64,000 bases of DNA from the NCBI RefSeq assembly GCF_003122385.1, contig NZ_CP029255.1:1426001-1490000 (forward strand), in the 5' to 3' direction. Under the pieces are notes generated by a model. It ran no database searches and was not told the origin of the DNA. It saw only the letters and a list, made by a program, of their open reading frames with translations. The translations under genes and the position numbers were made by a program. Below, piece after piece: positions 1 through 64,000 of this stretch; positions within the stretch are counted from its first letter, which is position 1; every line of letters starts with the position of its first letter. This DNA comes from Flavobacterium crocinum (GTDB lineage Bacteria > Bacteroidota > Bacteroidia > Flavobacteriales > Flavobacteriaceae).

Positions 1-45
1 AGTTTTTCTTCTTAGTGGCTTAGTTTTTTTTATTTTAAAGATTCG

Positions 46-102
46 AGTTGCTAAGATTCTAAGTTCAAAGAAAAATCTTAGTAGCTTAGAATCTTAGCAA
101 CT
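46..102 (-). terminator. Perfect 18-bp inverted repeat after the citramalate synthase gene
   Basis: Arms at 46-63 and 85-102 are exact reverse complements with a 21-base spacer. The element lies just past the stop codon of the minus-strand gene and could end its transcript or stabilise its 3' end. It is built from CTAAG words and no strong T-run follows on the minus strand, so it may be an intergenic repeat rather than a true intrinsic terminator. Confidence 0.5.
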
Positions 103-109
103 TAGAACC

Positions 110-1630
110 TTAAGTAATTATATTAAGCATTTTCTGCGTTGCAATAATCGCTGCAACGGTTTGGTCTGAATCTAATCCGCGGGTTTTGAATTCTTTTCCG
201 TTGTTGGTCCATGTGATAATGGTTTCGCACAACGCATCAGAACTACTTCCGGGAGGGATTCTAACCGCATAATCGATCAATTTTGGAAGCGTTAATTTTT
301 TGCTTTTGTAAATCTTGGATAAAGCATTCATAAAAGCATCAAACTGACCGTCACCCTGTGCATTTTCTTCGATTATTTCTCCGTTTAAATTTAAAGATAA
401 AGTCGTAGACGGGCGCATTCCTTTAGAATGTACCAGCATATAAGAGTTTATGGTAATTTTTTCTTCGTAAGTGTGACTGTCCAAAACATCAGAAATAATG
501 TATGGAAGATCTTCTTTTGTGACGGTTTCTTTTTTGTCGCCTAGTTCAATAATTCTTTGGGTAACCAATTTTAAATCTTCGTTGTTTAATTTTAAACCTA
601 ATTCCTGAAGATTCTTTTCGATATTGGCTTTTCCGGAAGTTTTTCCTAGTGCGTATTTTCTTTTTCTTCCAAAACGTTCCGGAAGTAAATCATTAAAATA
701 AAGATTGTTTTTGTTGTCTCCATCAGCGTGGATTCCGGCAGTTTGAGTAAAAACGTTATCTCCAACAATTGGTTTGTTGGCAGGGATTCTGTAACCTGTA
801 AAAGTTTCAACTAATTTACTTACAGAATATAAAGACGTTTCTTTAATATTGATTTTTACTTCTGGCAGATAATCGTTTATAACGGCAACAGTACTTTCCA
901 AAGGCGCATTTCCAGCGCGTTCTCCCATTCCGTTTACGGTAACGTGAAGCCCGTTTATGCCGGCTTTTATGGCTTCCATAACATTGGCAACGCTTAAATC
1001 GTAGTCGTTATGTGCGTGAAAATCAAAATGAATTTGTGGATATTTTGTTCTGATTTTTGATATAAATTCAAAAGTCAAAGACGGAATCAAAACCCCTAAA
1101 GTATCTGGAAGTAAAACTCTTTTAATTGGCTGAGTTGCTAAGAAATCCAAGAATTGAAAAACATAATCCGGAGAATTTCGCATTCCGTTGCTCCAGTCTT
1201 CCAGATAAACATTGGTTTTAATATTATTCTTTTGCGCTAAAGCTATAATTTTAGCGATTTCAGAAAAATGTTGCTCCGGAGTTTTTTTTAATTGATGCGT
1301 TAAGTGATTCATTGAACCTTTGGTCAATAAATTCTGCACTTTGGCACCGGCTTTTTTCATCCAGTCAATTGAAACGCCTCCGTCAACAAATGTTAGAACT
1401 TCAATTCTGTTGATGTATCCTTTTTCTTCAGCCCAGGAAGTAATGCCTTTTACGGCTTGAAATTCTCCTTCGCTTACACGCGCCGAAGCAATTTCGATTC
1501 TATCAATATTTAATTCCTCCAACAACAATTGTGCAATGGTTAGTTTTTCTGCAGCAGAAAATGATACTCCTGAGGTTTGTTCCCCATCACGAAGCGTCGT
1601 ATCCATTATTTCAATTTTTCTTTTTTCCAT
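110..1630 (-). CDS. cimA: (R)-citramalate synthase type (CimA-like, 2-isopropylmalate synthase superfamily)
   Basis: 506 residues with the HMGL-like catalytic barrel first (DTTLRDGEQ at 10-18, an HAH metal pair in DFHAHNDYD) and a LeuA-type regulatory domain at the C-terminus. It closely matches my memory of the Leptospira citramalate synthase. The pyruvate-pocket residues known there (Leu81, Leu104, Tyr144) align with Leu79, Leu102 and Tyr142 here. The reaction would be pyruvate plus acetyl-CoA to citramalate, the first step of the threonine-independent isoleucine route, with LeuCD and LeuB doing the next steps. The gene is last of the three visible on its strand, behind leuC and leuD; leuB is not in view and may lie beyond the window start. 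An annotation of 2-isopropylmalate synthase cannot be fully excluded. Confidence 0.8.
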   Translation of the reverse strand: MEKRKIEIMDTTLRDGEQTSGVSFSAAEKLTIAQLLLEELNIDRIEIASARVSEGEFQAVKGITSWAEEKGYINRIEVLTFVDGGVSIDWMKKAGAKVQNLLTKGSMNHLTHQLKKTPEQHFSEIAKIIALAQKNNIKTNVYLEDWSNGMRNSPDYVFQFLDFLATQPIKRVLLPDTLGVLIPSLTFEFISKIRTKYPQIHFDFHAHNDYDLSVANVMEAIKAGINGLHVTVNGMGERAGNAPLESTVAVINDYLPEVKINIKETSLYSVSKLVETFTGYRIPANKPIVGDNVFTQTAGIHADGDNKNNLYFNDLLPERFGRKRKYALGKTSGKANIEKNLQELGLKLNNEDLKLVTQRIIELGDKKETVTKEDLPYIISDVLDSHTYEEKITINSYMLVHSKGMRPSTTLSLNLNGEIIEENAQGDGQFDAFMNALSKIYKSKKLTLPKLIDYAVRIPPGSSSDALCETIITWTNNGKEFKTRGLDSDQTVAAIIATQKMLNIIT

Positions 1631-1750
1631 ATTGATATTCTCAATTAAATTTTGACACGGATTTTTGCTCTAGTAAAAAAATAAATCTTTTTTTTTCCGC
1701 GTCTTTGCGATAACAAATCAGTTTCATCCGTGTGCTGTTATATTCTAGAA

Positions 1751-1782
1751 AGACCCGAGAGGTTTTGAAGCCTTTCGGGTCT
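1751..1782. repeat. Small hairpin between leuD and cimA
   Basis: AGACCCGAGAGG pairs with CCTTTCGGGTCT with one mismatch around an 8-base loop. It sits in the 174-base gap between leuD and the citramalate synthase gene. No T-run follows on the minus strand, so it is more likely an mRNA-processing or repeat element than a terminator. The other 140 bases of the gap show nothing recognisable. Confidence 0.45.
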
Positions 1783-1804
1783 AATAGACTGAATGATATT
1801 GCTA

Positions 1805-2401
1805 TTAGTAAGGAAGTTTATCAGCAAAAGCTTTAATATCTTCCTTCATATCTTGTAAATAATCAATGTCATCAAAACCATTAATCATATTGTTCTTTTT
1901 GTATCCGTTGATAGCAAAAGATTCTTGCTGTCCAGTTGACAATAAAGTAATAGTTTGGTCTGGAAGATTGATTTCTAATTCTGTTTTAGGATCAGCTTCG
2001 ATAGCTTTGAAAATATTAGCTAAAAATTCCGGGCTGATTTGTACTGGTAAAACACCAATATTCAAACAGTTTCCTTTGAAAATATCAGCAAAGAAACTAG
2101 AAACTACAGCACGAAATCCGTAATCGTAAACTGCCCATGCAGCATGTTCTCTAGAAGATCCGGAACCAAAGTTTTTTCCTCCAACCAAGATTTTTCCGCT
2201 GTAAGTTGGGTTGTTTAAAACGAAATCAGCTTTTGGAGTATCGTCTCCATTGTATCTCCAGTCTCTAAAAAGGTTGTCTCCAAAGCCTTCGCGTTTTGTA
2301 GCTTTTAAGAAACGAGCCGGGATGATTTGATCTGTATCTACGTTCTCAATTGGCAACGGAACTCCGCTGCTGGTAAGTATATTAAATTTATCGTATGCCA
2401 T
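1805..2401 (-). CDS. leuD: 3-isopropylmalate dehydratase small subunit (LeuD)
   Basis: 198 residues, the normal length for the swivel-domain subunit of isopropylmalate isomerase. The N-terminal segment [13 protein letters not shown] and the central [17 protein letters not shown] stretch ([17 protein letters not shown]) are diagnostic. It forms a heterodimer with LeuC and isomerises 2-isopropylmalate to 3-isopropylmalate in leucine synthesis; the same enzyme can act on citramalate in the isoleucine route. It follows leuC on the same strand after a 170-base gap filled by a large inverted repeat, and is probably co-transcribed with leuC and cimA. Confidence 0.96.
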
Positions 2402-2406
2402 TTTAA

Positions 2407-2578
2407 TTTTAGATTTTGGATTTTAGATTTTAGATTTTAGATTTTCTTTTGAAAACTTAAAATTTTAGAATCTAAAAATGTTTTGTATTAAATAATGTTG
2501 ATTAATTTTATTTGAAGAAATTTAGATAAAGATTGCACAAAGTGAGAAATCTAAAATCTAAAATCTCCAATCTAAAAT
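2407..2578. repeat. Inverted repeat of TTTTAGATT words between leuC and leuD
   Basis: The left arm (2407-2439) is a run of short direct repeats of the word ATTTTAGATT. The right arm (2546-2578) is its reverse complement with a few mismatches near the middle. The right arm covers the last two codons and the stop codon of leuC, so the repeat supplies the end of that gene. It resembles other palindromic intergenic repeats in this window in layout but not in sequence. Confidence 0.7.
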
Positions 2579-3966
2579 AACTCGCGCGGATCTGTTAGTT
2601 TTCCTGTAACAGCAGCTGCCGCAGCCATAATTGGACTTGCAAGAAGCGTTCTTGAACCAGGCCCTTGACGACCTTCAAAGTTTCTGTTTGAAGTACTTAC
2701 TGCATATTTTCCAGCAGGAACTTTATCATCGTTCATTGCTAAACAAGCAGAACAACCCGGCTGACGTAATACGAAACCAGCTTCTGTCAAAATATCTAAA
2801 ATTCCTTCTTCTTTAATCTGAGCTTCCACAACGTGAGAACCCGGAACTAACCAAGCCGTAACATTATCCGCTTTTTTTCTTCCTTTTACAATTTCAGCAA
2901 AAGCTCTAAAATCTTCAATACGTCCGTTTGTACAGCTTCCTAAGAAAACATAATCAATTTGTTTTCCGATCATTACGTCATCTTCATTGAAGCCCATGTA
3001 AGCTAAAGATTTTTTGTAAGTTTCCTCACCGCCTTCAACTTCTTTTGCATTCGGGATATGTTTTGTGATACCAATTCCCATTCCAGGGTTTGTACCGTAA
3101 GTAATCATAGGTTCGATGTCTTCCGCTTTGATGTTTAATTCAGCATCAAATACAGCATCAGCATCAGTTTTTAAAGTTTTCCAGTATTCAACAGCTTTAG
3201 TCCAAGCTTCTCCTTTTGGAGCGTATAATCTTCCTTCTAAGAAATCGAACGTAGTTTGGTCGGGAGCAATCATTCCTCCACGAGCACCCATTTCGATACT
3301 TAAATTACAAACAGTCATACGACCTTCCATAGTCATATTTTCAAAAACATCACCAGCATATTCAACAAAATATCCTGTTCCTCCAGAAGTAGTTAACTGA
3401 GCAATAATATAAAGTGCAACGTCTTTTGGACCAACACCTTTGCTTAATTTACCGTTTACGTTAATACGCATTTTCTTTGGTTTTGGCTGCATAATGCATT
3501 GAGTAGAAAGCACCATTTCAACCTCAGATGTTCCGATACCAAAAGCGATAGCTCCAAAAGCACCGTGAGTAGACGTATGCGAATCCCCGCATACAATAGT
3601 AGCACCTGGTAAAGTAATTCCATTTTCAGGACCAACTACGTGTACAATTCCATTTTTTTGGTGGCCTAATCCCCAGTGTGAAATTCCGTATTCATTAGCA
3701 TTATCTTCAAGAGCTTTAAGCTGATTAGCAGAAAGCGGATCCTGAACTGGTAAATGTTGGTTTATGGTTGGTGTATTGTGGTCGGCAGTTGCAAAAGTAC
3801 GTTCCGGATATAATACGTTAACGCCTCTTGATTTTAATCCTAAAAAAGCAACAGGACTCGTAACTTCATGAATGAAATGGCGGTCAATAAAAAACACATC
3901 TGGTCCATCTTCAATTTTACGCACAACATGTGAATCCCATACTTTGTCAAATAATGTCTTACTCAT
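2572..3966 (-). CDS. leuC: 3-isopropylmalate dehydratase large subunit (LeuC)
   Basis: 464 residues, full length for the aconitase-family large subunit. The three cysteines that hold the [4Fe-4S] cluster are visible: Cys345 in FLGSCTNGR and Cys405 and Cys408 in GCSAC. The N-terminus ([15 protein letters not shown]) and the [12 protein letters not shown] segment are typical. It works with LeuD on 2-isopropylmalate and, with the citramalate synthase downstream, probably on citramalate. It is the first gene of the minus-strand operon, preceded by a well-formed Bacteroidota promoter and a short candidate leader peptide. Its last codons lie within an inverted repeat. Confidence 0.97.
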
Positions 3967-3991
3967 TTTTTATTTTTTTTAATTGTAATTT

Positions 3992-4018
3992 CTATAACCA
4001 CAGCAATTTCCTGTTCAT
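3992..4018 (-). CDS. Candidate 8-residue leader peptide MNRKLLWL upstream of leuC
   Basis: Within the predicted 5' leader of leuC is an ATG followed by seven codons and a TAG, encoding MNRKLLWL. Three of eight residues are leucine, in three different codons (TTG, CTG, TTA). It starts about 10 bases after the expected transcription start and stops 25 bases before the leuC ATG. Leu-rich leader peptides regulate leucine operons elsewhere by ribosome stalling. I see no terminator/antiterminator pair in the short gap, so classical attenuation is not obvious and chance cannot be excluded. Confidence 0.4.
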   Translation of the reverse strand: MNRKLLWL

Positions 4019-4031
4019 TATAATAGCAAAA

Positions 4032-4061
4032 CAAAAGTAAAAAAAGATAAAAAAGCGTCAA
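4032..4061 (-). promoter_or_regulatory. Promoter of the leuC-leuD-cimA operon
   Basis: On the minus strand TTG (4061-4059), a 19-base spacer and TACTTTTG (4039-4032) match the Bacteroidota primary sigma consensus TTG-N17-23-TAnnTTTG exactly. Transcription should start near 4026, about 60 bases before the leuC start codon. Confidence 0.75.
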
Positions 4062-4484
4062 TTTCGATATTTCATTATATACGATACCCAAACCAACTTA
4101 CAAATTGCCAAACGGCTTTTGCAGATTAAAATTTGACAGAAAAATGATTAAGAAATAGATTTGCTTTTTCTTTTTCGGCTTTAATTTTACCTGATTGTTT
4201 TTTGTTTTAATAGTTTGCAAATTTATCTCAAAATCACTATAAAATATAATAATTTGATTGTAAAAATCTAACAAAATGAATAAAAATAGTAATAATTGTT
4301 AGTTTTAAAATCTTTGCAAAAAGAATGCTTTTTAGGTTTTTTAAAGCTTTTGAAGGAGTTTTTTGGACGTTATTTAGATTCAATAAAAGGTCAAAATACT
4401 ACGACATCCAAGAAGTGTATTTTTATCAAATTTTATGATTTTTTGAGGCAGAAATTGATTTTTTGAGAGCAGTGTTTTTAAAAA
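4062..4484. other. Gene-free AT-rich stretch upstream of the leu promoter
   Basis: About 420 bases between the leuC promoter and the end of the AraC gene. There is an isolated -7-like box TAAATTTG on the minus strand at 4218-4225 with no good -33 partner. I see no open frame with a start, no RNA gene and no repeat. Confidence 0.5.
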
Positions 4485-5405
4485 TTAGTTCAATGAATTT
4501 TTAAATTCTAATGGAGTAAGATTGGTTTTCTTTTTGAATAATTTGCTGAACGATTGCGGATATTCAAAACCTAGTTGATAAGCGATTTCTGCTACCGAAA
4601 GATTGGTTGTAATCAGGAAATCTTTTGATTTTTCTATTAATTTCGAATGGATATGCTGTTGCGCATTTAGTCCGGTTAAATTGCGAAGCATATCGCTTAA
4701 ATAATGGCTTGAGACATTAATCTGTGAAGCTAGGAATTCTACTGTAGGCAATCCTCTTTTTAAAGTTTCGGCATTGCTAATGTAATTGTCTAAAGTTTCT
4801 TCAACTTTTAATAATAAATCGTTACTGATGGTTTTTCTCGTAATGAATTGTCGTTTATAAAAACGATTGCTGTAATTCAAGAGAACATCAATGTAAGAAA
4901 CGATCACATCCTGACTCATTTCGTCAATTGCGGTATTGAGTTCGTTGTCGATGCTTTGTAATAATCCAATAATAATTGTTTTTTCACTGTCTGAAAGGTG
5001 CAGCGCTTCATTGGTATCATAAGAAAAGAAGCCATATTTTTTGATGCTTTTTCCTAAAGGATAATTTCGAATAAAATCAGGATGAAATAAAAGTGTATAA
5101 CCGCCATATTCAACGCCTTCTTCATTTTCGGTAAAAATTAACTGCGTTGGAGAAGCAAATAGGAGCCCGCCTTCGTTGAAATCATAATAACCTTGTCCAT
5201 AACCCATTTTGCCATTAGTGGAAAATTTATAAGACACCTTATAGAAATCAAGCAAAAAAGCATGATTTGTCAAATCTTCATTGATAACCAATAGCGTATT
5301 GTCTACCAAACTGACCATCGGATGAAGCGGTTTTGGCAGCCGAAGCAGATCGTGAAACTGTGATATAGAAGAGATTTTTGCCGGATTATTGTTTTTCTTT
5401 TCCAT
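4485..5405 (-). CDS. AraC-family transcriptional regulator
   Basis: 306 residues. The N-terminal 180 or so residues look like a cupin-type sensing domain (GKMGYGQGYYDFNEGGLLFASP). The C-terminal 100 form the double helix-turn-helix of the AraC family, with the typical signature LSVAEIAYQLGFEYPQSFSKLFKKKTNLTPLEFK near the end. It lies downstream of a short-chain dehydrogenase gene on the same strand with about 240 bases between them. Regulators of this type often control their neighbour, and the dyad upstream of the dehydrogenase is a candidate target. The ligand is unknown. Confidence 0.9.
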   Translation of the reverse strand: MEKKNNNPAKISSISQFHDLLRLPKPLHPMVSLVDNTLLVINEDLTNHAFLLDFYKVSYKFSTNGKMGYGQGYYDFNEGGLLFASPTQLIFTENEEGVEYGGYTLLFHPDFIRNYPLGKSIKKYGFFSYDTNEALHLSDSEKTIIIGLLQSIDNELNTAIDEMSQDVIVSYIDVLLNYSNRFYKRQFITRKTISNDLLLKVEETLDNYISNAETLKRGLPTVEFLASQINVSSHYLSDMLRNLTGLNAQQHIHSKLIEKSKDFLITTNLSVAEIAYQLGFEYPQSFSKLFKKKTNLTPLEFKNSLN

Positions 5406-5440
5406 GATATAAAAGTATGAAAATTTGAGAGACTAAAATC

Positions 5441-5598
5441 AGCTTCGGAGAAGCGAAATATTTATAGAAATCATGTTTATTATTGAGAACAAAGCTCCAG
5501 CGGAGCGACATATTCATTGTGATAAATATTTCGCTCCGCTGGAGCTCTTTTGTATCTGGATTATTGAATTTCTATACATATTTTGCTCCGTTGGAGCT
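5441..5598. repeat. Cluster of AGCTCCAGCGGAGCGA palindromic repeats
   Basis: Two perfect 16-base copies face each other at 5493-5508 and 5531-5546. A third, slightly altered copy is at 5584-5598 (TGCTCCGTTGGAGCT) and a degraded one at 5441-5456 (AGCTTCGGAGAAGCGA). Each copy is itself a small palindrome (GCTCC...GGAGC). The cluster fills the gap between the dehydrogenase and AraC genes, and its GC content is higher than its surroundings. It looks like a REP-type element. Confidence 0.75.
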
Positions 5599-5643
5599 TA
5601 ATAAAAGAATGTTCAATATTTTGGGTAGTTTTATTAGAAATAA

Positions 5644-6447
5644 TTATTCTCCAAAGAATTGTTTTCCAAATTCGGCACGAAAAGTCTCTGCACCTAATTC
5701 TAGTCTTTGTTTGTAAAGTGCTTTTGCATCTTCTCCGGCAACATATCTTAGCTGATTTTTTCCGTCAGTTGCGGCTTCATAAACCACATCGGCAATTTGT
5801 TCAGGAGTTGAGGCCATTTCAAACATCGTGTCAACACTTGCAAACATACTGTTGGTCATGGCTTCGTATTCAGGTTTTGCTCCTGTGTCAAGAGAACCGT
5901 GTAAAAATTCTGTTTTAATACCGCCCGGAGAAACCGTTTTAATATGTACTCCAAAAGGATTTAATTCATAAGCCATACTTTCGCTCCAACCTTCTAATCC
6001 CCATTTTGTGGCGTGATAGATTGATCCTAAAGGAAAAGCGATCAATCCGCCGATAGAAGTCGTTGAAATAAATAAACCGTTTTTTCTTTCTCTGAAATAC
6101 GGAATGAATGCATTTGTAACTCTGATTACTCCCAATAAATTAGTGTTTAATTGTTTGGTGATTTGATCATCTGTTAAACTTTCTAAAGGGCCAATCAAGC
6201 CATAACCAGCATTGTTAAATACAATATCAATGTCGCTAATTTCAAGTGCTTTTTGAACTGTTGTTTGGATTTGGTCATAATTGGTAACGTCCAATGGTAA
6301 AAGCGTTACATTTTTTAATTGAGAAAGTTCTGTTTCTTTTTCAGGAGTTCTCATGGTTGCAATTACATTCCATCCTTTTTCGTGGAATAATTTTGCTGTT
6401 GCTTTTCCTAAACCTGATGATGCGCCTGTGATAAAAATTGTTTTCAT
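5644..6447 (-). CDS. Short-chain dehydrogenase/reductase (SDR family)
   Basis: 267 residues, a classical SDR. The Rossmann glycine motif GASSGLG is at 8-14, the NNAGYG structural motif near 78-83, catalytic Ser131, and the YxxxK pair Tyr144 and Lys148. The substrate cannot be read from sequence; NAD(P)(H) use is expected of the family. It precedes the AraC regulator gene, which suggests a small regulated unit. A 10-bp perfect dyad lies in its upstream region. Confidence 0.93.
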   Translation of the reverse strand: MKTIFITGASSGLGKATAKLFHEKGWNVIATMRTPEKETELSQLKNVTLLPLDVTNYDQIQTTVQKALEISDIDIVFNNAGYGLIGPLESLTDDQITKQLNTNLLGVIRVTNAFIPYFRERKNGLFISTTSIGGLIAFPLGSIYHATKWGLEGWSESMAYELNPFGVHIKTVSPGGIKTEFLHGSLDTGAKPEYEAMTNSMFASVDTMFEMASTPEQIADVVYEAATDGKNQLRYVAGEDAKALYKQRLELGAETFRAEFGKQFFGE

Positions 6448-6514
6448 GATTATTATTTTTTAATTGTTATAATTTGATGAAGCAAAGTTCAGGATACAGT
6501 AAAGCTTAAAAGTG

Positions 6515-6546
6515 TTCATTTTGGTTTAATGAGTATCCAAAATGAA
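6515..6546. promoter_or_regulatory. Operator-like dyad upstream of the dehydrogenase gene
   Basis: TTCATTTTGG at 6515-6524 and CCAAAATGAA at 6537-6546 are exact reverse complements with 12 bases between them. The dyad lies about 70 bases upstream of the dehydrogenase start. The spacing suits a dimeric regulator, and the AraC protein encoded downstream is the obvious candidate. This is inference. Confidence 0.45.
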
Positions 6547-6714
6547 TAATTGAAGTTTTTAAGAGAAAATAAATGATTTTTTAAGGTTTTTGTCGCTCTT
6601 TCATAATCATGTTAAAAATGCTTTTGTTAACAACTTTCGCTTCTTTATTTCTCTAAAAAAAGCGTAAATTTGAATTCCTCCGATTTTTCATTTCACATTT
6701 TGTTATGTTTCATG

Positions 6715-6744
6715 TTGTCAATGTTTTGCAATATGTAAGATTTG
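6715..6744 (+). promoter_or_regulatory. Probable dnaE promoter
   Basis: TTG at 6715-6717, an 18-base gap and TAAGATTTG at 6736-6744, one base longer than the usual TAnnTTTG. If used, transcription starts near 6750, after a possible in-frame TTG at 6742, and supports ATG 6781 as the real start of dnaE. Confidence 0.45.
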
Positions 6745-6780
6745 GAATTTTGGACATCAAAACTTGACTTTTACAACTCT

Positions 6781-9700
6781 ATGTATTTAATATTCGATAC
6801 CGAAACAACCGGATTACCAAAACGCTGGGATGCCCCAATAACCGATTCTGATAACTGGCCTCGCTGTATACAGATTGCGTGGCAGCTTCATGACGAAATG
6901 GGACAGCTTATCGAGCATCAGGATTATTTGGTAAAACCAGAAGGATTTAATATTCCATATGATGCCGAGCGTATTCACGGAATCTCAACTGAATTGGCTG
7001 AAGCCGATGGAATCACTTTGGCCGAAGTTTTAGAGAAATTCAATATTGCTTTAAGCAAAACCAAATTTATTGTTGGTCAGAATTTAGGTTTCGACGTGAA
7101 TATTATGGGAGCCGAATTCCATAGAATGGGAGTTGAATCTCAAATGAGCTCTATGCCTGTTTTGGATACCTGTACCGAAGTTACAGCTTCGTTATTACAG
7201 CTTCCTGGAGGTCGTGGAGGAAAATTCAAACTTCCAACTTTGACCGAATTACACAGCTATCTTTTCGATCAGCCTTTCGCGGAAGCGCACAACGCAACTG
7301 CCGACGTTGAGGCAACTACGCGTTGTTTCTTAGAATTGGTTAGAAGAGAAGTTTTTACAAAAGAAGAATTAGACGTTCCGAAGGAATATTTCAAAGATTT
7401 TCAAGAACAAAATCCAGAGCCTTTTAAATTAATTGGTTTAAAACATATCAATTTAAAAGCAGCTTCTGATAAAATCAGAGAACAGCTTAAAGCTTTAGCT
7501 GGAGAAGGGCAGCAAAATGTTGTTTCAGAAGAAGATAAAGCCGATTTTAAAGCAGCAAAATTTGCGCATTTGCATAATCATACGCAGTTTTCGGTTCTTC
7601 AATCGACTATCGGGATTGGGAATATTGTTGCGGCTGCAGCCAAAAACGGAATGCCTGCCGTTGCCATGACCGATACCGGAAACATGATGGGAGCTTTCCA
7701 TTTTGTGAGTGCCGTTATGAACCATAACAAAGCAGCATCTGGAAAAAACAAAGCTCTGGTTGAAGCTGGTGAAGAACCAACAGAAACCGAAGTAAAACCA
7801 ATTGTAGGATGTGAATTTAATATCTGCGAAAATCATTTAGATAAAAGTAAAAAAGACAATGGTTATCAAGTTGTTTTGATGGCTAAAAATAAAGCAGGTT
7901 ATCACAACTTGGCTAAAATGGCTTCGATTGCGTATACTGATGGATTTTATTATGTTCCGAGAATTGACCGAAAGATTGTCGAGCAATACAAAGGCGATAT
8001 CATGGTTTTGTCTGGGAATTTATATGGAGAGATTCCGAGTAAAATCTTGAACATTGGTGAAAACCAAGCCGAAGAAGCGTTGATTTGGTGGAAAGAACAA
8101 TTTGGCGAAGATTTCTATCTGGAAGTAATGCGCCACAATCAGGAAGATGAGAATCGTGTAAATAAAACCCTGATCGAGTTTTCTAAAAAACACGATGTAA
8201 AGTTAATCGCTACTAACAATACTTATTATTTAAATAAAGAAGATGCCAATGCGCACGATATTTTACTTTGTGTAAAAGATGGTGAAAAGCAGGCAACACC
8301 AATTGGACGTGGACGTGGTTACCGCTACGGACTTCCAAATCAGGAATATTATTTCAAGTCGCAAGACGAGATGAAAAAACTCTTTGCTGATTTGCCAGAA
8401 GCCATTATCAATATTCAGGAAATTATTGATAAGGTGGAAGGATATTCATTGTATCGAGATGTATTGCTTCCGAAATTCGAAATTCCTGACGAATTTATGG
8501 TTCCCGAAGATGAAGAAGACGGTGGTGTACGTGGAGAAAATAAATACCTGAGACACCTTACTATGGAAGGTGCCAAAAGAAGATATGGCGAAATTACCGA
8601 ATCGATTCAGGAACGTTTGGATTTTGAATTAATGACGATTTCAAACTCAGGTTATCCGGGTTATTTCTTGATTGTACAGGATTTCATCGCCGAGGCTAGA
8701 AAAATGGATGTATCGGTAGGACCAGGACGTGGTTCTGCAGCGGGTTCTGCCGTTGCGTATTGCCTCGGAATTACCAATATTGATCCAATTAAATACGACT
8801 TACTTTTTGAGCGTTTCCTAAATCCTGACCGTGTATCGATGCCCGATATTGATATCGACTTTGATGACGAGGGTCGTGGACGTGTAATGGAATACGTAAT
8901 CAACAAATACGGTCAAAAACAGGTAGCACAGATTATCACATATGGTAAAATGGCAACCAAATCGGCAATTCGTGATACGGCTCGTGTATTGGATTTACCA
9001 TTATTTGAAGCCGATAGAATTGCAAAATTGATTCCGGGAATGATGCCGTCAAAATGGAATTTGGCGCGTTTTATTTCCGAGAGTGAGGAGGAAGTTAAAA
9101 AGGCCCTTCGTTCTGATGAATTTGATAATGTCAAAGAGTTAATCGCGATTGCCAATGAAGATGATTTGGCAGGAGAAACCATTCAGCAGGCAAAAATCCT
9201 TGAAGGATCGATGCGTAACACGGGAATTCACGCCTGCGGGGTTATCATTACGCCATCGGATATTACTAATTATGTTCCTGTAACAACCGCAAAAGATTCA
9301 GATTTATATGTAACACAGTTCGACAACTCCGTTGCAGAAAGTGCCGGATTGCTGAAAATGGACTTCTTGGGTCTGAAGACCCTTACGCTGATAAAAGATA
9401 CCGTAAAACTGGTAAAATATAGAACGGGAATTGAACTCGATCCCGATACTTTTCCAATCGATGATGAAGAAACGTATGCGCTTTTCCAAAGAGGTGAAAC
9501 CGTTGGAATCTTCCAATACGAGTCACCTGGGATGCAGAAATACATGAAAGATCTGAAGCCAACTGTTTTTGGAGATTTAATTGCCATGAACGCCTTGTAT
9601 CGTCCGGGACCTTTAGAGTATATTCCGTCTTTCGTTCGAAGAAAAAATGGCGATGAAGAAATCAAATACGATTTAGATGCCTGTGCCGAATATTTATCAG

Positions 9701-11316
9701 AAACCTACGGAATTACGGTTTACCAAGAGCAGGTAATGCTTTTGTCTCAGTCTTTGGCAGGATTTACAAAGGGTGAGGCCGACGTCTTGCGTAAAGCGAT
9801 GGGTAAGAAACAAAAAGACGTACTAGATAAAATGAAGCCGAAATTTGTGGAGCAAGCGGCTGCAAAAGGTCACGACGCCAAGATTCTGGAGAAAATCTGG
9901 AAAGACTGGGAAGCCTTTGCGAGTTACGCCTTCAACAAATCACACTCGACTTGTTATGCCTGGATTGCTTACCAAACGGCTTATTTGAAAGCGCATTATC
10001 CAGCAGAATATATGGCAGCGGTACTTTCGAATAACATGAACGATATCAAACAAGTTTCATTCTTCATGGAAGAATGTAAACGTATGGGATTACAGGTTTT
10101 AGGCCCAGACGTAAACGAATCGTACTATAAATTTACGGTAAACGATGAATATGCCGTTCGTTTCGGAATGGGAGCGATCAAAGGTGTTGGTTCTGGAGCT
10201 GTAGAAACGATTGTAGAAAACCGAAAAGACGGAAGATATAAATCGATTTTTGATTTGGCAAAACGAATTGATTTGCGTGCAGCCAATAAAAAAGCGATAG
10301 AAAATTTAGCATTGGCAGGAGGTTTCGATTCTTTTGAAGGAACAACCAGAGCACAATATTTCCATGACGATGGTGATGGAATTACTTTTTATGAAAAAGC
10401 AATGCGTTACGGATCTAAATTTCAGGAAAATGAAAACTCTTCACAAGTAAGTTTGTTTGGAGAAACCAGTGAAGTACAGATTGCGGAACCAGTTGTACCG
10501 CCATGTGAAGACTGGAGTACGATGGAAAAACTGGCAAAAGAAAAAGAGGTTGTCGGAATCTATATTTCCGGACATCCGCTTGATGATTTTAGGTTTGAGA
10601 TGAAGTACTTCTGTAATTCTCGTTTAGAATCGCTGAAAAGCATGAACGAATATGTTGGAAAAAACCTGATGTTTGCCGGAATTATCAATAACGTACAGCA
10701 TCGTGTAGCTAAAAATGGAAAAGGTTGGGCAGCTTTCAATTTAGAAGGATATGACGAAAGTTATGAGTTTAAGATTTTTGGTGAAGAATATTTAAAGTTC
10801 CGCCATTTTCTGATTCAGAACAATTTCGCTTTCCTGAAAATTATGATAAAAGACGGTTGGGTAAATCATGATACAGGCAAAAAGTCCGATCCTAGAATGC
10901 AGTTTGTTGAGATTCGTCAGCTGCAGGATATTTTAGAAGCTTTCGCTAAAAAACTGATTCTTCTTTTAAATATTAAAGATCTTCATCCTGAATTTATTCA
11001 TAAACTAAGTCATTTGTTTGCTGAAAACAAGGGGGATAATTCGGTGACTTTTGAAATCATGGAATTAGAAAAAATCAAGAAGTTGGTTGAGGTGGAAACA
11101 CCAACCGATTTTGAGGCTGAAGATGCTGATTTTGGAGCTGAAAATGAAAATGAGGATAGTGCAATGGAGGACACTAAGATTCAAGAAGTAAATGAAGTTG
11201 AAGAAATCAAAGTAGTAACCAAATTAACGATGCCTAGCCGTCGTATTAAGGTGAAAATTTCGGCAGAATTGTTACAGGAATTGGAGAAAATGCAGATTAA
11301 TTTTAAATTGAACTAA
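6781..11316 (+). CDS. dnaE: DNA polymerase III alpha subunit with fused N-terminal 3'-5' exonuclease domain
   Basis: 1511 residues from ATG 6781; an upstream in-frame TTG is unlikely because it overlaps the promoter. Residues 1-190 are a DnaQ-like DEDDh exonuclease with Asp6, Glu8, Asp105, His170 and Asp175 all present. The PHP domain follows (HLHNHTQFS at 263-271), then the polymerase core with GPGRGSAAGSAVAY and PDIDIDF (catalytic Asp689 and Asp691), a helix-hairpin-helix region and an OB fold. The last 100 residues are an acidic stretch and a short basic tail. It is the replicative polymerase, with proofreading carried in the same chain. The gene stands alone with its own terminator. Confidence 0.96.
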   Translation: MYLIFDTETTGLPKRWDAPITDSDNWPRCIQIAWQLHDEMGQLIEHQDYLVKPEGFNIPYDAERIHGISTELAEADGITLAEVLEKFNIALSKTKFIVGQNLGFDVNIMGAEFHRMGVESQMSSMPVLDTCTEVTASLLQLPGGRGGKFKLPTLTELHSYLFDQPFAEAHNATADVEATTRCFLELVRREVFTKEELDVPKEYFKDFQEQNPEPFKLIGLKHINLKAASDKIREQLKALAGEGQQNVVSEEDKADFKAAKFAHLHNHTQFSVLQSTIGIGNIVAAAAKNGMPAVAMTDTGNMMGAFHFVSAVMNHNKAASGKNKALVEAGEEPTETEVKPIVGCEFNICENHLDKSKKDNGYQVVLMAKNKAGYHNLAKMASIAYTDGFYYVPRIDRKIVEQYKGDIMVLSGNLYGEIPSKILNIGENQAEEALIWWKEQFGEDFYLEVMRHNQEDENRVNKTLIEFSKKHDVKLIATNNTYYLNKEDANAHDILLCVKDGEKQATPIGRGRGYRYGLPNQEYYFKSQDEMKKLFADLPEAIINIQEIIDKVEGYSLYRDVLLPKFEIPDEFMVPEDEEDGGVRGENKYLRHLTMEGAKRRYGEITESIQERLDFELMTISNSGYPGYFLIVQDFIAEARKMDVSVGPGRGSAAGSAVAYCLGITNIDPIKYDLLFERFLNPDRVSMPDIDIDFDDEGRGRVMEYVINKYGQKQVAQIITYGKMATKSAIRDTARVLDLPLFEADRIAKLIPGMMPSKWNLARFISESEEEVKKALRSDEFDNVKELIAIANEDDLAGETIQQAKILEGSMRNTGIHACGVIITPSDITNYVPVTTAKDSDLYVTQFDNSVAESAGLLKMDFLGLKTLTLIKDTVKLVKYRTGIELDPDTFPIDDEETYALFQRGETVGIFQYESPGMQKYMKDLKPTVFGDLIAMNALYRPGPLEYIPSFVRRKNGDEEIKYDLDACAEYLSETYGITVYQEQVMLLSQSLAGFTKGEADVLRKAMGKKQKDVLDKMKPKFVEQAAAKGHDAKILEKIWKDWEAFASYAFNKSHSTCYAWIAYQTAYLKAHYPAEYMAAVLSNNMNDIKQVSFFMEECKRMGLQVLGPDVNESYYKFTVNDEYAVRFGMGAIKGVGSGAVETIVENRKDGRYKSIFDLAKRIDLRAANKKAIENLALAGGFDSFEGTTRAQYFHDDGDGITFYEKAMRYGSKFQENENSSQVSLFGETSEVQIAEPVVPPCEDWSTMEKLAKEKEVVGIYISGHPLDDFRFEMKYFCNSRLESLKSMNEYVGKNLMFAGIINNVQHRVAKNGKGWAAFNLEGYDESYEFKIFGEEYLKFRHFLIQNNFAFLKIMIKDGWVNHDTGKKSDPRMQFVEIRQLQDILEAFAKKLILLLNIKDLHPEFIHKLSHLFAENKGDNSVTFEIMELEKIKKLVEVETPTDFEAEDADFGAENENEDSAMEDTKIQEVNEVEEIKVVTKLTMPSRRIKVKISAELLQELEKMQINFKLN

Positions 11317-11356
11317 AAAATTAACAGTTAAAATTTAAACACATGTTAATTTTTTC
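11315..11356 (+). terminator. Terminator after dnaE
   Basis: A perfect 12-base inverted repeat (11315-11326 and 11344-11355) made of A/T with a central TTAACA/TGTTAA, ending in a T-run. It begins within the dnaE stop codon. Confidence 0.55.
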
Positions 11357-11439
11357 TGTTAAAAATATGCATGCATAATAGTTTTTTAGTAATATTGCCC
11401 GAAATTACAACGATTTCGTTCCAAGTCTAACTTTACAAA

Positions 11440-11470
11440 TTGTAAGAATGTGTTTAATGTTCTAAGTTTG
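11440..11470 (+). promoter_or_regulatory. Promoter of the outer-membrane barrel gene
   Basis: TTG (11440-11442), 20 bases and TAAGTTTG (11463-11470) match the Bacteroidota consensus exactly. Transcription should start near 11477, giving a leader of roughly 17 bases before ATG 11494. Confidence 0.75.
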
Positions 11471-11493
11471 TATAAATCAATTAAATCAAAATT

Positions 11494-12468
11494 ATGAAAA
11501 AGAACCTATTTTTATTAGGATTATTAGTTTGCTCAATGAACATGATGGCGCAAACAGAGAAAGCGGACAAACCAGAAAGCTGGTATTTTAAATTAGGGGG
11601 ATCTTATTTTAACCAAACAGCTTCTACTGAGTTTCCAGAGGTAGGAGGACAAGCACCTAATAGAGATATTTATTCTGGTACTTTGACAAACAATAAATTA
11701 GTTTCAAGAGAAAGTATAACTGGTTCTTTTGGACAAGGTTTTAGAAGTGGTATTACTGCTGGTTACCGTTTTTCTACTCGTTTAGGAGTTGAGATGTCTG
11801 CAAATTATTACATCAGTAATAGTAAGACTATGGCTCAGACAGTAGATAGACTTTATGGATATGATGCGGCTAATAATGTTGCAACATATATTAGTTTTAA
11901 TGCTGAAGGACAGATTAAAGCATTTGATTTAGCGCCTTCTATTGTAATGTTTTTAGGAGAAGCACATGGATTTGAACCATATACTAAAGTTGGAGTTATT
12001 GTTCCAATTCACGGTACATTAGATATTAAAACAGATAGAGAGCTTTTATCATATTCTGGTACTACTCAAGTAGCAAAAAATAATATTTATTCTAAAGACG
12101 TGGTTAAACCAAATCCAACTATTGGATTTATGGCGGCTTTAGGAACATCTTATAAATTAGGAAAACATATTTCTGCTTTTGCTGAATTAGAGTATAGAAA
12201 CTTTACTGTTCATGGAAAAAGTAAAGAAACTACAGAATACACTGTAAATGGAGTGGATGCTTTAGCAACTAGAAATACATCTCAGAGATATACAAACTAT
12301 CATAAGAAATTAGATGCAAATTCTAATAATGCTTTGTTTAATCCAAATACAGCAACTACAACAGATTTAACAGATACAACAAGACCAAATGATAAAATGG
12401 ACGAGTTAAGCTCTTACGTTGGAATTTCAGGTTTAGGATTAACATTAGGTATCAAATACAGCCTATAA
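11494..12468 (+). CDS. Outer-membrane beta-barrel protein
   Basis: 324 residues with a signal peptide (MKKNLFLLGLLVCSMNMMAQ). The rest alternates polar and hydrophobic residues in the way of a porin-like barrel and ends in a strand with a terminal aromatic-rich GLTLGIKYSL, as outer-membrane proteins do. A Thr-rich insertion near 280-300 (PNTATTTDLTDTTRP) may be a surface loop. No enzymatic motif. The gene has its own promoter and a strong terminator, so it is monocistronic. It may be an abundant structural or porin-like protein; the substrate is unknown. Confidence 0.85.
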   Translation: MKKNLFLLGLLVCSMNMMAQTEKADKPESWYFKLGGSYFNQTASTEFPEVGGQAPNRDIYSGTLTNNKLVSRESITGSFGQGFRSGITAGYRFSTRLGVEMSANYYISNSKTMAQTVDRLYGYDAANNVATYISFNAEGQIKAFDLAPSIVMFLGEAHGFEPYTKVGVIVPIHGTLDIKTDRELLSYSGTTQVAKNNIYSKDVVKPNPTIGFMAALGTSYKLGKHISAFAELEYRNFTVHGKSKETTEYTVNGVDALATRNTSQRYTNYHKKLDANSNNALFNPNTATTTDLTDTTRPNDKMDELSSYVGISGLGLTLGIKYSL

Positions 12469-12493
12469 TTTTATTCCGTTATTATAGTTTTAA

Positions 12494-12530
12494 AAAAGAG
12501 GATATTCGAAAGAATATCCTCTTTTATTTT
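12494..12530 (+). terminator. Strong terminator after the barrel gene
   Basis: A perfect 14-bp stem (12494-12507 and 12512-12525) closed by a GAAA tetraloop and ending in T-rich sequence. Confidence 0.9.
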
Positions 12531-12542
12531 AAATCATTTTCT

Positions 12543-12676
12543 ATGAATTGCCTCCTGCTTTAGCTGGAGGTTTTAATAGATTTGGAAGGGAAAGGGCTTT
12601 AGCCGAACATTTTTTTGGCTAAAGCCTTTGCTTATTGAAATTTTAATTCCTCCAGCTAAAGCAGGAGGCAATTCAT
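12543..12676. repeat. Nested palindromic repeat with perfect 28-bp arms
   Basis: Arms at 12543-12570 and 12649-12676 are exact reverse complements and end just before the stop of the oxidoreductase gene. Inside is a second palindrome, GGCTTTAGCC (12595-12604) facing GGCTAAAGCC (12617-12626). The word GCTTTAGC recurs in the outer and inner parts. The 134-base element lies between convergent genes and could act as a two-way terminator or be a small non-autonomous mobile element. There are no coding features. Confidence 0.8.
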
Positions 12677-12677
12677 A

Positions 12678-13673
12678 TTATTTAGAAGACTTTCTAAACT
12701 CCTTTAAAACCTGATCAATAACCCAGGTCGTTCTTGAACCAGAAACACCTTTTGATGGAGAAGCATTTTCTTTTCCTAAAAGTTCAGCCATTACAGTTTC
12801 TATAAAAGGTTGTTGAATATGTAACGGATTTTCAATTGTAATACTTTCTTTTTCTCCATTTGCATATTGAATATGAATCGGATCATTTCCAAAAGTAGAA
12901 AATGATATTTTTCCTTTGTCTCCTACAATTTCGGTATTATCATAACGCTCAAAACTGGCAAAATTCCAAATACCGGATCCATGAATTCCGCTTTCAAATA
13001 AGAATGACATAGAAACCGAGTCTTCTGCAGGATAAGCCATTAATTGAGAAGTTGCATGTCCGCGAACCGATTTTATTGGCCCTAAAACAAAATCAAGGAA
13101 ATCTAAAGTATGACAAGCCAGATCAACAAAAATTCCACCTCCTGAGATATGCGGCAGCACTGTCCACGGAAGATTGATTTCGTCATCGTAACGAGCTTCA
13201 AAAGGATGATATAAAACACAATTTACATGTCTTATAGTTCCAAGTTTACCTTTGTCAATTAATTCTTTTATTTTTAAGAAACGAGGTAAAGCTCTTCTGT
13301 AATAAGCAACAAACAAAGGAACATTGTGTTCTTTGCAAGCACTGATCATTTCGTTACACTCTTCAAAAGTTAAAGCCATTGGTTTTTCTACATACACTGG
13401 TTTTCCAGCTTTGGCACATAAAATAGTATATTCTTTATGAGAGGATGGAGGAGTCGCAATATAAACAGCATCAACTTCAGGATCGTTTATTAAATCAATT
13501 GCATTGGAATACCATTTCGGAACATTATGACGTTTGGCATAATCTTCTGCTAAGGCAGCATCCCGGCGCATAACAGCGACTAAAGCAGAATTTGGTGCTT
13601 TTTGAAAAGCAGGTCCGCTTTTTACTTCGGTTACATTTCCACAGCCAATAATTCCCCATTTTATAATTTTCAT
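12678..13673 (-). CDS. Gfo/Idh/MocA family oxidoreductase
   Basis: 331 residues. The N-terminal Rossmann fold has GIIGCGNV at 7-14, and the family motif EKPMAL follows near 95. The C-terminal alpha/beta domain has the HTLDF and GGGIFVDLACH segments typical of the family. Members oxidise or reduce sugars, inositols or related compounds with NAD(P); the substrate here is not readable. The gene stands alone between two palindromic repeats. Its upstream region is part of a repeat that carries a TAAATTTG box. Confidence 0.93.
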   Translation of the reverse strand: MKIIKWGIIGCGNVTEVKSGPAFQKAPNSALVAVMRRDAALAEDYAKRHNVPKWYSNAIDLINDPEVDAVYIATPPSSHKEYTILCAKAGKPVYVEKPMALTFEECNEMISACKEHNVPLFVAYYRRALPRFLKIKELIDKGKLGTIRHVNCVLYHPFEARYDDEINLPWTVLPHISGGGIFVDLACHTLDFLDFVLGPIKSVRGHATSQLMAYPAEDSVSMSFLFESGIHGSGIWNFASFERYDNTEIVGDKGKISFSTFGNDPIHIQYANGEKESITIENPLHIQQPFIETVMAELLGKENASPSKGVSGSRTTWVIDQVLKEFRKSSK

Positions 13674-13694
13674 GGTTTAAGTTTTAAGTTTTCT

Positions 13695-13900
13695 CAAATT
13701 TAAAAAAGGTTTGCCACGAATTGCACTAATTTCCACGAATTCTTTTTTTTTGCCACAGATTAAAAGGATTTTCACAGATTACTAAAGTAAACACATAGAT
13801 ATTAAAATCATTTTAATCCTTTTAATCTGTGGCAAAAAAATAACCACGAATTACACATTTCTCACAATTTAAATTCGTGGAAATTAGTGTAATTCGTGGC
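13695..13900. repeat. Nested inverted repeat (GCCACGAATT family) carrying a promoter-like box
   Basis: Outer arms at 13713-13741 and 13872-13900 differ at one base of 29. Inner arms at 13752-13770 and 13815-13833 are perfect over 19 (words GCCACAGATTAAAAGGATT). Beyond the left arm, facing the oxidoreductase gene, lies TAAATTTG on the minus strand (13702-13695). Nearly the same arm-plus-box sequence stands in front of murF-alr near 20650-20680. The element fills the gap between two minus-strand genes. Confidence 0.8.
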
Positions 13901-13921
13901 TAAAAAAATCAGTTTAAAGTC

Positions 13922-16030
13922 TTACTTCTTAGGTAAAGCTTTAAAACCCATATTGTAAAGCGTAAAAGCCTGAATGTCTACATTCTCCTGAATGCTTGCT
14001 GCAACAGATTTCCCTGCTCCGTGACCTGCTTTAACATCAATTCTAATTAAAATCGGATTGTCTCCTGTTTGTTTTTCCTGCAATTCAGAAGCAAATTTAA
14101 AACTGTGTGCCGGAACCACACGATCATCATGATCACCTGTAGTAACCATTGTTGCAGGATAATGTGTTCCTTTTTTAACATTGTGAACCGGTGAATATCC
14201 TTTTAAGTATTCGAACATTTCTTTGTTGTCCTGAGCCGTTCCGTAATCAAAAGCCCATCCTGCGCCTGCTGTAAAGGCATTATAGCGGAGCATATCCATA
14301 ACTCCAACTGCAGGTAAAGCCACTTTCATCAGATCAGGACGCTGTGTCATAGTTGCGCCCACCAATAATCCTCCATTTGATCCTCCGCGAATAGCTAAAT
14401 AATCTGATGAAGTATATTTTTGAGCAATTAGATATTCAGCAGCAGCGATAAAATCATCAAATACGTTTTGTTTTTGAAGCTTAGTTCCTGCATTGTGCCA
14501 TTTCTTTCCGTATTCACCACCACCTCTTAAGTTGGCAACAGCATAAACTCCTCCGTTTTCCATCCAAACGGCATTTGCGATACTAAAGGATGGAGTCAGA
14601 CTGATGTTAAATCCGCCGTAACCGTATAAGATTGTTGGGTTTTTACCATCTAGTTTTGTTCCTTTTTTATAAGTAATAATCATAGGAACTTTTGTACCGT
14701 CTTTTGAAGTATAAAATACTTGTTTGGATTCATAATCTTCACTTTTGAAATCCACTTTTGGTTTCTGATAAATTTCAGATTTACCTGATTTTGGTTCAAA
14801 AGAATAAATACTTCCCGGAGTTGTATAATTCGTAAAGCTGTAGTATAAAATCTTTTCTTCTTTTTTTCCGCCAAAACCACCGGCTGTTCCCACAGCAGGA
14901 AGTTTGATTTCACGAACTAATTTTCCGTTATAATCATATTGTTGTACAAACGAAACAGCATCTTTTGTATAATTGGCAAAAAAGTACCCTGCACCAGTTG
15001 AAGGAGATAAAACATTCTCTGTTTCTTTGATAAAATCTTTCCAGTTTTCTACTTTAGGATTATTAGCATCTACAGTAACCACACGTACATTCGGTGCATT
15101 CAGATCGGTTTCTATAAATAATTTACTGCCTTCATTTTCAATAATAGAATTGGAACTATTGAAATTATCTACAATTGTAACGATTGGACTATTTGGTTTA
15201 GTCAGATCTTTAATATATAGTTCATTCCCATAAGTTGAATTAGCCGCAGTAATAATTAAATAGCGATCATCTTCTGTAACATAACCGCCAACATATCTTC
15301 TTTTCTGATCGGCACCAAAAATTACTTTATCGTCTTTTTGAGAAGTTCCCAGTTTGTGGAAATATAATTTGTGCTGATCTGTTTTGGCAGACAATTCACT
15401 TCCTTTTGGTTTATCATAGCTGGAATAGTAAAAACCTTCGTTTTTGTACCACGATACGCCACTGAATTTTACATCAACCAGAGTATCTTCCAAAACTTTC
15501 TTAGAAATAGCATCAATAATAATAACTTTTCTCCAGTCACTTCCGCCTTCAGAAATAGAATAGGCAGCTTTGTTTCCATCTTTAGAAAAATTTAAACCAC
15601 CCAGTGAAGTAGTTCCGTCTTTAGAGAAAGTATTCGGATCAAGGAAAATTTCATCTTTTCCATCTTTTCCTTTTCTGTATACTACAGATTGATTCTGAAG
15701 TCCGTTGTTTTTAGAGTAATAAGTAAATTTTCCTTCTGTAAACGGAGCACCAATTTTTTCATAGTTCCAGAGTTGTTCCATTCGTTTTTTAAGTTCCTCA
15801 CGAAACGGAATTTTATCTAAATAAGCATAAGTTACTTCGTTTTCAGCTTTTACCCAGGCTCCGGTTTCGGCAGATTTATCATCTTCAAGCCAACGATAAG
15901 GGTCGCTTACTTTGGTGTCAAAATATACATCAACAGTTTCGCCTTTTTTGGTTTCGGGATATTTGATTTTGTTTTGTGCAAATGAAATTCCTGCAGTTGT
16001 AATTGCCATTAATAAAAATGTTTTTTTCAT
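13922..16030 (-). CDS. Prolyl oligopeptidase family serine peptidase (S9A)
   Basis: 702 residues with a signal peptide (MKKTFLLMAITTAGISFAQ), so the enzyme is periplasmic or exported. The N-terminal part begins with DPYRWLEDD, typical of prolyl endopeptidase, and continues as a seven-bladed propeller. The C-terminal alpha/beta hydrolase has the nucleophile Ser551 in RGGSNGG, the catalytic Asp within GDHDDRVVP (residue 635 or 636) and His670 in AGHGAG. It would cleave short peptides after proline. On the minus strand a TATTTTTG box (16060-16053) may be its -7 element, with no clear -33. Monocistronic. Confidence 0.95.
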   Translation of the reverse strand: MKKTFLLMAITTAGISFAQNKIKYPETKKGETVDVYFDTKVSDPYRWLEDDKSAETGAWVKAENEVTYAYLDKIPFREELKKRMEQLWNYEKIGAPFTEGKFTYYSKNNGLQNQSVVYRKGKDGKDEIFLDPNTFSKDGTTSLGGLNFSKDGNKAAYSISEGGSDWRKVIIIDAISKKVLEDTLVDVKFSGVSWYKNEGFYYSSYDKPKGSELSAKTDQHKLYFHKLGTSQKDDKVIFGADQKRRYVGGYVTEDDRYLIITAANSTYGNELYIKDLTKPNSPIVTIVDNFNSSNSIIENEGSKLFIETDLNAPNVRVVTVDANNPKVENWKDFIKETENVLSPSTGAGYFFANYTKDAVSFVQQYDYNGKLVREIKLPAVGTAGGFGGKKEEKILYYSFTNYTTPGSIYSFEPKSGKSEIYQKPKVDFKSEDYESKQVFYTSKDGTKVPMIITYKKGTKLDGKNPTILYGYGGFNISLTPSFSIANAVWMENGGVYAVANLRGGGEYGKKWHNAGTKLQKQNVFDDFIAAAEYLIAQKYTSSDYLAIRGGSNGGLLVGATMTQRPDLMKVALPAVGVMDMLRYNAFTAGAGWAFDYGTAQDNKEMFEYLKGYSPVHNVKKGTHYPATMVTTGDHDDRVVPAHSFKFASELQEKQTGDNPILIRIDVKAGHGAGKSVAASIQENVDIQAFTLYNMGFKALPKK

Positions 16031-16086
16031 AGTTAGTTTTTATCTGTTGTAACAAAAATAGTACTTTTTGTGAGATTGTTATATCA

Positions 16087-16268
16087 TTAACCGCAAAGTG
16101 CGCAAAGAGTTTACGCAAAGCACGCAAAATTAATCTCGCAAAGCCGCAGAAGCGAAAAGTTTTAAAATTTCTTTGCGACTTGGCGTCTTTGCGAGATCCT
16201 TTTAATCGTTATTTTATAAAATAAAACTTAGCGAACCTTGCGCAATACTTTACGCTCTTTGCGGTTAA
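16087..16268. repeat. Nested palindromic repeat of GCAAAG words
   Basis: Outer arms TTAACCGCAAAG (16087-16098) and its reverse complement (16257-16268). Inner arms ATCTCGCAAAG (16133-16143) and its reverse complement (16187-16197). The sequence between is made of degenerate CGCAAAG words on both strands. The same vocabulary recurs at 54521-55230 and 59789-59854. It fills the gap between the TonB receptor and the peptidase gene. Confidence 0.75.
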
Positions 16269-16276
16269 ATAAAATT

Positions 16277-18484
16277 TTATAAGTTGAAGTTAACTCCCAA
16301 AACGATATTTCTACCAATGTTTGGAATGCCGTCTGTTTTCAGTCTTGAAAGGTGTGCAATATATTTTTTGTCAAATAAATTGTTTCCGTTTAGGTTAATG
16401 TCAAAAGCCGTTTTTCCTAATTTAACAGTTCCTCCAAAACCTAAATTTACCAAAGTATAGCCTTTTGAAGCAGTTTCAAAACCACTTACATTATCCTGGC
16501 TAAAAGTTGAAGAAACATTTAGCGAAGCAAAACCTTCACTTAACCAATTTTTGATATTAAATTCAGTTCTAAGCGTATTATTCCAATTATTTGCAGGAAT
16601 TAAAGGCAGATAATCGTCATTGTCCTTTTTTCCGGTAACCGTTTCAAAACTTGTTTCAAAATGCAACCAGTCTAAAGGATGCGGGTGAAAGTGCAGACCA
16701 ACTTCACCACCGTACAATTGTGCATTATCCTGAACATAAGCAAAAACATCATTGTCTTCTAAAACTTCTCCAGTTGGCGAAGTGTAGATATAATTGTTTA
16801 CATGATTGTAAAATCCGTTTACGAAGAATTCAAAGTGCGAATTTTTGTATTCTAAGTTTAAATCGGTCTGAACGTTTTGTTCTGTTTTCAGATTCGCATT
16901 TCCAATTTCGTATCTGTTAGTTCCTTCGTGAACACCGTTTGAAGTTAATTCAGCTAAGTTTGGCGCTCTAAATCCTGTAGCAACATTTAAACGAAGTGTC
17001 AACGGTTCAGCCAATTTTGTTTTATAGCCTAAAGAAGCATTAAAACTGTCAAAAGAACGATCCAAAGCCTGGAAATAACCTTCTTCACCTTCAGTTCCGT
17101 GAGCTATTGAATTGACGTTTCTATTGTCAAAACGCAATCCGGCTTGTAAAACACTGTTGTTCCATTCGTAGTTAGCTGTTCCAAATACACCAAAATCATT
17201 AGTTGTAGCATCCGGAATTAAATACTCTTCACCGGAATTTTTGTTGGTTTGATGCATTCCCTGAACACCAACAATTGTTTCAATTTTTCCGAGTTTAGGA
17301 AAATGATATTTTGCATTGTAATTGAAAGTATTCAGTTTCATGTGAAGAGAAGCTTCGTTGCTGTCTTCAAATTCGCTTCTGTCATTGGCAATATAACCCA
17401 AATCAACATCCAGTTTAGAGTTTTCAAAAAAGATAACATTGTTTAAACTCAATAAATGATTGAAAATTCCTTGTCTTGGAAATTGAGTGTCTTTGCTTGA
17501 AGATTGTTCTGCAATTCCGTCTTCCGGAATTCCAATATCCAGTTTGTTGTAATTGTATCTTAAAACACTAGAAAAAGTAGAGTTGCTGTATCCAATTCCG
17601 GTTTTAAAATCGGTTTCGTTATAACGTGAATTCGTTACGCGATCTCCGTCAGCAATTTTGTAATCAGAATGCGTATTGTAACTTCCGCGAGCTAAGAATT
17701 TCCAGTTGTCTGTCGATGTTTTTAATCCGATTGAAGAATTGCTTCCTTGTGTATTGGTAAAATATTTTTGACTGAAATTTGCTTTAAAATCGCCTGCATC
17801 AGCAAATTTTTCAGGATTAAAGTATAAAACTCCACCTAAAGCATCGGAACCGTATAATAAAGAAGCTGGCCCTTTAATCACTTCAACACTTTCGATTCCG
17901 GCATCGTTTAAACCTAAACCATGTTCGTCTCCAAATTGCTGATTTTCGATACGAACACCTTGAGAATATACTAAAACACGGTTACCGCTCAATCCACGAA
18001 TTACAGGTTTTCCAATAGAAGTTCCAGTCGAAATCTGTGAAACTCCGGGAATTGTAGCCAGACCTTCAATTAAAGTTGAGGTTCCTTTTTGCTGTAATGT
18101 TTTGATACTTTCGTGCTCGATTTTCATTACATTTTGTGATTGCAATTTATTGAATGGAGTAGAAACCACTACTTCATCCATTTCTAAGATAGATTCTTCA
18201 AGTGTAATGTCTAAAGTATTCTGTTTTAGTAATTTTACGATAGTTTTATTCTGATTAGCGTAGCCAACATAAGTAAAAGCAAGTCTAAGACTTCCGTTTG
18301 GAAGATTGTTTAATTCATATTTCCCGTTTGCATCTGTAGTTGTTCCTTTGTGAATTTCAGGTGCATATACAGAAACGCCAGGTAATGGATTATTTTGATT
18401 ATCGGTTACAGTACCAGAAACCGAATTTTGAGCAGATAGAATGCCCGAGAACCCTAAAATAAGGGCAATTATAAATTTTTTCAT
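16277..18484 (-). CDS. TonB-dependent outer-membrane receptor with carboxypeptidase-like N-terminal domain
   Basis: 735 residues. A signal peptide (MKKFIIALILGFSGILSAQ) is followed by a carboxypeptidase-regulatory-like domain (VSGTVTDNQNNPLPGVSVYAP), a plug domain (IPGVSQISTGTSIGKPVIRGLSG, then IKGPASLLYGSDALGGVLYF) and the 22-strand barrel ending NIVLGVNFNL. It imports a substrate across the outer membrane using TonB energy. A loop with HFHPHPLDWLHFE and the neighbouring small His/Cys protein hint at a metal or metal complex. The gene follows the small protein gene by 160 bases on the same strand and is probably co-transcribed. Confidence 0.93.
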   Translation of the reverse strand: MKKFIIALILGFSGILSAQNSVSGTVTDNQNNPLPGVSVYAPEIHKGTTTDANGKYELNNLPNGSLRLAFTYVGYANQNKTIVKLLKQNTLDITLEESILEMDEVVVSTPFNKLQSQNVMKIEHESIKTLQQKGTSTLIEGLATIPGVSQISTGTSIGKPVIRGLSGNRVLVYSQGVRIENQQFGDEHGLGLNDAGIESVEVIKGPASLLYGSDALGGVLYFNPEKFADAGDFKANFSQKYFTNTQGSNSSIGLKTSTDNWKFLARGSYNTHSDYKIADGDRVTNSRYNETDFKTGIGYSNSTFSSVLRYNYNKLDIGIPEDGIAEQSSSKDTQFPRQGIFNHLLSLNNVIFFENSKLDVDLGYIANDRSEFEDSNEASLHMKLNTFNYNAKYHFPKLGKIETIVGVQGMHQTNKNSGEEYLIPDATTNDFGVFGTANYEWNNSVLQAGLRFDNRNVNSIAHGTEGEEGYFQALDRSFDSFNASLGYKTKLAEPLTLRLNVATGFRAPNLAELTSNGVHEGTNRYEIGNANLKTEQNVQTDLNLEYKNSHFEFFVNGFYNHVNNYIYTSPTGEVLEDNDVFAYVQDNAQLYGGEVGLHFHPHPLDWLHFETSFETVTGKKDNDDYLPLIPANNWNNTLRTEFNIKNWLSEGFASLNVSSTFSQDNVSGFETASKGYTLVNLGFGGTVKLGKTAFDINLNGNNLFDKKYIAHLSRLKTDGIPNIGRNIVLGVNFNL

Positions 18485-18644
18485 TTGAAAATGATGCTAT
18501 AGTTAAATTGATTTTTTTCTTTCGAATGAAAAACCAAAGCAAACAGTAAAGCATTCTGATCCCGATTATAGAAACAGGATTAGAAAACTCATTGCTGCAT
18601 GAATTTAAATTAAAAGAAATTTGATTTTTTCTAAAATAGAAAAC

Positions 18645-18998
18645 TTAAGAAACTATAGTAGCAGGGGGTCCGCGCAATAAATAAGCGCTTTTTGGAATAG
18701 AAAAAATCTTTTCTGACAGCGGAAAGAAATAAGGAATATCGCTGTTGAAATAGTAAAACTGAAAAGAGAAATTTTGCGGAACAATAAACGATTCAAAAGC
18801 AAAATGGCAAACAAAACAAACGTCATAATCATGATGCTGATGCGTTATTTCGCCATTAGGATCATTGTAATTATGATGACACTGCTTTTCTGAAAGCTGT
18901 TTTACAATATGCTCATAACTGTGTATGGACTGAAACAATATCGAGAACAATATTGTGACAGCAAACGAAAGACTTAATATGAGCTGTTTTTTCTTCAT
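18645..18998 (-). CDS. Small membrane-anchored His/Cys protein beside a TonB receptor (uncharacterised)
   Basis: 117 residues from ATG 18998; an upstream in-frame TTG at 19007 is less likely. One N-terminal hydrophobic segment (LILSLSFAVTILFSILF) is followed by HSYEHI, a His-rich stretch (QCHHNY, THQHHDYD), a CFVC pair, an aromatic-rich segment and a C-terminal LRGPP. A paralogue with the same order of motifs lies at 60095-60445, also next to a TonB receptor. I do not recognise a named family. Exposed His and Cys suggest periplasmic metal binding in the service of the receptor; this is inference. Confidence 0.8.
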   Translation of the reverse strand: MKKKQLILSLSFAVTILFSILFQSIHSYEHIVKQLSEKQCHHNYNDPNGEITHQHHDYDVCFVCHFAFESFIVPQNFSFQFYYFNSDIPYFFPLSEKIFSIPKSAYLLRGPPATIVS

Positions 18999-19073
18999 TT
19001 CCTGCAAAGGTATAAAACATAAAAAGAAAATTCATTTATTTTTTACCGTTTTCAGCTGATTTATTGAAAAATA

Positions 19074-19156
19074 TGCAACGATTATTTTTATTAGCAATTA
19101 AAATAAGAATATTTGTATTTCTTATCGTTGCTAAAAAAAGCATTATAGTATATTTG
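19074..19156 (+). promoter_or_regulatory. Divergent regulatory region with promoter of the barrel gene
   Basis: On the plus strand TTG (19128-19130), 18 bases and TATATTTG (19149-19156) form a good promoter for the gene at 19225. GCAACGAT (19075-19082) and ATCGTTGC (19124-19131) are an exact inverted pair 41 bases apart, the second lying on the -33 box. Between them ATAAGAA (19103-19109) faces TTCTTAT (19119-19125). These dyads lie between the TonB-associated small gene and the barrel gene and are candidate regulator sites. Confidence 0.5.
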
Positions 19157-19224
19157 TATATAAAATAAATAAGCTCCCAAAAGCGTTTGTTTAAATAACT
19201 TCCTTATAAAACCAAATTTACGAT

Positions 19225-19929
19225 ATGCGAATTATTTTTAGCTGCCTGTTTTTACTCACTTTTTTCAGCTCTTTTGCACAAGAAGAGGTTAAACCTGAAG
19301 TAAAACCGGTAATAAAAATAGATTCTTTGTATCGGGAAGATCAGTTTTATTTTTCGGTTACTTATAATATGTTTACCGATATTCCAATTGACTTTAAACA
19401 GAATAAATTTTCTTTGGGTCTTTCCGGAGGTTTTCTTCGTGATATGCCGGTTAATAAATCCAGAACAGTTGCAATTGCAGCCGGATTGGGATTAAGTTAT
19501 CAAAATTATAATCAGAATTTAACGATTTCAAGAGATGGGCAAGGAGCAATTATATACGGAGTAAATAACTCCAGTGAATTTGTTTCAAACCGTTACAGAC
19601 AATATTCCATAGATCTTCCAATAGAATTCAGATGGCGAAATTCAACCTACGAAAGCACTAAATTCTGGCGTATTTATGGTGGTGTAAAATTGAGTTATAT
19701 TTTTTCGAGCACCTCTCTTTTAGATGATGGTGAAAACAATTATAAAATTAATAATAACAAGGATATCAATAAGTTTCAGTATGGCCCTTATTTGGCTGCA
19801 GGATATAATACTTGGAACGTATATCTTTATTATGGTTTAAGTCCGTTGTTTAATTCTGCGACCACTTTGTCTGGAGAAAAAATCAACATGAAAACTTTAA
19901 ATGCAGGATTGATTTTTTATATTTTATAG
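19225..19929 (+). CDS. PorT-like outer-membrane beta-barrel protein
   Basis: 234 residues with a signal peptide (MRIIFSCLFLLTFFSSFAQ), then strands of a small barrel (LSLGLSGGFLRDMPVN, RQYSIDLPIEFRWR, FQYGPYLAAGYNTWNVYLYYGLSP) and a terminal strand ending in FYIL. It resembles PorT-family barrels, one of which serves the type IX secretion system. The neighbours here do not prove that role, so I keep to the family. Its 3' end overlaps the convergent membrane-protein gene by 6 bases. Confidence 0.75.
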   Translation: MRIIFSCLFLLTFFSSFAQEEVKPEVKPVIKIDSLYREDQFYFSVTYNMFTDIPIDFKQNKFSLGLSGGFLRDMPVNKSRTVAIAAGLGLSYQNYNQNLTISRDGQGAIIYGVNNSSEFVSNRYRQYSIDLPIEFRWRNSTYESTKFWRIYGGVKLSYIFSSTSLLDDGENNYKINNNKDINKFQYGPYLAAGYNTWNVYLYYGLSPLFNSATTLSGEKINMKTLNAGLIFYIL

Positions 19930-20529
19930 CCACAAATATAAAAACAAAAGCTGAGGCATTATCCCGACAAACAAACCAATCAATATTTCTCTGGAAGTAT
20001 GCGCATTCATTTCTAAGCGTGATGAAGCCACAATTCCCGATAACAAAATCAGTAAAGCCGGCCAGTACGGATTATGCATTTGAAGATGAATGTTTAAACC
20101 AATCACAAAAATGGCAAAACCGCAGATGGCAACCATATGTAAACTCGCTTTTATTTTAAAAAGAGCAAAAACCAAAGCCAGAATTGCACTAAACAAAGCT
20201 CCCAGAAAAAAGAAATGAAGTTCCGGATAACGGGTAATTACAATACTTCTTTTTACCAGTAAAATATACAAAAAACACTGTAAAATTAACGGAATAGTAC
20301 GCTCTGAAGTCTGACTCAGCATAATTGATTTTACATGTCCGGTTGATCGAAGCAACAGATAAAACAAAATAGGCACTATTACATTAATGACCAAAATCTG
20401 CAATAAAACAAAGTATTTTTCCTGCGTACTGAAAAGATCTTCTTTACAGAACAAATAAAATAAAGTGGCATAAAGCGATATAAAAATCGGATGTAATATA
20501 TAGGAGAAAAGTGGAAGTATTTTTTTCAA
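19924..20529 (-). CDS. Integral membrane protein, possibly degenerate PAP2-like
   Basis: 201 residues with five or six hydrophobic segments. Near the C-terminus SLHMVAICGF and SSRLEMNAHTSREILIGLFVG resemble the second and third motifs of PAP2 phosphatases (SxH, SRxxxxxHxxxD), but the final Asp is replaced by Glu and the first motif is not clear. It may be a PAP2 relative that has lost or changed activity. It is convergent with the barrel gene, sharing 6 bases of 3' end. No function is assigned. Confidence 0.7.
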   Translation of the reverse strand: MKKILPLFSYILHPIFISLYATLFYLFCKEDLFSTQEKYFVLLQILVINVIVPILFYLLLRSTGHVKSIMLSQTSERTIPLILQCFLYILLVKRSIVITRYPELHFFFLGALFSAILALVFALFKIKASLHMVAICGFAIFVIGLNIHLQMHNPYWPALLILLSGIVASSRLEMNAHTSREILIGLFVGIMPQLLFLYLWL

Positions 20530-20579
20530 AACGAGGAAATTTATGGTGTAAAAACAAATATACTCAATAAATGTTTTCT

Positions 20580-20679
20580 GCCACGAATTACACGAGTTTT
20601 CACCAATTCATTTAACTATTAAAAAAATAATTTGTGAAAATTTGGGAAATTCGTGGCAAACCTTTTTTTAAATTTGAAA
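20580..20679 (+). repeat. GCCACGAATT palindrome upstream of murF-alr with promoter-like box
   Basis: GCCACGAATT (20580-20589) faces its exact reverse complement (20648-20657). The right arm continues into AAACC, a T-run and TAAATTTG about 20 bases before the start codon. This arm-plus-box block is almost identical to the one in front of the oxidoreductase gene at 13695-13722. The TAAATTTG may serve as the -7 box of murF-alr. Confidence 0.6.
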
Positions 20680-20694
20680 AAAAGATATTACCAA

Positions 20695-23166
20695 ATGAGC
20701 CTAAACTTAAAAAGCCTGATTTCAGTACTTAACGCTAAATGTGAAGGTCTGGAAAATGATGTTTTCATTGATCATATTTCAATAGACAGCCGTTCTCTTC
20801 AAAACGGATCTCAAACCTTGTTTTTTGCTTTGACAGGAGTTAACAACGATGCTCATTTATTTATTCCTGATTTAATAGAAAAAGGAGTTCAGAATTTTGT
20901 TGTGCACTACATTCCAAAAGAATTGCCGGGAAAAGCTAATTTTCTTGTTGTCGAGAATACGCTTGATGCCTTACAGGAATTTGCCGCATATTATAGAAAT
21001 CTTTTTCATTTTCCCATAATCGGATTGACAGGAAGTAACGGAAAAACCATTGTAAAAGAATGGCTTAATTTCTTGTTAAGCCCCGATTATAATATTATTA
21101 GAAGTCCTAAAAGCTATAACTCTCAAGTTGGTGTGCCACTTTCAGTAATTGCAATTAATGAAAAACACAATTTAGGGATTTTTGAAGCTGGAATTTCTAC
21201 AGTTAATGAAATGGCAAAACTGGAGAAAATCATTAAGCCTAATATTGGTGTTTTAACCAATATTGGTTCTGCTCATGATGAAGGATTTTTAAATTTAGTA
21301 CAAAAGATTGATGAAAAATTACTTTTGTTTAAAGACTGTCCAGTAATAATCTATCAAAAAACAGAAGTTGTAGATTCGTGTCTCACGCAGTTTGCGGCAG
21401 AATATATGATGCATCCGCGAAAACTTTTTTCATGGAGTTTTACAGATAAAAGTGCCGATGTTTTTATTTTAAAGAAAGAAAGTAAAAACGATCACACCAA
21501 TATTCAGTATCAATATCAAAATGAAACTTTTGCTTTAGAAATTCCGTTTAGCGATTCGGCTTCTATAGAAAATGCGATTTCTTGCCTATTGGTTTTACTG
21601 CATTTCAAATACGATCAAACAACGATTCAAAACCGAATTGAGATGTTGTATCCCGTTAGAATGCGTTTGGAAGTGAAGAACGGAATTAACAATTGCAGTA
21701 TAATTGATGATAGTTATAGTTCTGATTTTCAATCACTAAAAATTGCTTTGGACTTCTTGGAGAGTCAAACGAAAAAAAACGCCTCAAAAACAGTTATTTT
21801 ATCAGACATTTTCCAAAGCGGTTTTTCGAATGAAGAATTGTATTCTAAAGTAGCACAGTTAATTGTGGATAATAAAATTAATCGTGTAATTGGTATTGGA
21901 GCAACTATTTCTTCTTTTGCAGCTAAATTTCCAAACAGCCAAATGTTTCAAAATACAGCTGCTTTTATACAATCTATTGAAAGTTTGAATTTTCAAAACG
22001 AAACAATCTTAATAAAAGGAGCAAGGTCTTTTGAGTTCGAAGAAATTGTTTCGCTATTGGAAGAGAAAACGCATGAAACAGTTCTTGAAATTAATCTGGA
22101 TGCCATTAGTCATAACTTCAATTATTTTAAATCAAAACTGGCTCCAAATGTCAAAATGATGGTAATGGTAAAAGCTTTTGGTTATGGAAATGGCGGACTG
22201 GAAATCGCAAAATTATTAGAACATCATAAAGTAGATTATTTAGGTGTGGCTTTCGCCGATGAAGGAATATCATTGAAAAATGGCGGTATAAAATTGCCGA
22301 TTATGGTTCTAAATCCGGAATCGACTAGTTTTCCATCAATCATACAATATCAATTAGAACCTGAAATTTACAGCATAAAAGGTTTAAATGCGTTTTTGAA
22401 AATCGCCCGGGAAAAGAAACTCAAAGATTTCCCAATTCACATTAAGATCGATACCGGAATGCATCGTTTAGGTTTTGAAGAAAATACAATTGAAGAATTG
22501 ATTGAAACATTAAAAGGAAATTCAACCGTTCGGGTTCAAAGTATTCTTTCGCATTTAGCTACAAGCGATGATCCAAAACATTATGATTTTGTCAATAAAC
22601 AAATTGCATTATTCGAGAAATTGTCTTCCCGATTAATGAACGAATTAAATATAAACCCAATTCGACATATTTTAAATACTTCCGGAATCAGTAATTTTCC
22701 GGATTCTCAATACAATATGGTACGTTTAGGAATCGGTTTGTACGGTGTTTCCAACGATCCGGCAGAACAAAAATATCTGGAAAACGTTGGGACTTTAAAA
22801 TCAATTATTTCTCAGGTCCGCAATATTCCTGCAGGAGACAGCGTAGGTTATGGACGCCGATTTATGGCAAATAAAGAAACTAAAATTGCCACAATCCCGA
22901 TTGGTTATGCAGACGGAATTTCCAGATTATGGGGAAATGAAGTTGGATTTGTAAACATAAAAAATCAAAAAGCACCCATTGTAGGTAGTGTTTGCATGGA
23001 CATGCTGATGGTAAACGTTTCAGAAATTGACTGCAAAGAAGGTGATCCGGTAATTATTTTTGGCGAAAGCCCAACCGTTATTGAGATGGCAGAAGCTTTA
23101 AAAACAATTCCGTACGAGATTATGACCAGTATTTCGCAACGAGTAAAACGGGTATTTTTTAGATAA
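20695..23166 (+). CDS. Bifunctional UDP-MurNAc-tripeptide:D-Ala-D-Ala ligase / alanine racemase (MurF-Alr fusion)
   Basis: 823 residues from ATG 20695; an earlier in-frame GTG lies inside a repeat. The first half is MurF, with the ATP loop GSNGKT at 113-118. The second half, from about 470, is alanine racemase with PLP lysine Lys493 in VKAFGYG, the second catalytic tyrosine in VGYGRRF, and the closing IGYADGISR and CMDMLMV segments. One protein makes D-alanine and joins D-Ala-D-Ala to the peptidoglycan precursor in the cytoplasm. The fusion is common in Bacteroidota. mscL follows 68 bases downstream on the same strand. Confidence 0.95.
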   Translation: MSLNLKSLISVLNAKCEGLENDVFIDHISIDSRSLQNGSQTLFFALTGVNNDAHLFIPDLIEKGVQNFVVHYIPKELPGKANFLVVENTLDALQEFAAYYRNLFHFPIIGLTGSNGKTIVKEWLNFLLSPDYNIIRSPKSYNSQVGVPLSVIAINEKHNLGIFEAGISTVNEMAKLEKIIKPNIGVLTNIGSAHDEGFLNLVQKIDEKLLLFKDCPVIIYQKTEVVDSCLTQFAAEYMMHPRKLFSWSFTDKSADVFILKKESKNDHTNIQYQYQNETFALEIPFSDSASIENAISCLLVLLHFKYDQTTIQNRIEMLYPVRMRLEVKNGINNCSIIDDSYSSDFQSLKIALDFLESQTKKNASKTVILSDIFQSGFSNEELYSKVAQLIVDNKINRVIGIGATISSFAAKFPNSQMFQNTAAFIQSIESLNFQNETILIKGARSFEFEEIVSLLEEKTHETVLEINLDAISHNFNYFKSKLAPNVKMMVMVKAFGYGNGGLEIAKLLEHHKVDYLGVAFADEGISLKNGGIKLPIMVLNPESTSFPSIIQYQLEPEIYSIKGLNAFLKIAREKKLKDFPIHIKIDTGMHRLGFEENTIEELIETLKGNSTVRVQSILSHLATSDDPKHYDFVNKQIALFEKLSSRLMNELNINPIRHILNTSGISNFPDSQYNMVRLGIGLYGVSNDPAEQKYLENVGTLKSIISQVRNIPAGDSVGYGRRFMANKETKIATIPIGYADGISRLWGNEVGFVNIKNQKAPIVGSVCMDMLMVNVSEIDCKEGDPVIIFGESPTVIEMAEALKTIPYEIMTSISQRVKRVFFR

Positions 23167-23234
23167 TTTTAAGAAATTTCAAGAAAATTGCGTATTTTCG
23201 GGTTTCACTTATTATAAATATAAACAGATACGAT

Positions 23235-23612
23235 ATGGGATTTTTTTCAGAATTTAAGGAATTTGCAATGAAAGGCAACGTGGTTGACCTGGCTGTCGGG
23301 GTGATCATTGGAGCTGCTTTTGGTAAAATTGTCAGCTCATTTATTGAAGATGTAATTACGCCATTGTTGTTGAAACCGGCTTTAGATGCTGCGAATTTGT
23401 CGACAATTGAACAATTAACCGCTTTTGGAGGTGTAAAGTACGGATTGTTTCTATCGGCAGTAATTAACTTTATTATCGTTGCTTTTGTTTTATTCCTGAT
23501 CATTAAAGCGATGAACCATGCTAAAAAGAAAGATGTTGCACCACCGCCTCCGGTCGGACCAACTCAGGAAGAATTATTGATACAGATCAGAGATTTATTG
23601 AAAAATAAATAA
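23235..23612 (+). CDS. mscL: Large-conductance mechanosensitive channel (MscL)
   Basis: 125 residues. The N-terminal helix and first transmembrane segment FKEFAMKGNVVDLAVGVIIGAAFGKIV carry the gate residues typical of the family, and a second transmembrane helix (LSAVINFIIVAFVLFLI) follows. The C-terminal cytoplasmic helix EELLIQIRDLLKNK comes after a Pro-rich linker. The pentameric inner-membrane channel releases solutes on hypo-osmotic shock. The gene follows murF-alr and ends in a strong terminator. Confidence 0.97.
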   Translation: MGFFSEFKEFAMKGNVVDLAVGVIIGAAFGKIVSSFIEDVITPLLLKPALDAANLSTIEQLTAFGGVKYGLFLSAVINFIIVAFVLFLIIKAMNHAKKKDVAPPPPVGPTQEELLIQIRDLLKNK

Positions 23613-23641
23613 ATATAATACCGCTACACTAAGTCTAATTT

Positions 23642-23669
23642 AACCGCCTTCTAAAGAGGCGGTTTTTTT
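23642..23669 (+). terminator. Intrinsic terminator after mscL
   Basis: AACCGCCT pairs with AGGCGGTT around a 7-base loop and is followed directly by a T-run. Confidence 0.93.
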
Positions 23670-23715
23670 ACAAAATGTTTATTTTGTAACATTTTGTTAT
23701 TTTTTGTGAATCACC

Positions 23716-23745
23716 TTGCAGAGACTTTTATTATACTTACTTTTG
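23716..23745 (+). promoter_or_regulatory. Promoter of asd
   Basis: TTG (23716-23718), 19 bases and TACTTTTG (23738-23745) match the consensus exactly, with a predicted start near 23752 and a leader of about 35 bases. Confidence 0.8.
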
Positions 23746-23786
23746 CCAAGTAAAATTTGATTATTGAATTATTTAAAAATATAAAA

Positions 23787-24776
23787 ATGAGAATTGCAGT
23801 CGTTGGTGCTACCGGAATGGTTGGCGAAGTAATGCTTAAAGTTTTAGCGGAAAGAAATTTTCCTGTTACAGAATTAATCCCTGTTGCATCTGAAAGATCA
23901 GTAGGAAAAGAAATTGAATACAAAGGAACAAAATATAAAGTAGTTGGTTTACAGACAGCAGTAGATATGAAAGCAGATATTGCCGTTTTCTCTGCCGGAG
24001 GAGATACTTCTTTGGAATGGGCTCCAAAATTTGCTGCTGCAGGAACTACTGTAATTGATAACTCATCTGCATGGAGAATGGACGCTACTAAAAAATTAGT
24101 AGTTCCGGAAATCAATGCTTCTGTTTTAACTAAAGAAGATAAAATTATTGCAAATCCAAACTGTTCTACTATTCAAATGGTATTGGCTTTGGCTCCTTTG
24201 CACAAAAAATACAATATTAAAAGAATCATTGTTTCTACTTACCAATCAATTACCGGAACGGGTGTAAAGGCGGTAAAACAATTAGAAAATGAGTATGCAG
24301 GAATCCAGGGTGATATGGCTTACAAATATCCAATTCACAGAAATGCAATTCCTCACTGTGATAGTTTTGAAGAAAACGGATACACTAAGGAAGAAATGAA
24401 ATTAGTTCGTGAAACTCAAAAAATTCTTGGTGACAACACAATCAGAGTTACCGCTACTGCCGTTCGTGTTCCTGTTGTAGGTGGACATAGTGAAGCGGTA
24501 AACGTTGAGTTTACAAATGATTTTGATGTAAATGAGGTTCGTGAAATTTTACACCATACTGATGGAGTAACAGTACAGGATAATTTAGATACATTTACTT
24601 ACCCAATGCCATTATATGCTGAAGGTAAAAATGATGTTTTTGTTGGAAGAATCCGTCGTGACGAAAGCCAGCCAAACACTTTAAACATGTGGATTGTTGC
24701 TGATAACTTAAGAAAAGGTGCTGCTACAAACACTATTCAAATCGCTGAGTATTTAATTCAGGCAGGTTTGGTATAA
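23787..24776 (+). CDS. asd: Aspartate-semialdehyde dehydrogenase
   Basis: 329 residues from ATG 23787, chosen because the protein begins MRIAVVGATGMVG with the NADP-binding glycine motif at once; an upstream in-frame TTG is near the promoter. The catalytic Cys126 lies in NPNCSTIQ and His234 in GGHSEAV. It reduces aspartyl phosphate to aspartate semialdehyde for lysine/diaminopimelate, threonine and methionine synthesis. It stands alone between its own promoter and terminator. Confidence 0.97.
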   Translation: MRIAVVGATGMVGEVMLKVLAERNFPVTELIPVASERSVGKEIEYKGTKYKVVGLQTAVDMKADIAVFSAGGDTSLEWAPKFAAAGTTVIDNSSAWRMDATKKLVVPEINASVLTKEDKIIANPNCSTIQMVLALAPLHKKYNIKRIIVSTYQSITGTGVKAVKQLENEYAGIQGDMAYKYPIHRNAIPHCDSFEENGYTKEEMKLVRETQKILGDNTIRVTATAVRVPVVGGHSEAVNVEFTNDFDVNEVREILHHTDGVTVQDNLDTFTYPMPLYAEGKNDVFVGRIRRDESQPNTLNMWIVADNLRKGAATNTIQIAEYLIQAGLV

Positions 24777-24808
24777 TCTGAGAGATTAAATAAAATTGTT
24801 ATAAAGAG

Positions 24809-24846
24809 AAAACCGTAATTGCAATACTGTGATTACGGTTTTTTTG
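24809..24846 (+). terminator. Terminator after asd
   Basis: An 11-bp stem (24809-24819 and 24832-24842, containing ACCGTAAT/ATTACGGT) is followed by Ts. Confidence 0.92.
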
Positions 24847-24943
24847 ATTGCATAATAGTACAGTTTAAAAGCTTTATAATTTATTTAATATATTCTTAAT
24901 TCATATAAAGTTATTTTTGTCAGATCAATTAAAATAAAGTTTT

Positions 24944-25345
24944 ATGCCATTTCCTTTAGATGTAAAATATATAATTGAAACCGAAGAACAGTTAGAGGTT
25001 CAATTTCCTTCTTTATTTAAAGAAAAAATGATGAAAGAGAATGGAGGAGAGGCTGCAACAGAATATGATGATTGGAATTTATATCCCTTTTTTGATCAAA
25101 GCGATAAAAAGAGAATTAGCAGAACCTGTCAGGATATTGTTTTAGGAACGAACCAAGCAAGAAAATGGAATAATTTTCCATCATCTGCAATTGCTATTGC
25201 GAGCAACGGCTGTGGTGATCAATTAGTTCTTATCCCGTTAGATAATGATAAGGGAAAATTAAGTGAAGTAATTTATTTTTGGTATCATGAAACAGGAGCA
25301 CTAGAGAAAGTAGCTGAAAGTATTCAAGAATTAATAGAGGAATAA
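24944..25345 (+). CDS. SMI1/KNR4 (SUKH) family protein
   Basis: 133 residues with the layout of the SMI1/KNR4 fold: an N-terminal IEETE-like helix (IETEEQLEVQFPSLFKEKMMKENGG), a central WNLYPFFDQSD, the conserved SNGCGDQLVLIPL and a final VIYFWYHETG. Many family members are immunity proteins against contact-dependent or polymorphic toxins. No toxin gene is adjacent, so it would be an orphan. A TATTTTTG box at 24912-24919 is the likely -7 element. A hairpin terminator follows. Confidence 0.85.
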   Translation: MPFPLDVKYIIETEEQLEVQFPSLFKEKMMKENGGEAATEYDDWNLYPFFDQSDKKRISRTCQDIVLGTNQARKWNNFPSSAIAIASNGCGDQLVLIPLDNDKGKLSEVIYFWYHETGALEKVAESIQELIEE

Positions 25346-25363
25346 AGCGACTTTTCATAAAAA

Positions 25364-25392
25364 AACCGACAGTTTTTTAAACCTGTCGGGTT
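25364..25392 (+). terminator. Terminator after the SMI1/KNR4 gene
   Basis: CCGACAG (25366-25372) pairs with CTGTCGG (25383-25389), extended by A and T on either side. It is followed by a second, imperfect palindrome of TCCAAATTCC words at 25411-25450 that may stop transcription from the other strand. Confidence 0.7.
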
Positions 25393-25476
25393 TGAAAGAA
25401 TTAAAAAAAATCCAAATTCCAATAACGTCAAGTCGTTTTGGGATTTGGAATTTTAATATATTGGAATTTTTATATT

Positions 25477-25794
25477 TTAATATTCCGGAGCTAATTCAAG
25501 TTCCAGACCTTCTAATTCTTCAGTAATTGGAATCTGGCATCCTAAACGGCTATTAGACTTCACGTAAAATGCCTCAGAAAGCATCGCTTCTTCATCATCT
25601 CCCATTTCCGGTAATGCAACGTCATTCAGAACATAACACTGGCAGGAAGCGCACATGGCCATTCCTCCGCAAGTTCCTTCAACAGGAAGTTCGTATGCTT
25701 TGCATAACTCCATTATATTCATTGCCATATCAGTTGGAGCCTGTAATTCGTGTATAACTCCTTCTCGATCTTTAATCTTTATTAATACATCCAT
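25477..25794 (-). CDS. [2Fe-2S] ferredoxin, adrenodoxin type
   Basis: 105 residues. Four cluster cysteines have the Cys-x5-Cys-x2-Cys...Cys spacing of vertebrate/ISC-type ferredoxins: Cys42, Cys48, Cys51 and Cys86 in RLGCQIP. An extra Cys53 is present. It transfers single electrons in the cytoplasm, probably in iron-sulfur cluster assembly. Upstream on the same strand are a NifU-domain protein and Mrp, so this is a small iron-sulfur group, although a secreted-protein gene intervenes. Confidence 0.93.
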   Translation of the reverse strand: MDVLIKIKDREGVIHELQAPTDMAMNIMELCKAYELPVEGTCGGMAMCASCQCYVLNDVALPEMGDDEEAMLSEAFYVKSNSRLGCQIPITEELEGLELELAPEY

Positions 25795-25853
25795 TTTTAA
25801 TTATTGGAATTTTATTGCAGCATTTGAAAACGTGTTCAAATCCTTTATTAATT

Positions 25854-26333
25854 TTAACTTTTTTCTTTTAAGCTAAAAGCATATTCTTTTTGATTATTGT
25901 CTTTCAGGCGCATCTTAACACCAATTATATTGCCTCCTTTTTCTAATATGGTGACAACTGATATAACAGAATAATAATCTTTGTCCGACTGAAAAATTAA
26001 AGTTCCTTCGTAGGTCGAATTTAATACTCCTTGTTTATCTGTCTGTGCGCTGAGCTTTCTCGGATGAGAAAAGTCAGCAGAACTGTAAGTTGTTTTATTT
26101 GAGAACTTTGCTTTTCCGTTGCAAAGGTCATATAAAAAATCATAATTGCCAATTCGTAAAGCGCCTTCTTCAGTTTTTCCATTCGTAGAGAAAATAATTT
26201 GTCCCGAATATTGAAAATCTGACCATTCTTCAGATTCATTTACCCAAGCTTTGTCAGCAAAAAGTGTTTGGCCCTGTTGTGCATTTACAGCGCTTATAGA
26301 AAACAATAAAAAAAGAGCGTAAAAGTTTCTCAT
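25854..26333 (-). CDS. Secreted protein of unknown function
   Basis: 159 residues with a signal peptide (MRNFYALFLLFSISAVNAQ). The mature part is beta-rich and polar with a repeated pattern of short strands (FQYSGQIIFSTNGKTEEGALRIGNYDFLYDL, then STYEGTLIFQSDKDYYSVISVVTIL). No motif or family is recognised. It lies between the ferredoxin and NifU genes on the same strand but with gaps of 59 and 213 bases, so co-transcription with nifU is uncertain. Confidence 0.75.
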   Translation of the reverse strand: MRNFYALFLLFSISAVNAQQGQTLFADKAWVNESEEWSDFQYSGQIIFSTNGKTEEGALRIGNYDFLYDLCNGKAKFSNKTTYSSADFSHPRKLSAQTDKQGVLNSTYEGTLIFQSDKDYYSVISVVTILEKGGNIIGVKMRLKDNNQKEYAFSLKEKS

Positions 26334-26546
26334 AAGTTTAAGATTTAGGGTTAGTTTACAAATTTAAGTTAAAAATGTAATAATAATGTAACCAAAACTC
26401 TTAAAACTTTAAGTTGTTTTTTGTTAATATCGTAAAAATGATTGTTTTTTGAAGCTTTTTTTGCTGTTTATTTAAGTAAAAGTTAATAAGGCTTATTATT
26501 CTTGTTAAATGCTAGAAATAGGCTTTCAAAAAAAATACTCAGTTTG

Positions 26547-26786
26547 TTACATAATATTTACCACTGTTTCAATTTGTGGTGCATATTTTTTGATTGTAGT
26601 TTCAACTCCTGCTTTTAGTGTCATTTGATTTACACTACAGCTAATACATGCTCCTTCAAGACGAACTTTTACATGTTTATCATCTTCGATAGAAATTAAT
26701 GAAATGTCTCCTCCGTCGGATTTTAAAAATGGCCTAATCTCGTCTAAAGCCAATAAAACATTATTTGTTAATTCTTCTGTTGTCAT
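26547..26786 (-). CDS. NifU-like C-terminal domain protein (Fe-S scaffold)
   Basis: 79 residues consisting of a single NifU/Nfu domain, with the cluster-binding CISC pair at Cys47 and Cys50 and the DGGDISL segment near 24. Such proteins hold or carry [4Fe-4S] clusters to target enzymes. It follows the Mrp gene on the same strand by 82 bases, which carry two tandem copies of GTGTCAATTAGAAAAT. The pair suggests one transcript for cluster delivery. Confidence 0.92.
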   Translation of the reverse strand: MTTEELTNNVLLALDEIRPFLKSDGGDISLISIEDDKHVKVRLEGACISCSVNQMTLKAGVETTIKKYAPQIETVVNIM

Positions 26787-26868
26787 AATATGAATGTGTC
26801 AATTAGAAAATGTGTCAATTAGAAAATTTTGAACATTATCTAATTGGCAAATTATCTCATTATCTAAA

Positions 26869-27999
26869 TTAATTCTTTTTTACTGCTGAACAACCAGCCA
26901 TTGTTGTAATTTTAATAGCTTCGGTTGCCGGTAAACTTTCGTTTCTGTTTACGGTTTCCTGTACAACATTTCTAGTAATTTCCTCAAATACTTTTTCTAT
27001 AGGAGAAGCGGTTTGTAATGCTGCCGGACGACCGTAATCTCCTGCTTCACGAATAGATTGTACAATTGGAACTTCTCCTAAAAACGGAACTTCTAAATCC
27101 TGCGCAAGGTTTTTAGCACCTTCCTGTCCAAAGATATAATATTTATTTTCAGGTAATTCTTCAGGTGTAAAATAAGCCATGTTTTCAATAATTCCTAAAA
27201 CCGGAACATTGATGTTATCCTGCATAAACATTGCTACTCCTTTTTTTGCATCTGCTAAAGCTACAGCCTGTGGAGTACTTACTACAACAGCTCCTGTAAT
27301 AGGAAGAGACTGCATAATAGACAAGTGAATATCTCCGGTTCCAGGAGGTAAATCAAGAAGCATGAAATCCAGTTCTCCCCAGTCTGCATCAAAAATCATT
27401 TGGTTTAATGCTTTTGCAGCCATTGGTCCTCTCCAGATTACGGCCTGACTTGGAGCGGTAAAGAATCCAATAGAAAGCATTTTGATTTCATAACTTTCAA
27501 TAGGTTTCATTTTTGATTTTCCGTCAACTGTGATAGAAACCGGTTTTTCATTTTCAACGTCGAACATAATCGGCATTGAAGGACCGTAAATATCAGCGTC
27601 TAAAACCCCAACTTTAAAGCCCATTTTGGCAAGTGTTACCGCTAAATTTGCTGTTACTGTAGATTTTCCTACTCCTCCTTTTCCGGAAGCAACTGCAATA
27701 ATATTTTTGATTCCCGGAATAGCACGACCTTTAATTTCAGGTTTTTCCGGACTTTCAACTTTAATGTTTACTTTAACTTTTGCGTCAGGAGATATTAATT
27801 CATGAATTGTTTTCTTGATATCATCTTCTGCTCTTTTTTTGATGTGCATTGCAGGTGTATGCAATACAAGGTCAACAACAGCTTCATCACCAAAAGTAAT
27901 TACGTTGGTTACAGCGCCGCTTTCAACCATATTTTTTCCTTCTCCGGCAATAGTAATGGTTTCTAATGCTTTAAGAATTTCTTTTCTATCTAGTTTCAT
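26869..27999 (-). CDS. Mrp/NBP35-type P-loop ATPase (iron-sulfur carrier)
   Basis: 376 residues. The N-terminal 80 are a MIP18/DUF59 domain, the rest a deviant Walker P-loop ATPase with GKGGVGKS at 106-113 and DADIYGPSMP. It loads or delivers Fe-S clusters in the cytoplasm. The CxxC pair that ApbC/Mrp proteins usually carry after the ATPase core is absent (the region reads ELPENKYYIFG); the only Cys near the C-terminus is in AGCSAVKK. That form is, as far as I recall, normal in Bacteroidota. It is first in the mrp-nifU group. Confidence 0.93.
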   Translation of the reverse strand: MKLDRKEILKALETITIAGEGKNMVESGAVTNVITFGDEAVVDLVLHTPAMHIKKRAEDDIKKTIHELISPDAKVKVNIKVESPEKPEIKGRAIPGIKNIIAVASGKGGVGKSTVTANLAVTLAKMGFKVGVLDADIYGPSMPIMFDVENEKPVSITVDGKSKMKPIESYEIKMLSIGFFTAPSQAVIWRGPMAAKALNQMIFDADWGELDFMLLDLPPGTGDIHLSIMQSLPITGAVVVSTPQAVALADAKKGVAMFMQDNINVPVLGIIENMAYFTPEELPENKYYIFGQEGAKNLAQDLEVPFLGEVPIVQSIREAGDYGRPAALQTASPIEKVFEEITRNVVQETVNRNESLPATEAIKITTMAGCSAVKKN

Positions 28000-28072
28000 T
28001 GTAATGGGCTATTTTTCTATTCTTGGAAACCGGTTTATAAAGATTATACTTATTTAAACCGAATTCAGGGTG

Positions 28073-28080
28073 CAAAGATA
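28073..28080 (-). promoter_or_regulatory. Probable -7 box of mrp
   Basis: TATCTTTG followed by CA on the minus strand is the typical Bacteroidota -7 form. A -33 TTG at the right distance is not seen. The remaining 300 bases up to the transpeptidase gene hold a TATATTTG box on the plus strand (28265-28272), a likely -7 element for that gene, and nothing else recognisable. Confidence 0.45.
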
Positions 28081-28396
28081 ACAGATTAAGTTCGGAATTA
28101 TGCGATTTTGAATTGTAATTATTGATATAGAGATTATTCAAAATTATGCTTAGAATTTTTTTCCGCGTTTTTTAACCTTAAAAACAACCTACTTTAATCT
28201 CATGTCGAATTGTTTTTTGTATAAATTTTCTTCTATTTAAAGAGGAAATCTCACAAAACTTCTTTATATTTGAGTACCCAAATCAATGATTTCCAGTTAT
28301 AAAAAAAGTATGTGAAAACTTATTTTTTCAGGACGGCTTATTGGGTTTTCCGTATTTTTTTCAAAAGTTATTTTCTATCATTTAAACTTTAAAAAT

Positions 28397-29995
28397 ATGC
28401 GAAATTTTACTTTTTCTACAATTATTATTGCGGTCAGCTTTTTTGCATTTTCATTTCATCCCTTCACTCGTAAAACAGAAAGTAAAGAGGTCTTGATAAA
28501 CAATAAATATGTTTCTGCAATTACAATAGATGCAGCATCAATAAATGCTTTCTTTAAAAAATATCCTAAACTGAAAAAATATCAGAAAGATGTAGAGGAT
28601 CTTTACAAAAACAAGCAATACAAATCGATTTGGTATGATGATGATAAGATAACAGAATTTGCTGCATTATTGTATCAAAAAGTAAATGTTCTCAAAGATC
28701 AGGGAATAAACACCGAAATGCCTTATAAGGAAGTAATCGATCAGGCATTTAATGAAAGTGATAATATTGAGCCTCCTCAATTAGATACAGAATTGCTTTT
28801 AACCAACATGTATATTTTTTATGCCAGCAATGTTTATTCTGGTGTAGATCCCGCAACTTTAAAGAAAATAGGGTGGTTTTTGCCTGCTAAAAGCATTTCG
28901 TATTCCAAAATTTTAGATTCATTGCTTGTCGACACCAATCGATTAAATGAAGATGATAATCTTATGTTTAGCCAATATTATAAACTGAAAGATGCCTTAA
29001 AGAAATTCCGTAAAATTGAGACCGACAATCTTTGGCAGAAAATTACGATTGACAGCCTTAATTATAAAGACTTAAGACCGGATGATACTGCTGTTGCGAT
29101 AAAACAAATTAGAAATCGTTTGTTTGTGGAGGGAGATCTTAAACGGGATTCGCAAAGTGATATTTATGATGAAGAATTAATGGCAGGAGTTTTAAATTAT
29201 AAAAAAAGATACAATCTTAAAATAAACTATGCCATAACCAGAGATCATATCAAACAAATGAATGAACCAATCAGCAAAAGAATTAAAACCATTATGCTGA
29301 ATATGGAAAGATGCAGATGGATTCCGACTAATTTATCTAAAGCAAGTGAATATGTGATGGTTAATATTCCATCGTTCAGAATGTTTTATGTGAAGGACGG
29401 AAAGTATGCGCTCGTTTCGGATATTTTTGTTGGAAACAGATTGAGTGAAACAGTTATTTTCAGCGGTACCATGGATCGAATTGTTTTCAGTCCGTATTGG
29501 TATGTTCCCAATAGTATTATTCAGAATGAATTGAAACTCCAGATGGCCAGGGATAAAAACTATCTGGCCGATCATAATATGGAATGGAACGGAGGGAAAG
29601 TAAGGCAAAAACCGGGGCCTAAAAACTCCTTAGGATTGGTAAAATTTATGTTTCCCAATCCAAATGATATTTACATGCATGATACGCCTGCGAAGAGTTT
29701 GTTTGAATTTGAAAATCGTACGTTTAGTCATGGCTGTATTAATGTAAAAGAAGCAAAAAATCTGGCATTGGCTATTTTAAAAGACGATCCGGACTGGCCT
29801 GTAGATAAAATTGACAAAGCGATGAGTGGTGAAAAAGAAACTACTTGTATGCTTAAACGTAAAATTCCGGTTTATATAGGATATTTTACAGCCTGGGTTC
29901 AGGATAATGGAGAAATAAACTTTTTTCCGGATGTGTATAGTCGTGATGAAAGTTTAGATAAACTTCTTTATTCAGATTCTGTAACCATGAAATAA
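28397..29995 (+). CDS. L,D-transpeptidase (YkuD family) with scaffold domain
   Basis: 532 residues with an N-terminal hydrophobic signal or anchor (FTFSTIIIAVSFFAFSF). A large N-terminal helical scaffold, including a peptidoglycan-binding-like segment near 200-260 (TAVAIKQIRNRLFVEGD), precedes the catalytic YkuD domain from about 300. The motif SHGCIN is present with His445 and nucleophile Cys447, and the second histidine is in NDIYMHDTP. It would form 3-3 cross-links or attach proteins to peptidoglycan in the periplasm. Monocistronic with a strong terminator. Confidence 0.93.
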   Translation: MRNFTFSTIIIAVSFFAFSFHPFTRKTESKEVLINNKYVSAITIDAASINAFFKKYPKLKKYQKDVEDLYKNKQYKSIWYDDDKITEFAALLYQKVNVLKDQGINTEMPYKEVIDQAFNESDNIEPPQLDTELLLTNMYIFYASNVYSGVDPATLKKIGWFLPAKSISYSKILDSLLVDTNRLNEDDNLMFSQYYKLKDALKKFRKIETDNLWQKITIDSLNYKDLRPDDTAVAIKQIRNRLFVEGDLKRDSQSDIYDEELMAGVLNYKKRYNLKINYAITRDHIKQMNEPISKRIKTIMLNMERCRWIPTNLSKASEYVMVNIPSFRMFYVKDGKYALVSDIFVGNRLSETVIFSGTMDRIVFSPYWYVPNSIIQNELKLQMARDKNYLADHNMEWNGGKVRQKPGPKNSLGLVKFMFPNPNDIYMHDTPAKSLFEFENRTFSHGCINVKEAKNLALAILKDDPDWPVDKIDKAMSGEKETTCMLKRKIPVYIGYFTAWVQDNGEINFFPDVYSRDESLDKLLYSDSVTMK

Positions 29996-30002
29996 AATAA
30001 AA

Positions 30003-30046
30003 AACCCGGCAGATTAAAAAATATAATCTGTCGGGTTCTAAAAAAA
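30003..30046 (+). terminator. Terminator after the L,D-transpeptidase gene
   Basis: A 14-bp stem with one G-U pair (30003-30016 and 30024-30037). It could also act on the convergent permease gene. Confidence 0.85.
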
Positions 30047-30059
30047 ATGGTCTACAAGC

Positions 30060-32486
30060 TTATTCGTATTTTAAATATTTTAAAACGTCTATTTTGGTTA
30101 CCTGAAATGCTTTTGTTAAGACAATTAATAATGTCAGGAACAAAAGTGAAATCAATGCAATTCCAAAAGGAACGGATGATATTCCAATTCTAAAAGCAAA
30201 ATCTTCAAGCCATTTTTGTAATAAGATGTAAGCAGGAACAATTCCAATTCCAAAGCCTATTAAACAAAAAACAATATATTGTTTTGATAATTCTTTTAAT
30301 AAAACATCAGTTTCTGCTCCTAATGTTTTTCTAATGGCGATTTCTTTTAATCTTCTCTCCATCGAAAATGATGCCAAAGCGAACAAACCAAAGATTGCAA
30401 TTACAATTACGACCAAATTTAAGATAAAAAACAGGTTTTTTTGCTTTACTTGCTCCTCATAAGTCTTTGCAAATCCTTTGTTAACAAATTCGTAATCAAA
30501 AGGATAGTCCGGGTTTACGTTTTTCTCCCAATATAATTTCAATTTTTCTAACGTTTCTGTTAAATTATTTGGAGAAACCTTCACGTAGACATTTTGAAAA
30601 TTATTCCACTTCAATGCCTTCATGTTTAAAAAGACCATTGGAGGTACTTTGTTCTGTAATCCGGTAATATTAAAATCTTTTACAATCCCGACAATTTTAA
30701 ATTTCATATTTCCTTTTTCATTTCCCCAGCCAGAGGTTATAATGGTGTTTATAGGGTTTTTAAGTCCTAAAGTTTTGGCCAGTGTTTCATTTATAAGCCA
30801 GTTTTCAATCGTGTCTGAGGCAAATTTTGGAGACAAATCCCGACCTTCCACAACTTTAATTTTCATCATTTCCAAAAAACCAAAATCCATATCTACATTT
30901 CGGGGCTGTACGAAAACGCCATTATGCGTAAAACCGGAACTCGAATTAGTACCGTTTCCAAAAGTACCCGCAAAAGTAGAAACTTGCTGAACCCCTGATA
31001 TTTTGAGGATTTCTTGTTTTGTGGTTTCGTATTTTTGCCCTTTTGTTTTGTAATCCTGATAATTAAATGGAATACGAATTACCTGATCCCCGTTAAAACC
31101 AAGATCTTTATTCATCATATAATCAACTTGAGAATTGACAATAAGTGCTCCAATGATAAAAAAGGCTGCAATTCCAAATTGAAAAATAAGCATGGAGTTA
31201 CGAATCCAGATTCCGCTTTTACTTCGCGAAAAATTACCTTTTAAAACTTTTAAAGTTTCAAAATTTGAAATATAAACAGCTGGAAAAATACCTGCAAGAA
31301 TGATTACTAATCCAAAAATCAAAATGAGTTGCAGGTAAAATTCGGCACCGTTGATGATTAAGTTCTTTTTCAAAAAAGCATTATAAAATGGCAGAGAAAG
31401 CTCTACAATTGCCAATGCAAACAAAATGGCAAGAGTCACAATTATTGCCGTTTCAAATATAAATTGGGTAATAATTTGTTTTTTGGAAGCGCCCACAATT
31501 TTACGAACGCCAACTTCTTTAGCGCGTTTAATGGCTGACGCAGTTGCCAGATTGATATAGTTAACCAATGACAGGATTAAAATTAAAAGCGATAAGCCTG
31601 CCATAATGTAAAGAAGTTTCAAATTTCCTGTTCCTTCCGGAGATGCCGATCCGGAAGATTTTGTACCATATAAGTAGCGTGTTTTTAGCTGATCCAGAAT
31701 AATTTTTATCTCTCCGTTTTCTTTTATGTATTGCTCAACAGTTTGTCCGCTTGCTTTAGCATCTTTTAAGGTTCTGTTTACAAAATTGACATTATGCATT
31801 TTCTTTAAAACAGTGGCGATATCAGCATCTTTTTTTGTTTTAATCATCAATCCATAATTGAAATTTCCCCATTGATTAAGATCATTTTCGCGAATAATTC
31901 CGCCAAAAACGTAATTTGGTTCAACAGTAGAAGGTCTTATAATGCGATAAACAGCTTTTACGGTATAAGACTGATCTTGATAAGTAATAGATTTTCCTAT
32001 TGGATCTTCGTCTCCAAAAAGTAATTTTGCCTGTGCTTCAGAAACAGCAACGCTGTTTTTTTCTTTAAGAATATCTTTTTTCGCACCTTTAACGATAGGA
32101 AAAGGATAAAAATCAAAAAAGTTATTATCAGTTACAGTTATTTTTTTATCAATCAGCTTTTTGTTCTGATATTTTATAACCGATTCATTATACCAGTCAT
32201 TTAAGAAGCAAATTTGTTCAATTTCAGGTACTGTTGCCGCGCAGGTCTGACCAAAAGGGATCGAACTCGTGGTCCAGGTATCGCCGGTTCTTCCTATTTG
32301 ATTCAGGACCTGATAGACATTTTCTTTTTCCGGATTCCATTGATCGTAAGCATGTTCATTATTCCAGTATAAGATGGCGAAAATGACACCGGAAATCCCG
32401 ATACTTAATCCTAAAACATTTAAAAACGAAAACAATTTGTTTTGCTTTAAATGATAAATAAATATTTTAAACCAGTTAAAAATCAT
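30060..32486 (-). CDS. ABC transporter permease, FtsX/MacB type
   Basis: 808 residues. An N-terminal transmembrane helix is followed by a periplasmic MacB-type domain (from about 45 to 280), three transmembrane helices, a second periplasmic domain and three more helices near the C-terminus. That is the duplicated FtsX layout common in Bacteroidota. RAKEVGVRKIVGASKKQI and ERRLKEIAIRKTLGAETD are the cytoplasmic loops that contact the ATPase. It is the last gene after the HlyD adaptor and ATPase, so it should export a peptide, drug or lipid, or act as a mechanotransmitter. Substrate unknown. Confidence 0.92.
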   Translation of the reverse strand: MIFNWFKIFIYHLKQNKLFSFLNVLGLSIGISGVIFAILYWNNEHAYDQWNPEKENVYQVLNQIGRTGDTWTTSSIPFGQTCAATVPEIEQICFLNDWYNESVIKYQNKKLIDKKITVTDNNFFDFYPFPIVKGAKKDILKEKNSVAVSEAQAKLLFGDEDPIGKSITYQDQSYTVKAVYRIIRPSTVEPNYVFGGIIRENDLNQWGNFNYGLMIKTKKDADIATVLKKMHNVNFVNRTLKDAKASGQTVEQYIKENGEIKIILDQLKTRYLYGTKSSGSASPEGTGNLKLLYIMAGLSLLILILSLVNYINLATASAIKRAKEVGVRKIVGASKKQIITQFIFETAIIVTLAILFALAIVELSLPFYNAFLKKNLIINGAEFYLQLILIFGLVIILAGIFPAVYISNFETLKVLKGNFSRSKSGIWIRNSMLIFQFGIAAFFIIGALIVNSQVDYMMNKDLGFNGDQVIRIPFNYQDYKTKGQKYETTKQEILKISGVQQVSTFAGTFGNGTNSSSGFTHNGVFVQPRNVDMDFGFLEMMKIKVVEGRDLSPKFASDTIENWLINETLAKTLGLKNPINTIITSGWGNEKGNMKFKIVGIVKDFNITGLQNKVPPMVFLNMKALKWNNFQNVYVKVSPNNLTETLEKLKLYWEKNVNPDYPFDYEFVNKGFAKTYEEQVKQKNLFFILNLVVIVIAIFGLFALASFSMERRLKEIAIRKTLGAETDVLLKELSKQYIVFCLIGFGIGIVPAYILLQKWLEDFAFRIGISSVPFGIALISLLFLTLLIVLTKAFQVTKIDVLKYLKYE

Positions 32487-32621
32487 TTTGTTATATATTT
32501 TTATAGTTGATATGACTGTTTTATTTAAACCGTTTTTTGGTTTTAAATCATAGTAAATATTTTGCAGACAAGTTCTACCAGAACTACGAGTGCCGTAACG
32601 ATAATTTTGATCATCATTTTA

Positions 32622-33329
32622 TTATTTAGCGTCCATAAAAACATCAACATTACGTTGATTTAACTTTTCAGAAAATATAACTCCGTCTTTCATATGAATG
32701 GTTTTTTGAGAAAAAGAAGCATCATAATCAGAGTGGGTAACCATCAATATTGTAGCACCTTTAGCGTGTAAATCGGTTAGGAGTTCCATTACCTCGTTAC
32801 CATTTTTACTATCTAAATTTCCGGTTGGCTCATCGGCCAGAATAATTTTTGGATCATTAACCAAAGCCCTTGCAACGGCAACTCTCTGTTGTTGTCCACC
32901 CGAAAGTTGTTGCGGAAAATGTCTTAAACGATGTGAGATATTCAATTTTTCTGCAATCGCTTCGATTTTTTGCTTTCTTTCAGAAGCTTTTACATTGTTG
33001 TAAAGAAGTGGTAATTCGATATTGTCGTAAACTGAAAGCTCATCGATCAGGTTGAAGTTTTGGAAAATAAAACCAATATTTTCCTTTCTCACTTTTGCTC
33101 TTCCTTTTTCTTTCAGACCAATCATTTCCTGATCCAGCAATTTATAACTTCCGTCATTTGCGCTGTCCAAAAGTCCGATGATATTTAATAAAGTCGATTT
33201 TCCACAGCCCGAAGGTCCCATAATAGTTAAGAAATCTCCTTTTTTTATTTCTAAATTAATACCGCTTAATGCAGCAGTTTCTATTTCTTCTGTTCTAAAA
33301 ACTTTGGTTAAATTCTGAATTGTGATCAT
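32622..33329 (-). CDS. ABC transporter ATP-binding protein (MacB/LolD type)
   Basis: 235 residues with Walker A GPSGCGKST, signature LSGGQQQRVAVARAL, Walker B IILADEPTGNLDS and the H-loop in VTHSD. The subfamily is that of LolD/MacB/FtsE ATPases. It energises the permease downstream. The 135 bases between them hold no convincing gene, only a 24-codon hydrophobic frame. Confidence 0.96.
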   Translation of the reverse strand: MITIQNLTKVFRTEEIETAALSGINLEIKKGDFLTIMGPSGCGKSTLLNIIGLLDSANDGSYKLLDQEMIGLKEKGRAKVRKENIGFIFQNFNLIDELSVYDNIELPLLYNNVKASERKQKIEAIAEKLNISHRLRHFPQQLSGGQQQRVAVARALVNDPKIILADEPTGNLDSKNGNEVMELLTDLHAKGATILMVTHSDYDASFSQKTIHMKDGVIFSEKLNQRNVDVFMDAK

Positions 33330-33388
33330 AATTTTTAAGGTTTTGAAATGTTGTTAAAAACGTTTTTTGATTGATGATTGATGTCTTT

Positions 33389-33418
33389 CCTGAAAGGTTT
33401 TTAAAACCTTGTAGGTAT
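33389..33418. repeat. Single copy of the CCTTGTAGGTA repeat word
   Basis: CCTGAAAGG, Ts and AAAACCTTGTAGGTATT between the adaptor and ATPase genes is one arm of the same repeat that forms the inverted pair at 37569-37665. It is itself a short stem (AAGGTTTT/AAAACCTT). Confidence 0.55.
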
Positions 33419-33433
33419 TTCTTTTTTTGGCGT

Positions 33434-34678
33434 TTATTGTTTTTGAAGCGAAAGCTCTTCAATGTCTTTATAGTCCGAGTAAGAAGAAGTAATAACAGAT
33501 TGGCCTTCTTTTAGACCTTCCAGAACTTCATAATAAGAAGGATTTTCGCGTCCTAGTTTGATGTTTCTTCTTTCGGCTTTATCTCCTTTCACAACAAAAA
33601 TCCATTTTCCTGCTGCTTCCTGATTAAAACTTCCTTTTGGGATTACTAATGTTTTGTTTTTCTCAGACAAAATCAGTTTTACGCCAAAACTAAGTCCGTC
33701 TTGTAGTGTAATTGCTTCTTTTGAGGTAAATACCAATTCGACTGTAAAGTGTCCGTTTTTTACTTCCGGAATTACTTTGGTAACCAAAACTTCCAGATTT
33801 TGACCTTTAAATTCAACCTGACCTTTTAAACCTTCTCTGATTTTTTCCAAATAAAATTCATCTACGTCGGCAGAAAGTTTGTAGCCTTTTTTAGAATCGA
33901 TTTTCCCGATGCTTTGACCTGCCTGAAAGTTTTGACCTAAAACAGCTTCAAAAGAAGTTAATCTTCCGGTTTCAGGCGCTGTAATCAAGAAATTCTTTTT
34001 GTTGTTTCTAAGGATTTCAAGACTTTTCTCCATCGTCTGAATAGAACGGTTGATTTGAGAAATCTGAACCTGATTGCTTTGTTTCTCCTTCTGAATGCTT
34101 TGCTGAATGGTTTTTTTACGTTCTTCCTGAAAACGAAGACTTTCTTTAAAAGTATTCCAGTCATTTTTTGAAATTACATCTTTGGCAAACAATTTAGCAT
34201 TGACATCGTATAGTCTTTTAGCGTCATTATAATCATGTTCTATTAAAACGAAATCCTTGGTTAAGTTTAATTCCTGGTTTCTAATATTTAATTTTCCTGT
34301 ATTTAAATTGTTGATTTGCTCAATAATAGCGGTTTCCTGAGTTAGGTAATTCAACTCTGTATTCGGATTGTATAAACGGGCAAGAGATTGGCCTTTGGTA
34401 ACCATGGCGCCGTTTTCTACAAAAATTTCTTTAACTGAACCGCCTTCGGTAACATTTACCAGCATTACATTCAAAGGCTCGACTTTTGCCTGAAAAACTA
34501 CGAAATCTTCAAAAAAGGCTTTTTCTGCTTTTTGGATTACCAGTTCATCAGTTTTAACATTTAAAGTTCTTTTGGTATTAAATGCAAAAACGACGATAAC
34601 CACTACAACTAAAAAAACAGCTATTGCTATTGTGAGATATCTAAATTTTTTATTTTTACGAGGAATTATCTTGTCCAT
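33434..34678 (-). CDS. HlyD-family periplasmic adaptor of the ABC exporter
   Basis: About 414 residues from the internal ATG (MDKIIPRKNKK). The start nine codons upstream is a TTG that would lie on top of the predicted transcription start. A short basic cytoplasmic tail, one transmembrane helix (LTIAIAVFLVVVVIVVFAF), a biotinyl-lipoyl-like segment (EPLNVMLVNVTEGGSVKEIFVENGA), a long coiled coil and a C-terminal beta-barrel domain follow the family plan. It spans the periplasm between the permease and an outer-membrane channel that is not encoded here. First gene of the adaptor-ATPase-permease set, behind a sigma-54-like promoter. Confidence 0.92.
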   Translation of the reverse strand: MDKIIPRKNKKFRYLTIAIAVFLVVVVIVVFAFNTKRTLNVKTDELVIQKAEKAFFEDFVVFQAKVEPLNVMLVNVTEGGSVKEIFVENGAMVTKGQSLARLYNPNTELNYLTQETAIIEQINNLNTGKLNIRNQELNLTKDFVLIEHDYNDAKRLYDVNAKLFAKDVISKNDWNTFKESLRFQEERKKTIQQSIQKEKQSNQVQISQINRSIQTMEKSLEILRNNKKNFLITAPETGRLTSFEAVLGQNFQAGQSIGKIDSKKGYKLSADVDEFYLEKIREGLKGQVEFKGQNLEVLVTKVIPEVKNGHFTVELVFTSKEAITLQDGLSFGVKLILSEKNKTLVIPKGSFNQEAAGKWIFVVKGDKAERRNIKLGRENPSYYEVLEGLKEGQSVITSSYSDYKDIEELSLQKQ

Positions 34679-34707
34679 TTTTTTTAATATTTTACTGATA
34701 ATCAATA

Positions 34708-34723
34708 GGTAAATACTGTGCCA
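34708..34723 (-). promoter_or_regulatory. Sigma-54-like promoter of the ABC exporter operon
   Basis: On the minus strand TGGCAC, 5 bases, TTACC matches the -24/-12 consensus TGGCAC-N5-TTGCW except for A in place of G at -13. The predicted start lies near 34696, some 18 bases before the adaptor start codon. A sigma-54 activator gene is immediately divergent. Confidence 0.55.
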
Positions 34724-34787
34724 TAAAATTTATTATTTGTAAAGTATTGATTTTAAAGAGTGTTTTAAAATCCCTTCAAAAAAGTAG

Positions 34788-34825
34788 TGTTCGATAATGA
34801 ACAGTTGACCGTTCGGAAGCGGACA
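34788..34825. promoter_or_regulatory. Two enhancer-like dyads between the exporter and the sigma-54 regulator
   Basis: TGTTC-N6-GAACA at 34788-34803 is a perfect dyad. A second site of the same design, TGTCC-N6-GAACG read on the minus strand, lies at 34810-34825. Their centres are 22 bases apart, two helical turns, as expected for cooperative binding of an NtrC-type activator. They are about 70-110 bases upstream of the sigma-54-like promoter and just before the regulator's own start codon. Confidence 0.5.
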
Positions 34826-34838
34826 GAAAAAATATCTT

Positions 34839-36191
34839 ATGCGAAAAAAACAAGCCCACATATTAATAGTTGACGATCAGGAAGAAATTCTTTTTTCGGC
34901 AAAAATGATTCTCAAAAAGCATTTTGAAACGATTTTTACAGAAAATAACCCTAAAAAAATCATTTCAATCTTGGCTGAAAATGAAATAAATGTGGTTTTG
35001 CTGGATATGAATTACCGAATTGGTTTTGAAGACGGACGTGAAGGAATTCATTGGCTGAAAGAAATTAAAACGCTTTCACCAAATACAATTGTAATTTTAA
35101 TGACGGCTTTTGGTAAAATAGAAACCGCAGTGGAAAGCATTAAAATTGGCGCTTTTGATTATGTTTTAAAGCCATGGAATAATGAAAAATTATTGGAAAC
35201 GATTGATAAAGCAGTTGTCGAAAGCAGAAAAAACAGTAAAAAGCCAGCTGTTGAAAATGGAGACAAATCCGAAAAGAAATATTTCGTGGGAACTTCTGCC
35301 AAAATAAGACAAGCTTATTCTATTGCCGAAAAAGTAGCCAGAACCGATGCAAACGTTCTGATTTTGGGTGAAAACGGAACAGGAAAATATGTTTTTGCCG
35401 AATTTATTCACCAGCATTCGGACAGAAAAAATCAGCCTTTTGTACATGTCGATTTGGGTTCATTAAGTGATAATTTGTTTGAAAGCGAACTTTTTGGTTA
35501 TGCCAAAGGTGCTTTTACAGATGCCAAAACAGATACTCCCGGTCGTTTTGAAAATGCCTCAAACGGAACTATTTTTTTAGATGAAATCGGAAATATTCCG
35601 TTGCATCTTCAGGCTAAACTGCTTCATGTTTTGCAGACCAAAACCGTAACGCGTTTGGGAGAAAGCAAGCCAAGGCCGCTTAATGTGCGTGTTATTGCGG
35701 CCACAAACAGCGATATTAAATCGGAAGTAAAAAATAAAACGTTTCGTGAAGATTTGCTTTACAGAATTAATACAATGGAAATTAATCTGCCTTCTTTGAG
35801 AGAAAGAAAAGACGATATTGTGCCAATGGCAAACTTTATTCTGGAACAGATTGCAGAAAAATACAATCAGGAAAATTGGTCTTTTGAAGAGAATGCTGCC
35901 TCTTATTTGGAACGATATCCGTGGAAAGGAAATGTTCGTGAAATGGAAAATAAGATTGAGCGCGCATTAATTTTAGCCGAAAATAATACTATTTCTGTAC
36001 TGGATTTGGATATTTTGGATTTTGAAGAAATTCAGGAAAACGATGAAAATCCGTTGTCTGAAATGGAAAAAAGCGCAATCGAAAAAGCTTTATTCAAACA
36101 CAACGGAAACATTAGTAAAACAGCAGAAGAATTGGGTTTATCCCGAGCTGCGTTATATCGCAGAATTGAAAAATACGATCTGAAGAATTAA
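34839..36191 (+). CDS. Sigma-54-dependent response regulator (NtrC family)
   Basis: 450 residues. Receiver domain 1-125 with acidic Asp12, Asp13 and phospho-acceptor Asp56. AAA+ domain with GENGTGKY at 177-184, the sigma-54 contact loop GAFTDA at 224-229 (GAFTGA in most phyla), and GTIFLDEIGN as Walker B. Fis-type helix-turn-helix at the C-terminus (NISKTAEELGLSRAALYRRIEKY). It activates sigma-54 promoters when phosphorylated, most likely that of the divergent exporter. The kinase gene follows 40 bases downstream. Confidence 0.95.
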   Translation: MRKKQAHILIVDDQEEILFSAKMILKKHFETIFTENNPKKIISILAENEINVVLLDMNYRIGFEDGREGIHWLKEIKTLSPNTIVILMTAFGKIETAVESIKIGAFDYVLKPWNNEKLLETIDKAVVESRKNSKKPAVENGDKSEKKYFVGTSAKIRQAYSIAEKVARTDANVLILGENGTGKYVFAEFIHQHSDRKNQPFVHVDLGSLSDNLFESELFGYAKGAFTDAKTDTPGRFENASNGTIFLDEIGNIPLHLQAKLLHVLQTKTVTRLGESKPRPLNVRVIAATNSDIKSEVKNKTFREDLLYRINTMEINLPSLRERKDDIVPMANFILEQIAEKYNQENWSFEENAASYLERYPWKGNVREMENKIERALILAENNTISVLDLDILDFEEIQENDENPLSEMEKSAIEKALFKHNGNISKTAEELGLSRAALYRRIEKYDLKN

Positions 36192-36231
36192 ACGTAACTT
36201 AAGTTTTGCTACAGATTAAAAGAAAATAAAC

Positions 36232-37557
36232 ATGAAGAATTGGAAGTTTTATAACGCGTTATTTGTGAGGATTCTGTTTGTAATGACGCTCTTTCTTGGA
36301 AGCGTTTTGTTGTTGTACAAAGGATTTCGATTCAATGCACTTTTAGTCGGTTTTTTTGTTTTGGTTTTCCTTTTTGAAATGTATTTTTTTGTCAAAAGCC
36401 AATTGCTTTTTTATGATAAAACGATAGATTCCATATTACATGATGATTTTTCTACACATTTTCCGGAAGAACATAAAAAAGGCAATTTCAACAGTTTGTA
36501 TCACTTATACGATACACTAAAAATCCAGAGACAGGAACAAACTTCAAAAGAATTAATTTATCGTTCGATATTAAACAGTATTGATACCGCGGCTTTGATT
36601 TTAGAAAAAGAAAATGATTCGTGGTCGATTTTTATAATGAATGACTGTTTTTTCAATTTGTTTAAAGTGCCTAAAGTGGGACATTGGAAGTACCTTAAAA
36701 ACTATTTGCCCGGACTTTGCAGTGAAATAGAAAATGTTGATTTTGCCGAGCTAAAAACGGCTATTTCAATCAAAATAGAAGAGCAGGATTTGCAGACTTT
36801 CATGCTTCAGACTTCACGAACGCAGACTTATAACAAAGAATATTTTATCATTCTGTTAGACAGTATCCAACGTGTGATTGAGAAAAAAGAGAAAGAAGCG
36901 TGGATTAATTTAATGAAAATCATTTCGCATGAATTAATGAATTCCTTAACGCCAATTCGCGCACTTTCGCAGAATTTACTTCATATAGTAGATCAGGATA
37001 AATTGGAAGAAGATGATTTTGAAGACATTAAAAGCAGTATTTCGACCATTATAAACAGAAGCGATCATTTACAGGTTTTTGTTGAAAATTATAGAAAGCT
37101 GGCAATGCTTCCAACGCCAAATAAACAAATGACTCAGATTAATGCTTTATTTGAAGATTGTCTGCGTATTATGAATCCGATTTTGAAAGCCGAAGGAATC
37201 GAATTAATTAATGAAATCAATAGTTCACGTTCGATTTTAATTGATAAAAATCAGATGGAGCAGGTGATTATAAATTTGATTACCAATAGTATTCATGCTT
37301 TAAAAGAGAAAACAGAAAAGCAATTGATTCTTTCCAGTTATACCGAAAACAATCGCTTTTTTATTGTGATTTCTGATAATGGAAGAGGAGTCGATCCTGA
37401 AATTCGCGATAAAGTGTTTCTTCCATTTTTTACCACCAGAAAAGACGGTGCAGGAATTGGACTTACACTTTCTAAAAATATCATTGAAGCGCACGGAGGT
37501 TACTTAAGTTACCAAACCGATGCCGAAAAAACAGATTTTGTAATTTGCTTGATTTGA
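36232..37557 (+). CDS. Sensor histidine kinase paired with the sigma-54 regulator
   Basis: 441 residues. Two N-terminal transmembrane helices (about 10-30 and 35-55) with almost no periplasmic loop, then a PAS-like segment, an H-box with phospho-acceptor His233 in ISHELMNSLTP, and a HATPase domain (NLITNSIHAL, DNGRGVDPE, GAGIGLTLSKNIIEAHGG). The tiny extracytoplasmic part suggests it senses membrane or cytoplasmic state. It probably phosphorylates the regulator encoded upstream. Both genes are co-transcribed by their spacing. Confidence 0.94.
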   Translation: MKNWKFYNALFVRILFVMTLFLGSVLLLYKGFRFNALLVGFFVLVFLFEMYFFVKSQLLFYDKTIDSILHDDFSTHFPEEHKKGNFNSLYHLYDTLKIQRQEQTSKELIYRSILNSIDTAALILEKENDSWSIFIMNDCFFNLFKVPKVGHWKYLKNYLPGLCSEIENVDFAELKTAISIKIEEQDLQTFMLQTSRTQTYNKEYFIILLDSIQRVIEKKEKEAWINLMKIISHELMNSLTPIRALSQNLLHIVDQDKLEEDDFEDIKSSISTIINRSDHLQVFVENYRKLAMLPTPNKQMTQINALFEDCLRIMNPILKAEGIELINEINSSRSILIDKNQMEQVIINLITNSIHALKEKTEKQLILSSYTENNRFFIVISDNGRGVDPEIRDKVFLPFFTTRKDGAGIGLTLSKNIIEAHGGYLSYQTDAEKTDFVICLI

Positions 37558-37568
37558 TTTTTAGTTCT

Positions 37569-37665
37569 CCTGCAAGGTTTCCAAAACCTTGTAGGTATGA
37601 TATTTTAAAGATTAGTTTGAGAAATAGAAGAGTATAGATCTACAAGGTTTTGGAAAACTTGCAGG
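37569..37665. repeat. Inverted repeat of the CCTTGTAGGT family
   Basis: Arms of 26 bases at 37569-37594 and 37640-37665 with one mismatch. Each arm also contains an internal stem (AAGGTTT...AAAACCTT). It lies between the convergent kinase and alkyltransferase-like genes and could stop both transcripts. A lone arm is at 33389-33418. Confidence 0.8.
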
Positions 37666-37682
37666 AAGTCATACAGAATTTT

Positions 37683-38009
37683 TTACGATTCAATCTCGGG
37701 TTTCCAAAAGTGTTTTTCTAAATCTACTATTTGATTGTTAACGACTTTTATACCTTCGTTTTCTAATAATTGTTGCATTAAATTGGTTCCGTCAAAATGA
37801 TGTTTTCCCGTGAGAAGTCCTTTTTGATTTACGACTCGGTGTGCCGGAACATCATCCATATTATGACAGGCATTCATGGCCCAGCCCACCATTCTGGCAG
37901 AACGGGCAGCACCTAAAGCTTTTGCAATTGCACCATAAGAAGTTACTTTCCCGTAAGGAATTTGTCTTGCAATAGCATAAACTCTTTCGAAAAAATTTTC
38001 CTCAGCCAT
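37683..38009 (-). CDS. Alkyltransferase-like protein (MGMT fold without the active cysteine)
   Basis: 108 residues, a lone DNA-binding domain of O6-alkylguanine alkyltransferases (VTSYGAIAKALG, ARMVGWAMNAC). The active-site PCHR motif reads PAHR with Ala56 in place of Cys, so it cannot transfer alkyl groups to itself. Proteins of this type bind alkylated guanine and pass the lesion to nucleotide excision repair. No repair genes are adjacent. Confidence 0.9.
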   Translation of the reverse strand: MAEENFFERVYAIARQIPYGKVTSYGAIAKALGAARSARMVGWAMNACHNMDDVPAHRVVNQKGLLTGKHHFDGTNLMQQLLENEGIKVVNNQIVDLEKHFWKPEIES

Positions 38010-38027
38010 AAGTTATTCTTTTGCCAC

Positions 38028-38045
38028 TCCCGATAGTTATCGGGA
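38028..38045. repeat. TCCCGATA-TATCGGGA palindrome
   Basis: An 18-base perfect hairpin with a 2-base centre, in the 194-base gap between the alkyltransferase-like and LysE-type genes. The rest of the gap has CAGATTAAAA and AATCTG words on opposite strands, related to the inner arms of the repeat at 13752-13833. Confidence 0.6.
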
Positions 38046-38203
38046 TTCACAGATTAAAATGATTATTTGAAATTGGTTTCATGCAGATTAAAATTAAATC
38101 AAAAAAAATTTTAGATCTGCTTAAATCTGCAAAATCTGCGTGAAAAACCTTTGTCACAAAGAAAAAAAAACATTTTTATTCTTTTAATCTGTGACATATA
38201 AAA

Positions 38204-38842
38204 TTAACCGAAATAATAATTCAGGATATTAAAAAGTGTTGCAAGTGCAATCAGACCGGTAATGCTTCCGATGATTTTATTCATATTTCGCATTAAGTAA
38301 TCGGTTTTCTTTTCTATTCTTCCAAAGAAAGCAATATAACTATACAAAGCAGCAAACGACCCTAAAACAGATCCTAATACAAACGTTAAGATAATATTGT
38401 TTTCGAATACAAAAAGATGGTATGAAGCCAGAGTAACACTCACCACAACATAATACGGAATAGGAAAGAAATTCAATCCTGAAAGCAGCATTCCAAGAAA
38501 AAAACGGCTTTTTTTACTACTCTTTTTAATTTTCGATTTTTTCTTAGTCTTCGGTTCTTTGGCAATAAATAAAAAGTAAATCGTCAAGATTGAAAAGATT
38601 CCAAAACCAGCCTCTCTCAGTAAAGTTACTACATCTGGTCTGTTATCTATAACTCTGGCAAAAAGAACCGAAACATAAACCTGAAAAAAAATAACGAGAA
38701 CCGCGCCAATAACAAACCATAAGGCATTCTTTTTTCCTTCTTTCAGATTTATCTTGGCTGCTGTCATATTGATTAATCCAGGAGGAATAATCCCAATTGC
38801 GGCGGCAATAAATCCAGAAATAAAAGGAGTAAATAAGGCCAT
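38204..38842 (-). CDS. LysE-type translocator
   Basis: 212 residues with six hydrophobic segments. The N-terminal helix IGIIPPGLINMTAAKINLKEG has the conserved glycine-proline signature of LysE/RhtB exporters. A very basic Lys/Ser stretch (KEPKTKKKSKIKKSSKKS) forms the central cytoplasmic loop. It would export amino acids or similar compounds across the inner membrane. It follows trmB on the same strand by 43 bases and may share its transcript. Confidence 0.8.
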   Translation of the reverse strand: MALFTPFISGFIAAAIGIIPPGLINMTAAKINLKEGKKNALWFVIGAVLVIFFQVYVSVLFARVIDNRPDVVTLLREAGFGIFSILTIYFLFIAKEPKTKKKSKIKKSSKKSRFFLGMLLSGLNFFPIPYYVVVSVTLASYHLFVFENNIILTFVLGSVLGSFAALYSYIAFFGRIEKKTDYLMRNMNKIIGSITGLIALATLFNILNYYFG

Positions 38843-38885
38843 TAAGTTGATTTGTAAGTTGTAAATTCAGTTTTTAAATATCAGA

Positions 38886-39563
38886 CTAATCTTTAATTTT
38901 GAAACGAATATACGTAATTGCCTTGTTAATTTCTAAATATTGTTTTTCATAAAACGTCTGAATCGAAGTTACAACTTCCGGACTTCCTTCGTTTTTGTAA
39001 ACATTATGATTCGCATATAAAACCTCGTGTCCTTCTCCATGAAGTAAACCAAGTGTATAACCGTGCATAAATTCGCTGTCGGTTTTTAAGTTTACGACAC
39101 CGTCTTTTTTAAGGATCTTTTTGTATAATTTCAGGAACTCAGAATTGGTCATTCTGTGTTTTGTTCTTTTGTATTTAATTTGCGGATCCGGGAAAGTAAT
39201 CCAGATTTCGTCTACTTCGCCTTCAGCAAAAATATGATTGATCAACTCGATTTGTGTACGAACGAAAGCCACATTATGAAGACCGTTTTCAACAGCAGTT
39301 TTAGCACCACGCCAGAAACGGGCACCTTTAATATCAATTCCGATAAAATTTTTGTCCGGGTATTTTTCAGCTAATCCAACAGAATATTCTCCTTTTCCAC
39401 ATCCTAATTCTAAAACTAAAGGATTATCATTTTTAAAGAAATCAGAGTTCCATTTTCCTCTTAGAGGCATTAAATTGCCTACAACTTCTTCTCTTGTTGG
39501 TTGAAAAACGTTTTGAAATGTTTCGTTTTCTCTGAATCTTTTAAGTTTATTTTTACTTCCCAC
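38886..39563 (-). CDS. trmB: tRNA (guanine-N7)-methyltransferase (TrmB)
   Basis: 225 residues. The SAM-binding motif LELGCGKGEYSVGLA and the family signature IWITFPDPQIKYKRTKHRMTN are both present. It methylates G46 in the variable loop of tRNAs in the cytoplasm. The upstream gap on its strand contains the inverted repeat that ends the amt gene. Confidence 0.96.
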   Translation of the reverse strand: MGSKNKLKRFRENETFQNVFQPTREEVVGNLMPLRGKWNSDFFKNDNPLVLELGCGKGEYSVGLAEKYPDKNFIGIDIKGARFWRGAKTAVENGLHNVAFVRTQIELINHIFAEGEVDEIWITFPDPQIKYKRTKHRMTNSEFLKLYKKILKKDGVVNLKTDSEFMHGYTLGLLHGEGHEVLYANHNVYKNEGSPEVVTSIQTFYEKQYLEINKAITYIRFKIKD

Positions 39564-39635
39564 TTTTACTAAAAATTTTTGGCAAAATTAAGCAATATAA
39601 ACGAATGAAAATAGCGTAACTAGCTTTAAAAGTTT

Positions 39636-39690
39636 TCAGCCACGAATTCACGAATTTTATTTTTTTAATAATCCGTGAATTCGTGGCTGA
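39636..39690 (-). terminator. Hairpin of the CCACGAATT family after amt
   Basis: A perfect 17-bp stem (39636-39652 and 39674-39690) that starts 15 bases beyond the amt stop codon. It shares GCCACGAATT arms with the repeats at 13713-13900 and 20580-20657, so it is both a member of that family and a likely terminator. Confidence 0.7.
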
Positions 39691-39705
39691 AAAAAGAAAT
39701 ATTTT

Positions 39706-41088
39706 TTAACCGTAATGAGGTTCAGTAATGGGTTGTGCCTTTGGATCAAGAGATTCATCGTGTTGTGATAAATCCAGCCCCATTTGTTCTGATTCTTCAG
39801 AAACCCTCAAAGGAATAATGAAATTGGTTACCTTAAATAAGAAATAAGCACCAAAGAAAGTAAAGATAGAAACTAGAACTAACGCCATCATATGATGTCC
39901 GAAAACGCTCCATCCTCCGTGTAGCAAGCTTGCATTTTCACCATGAGCAAAAATCGCAGTCAGAATCATTCCCATGATTCCGCCAACACCGTGGCAGGCA
40001 AAAACGTCAAGTGTATCGTCGAATCTTTTCGAATATTTACAATTTACAGCGGTGTTAGAAACCAAAGCAGTTATGAATCCGAAGAACATACTTTCTGGAA
40101 CAGAAACAAATCCTGCAGCTGGTGTAATGGCAACTAAACCAACAACAGCTCCAATACAAGCTCCCAACGCCGAAACTTTTCTTCCGTTCATTCTGTCAAA
40201 GAAAATCCAGGTTAACATCGCTGCTGCAGATGAAGTTGTAGTCGTAGCAAAAGCCATGGCAGCTGTTCCGTTGGCAGCAAGAGCAGATCCGGCATTGAAT
40301 CCGAACCAGCCAAACCAAAGCATTCCCGTTCCTAATAATACAAACGGAATATTAGTTGGAATATGCTGACTGTTTTTTCTTTTTCCTAAAACAATAACAC
40401 CCGCCAAAGCTGCAAAACCGGAACTCATGTGAACCACAGTTCCTCCGGCAAAATCTTTAACACCAAAATAACTTCCTAAAACACCCGTTGGATACCAAAC
40501 GGCGTGACATAAAGGAGCATATATGAAAATGGTAAATAAACTAATGAAAACTAAGTAAGAGATAAAACGAACGCGTTCTGCAAATGAACCTGTAATAATT
40601 GCAGGACAGATGATCGCAAATTTCATTTGAAACAAAGCAAAAAGCATAAACGGAATCGTATTTGCCAATTGTTTATGAGGCAGAACGCCTACATAATCCA
40701 TAAAAGCAAAAGTGGTGGGATTTCCGAAAAAGCTGTAAAAATGATCTCCGGAACCAAAACCAACCGGCTCGCCAAAAGCCAAACTAAAAGCAACAACAAC
40801 CCATAAAAGTGTTACCACTCCTAAACAGATAAAACTCTGCAACATAGTCGAAATAACGTTTTTCTTTCCTACCATTCCGCCGTAAAAGAAAGATAATCCC
40901 GGCGTCATGATTAAAACTAAACAGCTTGAAGTAAGCATCCAGGCAACATCGGCAGGAACAATATGATCGGTTGTTCCGAATTCTGATAAAACATAACTAT
41001 TTTCTGTTACGGTTGGCCAAAATGCACCAATTGTGCAAACGACACTGATCATAATAAAGGAAATAATCCAGCGTTTTTCTATTTTCAT
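39706..41088 (-). CDS. amt: Ammonium transporter (Amt family)
   Basis: 460 residues with eleven or so transmembrane helices and family signatures: LSFFYGGMVGKKN near 65-77, the DFAGGTVVHMSSG segment with the first pore histidine region, and FACHGVGGIMG with the second. It moves ammonium across the inner membrane. There is no glnK-type PII gene next to it, unlike many amt loci. The C-terminal tail of about 35 residues is cytoplasmic and acidic. On the minus strand TAACTTTG (41133-41126) is a likely -7 box. Confidence 0.96.
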   Translation of the reverse strand: MKIEKRWIISFIMISVVCTIGAFWPTVTENSYVLSEFGTTDHIVPADVAWMLTSSCLVLIMTPGLSFFYGGMVGKKNVISTMLQSFICLGVVTLLWVVVAFSLAFGEPVGFGSGDHFYSFFGNPTTFAFMDYVGVLPHKQLANTIPFMLFALFQMKFAIICPAIITGSFAERVRFISYLVFISLFTIFIYAPLCHAVWYPTGVLGSYFGVKDFAGGTVVHMSSGFAALAGVIVLGKRKNSQHIPTNIPFVLLGTGMLWFGWFGFNAGSALAANGTAAMAFATTTTSSAAAMLTWIFFDRMNGRKVSALGACIGAVVGLVAITPAAGFVSVPESMFFGFITALVSNTAVNCKYSKRFDDTLDVFACHGVGGIMGMILTAIFAHGENASLLHGGWSVFGHHMMALVLVSIFTFFGAYFLFKVTNFIIPLRVSEESEQMGLDLSQHDESLDPKAQPITEPHYG

Positions 41089-41248
41089 TTTAAAATACTT
41101 TGTTTAACCCTATTTTTTTTGGGGTCAAAGTTAAAAAAAAATAAATATTTTCGTTTTGAAGGCTGTTAAAATAGAGGTGTGAGTTTTATTTTGATTGATT
41201 TTGTAAAATACAGATCGTTTTTTTGACAGTATCTTATTTTAAAGTTAC

Positions 41249-41311
41249 AAAAAAGCACCGTTTTTGCCGAATTTATTAAAATTAATTTCTTAATTCGGCA
41301 GGTAAGGTGCT
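41249..41311 (-). terminator. Terminator after the NTF2-like gene
   Basis: AGCACC and TGCCGAATT words pair with AATTCGGCA and GGTGCT across an internal bulge, and the minus strand runs into a T-tract just after the stem. It ends transcription from 41351-41839. The right arm resembles a -24/-12 element but is better explained as hairpin. Confidence 0.75.
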
Positions 41312-41350
41312 AGAAAAGTTATGTTTATAAAAAGAAATAGCTGAAATGTT

Positions 41351-41839
41351 TTATTTCTTTTGAAGCTTCGCGATCAAAGCGCCTTCAATTGGGGCTTTTA
41401 TTTTAGTTATCGCATCCACCTCATCATTCGGAATGGTCATCGATAAAACATAATGCTGAATTTTCCATTCGTTCCCCACTTTAACTAAAACGCCCGAACC
41501 GCGGCAAATTTTCATCTGAGTATCTAACAATTCATCAAACCAGGCTATTTTTCCGCTTTTATCAAAAAAGATATGACGTTCCAGCGCTTTGAAATTCCAG
41601 GTTGTTCCTTTGTCAAAATAAGGTTTTGCCCAGATGGCAAATTCTTTTTTGGTCCAGTTTTCTGTTGCATCGGTTCCTATGTAGATAGCATCGTCTGCCA
41701 AAGTTTTGAAATACGCATCATATTTTACCTCGCCGGCTGCTTTATGCCACGCATCTAAAGTTTGATTGATTTTGATTTTGTCTGCCTGAGCATTCGCTAA
41801 AGAAACGACGAATAAAAGAAGTAAAAGTGTTTTTTTCAT
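41351..41839 (-). CDS. Secreted NTF2-like (SnoaL/DUF4440-type) protein
   Basis: 162 residues with a signal peptide (MKKTLLLLLFVVSLANAQ). The mature part has the NTF2-like plan: helix INQTLDAWHKAAGEVKYDAYFKTLADDAIYIGTDA, then strands with WNFKALERHIFFDKSGKIAWFDELL and a final WKIQHYVLSMTIPN. Such proteins bind small molecules or act as minor enzymes; no substrate can be named. It is expressed alone with its own terminator. Confidence 0.85.
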   Translation of the reverse strand: MKKTLLLLLFVVSLANAQADKIKINQTLDAWHKAAGEVKYDAYFKTLADDAIYIGTDATENWTKKEFAIWAKPYFDKGTTWNFKALERHIFFDKSGKIAWFDELLDTQMKICRGSGVLVKVGNEWKIQHYVLSMTIPNDEVDAITKIKAPIEGALIAKLQKK

Positions 41840-42006
41840 GAGATATACTATTTGAGTTTAAAGGTATAAATTTTTTTAAACCCTATAAGTGATACAAGAG
41901 AATGGAAGCTATTTTAATCTGTCTGGACTTCGAAATCAAAACAATTTAAATCCTGTCTTTAATTATCATTAACATTCCTCGTGTAATTTAATTTCTCAAA
42001 AACCAC

Positions 42007-42014
42007 TATATTTG
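42007..42014 (+). promoter_or_regulatory. -7 box of the HGxPGHRCDI lipoprotein gene
   Basis: TATATTTG, 26 bases before the start codon, is a perfect -7 element. No TTG lies at the normal -33 distance. The other 150 bases to the divergent gene show nothing recognisable. Confidence 0.4.
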
Positions 42015-42039
42015 ATTTTCAATAAAAACACCACCCCCA

Positions 42040-42702
42040 ATGAATCCAAAACTACTTATAACGTCATTTGCCATAACGTCTCTACTATTTGTTTCGTGCA
42101 AAAAGGAATTAGAGCCGCAAGCAAGTACATCGACTTCTGAACTGGTACGATTAGGACTTGCAAAAGATACTACGAAGGTGGCTGCTGCGCCAGCAACACA
42201 AACTTCGATGACCAACCCAAATACTGTGTTAGGTGAGACAAAAGGAATTAATCCGGCGCATGGTCAACCGGGACATCGTTGCGATATTGCAGTTGGAGCG
42301 CCTTTAAACTCTGCACCAACACAACAAGTACAGGCAACTCAGGGACAAACTATTCAGGTAAATCCAACACAACAAAAAGTGGTTACTACAACGACTACTC
42401 CGGTTAAGGTGGCAAAAGGAATGAATCCGCCACACGGACAGCCGGGACACAGATGTGATATTCCTGTAGGAGCGCCGTTAAATTCACCAGCGCCAAAAAC
42501 AACTGCAACTGCAAACGCAGCACAAAGCGGAACAGCAACTCAGAGCTTTACTGTAACGCCTCCGCCGGCGGCAAATCCGGTTCCTGCTTTGTTGAGTACG
42601 GAAGGTACAGAAGCTACAGTGGCAGACGGAATGAACCCTCCGCATGGAAAACCGGGACACAGATGCGATATTGCAGTAGGAGCGCCTCTACCAAAATCTT
42701 AA
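42040..42702 (+). CDS. Lipoprotein with three HGxPGHRCDI repeats (uncharacterised)
   Basis: 220 residues. A lipoprotein signal peptide ends at LFVSC with Cys20. Low-complexity Thr/Ala/Gln/Pro linkers separate three copies of a strict motif at about 69-91, 127-149 and 197-219. Its core is GxNPxHGxPGHRCDI followed by xVGAPL. Each copy offers two His and one Cys in fixed spacing, nearly invariant while the linkers drift, so the repeats are functional units. Metal or haem binding at the cell envelope is possible but unproved; I do not recognise a named family. The gene stands alone with a strong terminator. Confidence 0.85.
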   Translation: MNPKLLITSFAITSLLFVSCKKELEPQASTSTSELVRLGLAKDTTKVAAAPATQTSMTNPNTVLGETKGINPAHGQPGHRCDIAVGAPLNSAPTQQVQATQGQTIQVNPTQQKVVTTTTTPVKVAKGMNPPHGQPGHRCDIPVGAPLNSPAPKTTATANAAQSGTATQSFTVTPPPAANPVPALLSTEGTEATVADGMNPPHGKPGHRCDIAVGAPLPKS

Positions 42703-42727
42703 ATGAAAGTGACAAAGTAATAAAAGC

Positions 42728-42777
42728 AACAAAGTGACAAAGGTTCCTGGAAAACTTAGAACCTTTGTCACTTTGTT
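42728..42777. terminator. Two-way terminator between convergent genes
   Basis: A perfect 19-bp stem (42728-42746 and 42759-42777) of AAAGTGACAAAGG words between the lipoprotein and HPF genes, A-rich before and T-rich after. Confidence 0.8.
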
Positions 42778-42801
42778 ACTTTGCAACTTAATATTTAGTA
42801 A

Positions 42802-43116
42802 TTAATGTTCTTTTATTTTTTCGAAAGTTGTAGTCAACGATTTTTTTGCCTTAGCCAAAGCACCGCTAAATGCTTTTTCAAGACTTTCGGCATGTTCTGT
42901 CACAGTGATAGGCTGTAATTTTACAGGACGAACCTCGATTACGCATTTTTTGTCATGCAAGCTGAATTTTTCTCCATTTTCGTCTCCAAAATGAATTTCT
43001 ACGCGAGTAATTTTATCCTGAAAACGATCTAAGCTTTTTTCTGTTTCTGCAGCAAAATAGCTTTCTAATCTTGCACTTCCTTCAATGTTTTTGTCGGTGT
43101 TGATTTGTACTTTCAT
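42802..43116 (-). CDS. Ribosome hibernation factor, HPF/RaiA family
   Basis: 104 residues, short form of the family: an N-terminal beta strand (MKVQINTDKNI), helix with FAAETEKSLDRFQDKITRVEIHFGDENG and a C-terminal helix with FSGALAKAKKSLTTTFEKIKEH. It binds the small ribosomal subunit in stationary phase. It lacks the long-form dimerisation tail. Behind a good promoter on the minus strand. Confidence 0.88.
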   Translation of the reverse strand: MKVQINTDKNIEGSARLESYFAAETEKSLDRFQDKITRVEIHFGDENGEKFSLHDKKCVIEVRPVKLQPITVTEHAESLEKAFSGALAKAKKSLTTTFEKIKEH

Positions 43117-43144
43117 AATGCATAATATTTTAATGATTCATTCT

Positions 43145-43175
43145 CAAACTTATTTATTTTCGAGCTAAAAGACAA
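43145..43175 (-). promoter_or_regulatory. Promoter of the HPF gene
   Basis: TTG (43175-43173), 20 bases and TAAGTTTG (43152-43145) on the minus strand match the consensus exactly. Confidence 0.75.
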
Positions 43176-43343
43176 GTGAGTTAAGGAAATATTATGAAAT
43201 CTTTTACAAATTTATTTTTCCTTGAAAAAAAATAAAAAATAATAATTTCTTGCCTGAAATTTTAATTAAGATTTTATAAATATCTGTTAAAACCCGACTA
43301 TACTCCGTTGTTTTAAAGTCTACATTTTCCAACTTTTGTTAGT

Positions 43344-43550
43344 ATGGACATTAAACAAAGATTTGGGCTTAAAATTAAAGAACTGAGAAAACTTAATGGT
43401 TTATCTCAAGAAAAGCTCGCGAATTTAGCAGAGATTGATAGAACGTACTTACCAACAATTGAGAAAGGTGAAAGAAACGTTTCTATTGAGGTTGTAGAAA
43501 GGTTGGCAAAAGCTTTAAAGGTAAAGATAGCAGATCTCTTTAATGAATAA
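43344..43550 (+). CDS. XRE-family regulator of the McrBC cassette
   Basis: 68 residues made of one helix-turn-helix (FGLKIKELRKLNGLSQEKLANLAEIDRTYLPTIEKGERN). The size and form are those of controller proteins of restriction systems. It lies 26 bases upstream of the mcrB-like gene on the same strand, so it probably sets the timing or level of the cassette. It is the likely left edge of an inserted defence island. Confidence 0.93.
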   Translation: MDIKQRFGLKIKELRKLNGLSQEKLANLAEIDRTYLPTIEKGERNVSIEVVERLAKALKVKIADLFNE

Positions 43551-43576
43551 TTATTGTAATTACTCAAATTTAAAAT

Positions 43577-45025
43577 ATGAGCACAGAAAAGATAGAAAAA
43601 ATTAGGCAATTTATTAAACAGAAAGCCGAAGAATTTGGAGCAAAAAATGACAAAGAGTATAACAAATCTTATGTAGAAAGAAATAATACAAAACCAGATA
43701 CTTTAAATGATAATAAAGCTTTTTTTGGATTTATTCATCCAAATGAAGAATTAACAGGAGCCTTTCATGATTTTTCTTTAACTATTTTTCCATGTGCTGA
43801 AGATAAATCTTGGCTAGTTTGTCTAGGTGTTGGTTCTGGTGGTTTCAAAAATGATTATGAGCTCGCTACATATCCTGGCTTAAGAAGGCTTTTTTCGAAA
43901 CTTATTGATGAAAGAGGTTTTTGTAAAACAGATTTTACTGATATAGAAACAACTCTCCCGAATACTATTACAAATAGTGAAGAGCTTGCACATATTAAAA
44001 GAACTATAAACACTTACTCAAAAGTTTTGCCAGTCTGTCAGATTGTTGAAAAACCTGATAGTGAAGAAGGACGAAAAATAATATCTGCTTTTGTTGCAGG
44101 ATATGCAAAACTTAGAAACTGGCCATCGAACAATGATCACCGTAAGGCAATATCAAAAGCTTTAAATTCATTTATCACAAATAAAAATACGAATGAAGTT
44201 GAAGAAATAGAGCGTTTATTGAATGATCGAAAGTATGTTGTTCTTCAAGGGGCTCCGGGAACTGGAAAAACTAGAACGACTAAAGAAATAGCTGAAAAAA
44301 TCAATGCAAAAACTTTTTTTACTCAATTTCATGCTGAAACAAGTTTTTCAGACTTCATTTTTGGTATACAACCAAATTTAAATAACGAACAACTTAGTTA
44401 TAAACAAAATTTAGGAATTTTCACTGAAGCTGTGAAATATGCTACTGAACATACAGATAAAGATGTACTTCTGATAATTGATGAAATAAATAGAGCTAAT
44501 CTTTCTAATGTTTTAGGACCAATTTTTTATTTATTTGAACATAAAATGGACAAAATGAATGTAGAAATTGAGATTTCGCCTGATTTTAAACTAAATAATC
44601 TCCCAAGTAATTTTTATGTAATAGCTTCAATGAATACAGCTGATAGAAGTTTATCAGTAGTTGATTTTGCGTTAAGAAGAAGGTTTGCATGGTTTGATTT
44701 AAAACCAACACCGATCGAGGGTAAAGAAGAGGATTTAGGAAATTTAAAAGTGAATAAAATAAATGATTCAAATGAATATTTTTTCATTGAAGATTTTCTT
44801 AAAATAAATCAAATTTTTGACTGGTATGCTTCAAGTTCTGAACTTTCATTACAACCTGGTCAAGGTTATTTTATTGCAAAGAGTGAAGAAGAAATGAAAA
44901 GCAGAATTCAATATGAAATATTTCCATTAATAAAAGAATATTTACAAGAAGGATTAGTTAGAAGTGCCAAAGAAGAATTTAATAATTATTTTAATAAACG
45001 TATAAATAAATCACTTTTTGAATGA
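43577..45025 (+). CDS. mcrB: McrB-like GTPase of a type IV restriction system
   Basis: 482 residues. The N-terminal 190 are a target-recognition domain of the MrcB/DUF3578 type, giving specificity for modified DNA. The AAA+ motor follows: Walker A GAPGTGKT at 225-232, Walker B LLIIDEINRAN at 298-308, and the McrB-type signature MNTADRS at 352-358, with arginines RRR at 367-369. With McrC it translocates and cuts modified incoming DNA. The stop overlaps the McrC start by four bases (ATGA). Its codon use is more A/T-rich than the flanking genes, a sign of transfer. Confidence 0.93.
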   Translation: MSTEKIEKIRQFIKQKAEEFGAKNDKEYNKSYVERNNTKPDTLNDNKAFFGFIHPNEELTGAFHDFSLTIFPCAEDKSWLVCLGVGSGGFKNDYELATYPGLRRLFSKLIDERGFCKTDFTDIETTLPNTITNSEELAHIKRTINTYSKVLPVCQIVEKPDSEEGRKIISAFVAGYAKLRNWPSNNDHRKAISKALNSFITNKNTNEVEEIERLLNDRKYVVLQGAPGTGKTRTTKEIAEKINAKTFFTQFHAETSFSDFIFGIQPNLNNEQLSYKQNLGIFTEAVKYATEHTDKDVLLIIDEINRANLSNVLGPIFYLFEHKMDKMNVEIEISPDFKLNNLPSNFYVIASMNTADRSLSVVDFALRRRFAWFDLKPTPIEGKEEDLGNLKVNKINDSNEYFFIEDFLKINQIFDWYASSSELSLQPGQGYFIAKSEEEMKSRIQYEIFPLIKEYLQEGLVRSAKEEFNNYFNKRINKSLFE

Positions 45026-46380
45026 GTAAATCAATAGCTGTTTTTTTTGAAATGCCTTGCTTAACTGAACAATCGGCACAGTTAAATTGGGTTTATATGC
45101 AAAAAAAAGGTCTTAAATTAGATAAAAGATTTATTGGTCAAAGCCTTCAAAAGTTTGTAGAATATAATACACCACTATTCAAATTTATAGGTATTCAGCC
45201 TATTATAATTGGCACCGATCAAAATACATCATTAATTTTTCGCTCAAATGGTTACATTGGGACTATACCATTAAGAGAACCTGAAACAGGTAAACAAATT
45301 GGCGATTTTGTAGTTATGCCTAGATTTTCAGGTAATGATCGTTTTGAAGATTATATTGAAATTTTAGATTTACTTGGTTCGGAAATAAGCCCTGAAATAA
45401 TTGATAGTTTGACTTTGGCTTCGGGTAAAATTTTTAGACCGCCATTATATTTGGAAGCTGTAAAATTTATTGCTTCACTTGAAATATTATTATCAAAACC
45501 TTGGAGTAAATTTGATAACATCGAAAAAAAATCTAATCAACCATCAGGACAAATAAATTGGAATAAATATTTTAGAAGTGAATATAAAGTGGAAAGTCGA
45601 TTGAATTTTCCTGTTCGAAAAAATATTTTAAGTGAATTACATAGTGAATATTCTGAAGTACGTTATGTATTTGATATATGTAGGAGTGAGTTACTTTCTT
45701 CAAATACCCCAAACAGAATTAAAAGTATAATGAAGACAAGAATTAATTCTATTGAAGAAAAGTTATATTTCCATAAACCTAAAAAGACTAATAATATCTT
45801 AGTAAGATCATCTGACAGTATAGATGTGAAATCTTGTAAAGAACAGGCAAATAAAATATTAGATTTTAAACTAATTAGTTCTACAGCTTGGCGTGTTGAT
45901 TTTTGTGATGTTTTTGAAAAATTTGTTCAATATATCTTTAAAGAAGTTGCAAAAGAATCAGGGGGGAAGTTATTTTCTAATTTTAAATTTCATTCAAAAA
46001 CTTCAAAATATTATTCTTGGGAACTTAAACATGTAGAGCCAGATGCAATTTATCAAAAAGAGAATTTTCTAATATTCATTGATGCTAAATATAAATCGAA
46101 TCTTTACAATAAGTTTGTTAATAGTACAATTTTAAAAGATGATTTTAGACATGATTTACATCAGATAATGAGTTATTCTTCTTTTAGTAAGACAGAATTA
46201 AAATATGGATTTTTATGTTATCCATCTGATCAATTAGAAATAAAAAAAATAGAGTATAAAAACAGGATTAACGAAGTTGTAAATATGGTTTTTGTGCTTG
46301 GTTTTCCATTAAAAAAAGATAATATTAATGAAGCAAAACAATTATTAAAAAGAGAACTTAGCAAAATCCAAATTATTTAA
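45022..46380 (+). CDS. mcrC: McrC-like nuclease of the type IV restriction system
   Basis: 452 residues. The N-terminal half is the McrC arm that docks on McrB. The C-terminal half is a PD-(D/E)xK nuclease: Glu299 in FEKFVQYIF, Asp341 in VEPDAIY, and Asp354-Ala-Lys356 in FIDAKYKSN. It is translationally coupled to the GTPase gene. Both are intact, so the system should be functional. It ends in a two-way hairpin facing an unknown gene. Confidence 0.93.
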   Translation: MSKSIAVFFEMPCLTEQSAQLNWVYMQKKGLKLDKRFIGQSLQKFVEYNTPLFKFIGIQPIIIGTDQNTSLIFRSNGYIGTIPLREPETGKQIGDFVVMPRFSGNDRFEDYIEILDLLGSEISPEIIDSLTLASGKIFRPPLYLEAVKFIASLEILLSKPWSKFDNIEKKSNQPSGQINWNKYFRSEYKVESRLNFPVRKNILSELHSEYSEVRYVFDICRSELLSSNTPNRIKSIMKTRINSIEEKLYFHKPKKTNNILVRSSDSIDVKSCKEQANKILDFKLISSTAWRVDFCDVFEKFVQYIFKEVAKESGGKLFSNFKFHSKTSKYYSWELKHVEPDAIYQKENFLIFIDAKYKSNLYNKFVNSTILKDDFRHDLHQIMSYSSFSKTELKYGFLCYPSDQLEIKKIEYKNRINEVVNMVFVLGFPLKKDNINEAKQLLKRELSKIQII

Positions 46381-46397
46381 AGTCATTAGAACTGCAG

Positions 46398-46422
46398 AAA
46401 TCTAAATTATAATTTTAGATTC
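46398..46422. terminator. Two-way hairpin at the end of the McrBC cassette
   Basis: AATCTAAA and TTTAGATT arms with a 7-base loop between the convergent mcrC and unknown genes. Confidence 0.6.
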
Positions 46423-46430
46423 AACTTTAT

Positions 46431-46898
46431 TTATGAAAGATCTTCAGGAAAAACAATATTAAAGTAATTTTCAAAAGCCTTGCAAAGTAATTCTTTGTCA
46501 ACCTCAAATAGTTCGTTCCTGATATTCCAATTTTTTATGTATTCTTCGTCTTGTTCGCAAATCTCTTCTCCAAAAAGTTTTCTAGTTAATATGTCACTCA
46601 GTAAAACATTATCACAGTGAGAGTAATTCGGGTAGTATTTTTCTATAAACAACCAATAATCAAATTTATCTTCGTCTTCTTTTTCTTCAGTAATTCTTTC
46701 TTCAGATTCCTTAATAATTTCAAATTCAAGCCAACCCATTACTTCTCCAATTCCTATATAAAATGCATTTCTTTCCTCACGAGATTTAAAATTGTATTTT
46801 TTCAAATTGATTATTTTCTCATAATCATTTAAAGGTTCGTTATTATGAAACTTTCTTACTTGCTCTTTTCCAAAAATTATCTCTGCTAAATATTTCAT
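46431..46898 (-). CDS. Acidic protein of unknown function next to McrBC
   Basis: 155 residues, very rich in Glu, Asp, Lys, Tyr and Asn, with no signal peptide or transmembrane segment and no recognised motif. A short Glu/Lys run (EERITEEKEDEDKFDYW) sits in the middle. It faces mcrC across a short hairpin and has similarly AT-rich codons, so it may belong to the same island. A TACATTTG box (46942-46935, minus strand) is a likely -7 element. The role is unknown; it could be an accessory or an unrelated passenger. Confidence 0.7.
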   Translation of the reverse strand: MKYLAEIIFGKEQVRKFHNNEPLNDYEKIINLKKYNFKSREERNAFYIGIGEVMGWLEFEIIKESEERITEEKEDEDKFDYWLFIEKYYPNYSHCDNVLLSDILTRKLFGEEICEQDEEYIKNWNIRNELFEVDKELLCKAFENYFNIVFPEDLS

Positions 46899-47005
46899 TT
46901 TTTTGATAGATGAGTTTTACTCTTTACGATTAAGCAAATGTAATTTAGTAAGTAAAAGTGACCCGCTTACAATTGGCCTCATTTAGAAAAAAAGATATTT
47001 TTAAA

Positions 47006-49480
47006 CTACGATTTTCCCCTCTTCCCCCACTTAACCTTAATCTTCCCCTCATTATCATAAGCAATCAAATGCAGGACAATTCCACGTTCGCGAACGGCTT
47101 TACGTTCTGCTTTAGTTGCCAGTTGAGCATCATTTTTAGAATTTCGAAGCGGAATCGTAAGTGCGAGATTCGTGCCCCGGCCGAAAGAGTAAATTCCGTC
47201 TATGTCGAAGTTCAGGACGCTGGAACTTATGGTGAGTTTATTAATATCGATCTGTTCTCCGCGCAGATTCAGCGAACCCGATAAATCGCTGAACGTAATA
47301 TTTTCGACATCACGAAGCGGAAAAGCAAACTTGCCAATTTTCATAATCGGATCAAAGTTAAGCAGGGCGCCCTGGTTGACGGTGAAATCTAATTTTCCTC
47401 TCATTGAATTCACAATTAAATCACCTTTGCTGCTCGTTAAACCGGTAACATTAGCGTTGCTGCTCAATCGTCCTTTAATGTTTTTTGGACTGAAAGATTT
47501 AATTCCGAAATTGTTGAAAGACCGTAAAAAACTTGCAATATCTACGCGGTTTACCTGCGCTGTTGAGCTAAAAATATACTGGTTACCACTGGGCTGAATC
47601 GCTCCGTTGAAAGCAATACTTCCGCCGGAAGTTTGTAATGTTCCGTTTTTAAGCAATAATTTAGAATTCAGCATTTGTAAAGTTGCTTTTGTATTCGTTG
47701 CTGTAAGCGAACCGTAAGTGATTTTATCAGCTTTAAGGTTGATTACAGCGGTGCATTTCTCGATTACCGATTTCAGCTGATTCGTAAAATTGACATTCTT
47801 CTTTTTAACTGTTTTTTTCTGAATCGTTTTCTGTGCCGGAGAATTCTTCAGAACTCCTAAAAATTGTTTTACATCGATATTCGGACAGTAAATATTCCAG
47901 TTTACGACCATTTTTTCGGGTGCATCGTAATATAAATTCAGGAAATTATCGATTTTTCCGTCAATGCGAATGATATTGTTTTTATGTTTATAGGCTATTT
48001 TTTTAATGTAAAGCGCTTGTTCTGTAAACGATAATTGGACAGCTGTTTTTTCGGCATGAATGTTTTTCGGAAGATAATCAAATGTGGCATTATCAATATC
48101 GACTTCACCTGTAAAACGGGGTTTGTTGATATATAAATCGACAATATCAAACTGAAAATTTAAATTGGCTTTGGCGTGTCCGCTTTCAAAATGAAGGATT
48201 TTTTCATTTGCCATTCCGTTCAGTTTTGAAATATCAAAATCAGCATTTACGATTCCGGTGGCGATTGGTTTTTCGAGATTACTAATAACAGCTTGTGCAA
48301 TGGTAAGGGGAATGGTCGTGTATTCGGCTTTAAAATTTTTAAGAATAATTGCCGAGTTCGGATCATTAAAACCTTTTTCGGGCTTAAAATTATTCGTAAA
48401 AATACCTTTGAAACTACAATTGGTAAATAAACCGTCGGGAATCGTTAATTCGTTATTTCGAATATCGGCCTGAACCACAATTTTCGGATCGCCTTCAACA
48501 TTCAAATCGCCTTTAATGTCACAGTTGACTTCAATTGGTTTTTTCAAATCAAACTGATTGAGTTTGGAACTGATATTCGCAGAAAGCAAATTAGAAGCGC
48601 TTCGCCATAAAATATGGGTTTCGATATTGATTCCGAAAAGCGAGTTTTGTTTTCCGATATTAAAGAAGGCCTTAATATCAAAAGCATCAGAACCAATTTT
48701 AAGCTTTTGGGTTTTAATATCAATTTTTTGACGGGCTTCAGAATACGAAATATCGAAATTTCCTTCCAGTACTTTTTCTTTGGCAAAACTTCCATGAACA
48801 GTATTAAAGGCAAGGTTGTTTATTTTGGTTTTTAAATATAAATTGGTCTGCCAGTTTTCGCCGTCATAATTCACTTTCGAGTCTAAATTGGCTACAGCAA
48901 AATCAAATAATTTGTGCCCGAGATGATTGTCTATCGTAACATGAACATTGTTGAGGTTTACTTCGTCAATAGTCGTTTCGGGTTTTTCTTTATTGGTTTC
49001 CGTTTTCTTCTTTTTTGGCTTAAAGATGTTTACATTCGAATATCCGTTTTCAGCTTTATAAATATAAATCTCGGCATCATTAATTAAGATTTTATGAATG
49101 TTGATTTCATTCTTTAATAAACTTAAAATGTTTAAACGCGCTTCTATTTCTTTGGCTTTTAATAAAGTATGTTTGTGACTTTGCCATTGATTGTCTTTCA
49201 GTTCTACTTCATTTAAGGCTAAAGTAAAATTCGGAAAACCAGTCAGAAACTTATAATGGAAATCGGTTATGTGAAATTTCCCGTTGATATTTTCATTGAT
49301 TTTATGATTGACTTTTGCAATAATTTCCGCTTTGTTCTGATTGAAATAAATGGACAATGCACCACAGGCAAGAAGGAGCAATGTTATTAATCCCAGAATA
49401 AAAAATCCAAAACGTCTGGCATATTTTTTAAACGGATCAGATTGAAGAAAGGTTTTTATTTGAAGTAAAGTTTGCTGCAT
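47006..49480 (-). CDS. AsmA-like envelope protein
   Basis: 824 residues. A short cytoplasmic N-terminus and one transmembrane helix (FGFFILGLITLLLLACGALSIYF) lead into a long periplasmic chain with the AsmA N-terminal domain (IIAKVNHKINENINGKFHITDFHYKFLTGFPNFTLALNEVEL). A beta-groove region and the AsmA C-terminal domain (VTGLTSSKGDLIVNSMRGKLDFTVNQGALLNFDPI) follow. Proteins of this family bridge inner and outer membranes and move phospholipid. The C-terminus is basic (VKWGKRGKS). The gene marks the right edge of the accessory region around McrBC. Confidence 0.92.
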   Translation of the reverse strand: MQQTLLQIKTFLQSDPFKKYARRFGFFILGLITLLLLACGALSIYFNQNKAEIIAKVNHKINENINGKFHITDFHYKFLTGFPNFTLALNEVELKDNQWQSHKHTLLKAKEIEARLNILSLLKNEINIHKILINDAEIYIYKAENGYSNVNIFKPKKKKTETNKEKPETTIDEVNLNNVHVTIDNHLGHKLFDFAVANLDSKVNYDGENWQTNLYLKTKINNLAFNTVHGSFAKEKVLEGNFDISYSEARQKIDIKTQKLKIGSDAFDIKAFFNIGKQNSLFGINIETHILWRSASNLLSANISSKLNQFDLKKPIEVNCDIKGDLNVEGDPKIVVQADIRNNELTIPDGLFTNCSFKGIFTNNFKPEKGFNDPNSAIILKNFKAEYTTIPLTIAQAVISNLEKPIATGIVNADFDISKLNGMANEKILHFESGHAKANLNFQFDIVDLYINKPRFTGEVDIDNATFDYLPKNIHAEKTAVQLSFTEQALYIKKIAYKHKNNIIRIDGKIDNFLNLYYDAPEKMVVNWNIYCPNIDVKQFLGVLKNSPAQKTIQKKTVKKKNVNFTNQLKSVIEKCTAVINLKADKITYGSLTATNTKATLQMLNSKLLLKNGTLQTSGGSIAFNGAIQPSGNQYIFSSTAQVNRVDIASFLRSFNNFGIKSFSPKNIKGRLSSNANVTGLTSSKGDLIVNSMRGKLDFTVNQGALLNFDPIMKIGKFAFPLRDVENITFSDLSGSLNLRGEQIDINKLTISSSVLNFDIDGIYSFGRGTNLALTIPLRNSKNDAQLATKAERKAVRERGIVLHLIAYDNEGKIKVKWGKRGKS

Positions 49481-49663
49481 TTTAAATTAAATCTTTGGAG
49501 TATTAAAGATACTACAAAAAAGATTAACATTTTATTAGGTTGGTTTTCAGTTGAATATGTCGTAAATTGAAATCTGAAAAAGTTTCATATAGTTGATAAT
49601 TAATGACAATACATTTATAATGAAAACTAATTTAGTAATCGTGTTTGATTTGTTTTAAATTTT

Positions 49664-49671
49664 TAAATTTG
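49664..49671 (+). promoter_or_regulatory. Probable -7 box of thioredoxin
   Basis: TAAATTTG with a TTG at 49645-49647, only 16 bases upstream, slightly short of the usual 17-23. A weaker alternative, TAGTTTG, lies 5 bases further on. Confidence 0.35.
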
Positions 49672-49723
49672 TACTGTAGTTTGAAAGTTAATCATTCAAA
49701 CCTAATTTTAATCTAAATATATT

Positions 49724-50041
49724 ATGGCATTAGCAATAACAGATGCTACTTTTGATGAAGTAGTTTTAAAATCAGATAAACCAGTAATGGTAGATTTTTG
49801 GGCAGCATGGTGTGGTCCTTGTAGAATGGTTGGTCCAATCATTGACCAATTAAGCGAAGAGTACGCTGGTAAAGTAGTTGTTGGTAAAGTAGATGTAGAT
49901 GCTAACCAGGAATTTGCTGCAAAATATGGTGTGCGTAACATACCAACTGTTTTGGTGTTTCAAAATGGTGAAGTAGTAGGAAAACAAGTAGGAGTAGCTC
50001 CGAAACAAGCCTACGCAGATAGCTTAGACGCTTTATTGTAA
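49724..50041 (+). CDS. trxA: Thioredoxin
   Basis: 105 residues with the redox motif WCGPC (Cys30 and Cys33), the cis-proline in RNIPTVLVF and the compact size of a cytoplasmic thioredoxin. There is no signal peptide. It reduces disulfides of many proteins with electrons from thioredoxin reductase. Monocistronic with its own terminator. Confidence 0.96.
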
Positions 50042-50065
50042 TCTTTTAAGGTTGCAATTTATATA

Positions 50066-50097
50066 AAAGAGGTTTGACGAAAGTCAAGCCTTTTTTA
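50066..50097 (+). terminator. Terminator after trxA
   Basis: GGTTTGAC and GTCAAGCC pair (one G-U) around a GAAA tetraloop and are followed by a T-run. Confidence 0.88.
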
Positions 50098-50110
50098 TTG
50101 GGATATTTTT

Positions 50111-50276
50111 TTAAACACATAGAAACATAGCTTTTAGAGACTTGGTAAAGGCATTTCATTTGTTTAAAAAAAACATAGAATTAGTTCTGTTAGATTTTAT
50201 GTATAAAGCTATGTGTATTCAAATTAAGTGAAACGCCTTTTACGCGCAAAGAAAAACTATGTTTCTATGTGTTTAA
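50111..50276. repeat. Palindromic repeat with perfect 20-bp arms (AAACACATAGAAACATAG)
   Basis: Arms at 50111-50130 and 50257-50276 are exact and extend into flanking A/T tracts. Between them TAAAGGCATTTCA and TGAAACGCCTTTTA, and AACATAGA and CTATGT words, make further imperfect pairs. It fills the gap between the convergent thioredoxin and histidine-kinase genes. Confidence 0.75.
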
Positions 50277-50288
50277 AAAACAATAAAC

Positions 50289-52370
50289 TTATTTGTTAAA
50301 AATAATAGTAAAAGTAGCTCCTGCATCGGGTTTCGAGCAAACTTCGATTTTGCAATTGATAGCTGTTGCAAGATCCCGAATTAAATGAAGACCCAAACCG
50401 GATTTGATTCCGATAACTTCAGATTGATCGTATAAGGCTTTAAATTTTTCCTGTGTACCGCCTGGACCGTTATCAGTAATCGAAAGATAGTTTTTCTGGT
50501 TTTCCTGCCAGGCTTTCCAGATGATTTTGGCATTTGGAGTTTTGTCTAAAGCTTTAATGGCATTTCCGGTAAGGTTTCTTATAATGGTTTTTAGATAGTT
50601 CTCGTCTGTTTCTAAAATGATATTTTCAGGGTTTTCAAATACAATTTCGATATTTTCTATACTCGAAAAATGTTTTTCGGTTTCTTCAAATAACACAGCC
50701 ATTTGGGTTTTTCTGAACTGAGGTTTAAAATTTTCCATTTGTCCTTTACTCCAAAGCAAAATATCTTCCATAGAGGATAATAAGTTTTCGGCTCCTGTTG
50801 TAATTTTATGCTGCATTCTGACTGCGGTTTCCTCATCAATTAATTCTGGATTTTCCTTTTGAAGATGAAGAAAATGAATCAGATTCGAAATAGGACTTCT
50901 TAAATCGTGATTTAAAATACTAAAGAAACGGGCTTTAATTTTATTGGCTTCATCCAGTTCCTGATTTAAAGCCTGAAGTTTCAGATTGGTTTTCTTTCTG
51001 TTTCGATTTTGTTTCAATAATAATAATCCAATTATGGTAATCAAAGCAATTCCGGAAATGAGAAAAATACGTTGTAAACGTGCATCTTCAATCTGAATAT
51101 TTTTGATGGTATTTTCAGTAGAAAGGGTTTTAATTTCCTGAATTTTAGTTTTATTCTGATAACGGGCTTCGGCATTGGCAATACTTTGTTTAGCGGATTG
51201 CTCCATCATTTCATCATTGTTTTTGCTGTAAATTTCATTATAATAATAAGCTTCTTTCCATTGCCCGAGAGCGGCATAGCTTTGCGATAGTTTTTTATTA
51301 ATTATAACAAAAGACTCTTTGTCGTAGGTTAGAGCATTTACAGAAGCTTTTTTTAGGGTTTCGATCGCTTTTTTGTATTCTCCTTTTTCATACAAAACCC
51401 TTCCCATTACAGCATTAGCTTCCATTAGAATTTCTTCATCGGTAGATTTTTGTGCCAGTATAACTGCTTTTTTAGCATAATTGAAAGCATTTTTTGGATT
51501 GCCTTCGTTTGCATAATATTCAGATAAACTTCGGTTTGCAAAACTTAAATTAAGAAATAAAGAATCTTTTTTTGAAGGATAAGTATAAATTAAGTTGTAG
51601 TATTTTTGAATACTGTCAATATTTTTTAAAGGAACAAAACATTGTAGGTAATAGTTACAGGAAAAAGCACTTACATAAGGAGACGTTTTTATGTAGGGCT
51701 GGGAATAATTTAAATATTCAATCGCTTTATTGTATAATTTCATTTTAGTGTAGGCGGCAGCAATCTGGCAATAAGAAACACCAATGGTTTCTGCATTGGC
51801 TACATTTTTATCCAAAAGTTTTTTATAATTGATGGCTTTCAGCTGGTAACTAATGAAAGTTTCATATTCTGCTTTGTCCAGGTAATATTCGCCAAGACTT
51901 CCATAGAGAACAGATTTGGTGTGAATGTTTTTGGTGGTATCTACAACTTTTTTAATGTACTCTATTAAATGTTTTCTTTTGGACGTTTCATTAAGAGCAT
52001 AATACGCATAATTGAGACGCATTAAAGAAGAAGTTTCATTCTTTAAATGTCTGGCTTTTTGTGCATATTTTAGAGCCAGTTCATAATTGGCCGCAGCTTC
52101 TTTGTTTTGATTGTTATTAAATTCGTAAGCGTTTCCTTTTATAAAGTAAAATCTGGACTTATAAGCCAATTGATTTCCCGAAAGGGTAATTCCCTTATTA
52201 GCAGCCTTTATAAGGTTAGGATAATCTTCAGCATCTAAAAACTGATTGGTGTACTTCAGCCAGATTTTTAGTTTCTCGTCTGTAGTTTTATAACGTGCTA
52301 AATTAGGTTCCTGCTGCGCAAAAGCATTAAAATTTAAAAATACTAAAAGCAGAAACAATAATTTTTTCAT
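50289..52370 (-). CDS. TPR-containing sensor histidine kinase
   Basis: 693 residues. Signal peptide (MKKLLFLLLVFLNFNAFAQ), then about 380 residues of tetratricopeptide repeats in the periplasm, one transmembrane helix (IFLISGIALITIIGLLLL), a coiled linker, the H-box with His488 in LNHDLRSPIS, and a HATPase domain (NLTGNAIKAL, DNGPGG, GLGLHLIRDLA). It overlaps the LytTR regulator gene by four bases, so the two are translated together. The periplasmic TPR domain probably senses a protein or peptide. Confidence 0.94.
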   Translation of the reverse strand: MKKLLFLLLVFLNFNAFAQQEPNLARYKTTDEKLKIWLKYTNQFLDAEDYPNLIKAANKGITLSGNQLAYKSRFYFIKGNAYEFNNNQNKEAAANYELALKYAQKARHLKNETSSLMRLNYAYYALNETSKRKHLIEYIKKVVDTTKNIHTKSVLYGSLGEYYLDKAEYETFISYQLKAINYKKLLDKNVANAETIGVSYCQIAAAYTKMKLYNKAIEYLNYSQPYIKTSPYVSAFSCNYYLQCFVPLKNIDSIQKYYNLIYTYPSKKDSLFLNLSFANRSLSEYYANEGNPKNAFNYAKKAVILAQKSTDEEILMEANAVMGRVLYEKGEYKKAIETLKKASVNALTYDKESFVIINKKLSQSYAALGQWKEAYYYNEIYSKNNDEMMEQSAKQSIANAEARYQNKTKIQEIKTLSTENTIKNIQIEDARLQRIFLISGIALITIIGLLLLKQNRNRKKTNLKLQALNQELDEANKIKARFFSILNHDLRSPISNLIHFLHLQKENPELIDEETAVRMQHKITTGAENLLSSMEDILLWSKGQMENFKPQFRKTQMAVLFEETEKHFSSIENIEIVFENPENIILETDENYLKTIIRNLTGNAIKALDKTPNAKIIWKAWQENQKNYLSITDNGPGGTQEKFKALYDQSEVIGIKSGLGLHLIRDLATAINCKIEVCSKPDAGATFTIIFNK

Positions 52371-53074
52371 GCAATTAGGTTTAAGTTTTCCTTATAGCTT
52401 CTTCCAATCGGAATCACAGCTTCATTATTCAAAATAATTTCAGTCGAATTGATTTTCTGAACATATTGTTTCTGCACTGCATAACTTCGGTGAATACGAA
52501 CAAAAGACTGAAAATGATCTTCCTTTAAAAGATTTCCGATACTCGAAAGCACACAATGCCTTTTTCGTTCTGTAACTACCAGAGTGTAATCTTTTAAAGC
52601 TTCCAGATATAAAATTTCATGAAGTTTAACCTTAGTCTGTTCATGGCCTTCTTTAATATAAATCGTATCGCCACCAATACTGGCTTCAAACAAAGAGGCT
52701 TTCAGTTTGATTTCCATAAATTCTTCGATACGATTTATGGTTTGTGTAAAACGATCCAGTTTTAAGGGTTTTACAATAAAATCAAGCGTTTCGATCTGAA
52801 AACTTTCTACAGCATGTTCGGGATGTGCGGTTATAAAAACGCAGACCGGAACTTCAAGTGCTTGTTTTCTAAATTCAATTCCGTTTAATCCCGGCATATC
52901 AATATCTAAAAACAGGATATCTACTTTTTGTTTTTCTAAAAAAGGAACAGCCTCTTCAGCTGATTCAAAAATACCTAAGATATCCAGAACCGGAAATTTC
53001 TTGGCATAAGAAACTACCGTAAGTCTGTCAATTTCGTCATCGTCAACAATAATACAAGAGTATTTTTTCATCAT
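52367..53074 (-). CDS. LytTR-type response regulator
   Basis: 235 residues. Receiver domain 1-120 with Asp11-13 and phospho-acceptor Asp57 in LFLDIDMPG, and a C-terminal LytTR DNA-binding domain (VKLHEILYLEALKDYTLVVTERKRHCVLSSIGNL, then FVRIHRSYAVQKQYV). It acts with the TPR kinase. Targets are unknown; the lipoprotein pair divergent to it is one possibility. A TACTTTTG box at 53213-53206 lies about 130 bases upstream on its strand. Confidence 0.95.
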   Translation of the reverse strand: MMKKYSCIIVDDDEIDRLTVVSYAKKFPVLDILGIFESAEEAVPFLEKQKVDILFLDIDMPGLNGIEFRKQALEVPVCVFITAHPEHAVESFQIETLDFIVKPLKLDRFTQTINRIEEFMEIKLKASLFEASIGGDTIYIKEGHEQTKVKLHEILYLEALKDYTLVVTERKRHCVLSSIGNLLKEDHFQSFVRIHRSYAVQKQYVQKINSTEIILNNEAVIPIGRSYKENLNLIA

Positions 53075-53267
53075 TCAAACTGAATTTAGGTTGTCTGTCT
53101 ATTTAAAATGTTGTTCGTCTATTGGCTGTTTTTAGCTTGAACTTATTGATGCAAATTTGTTTTGAAATTAAATCATAAGGAAAAAAATGCCCTGATTGAT
53201 TTTTGCAAAAGTAAAGCTATTGAATTAAAAAAGAGTTATTTAATTAAATATTTAAAACCAAATTGTT

Positions 53268-53807
53268 ATGAAATTTTCAAAAACCATTATTACTATTTTT
53301 TTATTAGCCATTTCTACAATTTCATGCAGTAGTGATGACGGAAAAGATGGAGTAGACGGAGTAGATGGTGCGCCAGGAGCAACGGGAACTGCAAACGTAA
53401 TTTACAGTGCATGGATGACGGCTCCTGCAGCAGTTGCAGAAACTATAGACGGAACTTCAGGATTATCAACTACTATTAATGCTCCGGAACTATCAGCAGA
53501 TATTTTAGCAAAAGGAACTGTACTTGTTTATATGTCTTTTGGAAGTGGAACTTATCAGCTTCCGTACACATCAACTGCAGGAGGAGCTGTAAATACGGTT
53601 ACACCTATTTTAAGCCTTCAGAAAATTAAATTATTCCGATTTAAACATGTTGGAGACGGAACTACAGTAGGGCTTCCTACAACTTTAAACTGGCGTTATA
53701 TCTTGATTCCGGGAGGTGTTCAGGCGGCGACTTCCAAAATGGCTAAAGTAGATTATTCTAAAATGAGTTACGAAGAAGTTTGTGCTTATTTGAAAATCCA
53801 GCCTTAA
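53268..53807 (+). CDS. Lipoprotein with short collagen-like segment
   Basis: 179 residues. A lipoprotein signal peptide ends at ISCSSDDG. It is followed by six GxY triplets (GKDGVDGVDGAPGATG), then a beta-rich domain ending RYILIPGGVQ and a C-terminal helix. The collagen-like run is short and may form a trimeric stalk. The fold is otherwise unrecognised. It is 40 bases upstream of another lipoprotein gene and they probably share a transcript, divergent from the LytTR regulator. Confidence 0.85.
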   Translation: MKFSKTIITIFLLAISTISCSSDDGKDGVDGVDGAPGATGTANVIYSAWMTAPAAVAETIDGTSGLSTTINAPELSADILAKGTVLVYMSFGSGTYQLPYTSTAGGAVNTVTPILSLQKIKLFRFKHVGDGTTVGLPTTLNWRYILIPGGVQAATSKMAKVDYSKMSYEEVCAYLKIQP

Positions 53808-53847
53808 TTATTTCAAACGAAACCAATAAAAATCAATACTAAATATC

Positions 53848-54429
53848 ATGAGAGCTTTTAAAACTATTTTTACAATTATATTAACCGCTGCTCTGGCCAT
53901 TTCCTGCAGCAGTGATGATAAAGATAATACACCAAAATTTGAAACCGAAAATCCGTTAGCAGCTTATTATACTGCAACAGGTTTTAGTACCGTAACCAAT
54001 TTTGTAAACTCGGGAGATTACGAATTCGGATTGGCATTTACGCCAACCGTAAAAGGGAAAATAAAGGCAATTACGCTCAAACTTCCCGCGACAAATCCCA
54101 GCGTTCGAGTAACAATCTGGGATTATACATCAAAAGCAGTATTGCGTTCTGAGACTTTAAATGTCGCAACAGCAGATGTTGAGGTGAAAAAAGAAATAAG
54201 CGAACTGGCTTTAGATAAAGATAAAAAATACCTGATTACCATGAATTCTAATGATTGGTACAAAAAGAATAAAGCAGATCTTACCAATGCAACTTATCCT
54301 GTTACAGCAGGAAAAATTAAGATTGAGGAATACAGATGGATTTCCGGAACTGCACAAATTTTCCCAACGAACGTTTCGGCAAATTACAACGCAGGAGATT
54401 TAAGCTTTGATTTTCAACAAACAGAATAA
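53848..54429 (+). CDS. DUF4082-like lipoprotein
   Basis: 193 residues with a lipoprotein signal peptide (AISCSSDD). The mature part reads as a beta-sandwich of DUF4082 type (FGLAFTPTVKGKIKAITLKLP, VRVTIWDYTSKAVL, ITMNSNDWYKK). Proteins of this type are found in surface polypeptides of Bacteroidota and may bind carbohydrate or protein. It is followed by a strong terminator, then by the tandem repeat array. Confidence 0.75.
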   Translation: MRAFKTIFTIILTAALAISCSSDDKDNTPKFETENPLAAYYTATGFSTVTNFVNSGDYEFGLAFTPTVKGKIKAITLKLPATNPSVRVTIWDYTSKAVLRSETLNVATADVEVKKEISELALDKDKKYLITMNSNDWYKKNKADLTNATYPVTAGKIKIEEYRWISGTAQIFPTNVSANYNAGDLSFDFQQTE

Positions 54430-54461
54430 TTCTTTTTTTGGATAGCTTTGAATTAGTAAAG

Positions 54462-54493
54462 AAAAAGGTTTGACAATCGTCAGGCCTTTTTCG
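54462..54493 (+). terminator. Terminator after the lipoprotein pair
   Basis: AAAAAGGTTTGAC and GTCAGGCCTTTTT pair with one G-U around a 4-base loop and run into Ts. Confidence 0.88.
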
Positions 54494-54520
54494 TTGGCTA
54501 AGAGTTTTTCAAATTAATTA

Positions 54521-55230
54521 TAACGCAAAGTACGCTGAGATTTACGCAAAGTACGCAAAGTTTTGTTGAGTAAATCTTTAGATTAAAAGTTCGCAAAGCT
54601 TTGTCTGGATAAAGCTTCGCGAACTTAATATTTAGATATTGCTTGCGCTTCAGATTAAAATGTCTTAGCGTGCTTTGCGTTAAAAAAACTACTTGTTGTC
54701 TAACCGCAAAGCACGCTAAGATTTACGCAAAGCACGTAAAGTTTTGTAGTAAATCTAGATTAAAAGTTCGCAAAGTTTTGTCTGGATAAAGCTTCGCGAA
54801 CTTAATATTTAGATATTGCTTGCGCTTCAGATTAAAATGCCTTAGCGCGCTTTGCGGTTAAAAAACTACTTGTTGACTAATTGCAAAGCACGCAAAGTTT
54901 TGTTGAGTAAATCTTTAGATTAAAAGTTCGCAAAGCTTTGTCTGGATAAAGCTTCGCGAACTTAATATTTAGATATTGCTTGCGCTTCAGATTAAAATGT
55001 CTTAGCGTGCTTTGCGTTAAAAAAAACTACTTGTTGTCTAACCGCAAAGCACGCTAAGATTTACGCAAAGCACGCAAAGTTTTGTGGAGCAAATCTTTAG
55101 ATTAAAAGTTCGCAAAGTTTTGTCTGGATAAAGCTTTGCGAACTTAATATTTAGATATTGCTTGCGCTTCAGATTGAAATGTCTTAGCGCACTTTGCGGT
55201 TAAAAAACTACTTGTTGACTAATTGCAAAG
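54521..55230. repeat. Higher-order tandem array of palindromic GCAAAG repeats
   Basis: Four units start near 54521, 54701, 54878 and 55039, with lengths of about 180, 177, 161 and 181 bases. Every unit begins with CCGCAAAGCACGCTAAG-like words and ends with the reverse complement, and has an inner hairpin (AGTTCGCAAAG...CTTCGCGAACT). Units 1 and 3 end in ACTACTTGTTGTC; units 2 and 4 end in ACTACTTGTTGAC. So a dimer of two unit types was duplicated. There are no open frames or unique spacers. It lies between the lipoprotein pair and the putative metal-uptake locus. Confidence 0.9.
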
Positions 55231-55270
55231 AAGCTGCCTTTTGGGACAACCTCTTTTTTCCAAAAATTAA

Positions 55271-56491
55271 TTAATGACTATGGCTTTCGCTGTTTTCATA
55301 TCCGATAACGGTAATCATATAAGGCGTTGCAGAAACCTTTGTCTTTTTAATTTCTGATGAAGAAAGATTTACCTGCAATAATTCTCCGGTTGTTGGCGAA
55401 GTGATATAGGCAAATTTGTCTGTAACGGCCATTTGAGGTTTTAATGTTGCATCTGTCGCCGTTGCAGTAGTGGCTTTGATTTCTTTTTCTACTTGCTGAC
55501 TGCTGATATTGAAAATTTTAAGATCTCCTGAATGTAAAAGTACAGCCAGTTTTTTAAGATCATAACTTACTTTGCACTGCATAATGGTAGTGTTGGCAAT
55601 AATTGGTTTTACTGTGCCGGCAACAACATCAATTAAATAAGCACCTTTTGCTGCAGTATATCCAATAAACTTTCCAGCAGAAGCCGTTTCTAAAATACTT
55701 CCAAACCAAGCCGCTCCAAAATCTTCTGGATGATTGATTAACTTCTGGTTTCCGTTGCTTTCCACAACCAAAATGCCACTTGAAGAACCAAAAACAGCAT
55801 AAACACCGTCTGAAGCATTTCCGTGAATTCCTTTGGTTTGAATTTTAGCATCAAAAAGTGTTTTTCCGGTGTTGTCAATGATTTTTACTTTTTCAGGAAG
55901 TGTTCCTGTAACCGAATTATCTTTTTCAGTAATAGCATAAGTTCCGTTTGTAAAAGTCGCCATGGCACCGTGATGTGCCAATAAACCAGCATTTACAGTT
56001 TTGAAAACCGCACCAGATTTATTGATCTCAGATTCTTTTCCAACAGAAAGCGTTCCGTCTCCGTCGTTGAATGTCAGAACTTCGCCAATTTTACTTTTAA
56101 AGTGTGTTGGTTTTTGAGCACTTCCAGTTAAGAAACCAAATTTCGGAACATCATCTACGTCAATATGGTCGCCGTGCATTTCAAGTCCGCTGTCGAAAGT
56201 TTCGATTAAATTATTATCTCTGTGAATGATTCCCGCAAAACGTCCCGATTCTGTAGTGTACAAAGAGGATTTTGGAAATTTAGCCGTAAAAGAACTGATT
56301 TTATCTTCTGAGGGATCAAAAAGCGTTAACTCTGTAGTTTTTTCGTCAGAAAGTAAAATTCTAACATAAGTATGTTCTGCCGAATCATGGTCGTGATCGT
56401 GATCATCATGATTATCATCATCGTTGCTGCACGAAACCGCAAAAAGCGACAGTGTGAATAAAAAAAGTGCTTTGTAAAAATTGTTTTTCAT
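55271..56491 (-). CDS. AztD-like His-rich beta-propeller lipoprotein (probable zinc chaperone)
   Basis: 406 residues. The lipoprotein signal peptide ends at AVSCSNDDD and is followed by a His/Asp run (DDDNHDDHDHDHDSAEH). The rest is a propeller with His motifs I recall from the zinc chaperone AztD: MHGDHIDVDDVPK, QKPTHF, LAHHGAMATF and GIHGNASDG. AztD carries zinc in the periplasm; here it is lipid-anchored and lies next to a TonB receptor instead of an AztABC transporter. The C-terminus is ENSESHSH. The gene is last in its locus. The family call rests on memory. Confidence 0.65.
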   Translation of the reverse strand: MKNNFYKALFLFTLSLFAVSCSNDDDNHDDHDHDHDSAEHTYVRILLSDEKTTELTLFDPSEDKISSFTAKFPKSSLYTTESGRFAGIIHRDNNLIETFDSGLEMHGDHIDVDDVPKFGFLTGSAQKPTHFKSKIGEVLTFNDGDGTLSVGKESEINKSGAVFKTVNAGLLAHHGAMATFTNGTYAITEKDNSVTGTLPEKVKIIDNTGKTLFDAKIQTKGIHGNASDGVYAVFGSSSGILVVESNGNQKLINHPEDFGAAWFGSILETASAGKFIGYTAAKGAYLIDVVAGTVKPIIANTTIMQCKVSYDLKKLAVLLHSGDLKIFNISSQQVEKEIKATTATATDATLKPQMAVTDKFAYITSPTTGELLQVNLSSSEIKKTKVSATPYMITVIGYENSESHSH

Positions 56492-56542
56492 TGTAATAAA
56501 GGATTAAAAATTTGTAAATAATAGAGTTTTGAATTGCCGGAT

Positions 56543-58750
56543 TTATCGCGAAACCAAAAACGGAATCTTCATAGAAACAATAATGTTTCTTCCCGCTTCA
56601 GGAAGTTCGATAAGTCGGTAAAAGCTGGTGTGATTTAAATATCTTGTATTAAATAAATTCTGGATCTGAATATTGATGCTGATATCCTGTTTTCCTGTTT
56701 TTACTTTTGAGCCAAAGGCCAGATTAAAAACATGACTTTCCTTGGTCTTTTTTTCTGGCGGAACGATATTATTTTGTTCTGCTGTAAAACGATAATCAAA
56801 AGAAAAATAAGGTTCTTTTAAAAAGCTAATTTGAGGTTCGTAATTCAATCCAAACAAAACCGAAGGCGGTGGCGAAAATGGAAGCGTATAACCTTTTTTG
56901 CTTCCTGATTTTTGTTCCGAATAAAGATATTCGGCACCGATTTCTGCGCTCAGAGATTTCAGGAAATAATATCTTGTCTGCAATTCTGCACCGTAGCGAA
57001 AGACTTTACTTTGTTCGTATTCAAAAACCTGATTTCCTGCACCATAATAAATGTCATGAGCCGAGGTTGGATTCAGATAAATAAAATTCGGAAAATAATT
57101 GGCAAACGGAGTAAACTGAAAAGAGAAGTTTTGGTCTTTCCATTCCATTCCCAAATCCAGTTGATAGGAACGTTCTGCATCCAAATTCGGATTTCCTTTT
57201 TCGAATCGGAAATAATGATAATTCACGCCGTTTGAAGCCAGTTCTTTGGCAATAGGCATTCTAAAACTCGAACCCAAATTGGCTTTCAGCGAAAGTTTTC
57301 CCGGATTGTAATTTGCTCCAACCGACCATGTAAAACTGTCAAATGTTTTAGTCAAATCTTGAGAACGCTGTAAATATTCCATTTCCGTCTGATTGTTTTC
57401 AGAAACGGGACTTTCAAACCAATCGTGATAGGATTTCATGTTGATTTTTCCATAATCGTAACGAACAGCGCCGTTTAAAAACCATTTTTCATTCAGTTCC
57501 ATTTTGTCATAAGCAAATAAACCCGCGTTGAATTGTGTGAAAGACGGAATTAAAAAACTCCATCCCCCAATTTCATTTTGCTGGAAAACCACATTCGAAC
57601 CAACCGTAATTTGATGATTATTCATTCTGAATTCATCTTTAGCAGAAAACGACCAGACATCCTTATCATATTGACGTTCCAAATCTTGCGGGGCGTACAT
57701 ATCTTCAGGATAAATTGGAGACATATAACCATGATTAACATAATGGCTATATTCTCTTCTAAAATTATTTTGAAAACCTATCTGGGTTTCAAAAGCATGA
57801 TTTCCCAACTGAAAGGAAGTAGTATTACTCACCTTTAAATGATTGACTTGCTGATACGGCATCAAAATATCACGGCTCGATTTATCGTGTAATTCCAGAT
57901 CTACATTTCGCGGTTCGAGTCCATGCGCATTCGCGAAAAATCCGCTTTTGGTATGAACGTTACTGAAATAGAAAACCGATTTAAAATGCTCTCCGGAATA
58001 GCCTGAACTTAAATGAAAATCAAATTCACGTCCAGCCGTATTTCGCAGATGATTTTTGTATAACGGAACAGCATAACTATACACATGAACCACATCTGTT
58101 GGAACGCGATAATCGCCGTAATCCATTGTGGTTATTCGAGAATCAAAGAACCATTTTTTGTTTCTTCCAAATAAATTAATAGAACTTCCAAATTGCGCAT
58201 TGTTGCTTTTTCCGGTAAGATCTACGCTTCCGCCAAAAGTGTTTTGAGACGGAAAAGGAAGCGGTTTAATATTGATTGCACCGCCCACAGCATCAGATCC
58301 ATAGATAAATGAAGAAGGGCCTTTTATAATTTCTACCCGATTAACCGCATATTGATCGATTTCCAGTCCGTGATCCGCGCCCCATTGCTGGCCTTCGTGT
58401 TTCAAACCGTTCTCCACCACAATAACCTGATTGAAACTCAAACCACGAATAAGCGGTTTAGAACCTCCGGAACCAATCGAAATGGTTTTAACGCCCGGCA
58501 ATTTCTGCAAAGACTGCATCAGACTTCCGCCAAGATTACGCTGAATGAAACTATTGTTTACCGTTTCGACATTCAGCGATTCCTCTTTTTTGCTTTTTTG
58601 TGCAGAATTATTGCTGATTAAAACTTCTTCAAGCTCCTTGATTTTCGGTTTCTTTTCTGAAGGCTGATTTTGAGAAATAGCTTCCGTCTTAATTAATAAA
58701 CTGATAAGTAAAAAACAATATTTCCAATACATGGATAGGGCATTCTTCAT
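56543..58750 (-). CDS. TonB-dependent outer-membrane receptor of the metal locus
   Basis: 735 residues. A signal peptide is followed by the plug (KLPGVKTISIGSGGSKPLIRGLSF, IKGPSSFIYGSDAVGGAINIKP) and a barrel ending NIIVSMKIPFLVSR. Unlike the receptor at 16277-18484 it has no carboxypeptidase-like N-terminal domain. Loops are rich in His, such as NVHTKSGFFANAHGLEP and EYSHYVNHGYMSP. It lies between two small lipoproteins and an AztD-like lipoprotein, so it most likely imports zinc or a zinc complex. Overlapping or tight spacing indicates one operon. Confidence 0.92.
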   Translation of the reverse strand: MKNALSMYWKYCFLLISLLIKTEAISQNQPSEKKPKIKELEEVLISNNSAQKSKKEESLNVETVNNSFIQRNLGGSLMQSLQKLPGVKTISIGSGGSKPLIRGLSFNQVIVVENGLKHEGQQWGADHGLEIDQYAVNRVEIIKGPSSFIYGSDAVGGAINIKPLPFPSQNTFGGSVDLTGKSNNAQFGSSINLFGRNKKWFFDSRITTMDYGDYRVPTDVVHVYSYAVPLYKNHLRNTAGREFDFHLSSGYSGEHFKSVFYFSNVHTKSGFFANAHGLEPRNVDLELHDKSSRDILMPYQQVNHLKVSNTTSFQLGNHAFETQIGFQNNFRREYSHYVNHGYMSPIYPEDMYAPQDLERQYDKDVWSFSAKDEFRMNNHQITVGSNVVFQQNEIGGWSFLIPSFTQFNAGLFAYDKMELNEKWFLNGAVRYDYGKINMKSYHDWFESPVSENNQTEMEYLQRSQDLTKTFDSFTWSVGANYNPGKLSLKANLGSSFRMPIAKELASNGVNYHYFRFEKGNPNLDAERSYQLDLGMEWKDQNFSFQFTPFANYFPNFIYLNPTSAHDIYYGAGNQVFEYEQSKVFRYGAELQTRYYFLKSLSAEIGAEYLYSEQKSGSKKGYTLPFSPPPSVLFGLNYEPQISFLKEPYFSFDYRFTAEQNNIVPPEKKTKESHVFNLAFGSKVKTGKQDISINIQIQNLFNTRYLNHTSFYRLIELPEAGRNIIVSMKIPFLVSR

Positions 58751-58760
58751 TAATCTGATC

Positions 58761-59231
58761 TTATAAAATTTTAATACTTAAACCTTTCAGCGTTTGCCAG
58801 CCTTCTTTGTCCGTCAGGCGAATCATAAAATGGTAATCTCCGGGATCAACATCTGCAGGAATGGTAATTTGTGCCGTTGCTTCGTAGCTTTTTACACCAT
58901 TTGGAATTGTGTAATTGTTGATGAAAAGCATTGGTTTTACAGGCTTTTTTACCGCTTCCATCTCACAAGTTGTCACTTCTGTACTATGCGTGTGATGATC
59001 GAAATTGTGATGAATGTCAAGGCTGTAAGAACCCAAAGCAACATTGTCATTAAAAGTGGCTTTAAATGTGATCGTTTGACCGCGCGAAATTGTACTGCAT
59101 TGAATCGGAAAAGCATTTGCTCCGGTAATATCAATTACGGGATATTCCGTATCGATTTCTCCATTATCGCTGGAACAGGATGAAATAAGGACAAGAGTCA
59201 AAACGCCAAAGAGAAACTTTATTTTTTTCAT
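58761..59231 (-). CDS. Small lipoprotein of DUF4625 type (second of two)
   Basis: 156 residues. The lipoprotein signal peptide ends at SSCSSDNG. A single Ig-like domain has the His-rich strand LDIHHNFDHHTHSTEV and a Cys pair outside the signal (one in QCSTIS, one in TTCEME). The C-terminus DPGDYHFMIRLTDKEGW is typical of these domains. The His cluster could bind metal. It overlaps the gene before it by four bases and is 10 bases from the TonB gene. The DUF assignment is from memory. Confidence 0.75.
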   Translation of the reverse strand: MKKIKFLFGVLTLVLISSCSSDNGEIDTEYPVIDITGANAFPIQCSTISRGQTITFKATFNDNVALGSYSLDIHHNFDHHTHSTEVTTCEMEAVKKPVKPMLFINNYTIPNGVKSYEATAQITIPADVDPGDYHFMIRLTDKEGWQTLKGLSIKIL

Positions 59232-59659
59232 ATTTTTTGTTTTATAATTGTTAGGTTTTTCTTCACTTCCAGCTTACTTCCGTTTTGATCGTTTATGATA
59301 ATGATGAAATCGTATTTCCCCTCTACAGCATCTTCAGGAATATCAAAATGTTTGTGAACTGTGGCATTTTTTGCTCCTGCATATTGTGTCCAGGTAATTT
59401 CATGTGACCAGGGTTTTGAATACGTTTCGGTACTTTTTTGCACAATTTTAACCTGAACATTTTCGATTTTATCTGAAGCCGTTACTTCAGCATTAAAATG
59501 GAAATCTTGTCCAATAGTTGCTGTTTCACTGTTGCCAAGACCTAGTTCGATTTTGTCAATAGCAGGAACTGCCTGTTCTTTTTCGGAATCGTCGTTGCTA
59601 CAGCTTGTAAAAGCAATGGAAGCAAAAAGCGAAGCCAGAATGAGTTTTGTTGTTTTCAT
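59228..59659 (-). CDS. Small lipoprotein of DUF4625 type (first of two)
   Basis: 143 residues from ATG 59659, eight codons after an in-frame upstream start, because the lipoprotein signal (MKTTKLILASLFASIAFTSCSNDD) begins there. One Ig-like domain has histidines in SHEITW and VHKHFDI and ends YDFIIIINDQNGS. It is related to the next gene by fold and order. It is the first tightly packed gene of the metal locus; a 435-base gap separates it from the small His/Cys gene. Confidence 0.75.
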   Translation of the reverse strand: MKTTKLILASLFASIAFTSCSNDDSEKEQAVPAIDKIELGLGNSETATIGQDFHFNAEVTASDKIENVQVKIVQKSTETYSKPWSHEITWTQYAGAKNATVHKHFDIPEDAVEGKYDFIIIINDQNGSKLEVKKNLTIIKQKI

Positions 59660-59683
59660 TTTTTCTGATTTGATTTTGATCAT

Positions 59684-60094
59684 TTTATAAGTAGTATTTG
59701 GGTTACGAAAGAGTTTTTTAATGCCTTTAAGCTTTTATGGCTAAAGACATTAGGTTGAGTTTTTCTTTAAGGTTTTCTTTGATTTAGCTCTCGAAAAGTC
59801 GCGAAGGCGCAAAGACAATGGTTCTAAACTTTGCGTCTTCGCGACTTTGCGAGAACAAACAAATTGCTTAAAACAGCAAAGCCGTAACTAGACCTGAATT
59901 AGGATTTAGTTTGAATGTGTTAATCGATAAAAAGGGGAGTTCTTTTGTGCAGAAAAAGCAGAGATCAATAATAATATCAATAATTGTTTAATTGCTTAAA
60001 ATGAATGGAATAACTTTTTAATGTTTTAAGATTTTAAAATCATTAAAACAATGAAATAGCCGAATTGCCAAAGCAAAACTGAGCACAAAAAAGA
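59684..60094. other. Gene-free stretch with a GCAAAG palindrome and an AT-rich hairpin
   Basis: The palindrome at 59789-59813 and 59830-59854 is 25 bases long with two mismatches (TCTCG...AAAGTCGCGAAG words), a member of the family at 54521-55230. An AT-rich hairpin at 60023-60049 (centre GATTTTAAAATC) follows the small His/Cys gene and may end or slow its transcript. No start with a good promoter is seen for the lipoprotein genes. Confidence 0.6.
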
Positions 60095-60445
60095 CTAAAA
60101 TGTAAAAGGCGGGGCTCGAAGGGAAAATAAAGCGCCCTTAAAAAATGCAAAATGCGGTTTGTTGTAAAAAGTAAGGTGTTTTACAACAGGATTATTCTTG
60201 AAAAACTGAAAAACACTAAATTCAAACGTACCAACCGCACTAAATTTAAAATCACAAATCGAACATTTATGAAACGAATGCAGTTTGGCCTTAAATTGCG
60301 GTTTTTCGGAAACAGAAAATTCTAATTTTTCTTTTGACGAATGAGTATCTAAAATATGCTCATACGAATGGACAGCCGGAAAAAGTATTGCAAACAATAC
60401 AATTAAAGGCATTAAGAGATTAATAATTTTAAGTTTCTTTTTCAT
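60095..60445 (-). CDS. Small membrane-anchored His/Cys protein at the head of the metal locus (uncharacterised)
   Basis: 116 residues. One hydrophobic N-terminal helix (LLMPLIVLFAILF) is followed by HSYEHI, a middle with scattered Lys and His, then LHSFHKCSICDFKF and a C-terminal LRAPP. The order of motifs is the same as in 18645-18998. Both proteins sit next to TonB receptors. The role is unknown; a periplasmic metal-binding helper of the receptor is the best guess. Its promoter carries two dyads on the -33 and -7 boxes. Confidence 0.8.
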   Translation of the reverse strand: MKKKLKIINLLMPLIVLFAILFPAVHSYEHILDTHSSKEKLEFSVSEKPQFKAKLHSFHKCSICDFKFSAVGTFEFSVFQFFKNNPVVKHLTFYNKPHFAFFKGALFSLRAPPFTF

Positions 60446-60485
60446 TCGTTGAGATTATTTCCGACTCATTTAAAACCAGAATTAA

Positions 60486-60538
60486 TGCAATAGTGTTGCA
60501 AATATAGAAATCTTATTTTTAAATGCAACGTTGTTGCG
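60486..60538 (-). promoter_or_regulatory. Promoter of the metal locus with two overlapping operator dyads
   Basis: On the minus strand TTG (60528-60526), 19 bases and TATATTTG (60506-60499) form a consensus promoter for the small His/Cys gene. TGCAA-N5-TTGCA (60486-60500) overlaps the -7 box; TGCAA-N5-TTGCG (60524-60538) contains the -33 TTG. Centres are 38 bases apart. A dimeric repressor on either dyad would block the polymerase, as Fur/Zur-type proteins do. Confidence 0.65.
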
Positions 60539-60545
60539 GTAATTG

Positions 60546-60577
60546 TTTGCGAAAAATCAATGCTTTTGCTACTTTTA
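60546..60577 (+). promoter_or_regulatory. Promoter of the M1 aminopeptidase gene
   Basis: TTTG (60546-60549), 20 bases and TACTTTTA (60570-60577) match the consensus except for the last base. Predicted start near 60584, 16 bases before the ATG. It faces the metal-locus promoter. Confidence 0.5.
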
Positions 60578-60599
60578 GCAAATCTTATATTCCTTAAAA

Positions 60600-63167
60600 A
60601 TGAAAATTTTCTACAGCCTTGTTTGTTTTGTCGTCTTGATTTCCAATGCTTTTTCGCAGTCAAAAGAAAATGAATTATTTGAAAATGGTGTTTCAGAGCA
60701 GTTGGCGCACTTTCGAAAAAAACAGATTTCAGATCTTCAGTACACTTTGTTTTTCGAAATTCCGAATCAAAAAGTGGAGAATATAAATTCTCAGTTATTC
60801 GTAAATTTGAATTTATCTGATTTGAGCCAGCCCTTACTTTTTGATTTTAAAGAAAAAACTACTAACATAAAAACGGTTGAAGCCAACGGGAAAAAGCTTT
60901 CGATTGTTCATGAAAACGGTCATATCATAATTCCGGTTTCAGCATTGGTTTCAGGAAAAAATACGGTTTCCATTTCATTTATCGCCGGGAATTTGTCCTT
61001 AAACAGAAATGACGATTTCTTGTATACTTTGTTAGTTCCGGATCGCGCAAGTACATTGTTTCCGTGTTTCGATCAGCCCGATTTAAAAGCAACTTATAAA
61101 TTAAGACTTTCTGTGCCAAAAGACTGGTCGGTTTTGGCTGGAGCCGATGTGGTAGAGAAACTCGAAAAAGGAGATTTTACAGCTTATACTTTTGGAGAAT
61201 CAGACAAAATGAGTACTTATTTATTTTCTTTCGTAGCAGGAAAATTCAAAAGTGCGACCCAAAAACCAGGTTTAGAAATGACGATGTTATATCGTGAAAA
61301 CAGCCCGGAGAAATTTCGCGTAAGTGCTGATACTATTTTTAATTTACATCAGCAATCGTTACACTTTTTAGAAAAATATACCGATCGTAAATTTCCGTTT
61401 CAGAAATTAGATTTCGCTTCAATTCCTGTTTTCCAATATGGCGGAATGGAACATGTTGGTGCAATTCAATACAGAGAATCGACTTTGTTTTTGGATAACA
61501 GCGCAACCGACAGCGAGAAATTAAATCGTGCAAAATTGATTGCTCATGAAACCTCACACATGTGGTTTGGTGATTTGGTTACGATGAAATGGTTTGACGA
61601 CGTTTGGATGAAAGAGGTTTTTGCGAACTTTATGGCCGATAAAATCATGAACCCAATTTTTCCGAAAGTCAATCATAATCTGCAGTTTTTCACGGCGCAT
61701 TATCCAAGCGCTTACGCAGAAGACCGATCTTTGGGAACACATCCTATCAAACAGCATTTAGCGAATTTAAAAAATGCAGGTTCGCTTTATGGTGCGATTA
61801 TTTACAACAAAGCGCCCATTATGATGCGTCAGTTAGAAGCTTCGATGGGAAAGGAAGCTTTTCAGAAAGGAATTCAAAAATACATTCAGAAATACGCCAA
61901 CGACAACGCCGATTGGAATAATCTAGTAGAACTTCTCGATGCCGAAACACCGCTTGATATGAAAAAATGGAGCGAGGTTTGGGTAAACAAATCCGGAAGA
62001 GCCATTTTTACAGATAAAGTCGAATACGATTCTAAAAACCGAATTAAGAGTTTTGAAATTCAACAACAAGCCGAGGATAAATCAGAGAATATCTGGCCAC
62101 AGGTTTTTCAGATTGGTTTAGTTTATGCGAAAGAGGTAAAGATTTTATCGGTCAATATTAATGACAAAAATACCCTCGTAAAAGAGGCTGTCGGACTTGA
62201 AAAACCGCTTGCCGTTGTGTACAATTATAACGGTTTTGGATACGGAGTTTTTCCGCTTGACGGGAATAATTTAAATTATATTGCTACGCTGAAAGATGAG
62301 GTTGCAAGAGCTTCGAGTTACAGCAATCTTTATGAAAATACATTAATTAGAAATGTTTCTCCAAATCAGGCTTTTGATTGTTTTTTAAAGGCAATTGAAA
62401 CAGAACAAAACGAATTGGTTTTGAGAATTGCCTCAAATAGTCTGAATACAATTTACTGGAGATTTTTTAACGAAAAACAACAGAACAAAGTTCAGAAACA
62501 GCTTGAAGGTATTTTGAATGAACGTTTGCAGGCTAATTTATCTGCGAATATCAAAAAGACATTATTCGGATTATTTAGTTCGATAGCGTATTCAAATTCG
62601 GCGAAAGCCAGTTTATATAAGGTTTGGAACAGAGAAATCTCGATTCCGAATTTGAAACTAAATGAGGACGATTATACTAACATGGCAATGAATCTGGCGA
62701 TTTTTAAACATCCAAAAGCCGATGAGATTTTGGAGAAAACCAGAACATCGTTCACCAATCCGGATAAACAAAAGCGTTTTGAGTTTTTATTACCTTCATT
62801 ATCAAAAGATGAATCAGTTCGAAATGCTTTTATGGAATCTTTAAAAGACGATGCAAACCGTGAAAAAGAATCCTGGGTTTCTGTTGGATTGGCGAATATT
62901 CATCATCCGCTTCGTCAGGAAAGTGCACAAAAATATATCAGATTTTCATTAGATTTGGTTGATGAAATTCAGCGAACGGGAGATATTTTCTTTCCGAAAG
63001 ACTGGCTGGATAATACGGTTGGGAAATATTCGTCGAAATTTGCTTTTGATGAAGTACAGCGATTCTTAAAAGAAAATCCTAATTTTAGTCCAATCTTGAA
63101 ACGCAAATTGTTTCAGGCGACAGATTTGCTTTATAAAGCACAAAATATTAAAAAGGAAACCGAATGA
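60600..63167 (+). CDS. M1-family zinc aminopeptidase
   Basis: 855 residues with a signal peptide (MKIFYSLVCFVVLISNAFSQ). The N-terminal beta domain leads to the substrate-gate GGMEHVGA, the zinc motif HETSH at 316-320 with Glu317 catalytic and Glu339 as third ligand, then helices of the C-terminal domain. It removes N-terminal residues from peptides in the periplasm. It overlaps the next gene by four bases and is divergent from the metal locus. Confidence 0.95.
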   Translation: MKIFYSLVCFVVLISNAFSQSKENELFENGVSEQLAHFRKKQISDLQYTLFFEIPNQKVENINSQLFVNLNLSDLSQPLLFDFKEKTTNIKTVEANGKKLSIVHENGHIIIPVSALVSGKNTVSISFIAGNLSLNRNDDFLYTLLVPDRASTLFPCFDQPDLKATYKLRLSVPKDWSVLAGADVVEKLEKGDFTAYTFGESDKMSTYLFSFVAGKFKSATQKPGLEMTMLYRENSPEKFRVSADTIFNLHQQSLHFLEKYTDRKFPFQKLDFASIPVFQYGGMEHVGAIQYRESTLFLDNSATDSEKLNRAKLIAHETSHMWFGDLVTMKWFDDVWMKEVFANFMADKIMNPIFPKVNHNLQFFTAHYPSAYAEDRSLGTHPIKQHLANLKNAGSLYGAIIYNKAPIMMRQLEASMGKEAFQKGIQKYIQKYANDNADWNNLVELLDAETPLDMKKWSEVWVNKSGRAIFTDKVEYDSKNRIKSFEIQQQAEDKSENIWPQVFQIGLVYAKEVKILSVNINDKNTLVKEAVGLEKPLAVVYNYNGFGYGVFPLDGNNLNYIATLKDEVARASSYSNLYENTLIRNVSPNQAFDCFLKAIETEQNELVLRIASNSLNTIYWRFFNEKQQNKVQKQLEGILNERLQANLSANIKKTLFGLFSSIAYSNSAKASLYKVWNREISIPNLKLNEDDYTNMAMNLAIFKHPKADEILEKTRTSFTNPDKQKRFEFLLPSLSKDESVRNAFMESLKDDANREKESWVSVGLANIHHPLRQESAQKYIRFSLDLVDEIQRTGDIFFPKDWLDNTVGKYSSKFAFDEVQRFLKENPNFSPILKRKLFQATDLLYKAQNIKKETE

Positions 63168-64000
63168 AAATTGAATCGGAAATAGAGAAAGTCTCCAGTT
63201 TTCAGCATCTCGAAATGCTGGCGAACCAGGTTGTGGAAGGTTTTATATCGGGAATGCACAAGAGTCCATTTCATGGATTTTCGGCCGAATTTGCCGAACA
63301 TAAAGTTTATAACGCAGGCGAAAGTACCAAACATATCGATTGGAAATTGTTTGCCAAAACCGATCGTTTATACACGAAACGTTTTGAGGAAGAAACCAAT
63401 TTACGCTGTCATTTGATTGTCGATAATTCGTCGTCAATGCATTATCCTGAATTGAAATCGAATCAGCCTTTTTATGAAAAGAAGATTGGTTTTGCGGTTT
63501 TGGCTTCGGCGGTTTTAATGAATATTTTAAAGAAACAGCGCGATGCCGTTGGTCTGAGCGTTTTCTCAGATAAATATGAATATTACGCACCCGAAAAAGG
63601 AAGCGATCGTCATCACAGAATGCTTTTGAATAAACTGGAAGAATTGTTGGTTCAGCCAAAAGTCAAAAAAACGACTGATACGATTACGTATTTGCATCAG
63701 ATTGCAGAGAAAATGCACCGTCGTTCGATGATTATTTTGTTTACCGATATGTTTCAGACGGAAGACGATGAAAAGCTTTTCAACGCTTTACAGCATCTTA
63801 AACACAACAAACATAAAGTAGTTTTATTTCACGTAGTGGATAATGAAACCGAACTGAAGTTTGATTTTGACAACGCACCAAGAAAGTTTATCGACTTAGA
63901 ATCAGGTGAAGAGGTTTCTATTTTTGCGGATAATGTAAAACAGGAATACGAAAAAAGGGTAGAAGCTTATTTTAAAAACCTGGCTTTAACCTGTGCAAAG
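63164..64000 (+). CDS. DUF58 domain protein, cut by the window end
   Basis: 279 codons are visible with no stop. The start overlaps the aminopeptidase stop (ATGA). The sequence begins MKIESEIEKVSSFQHLEMLA, and has KSPFHGFSAEFAEHKVYNAGE, IDWKLFAKTDRLYTKRFEEETN, and the metal-ion-dependent adhesion-like DNSSSM, all typical of DUF58 proteins. Such proteins are usually encoded with MoxR ATPases and von Willebrand-domain proteins; those may lie beyond the window. Probably a cytoplasmic or membrane-associated factor. Confidence 0.9.
   Translation, partial: MKIESEIEKVSSFQHLEMLANQVVEGFISGMHKSPFHGFSAEFAEHKVYNAGESTKHIDWKLFAKTDRLYTKRFEEETNLRCHLIVDNSSSMHYPELKSNQPFYEKKIGFAVLASAVLMNILKKQRDAVGLSVFSDKYEYYAPEKGSDRHHRMLLNKLEELLVQPKVKKTTDTITYLHQIAEKMHRRSMIILFTDMFQTEDDEKLFNALQHLKHNKHKVVLFHVVDNETELKFDFDNAPRKFIDLESGEEVSIFADNVKQEYEKRVEAYFKNLALTCAK

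Follow-up and report, generated by a model that had tools for sequence, protein, structure and literature searches.

Two small genes of Flavobacterium crocinum are probably metal-sensing leader open reading frames, in which arrest of the ribosome would switch the uptake genes downstream, the metal being most likely zinc. Both lie on the minus strand of the window analysed here, ie the 64,000-nt stretch from position 1,426,001 to 1,490,000 of contig NZ_CP029255.1, whose own numbering is used below unless a locus label is given. uORF A (60095..60445, 116 aa) is the first gene of its operon and follows the order HSYEHI...CSIC...LRAPP; uORF B (18645..18998, 117 aa) follows the order HSYEHI...CFVC...LRGPP and has a receptor gene directly next to it. 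Both were recognised by ORF translation and homology. In uORF A the codons of CSIC, a CxxC motif at residues 61-64, are at 60254..60265 (minus strand), and those of RAPP, residues 110-113 and three residues from the end, are at 60107..60118 (minus strand); the RGPP codons of uORF B are at 18663..18674 (minus strand). A preliminary description had proposed two proteins of about 117 residues with a common order of motifs, related to one another as paralogues. All of this was borne out: the ORFs are present, HSYEHI, CxxC and the C-terminal LRAPP or LRGPP occur in the same order in both, and BLASTP aligned them with 31% identity over 115 columns (E=4e-14).

The window contains 138 ATG ORFs with 40 aa or more; R[AG]PP within 10 residues of the C-terminus is confined to uORF A and uORF B. 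A third paralogue of 116 aa is present elsewhere in the genome (G000:C1:3427325-3427672) and is 46% identical to the 60-kb protein, which itself is 99% identical to a protein of F. quisquiliarum. In these three own copies the PP pair stands 3 or 5 residues from the end, and the gaps to the next gene are 411 nt (60-kb copy), 160 nt (18.6-kb copy) and 186 nt (third copy). Searches of Pfam, NCBIfam and PHROGs with single small proteins returned low-score matches only, none of them useful, and Rfam gave no match at gathering score in 55000-64000 or 16000-20000 of the window.

Homologues were collected with both proteins, 57 from the uORF A search and the best 120 of 141 from the uORF B search. CxxC is followed by R[AG]PP at 44-46 residues in 174 of these 177 (44 in 98, 45 in 74 and 46 in 2), with RGPP in 100 and RAPP in 74; the motif is 2-5 residues from the C-terminus in 173 and 8 residues in one. 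The other three have no RxPP and appear truncated or frame-shifted. Across an alignment of 31 rows from several genera (A2), the only invariant residues are H30, C61, C64, R110, P112 and P113, the two cysteines with the bias that rows were picked among CxxC members and a Cys-poor distant kind was left out. C61 and C64 are invariant also in a second alignment of 28 rows (A1), and alignment of the leaders revealed a hydrophobic stretch at the N-terminus. Six of 27 distant leaders (L106, L107, L112, L115, L117 and L119) have no second Cys in CxxC; they keep His-rich stretches and R[AG]PP, and perhaps have a different metal site. Locus L121 has two leader-like ORFs in tandem, the second starting 563 nt beyond the first. 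Of 101 Flavobacterium genomes sampled, 97 have the family, as do 46 of 299 sampled from Flavobacteriaceae, both samples being drawn from larger groups, and a leader was detected in 16 of the 20 loci of one further set.

This plan is close to that of CruR (bp2923) of Bordetella, a DUF2946 (PF11162) protein encoded by a copper-responsive uORF before a TonB receptor; according to the available text, its CxxC and RAPP are 45 residues apart, RAPP is 3 residues from the end, and both are needed for control of the receptor (PMC9426467). The proteins described here likewise have an N-terminal hydrophobic stretch, CxxC, an interval of 44-46 residues, R[AG]PP near the C-terminus, and a place at the head of a TonB receptor operon. 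Their relation to DUF2946 is less direct. Several homologues carry the UniRef label 'DUF2946 domain-containing', but the PF11162 profile was over its cut-off in none of 60 family genomes (two gave weak matches), found nothing in the own genome, and matched 3 of the 31 A2 members weakly, with a best E of 0.0026. No Pfam label occurred among the best 120 of 528 proteins found with the family alignment, and the neighbours of receptor homologues on five plasmid records, whose gene table is incomplete, included no gene annotated DUF2946. The small proteins are therefore filed, on their sequences, as CruR/CutF-like in working plan and outside Pfam DUF2946. The earlier statement that no named family has this plan is thus not entirely correct, since the plan is that of CruR/CutF-like leader ORFs and several homologues bear the DUF2946 label in UniRef, even though matches to the Pfam profile stay below its cut-off.

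Leaders of this general kind have been described. In the text available to us, RAPP and RGPP are reported to support arrest in several contexts, RGPP most strongly, with CruR arrest shown in vitro, and TonB-related RAPP/RGPP leaders are reported throughout Gram-negative bacteria (PMC12992588); the list of CutF-like proteins includes many from Bacteroidota (PMC9973294, available text). The kind of leader must be regarded as already known because of these TonB-related leaders and Bacteroidota entries. The arrest peptides of PMC12992588 and PMC10987492, as described in their available text, are small, mostly secretory proteins with the motif near the C-terminus; the proteins here are likewise small, with the motif near the C-terminus and a hydrophobic N-terminal stretch. 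CutF of Rhodobacter capsulatus (PMC9973294, available text) is a further parallel, being a leader with a metal motif and a C-terminal PP whose mRNA forms a stem over the next start, although CutF turns an oxidase on with copper, whereas the uptake genes here would be expected to be on without metal.

The genes that follow the leaders link them to metal uptake. Operon structure was read from strand and spacing. When same-strand genes of 90 aa or more are counted downstream of the leader, a TonB receptor is among the first three in 78 of 80 named loci, which are the best 80 of 189; it is first, second or third in 25, 24 and 29 loci, respectively. The next gene is a receptor in all 40 of the held-out loci of the genus, and in 24 of 27 distant loci, the others having a lipoprotein (two) or a second leader-like ORF (one). 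These 27 are the loci with a detected leader among 28, ie 30 minus the own genome and one same-genus genome. Homologues were thus not found mostly away from receptors, and the predicted linkage of the family to TonB receptors stands: the association with receptors of the metal-uptake type is very strong. The two named loci without a receptor, L070 and L073, both lead to CobW-family GTPases, which scored 559.5 and 97.5 bits against the ZigA model (cut-off 600), so that one is close to the zinc chaperone ZigA. The genes further along at L073 encode dCTP deaminase, FolE and a Fur-family protein.

At 18.6 kb the next gene encodes a 735-aa TonB-dependent receptor (16277..18484, minus strand; Pfam) with a CarboxypepD_reg-like domain, which is ZnuD-like (4rdr, E=6.8e-23). 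At 60 kb two DUF4625 lipoprotein genes (59228..59683, PF15418 E=2.3e-26, and 58761..59231, PF15418 E=1e-42, both minus strand) come between the leader and the third gene, a ZnuD-like TonB-dependent receptor (56543..58750, minus strand; Pfam; 4rdr, E=1.9e-17). The preliminary description had placed both leaders just upstream of a receptor, which is right for the 18.6-kb copy with its 160-nt gap and has to be amended for the 60-kb copy. The 60-kb operon goes on to a His-rich, AztD-like lipoprotein of the zinc metallochaperone family (55271..56491, minus strand; NCBIfam AztD E=1.7e-24, at 86 bits against a cut-off of 400; structure 6cmk E=1.7e-21). Its close relatives (53 named loci and the own one, referred to as the 60-kb group) have the same content of DUF4625 lipoproteins, receptor and usually an AztD-like lipoprotein; the AztD-like gene is downstream in 52 of the 53 named loci.

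In the operon of the third paralogue the leader is followed by an ABC ATPase, identified by eye, then by a TonB receptor and a pair of permease-like genes; the one permease-like gene that was scanned has ABC-2 and DUF3526 domains, and the receptor is above the siderophore-receptor cut-off (280.3 versus 223.5). In gene content this operon (L004:2334-8673) resembles the Zur-controlled znuK-znuGHI operon of Caulobacter, with its TonB receptor, ABC-2 ATPase and two permeases; no arrest leader is mentioned in the available text of PMC4176598. In many genera the gene after the receptor, or after the leader itself, encodes a lipoprotein of about 180-210 aa that contains a (V/I)(N/V)EEE(V/L)IT-like stretch (L194-L197, L199, L203, L204, L207, L209 and L211; also L108, L110 and L074); that of L074 had no match in Pfam or NCBIfam.

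The promoter of uORF A carries two Fur-type operator boxes. The pattern TTG-N19-TATATTTG at 60499..60528 (minus strand) is what we take to be a Bacteroidota-type promoter. Box 1, CGCAACAACGTTGCA, at 60524..60538 overlaps its -33 element, and box 2, TGCAACACTATTGCA, at 60486..60500 abuts the end of its -7 element, the two being 38 bp apart; both were located by pattern match and have no strand assigned. TTG-N17-23-TAnnTTTG occurs upstream of the leader in 53 of the 54 loci of the 60-kb group, overlapped by the Fur-type boxes, and in the intergenic region in one of 54. Scans for sigma-70-type promoters and terminators stayed at or below the level of shuffled sequence; the lone terminator-like match was operator box 1 itself read on the other strand, and was discarded.

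The 60-kb promoter, and the sites found from it, served to derive the palindrome TGCAACANTGTTGCA before relatives were scored, so the pattern was refined from the very own-genome sites that the box claim joins. At up to two mismatches it has 31 sites in the genome, versus 4 for the reversed control. Twenty-four of these lie inside genes; of the seven elsewhere, two are in a Fur-family/MerC intergenic region, two are at the 60-kb leader and one is at the third leader, while of the remaining two one precedes an efflux-adaptor-like gene (by eye) and one lies on the border of a further gene. When up to three mismatches were allowed, a box was present in all 54 loci of the 60-kb group, 40 of which have two boxes, always 38 bp apart; control sequence 220 nt inside the next gene had a box in none of the 54. 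L070 and L073 each carry a Fur-type box as well. No box was found at the 18.6-kb copy, at most of its relatives or at the 27 distant loci. At L185:4112-4950 a Fur-family gene and a gene with a MerC domain are read divergently from one promoter, in which two such boxes lie; at L074 the leader has as its divergent neighbour an orthologue of that Fur-family gene (66%). The Fur-family protein is over the cut-off of PF01475 (FUR), and scores 37.6, 33.0 and 27.9 bits with the PerR, Fur and Zur models, respectively, all far below cut-off.

The boxes held in common by the Fur-family gene and by operons with ZnuD-like and AztD-like genes resemble a zinc-starvation pattern. Zinc is the probable metal at the boxed loci, and the Fur-family repressor acting at the 60-kb boxes would probably be Zur. 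For the 18.6-kb group and the distant loci zinc is weaker because no box is there; at such loci it is suggested by ZnuD-likeness and by a receptor type common with L074, a boxed and AztD-linked locus whose receptor is what 17 of the 24 distant receptors match best. Counting against zinc, heme-receptor models scored slightly above ZnuD models on both window receptors, the receptor of the third copy is of siderophore type by its cut-off, and the Fur-family protein scores higher with the PerR and Fur models than with Zur. In the available text of the open-access literature searched, no zinc-responsive leader of this plan was found, and the word zinc is absent from the main text of the CutF paper (PMC9973294). 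For the TonB class, neither a link to zinc nor a Fur-type box nor a stem over the start is mentioned in the available text of PMC12992588 and PMC10987492, zinc occurring 0 times in their main texts, and the CruR authors state that neither copper nor zinc has a described riboswitch (PMC9426467, available text).

Copper would be the signal if these genes were the Bacteroidota counterparts of CruR at the head of copper-importing operons, which we consider rather unlikely. CruR and CutF are both copper-responsive, CxxC is a recognised Cu motif (PMC9426467, available text), the 18.6-kb receptor matches a copper-receptor model (98.4 bits) and, as its next solved relative, OprC (E=2.3e-13), and the box-less loci show no Fur-type box. 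However, the boxed loci combine Fur-type boxes with AztD-like, ZigA-like or FolE genes, ZnuD is the nearest solved relative of both window receptors, and Cu-related RAPP/RGPP leaders are reported absent from Bacteroidota (PMC12992588, available text). The neighbours are of zinc type rather than, as for CruR, copper type, and the CruR promoter is reported, in the text available, to have no Fur site, whereas one group here, the 60-kb group, has Fur-type boxes.

Where the receptor directly follows the leader, the mRNA can form a stem between the end of the one and the start of the other. Folds of the discovery loci contained a recurring pairing of the nucleotides right after RxPP with the region before the receptor ATG. 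In the 18.6-kb copy, folding and duplex energy place the core of the 5' arm, CTATAGTT, at 18651..18658 and that of the 3' arm, AACTATAG, at 18497..18504 (both minus strand), the latter lying 13-20 nt ahead of the receptor's ATG (18484); 2 of 200 arm shuffles paired equally well. Pairing was scored as the duplex energy of two short windows, native partners being compared with partners permuted within the group (10,000 permutations). The arms were defined after the folds of the discovery loci had been viewed, and the definition was left unchanged for a held-out set, in which 40 fetched loci were reduced to 36 (two in which no leader was found, one identical to a discovery locus and one with arms too short). 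Energies were -9.13 versus -5.91 kcal/mol permuted in the 18.6-kb group (26 loci), and -9.57 versus -5.46 kcal/mol in the distant Flavobacteriaceae (27 loci), with no permutation of 10,000 as good in either. The 36 held-out loci gave -8.90 versus -5.53 kcal/mol (0/10,000), a permutation number that does not count independent events, as some of these loci are kin of each other or of discovery species. Energies of -8 or lower were found in 25 of the 36, and in the six held-out loci with a box native pairing was again stronger than permuted (80/10,000).

Control windows paired more weakly, at -5.6 to -7.1 deeper in the receptor gene and -4.7 to -5.6 earlier in the leader. Pairing of -8 or lower was present in 36 of the 53 loci of the 18.6-kb and distant groups versus 2 of 54 in the 60-kb group; in those 36 the median 5' arm covers nucleotides 2 to 19.5 past the Pro codons and the median 3' arm -25.5 to -8. 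Taken singly, 12 of 26 loci of the 18.6-kb group, 17 of 27 distant loci and none of the 54 loci of the 60-kb group were above 95% of shuffles. The arm sequences differ among clades yet remain complementary, which we read as compensatory change. A stem that would hide the receptor start is thus well supported, from sequence comparison, at the directly linked loci. It was not found in the 60-kb group (54 loci; -3.76 versus -3.58, 1507/10,000), and pairing in the own third copy (-5.2) was not significant, 32% of shuffles being as good. The likeness to the CutF stem accordingly extends to the 18.6-kb group and to the distant and held-out loci, but not to the 60-kb group.

In the 60-kb group (59680-60094 in the window) the leader end may pair unusually well with a stretch 140-215 nt past the stop. 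Sliding pairing gave z values of -4.5 and -4.7 in two windows of 22 (0/2000 permutations), with weaker dips elsewhere and a strong sub-clade structure. Consensus folding, applied to the first part of the intergenic region at 60 kb, yielded nothing. The intergenic region also contains an inverted CGCAAAG...CTTTGCG repeat at 59800-59860 which is poorly kept in relatives.

CruR uses Rho-dependent termination, in distinction to the start-hiding stem proposed here, and the 60-kb group would be the best fit for a system of attenuation only, in which arrest shields the transcript from Rho and the stem is of secondary importance. In this group 52 of 54 intergenic regions contain more C than G, as do stretches of the window's own, and the intergenic distances are long (145-583 nt). 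The excess is modest, however, and equal or higher in the groups with the stem (C > G in 23/26 and 22/26), so base composition speaks neither for nor against a Rho route at 60 kb; the stem is also strong in the other groups. Attenuation alone appears distinctly unlikely.

The conservation and the pairing together bear on the original proposal of a helper, taken here as a mature periplasmic protein that would bind metal and pass it to or from the receptor. The pattern of His and CxxC is one of metal ligands, the genes are nearly always beside receptors, and there is constraint at the protein level, with pN/pS of 0.16 in the close clade of uORF A (19 aligned members) and 0 at residues 61-66. Against this, R[AG]PP is 2-8 residues from the stop in 174 of 177 homologues, CxxC and this near-stop motif are among the few residues kept across genera and correspond to the sensor and arrest site of CruR, and in two of 80 loci a GTPase gene takes the place of the receptor. 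The RNA just past RxPP pairs with the receptor start at directly linked loci; a switch acting in cis accounts for this pairing, whereas a helper protein leaves it unexplained. A regulatory leader ORF is the likely reading and the helper now seems very doubtful. More improbable again is that A/T-rich ends or terminators produce the stem signal incidentally: composition alone does give pairing (permuted means -5.5 to -5.9) and under two thirds of loci are significant singly, but permutation within groups preserves composition, three sets (one held out) gave 0/10,000, and pairing is weaker in control windows placed deeper inside the receptor gene or nearer the beginning of the leader.

The proposed leader switch would operate by the logic of CruR, ie low metal leading to arrest and arrest to uptake. 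At low metal the ribosome would stall at R[AG]PP, 2-5 codons from the stop in nearly all members. At directly linked loci the arrested ribosome would cover the nucleotides past RxPP and prevent their pairing with the receptor start region, which would stay open, and the receptor would be made. Metal binding to the His/CxxC site of the nascent chain would relieve the arrest; with the ribosome gone the stem would close and the receptor would be turned off. The usual ribosome footprint extends about 15-16 nt. Arrest occurs with the first Pro in the P-site, according to the available text of PMC12992588 and PMC10987492, and with that placement approximately 10 nt past the Pro codons, over half of the arm, would be covered. 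Hiding an A-rich start region would be a sensible means of control because Bacteroidia ribosomes fail to recognise Shine-Dalgarno sequences (PMC9976891, available text). At the 60-kb copy the two Fur-family repressor operators in the promoter may act as an added layer, and there arrest would have to reach a gene that starts 411 nt further on. A precedent for the opening of the stem is SecM-secA, in which the arrested ribosome melts a stem over the next start. The two are alike in an arrest-opened stem and differ in that SecM responds to secretion status and is Shine-Dalgarno based.

What we have not found described are the Fur-type boxes at the 60-kb copy and its 53 close relatives, and the stem between leader and receptor at the directly linked loci. 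The worked-out leader ORFs of this plan in the available literature respond to copper. The fullest form of the present proposal is a zinc-reading nascent chain, the first leader ORF to sense zinc via arrest, in which the arrested ribosome would free the receptor start from a stem made by the leader's own last codons, in a phylum that does not rely on Shine-Dalgarno sequences and with one branch under a Zur repressor; we regard the case for and against it as evenly balanced. It defines a concrete, testable switch, namely two short arms, one at RxPP and one at the start of the receptor. If the zinc version is true, metal sensing by arrest peptides would be more general, many proteins that now carry the name hypothetical or DUF2946 would become cis-acting control elements, and the control of outer-membrane zinc receptors in Flavobacterium would be explained.
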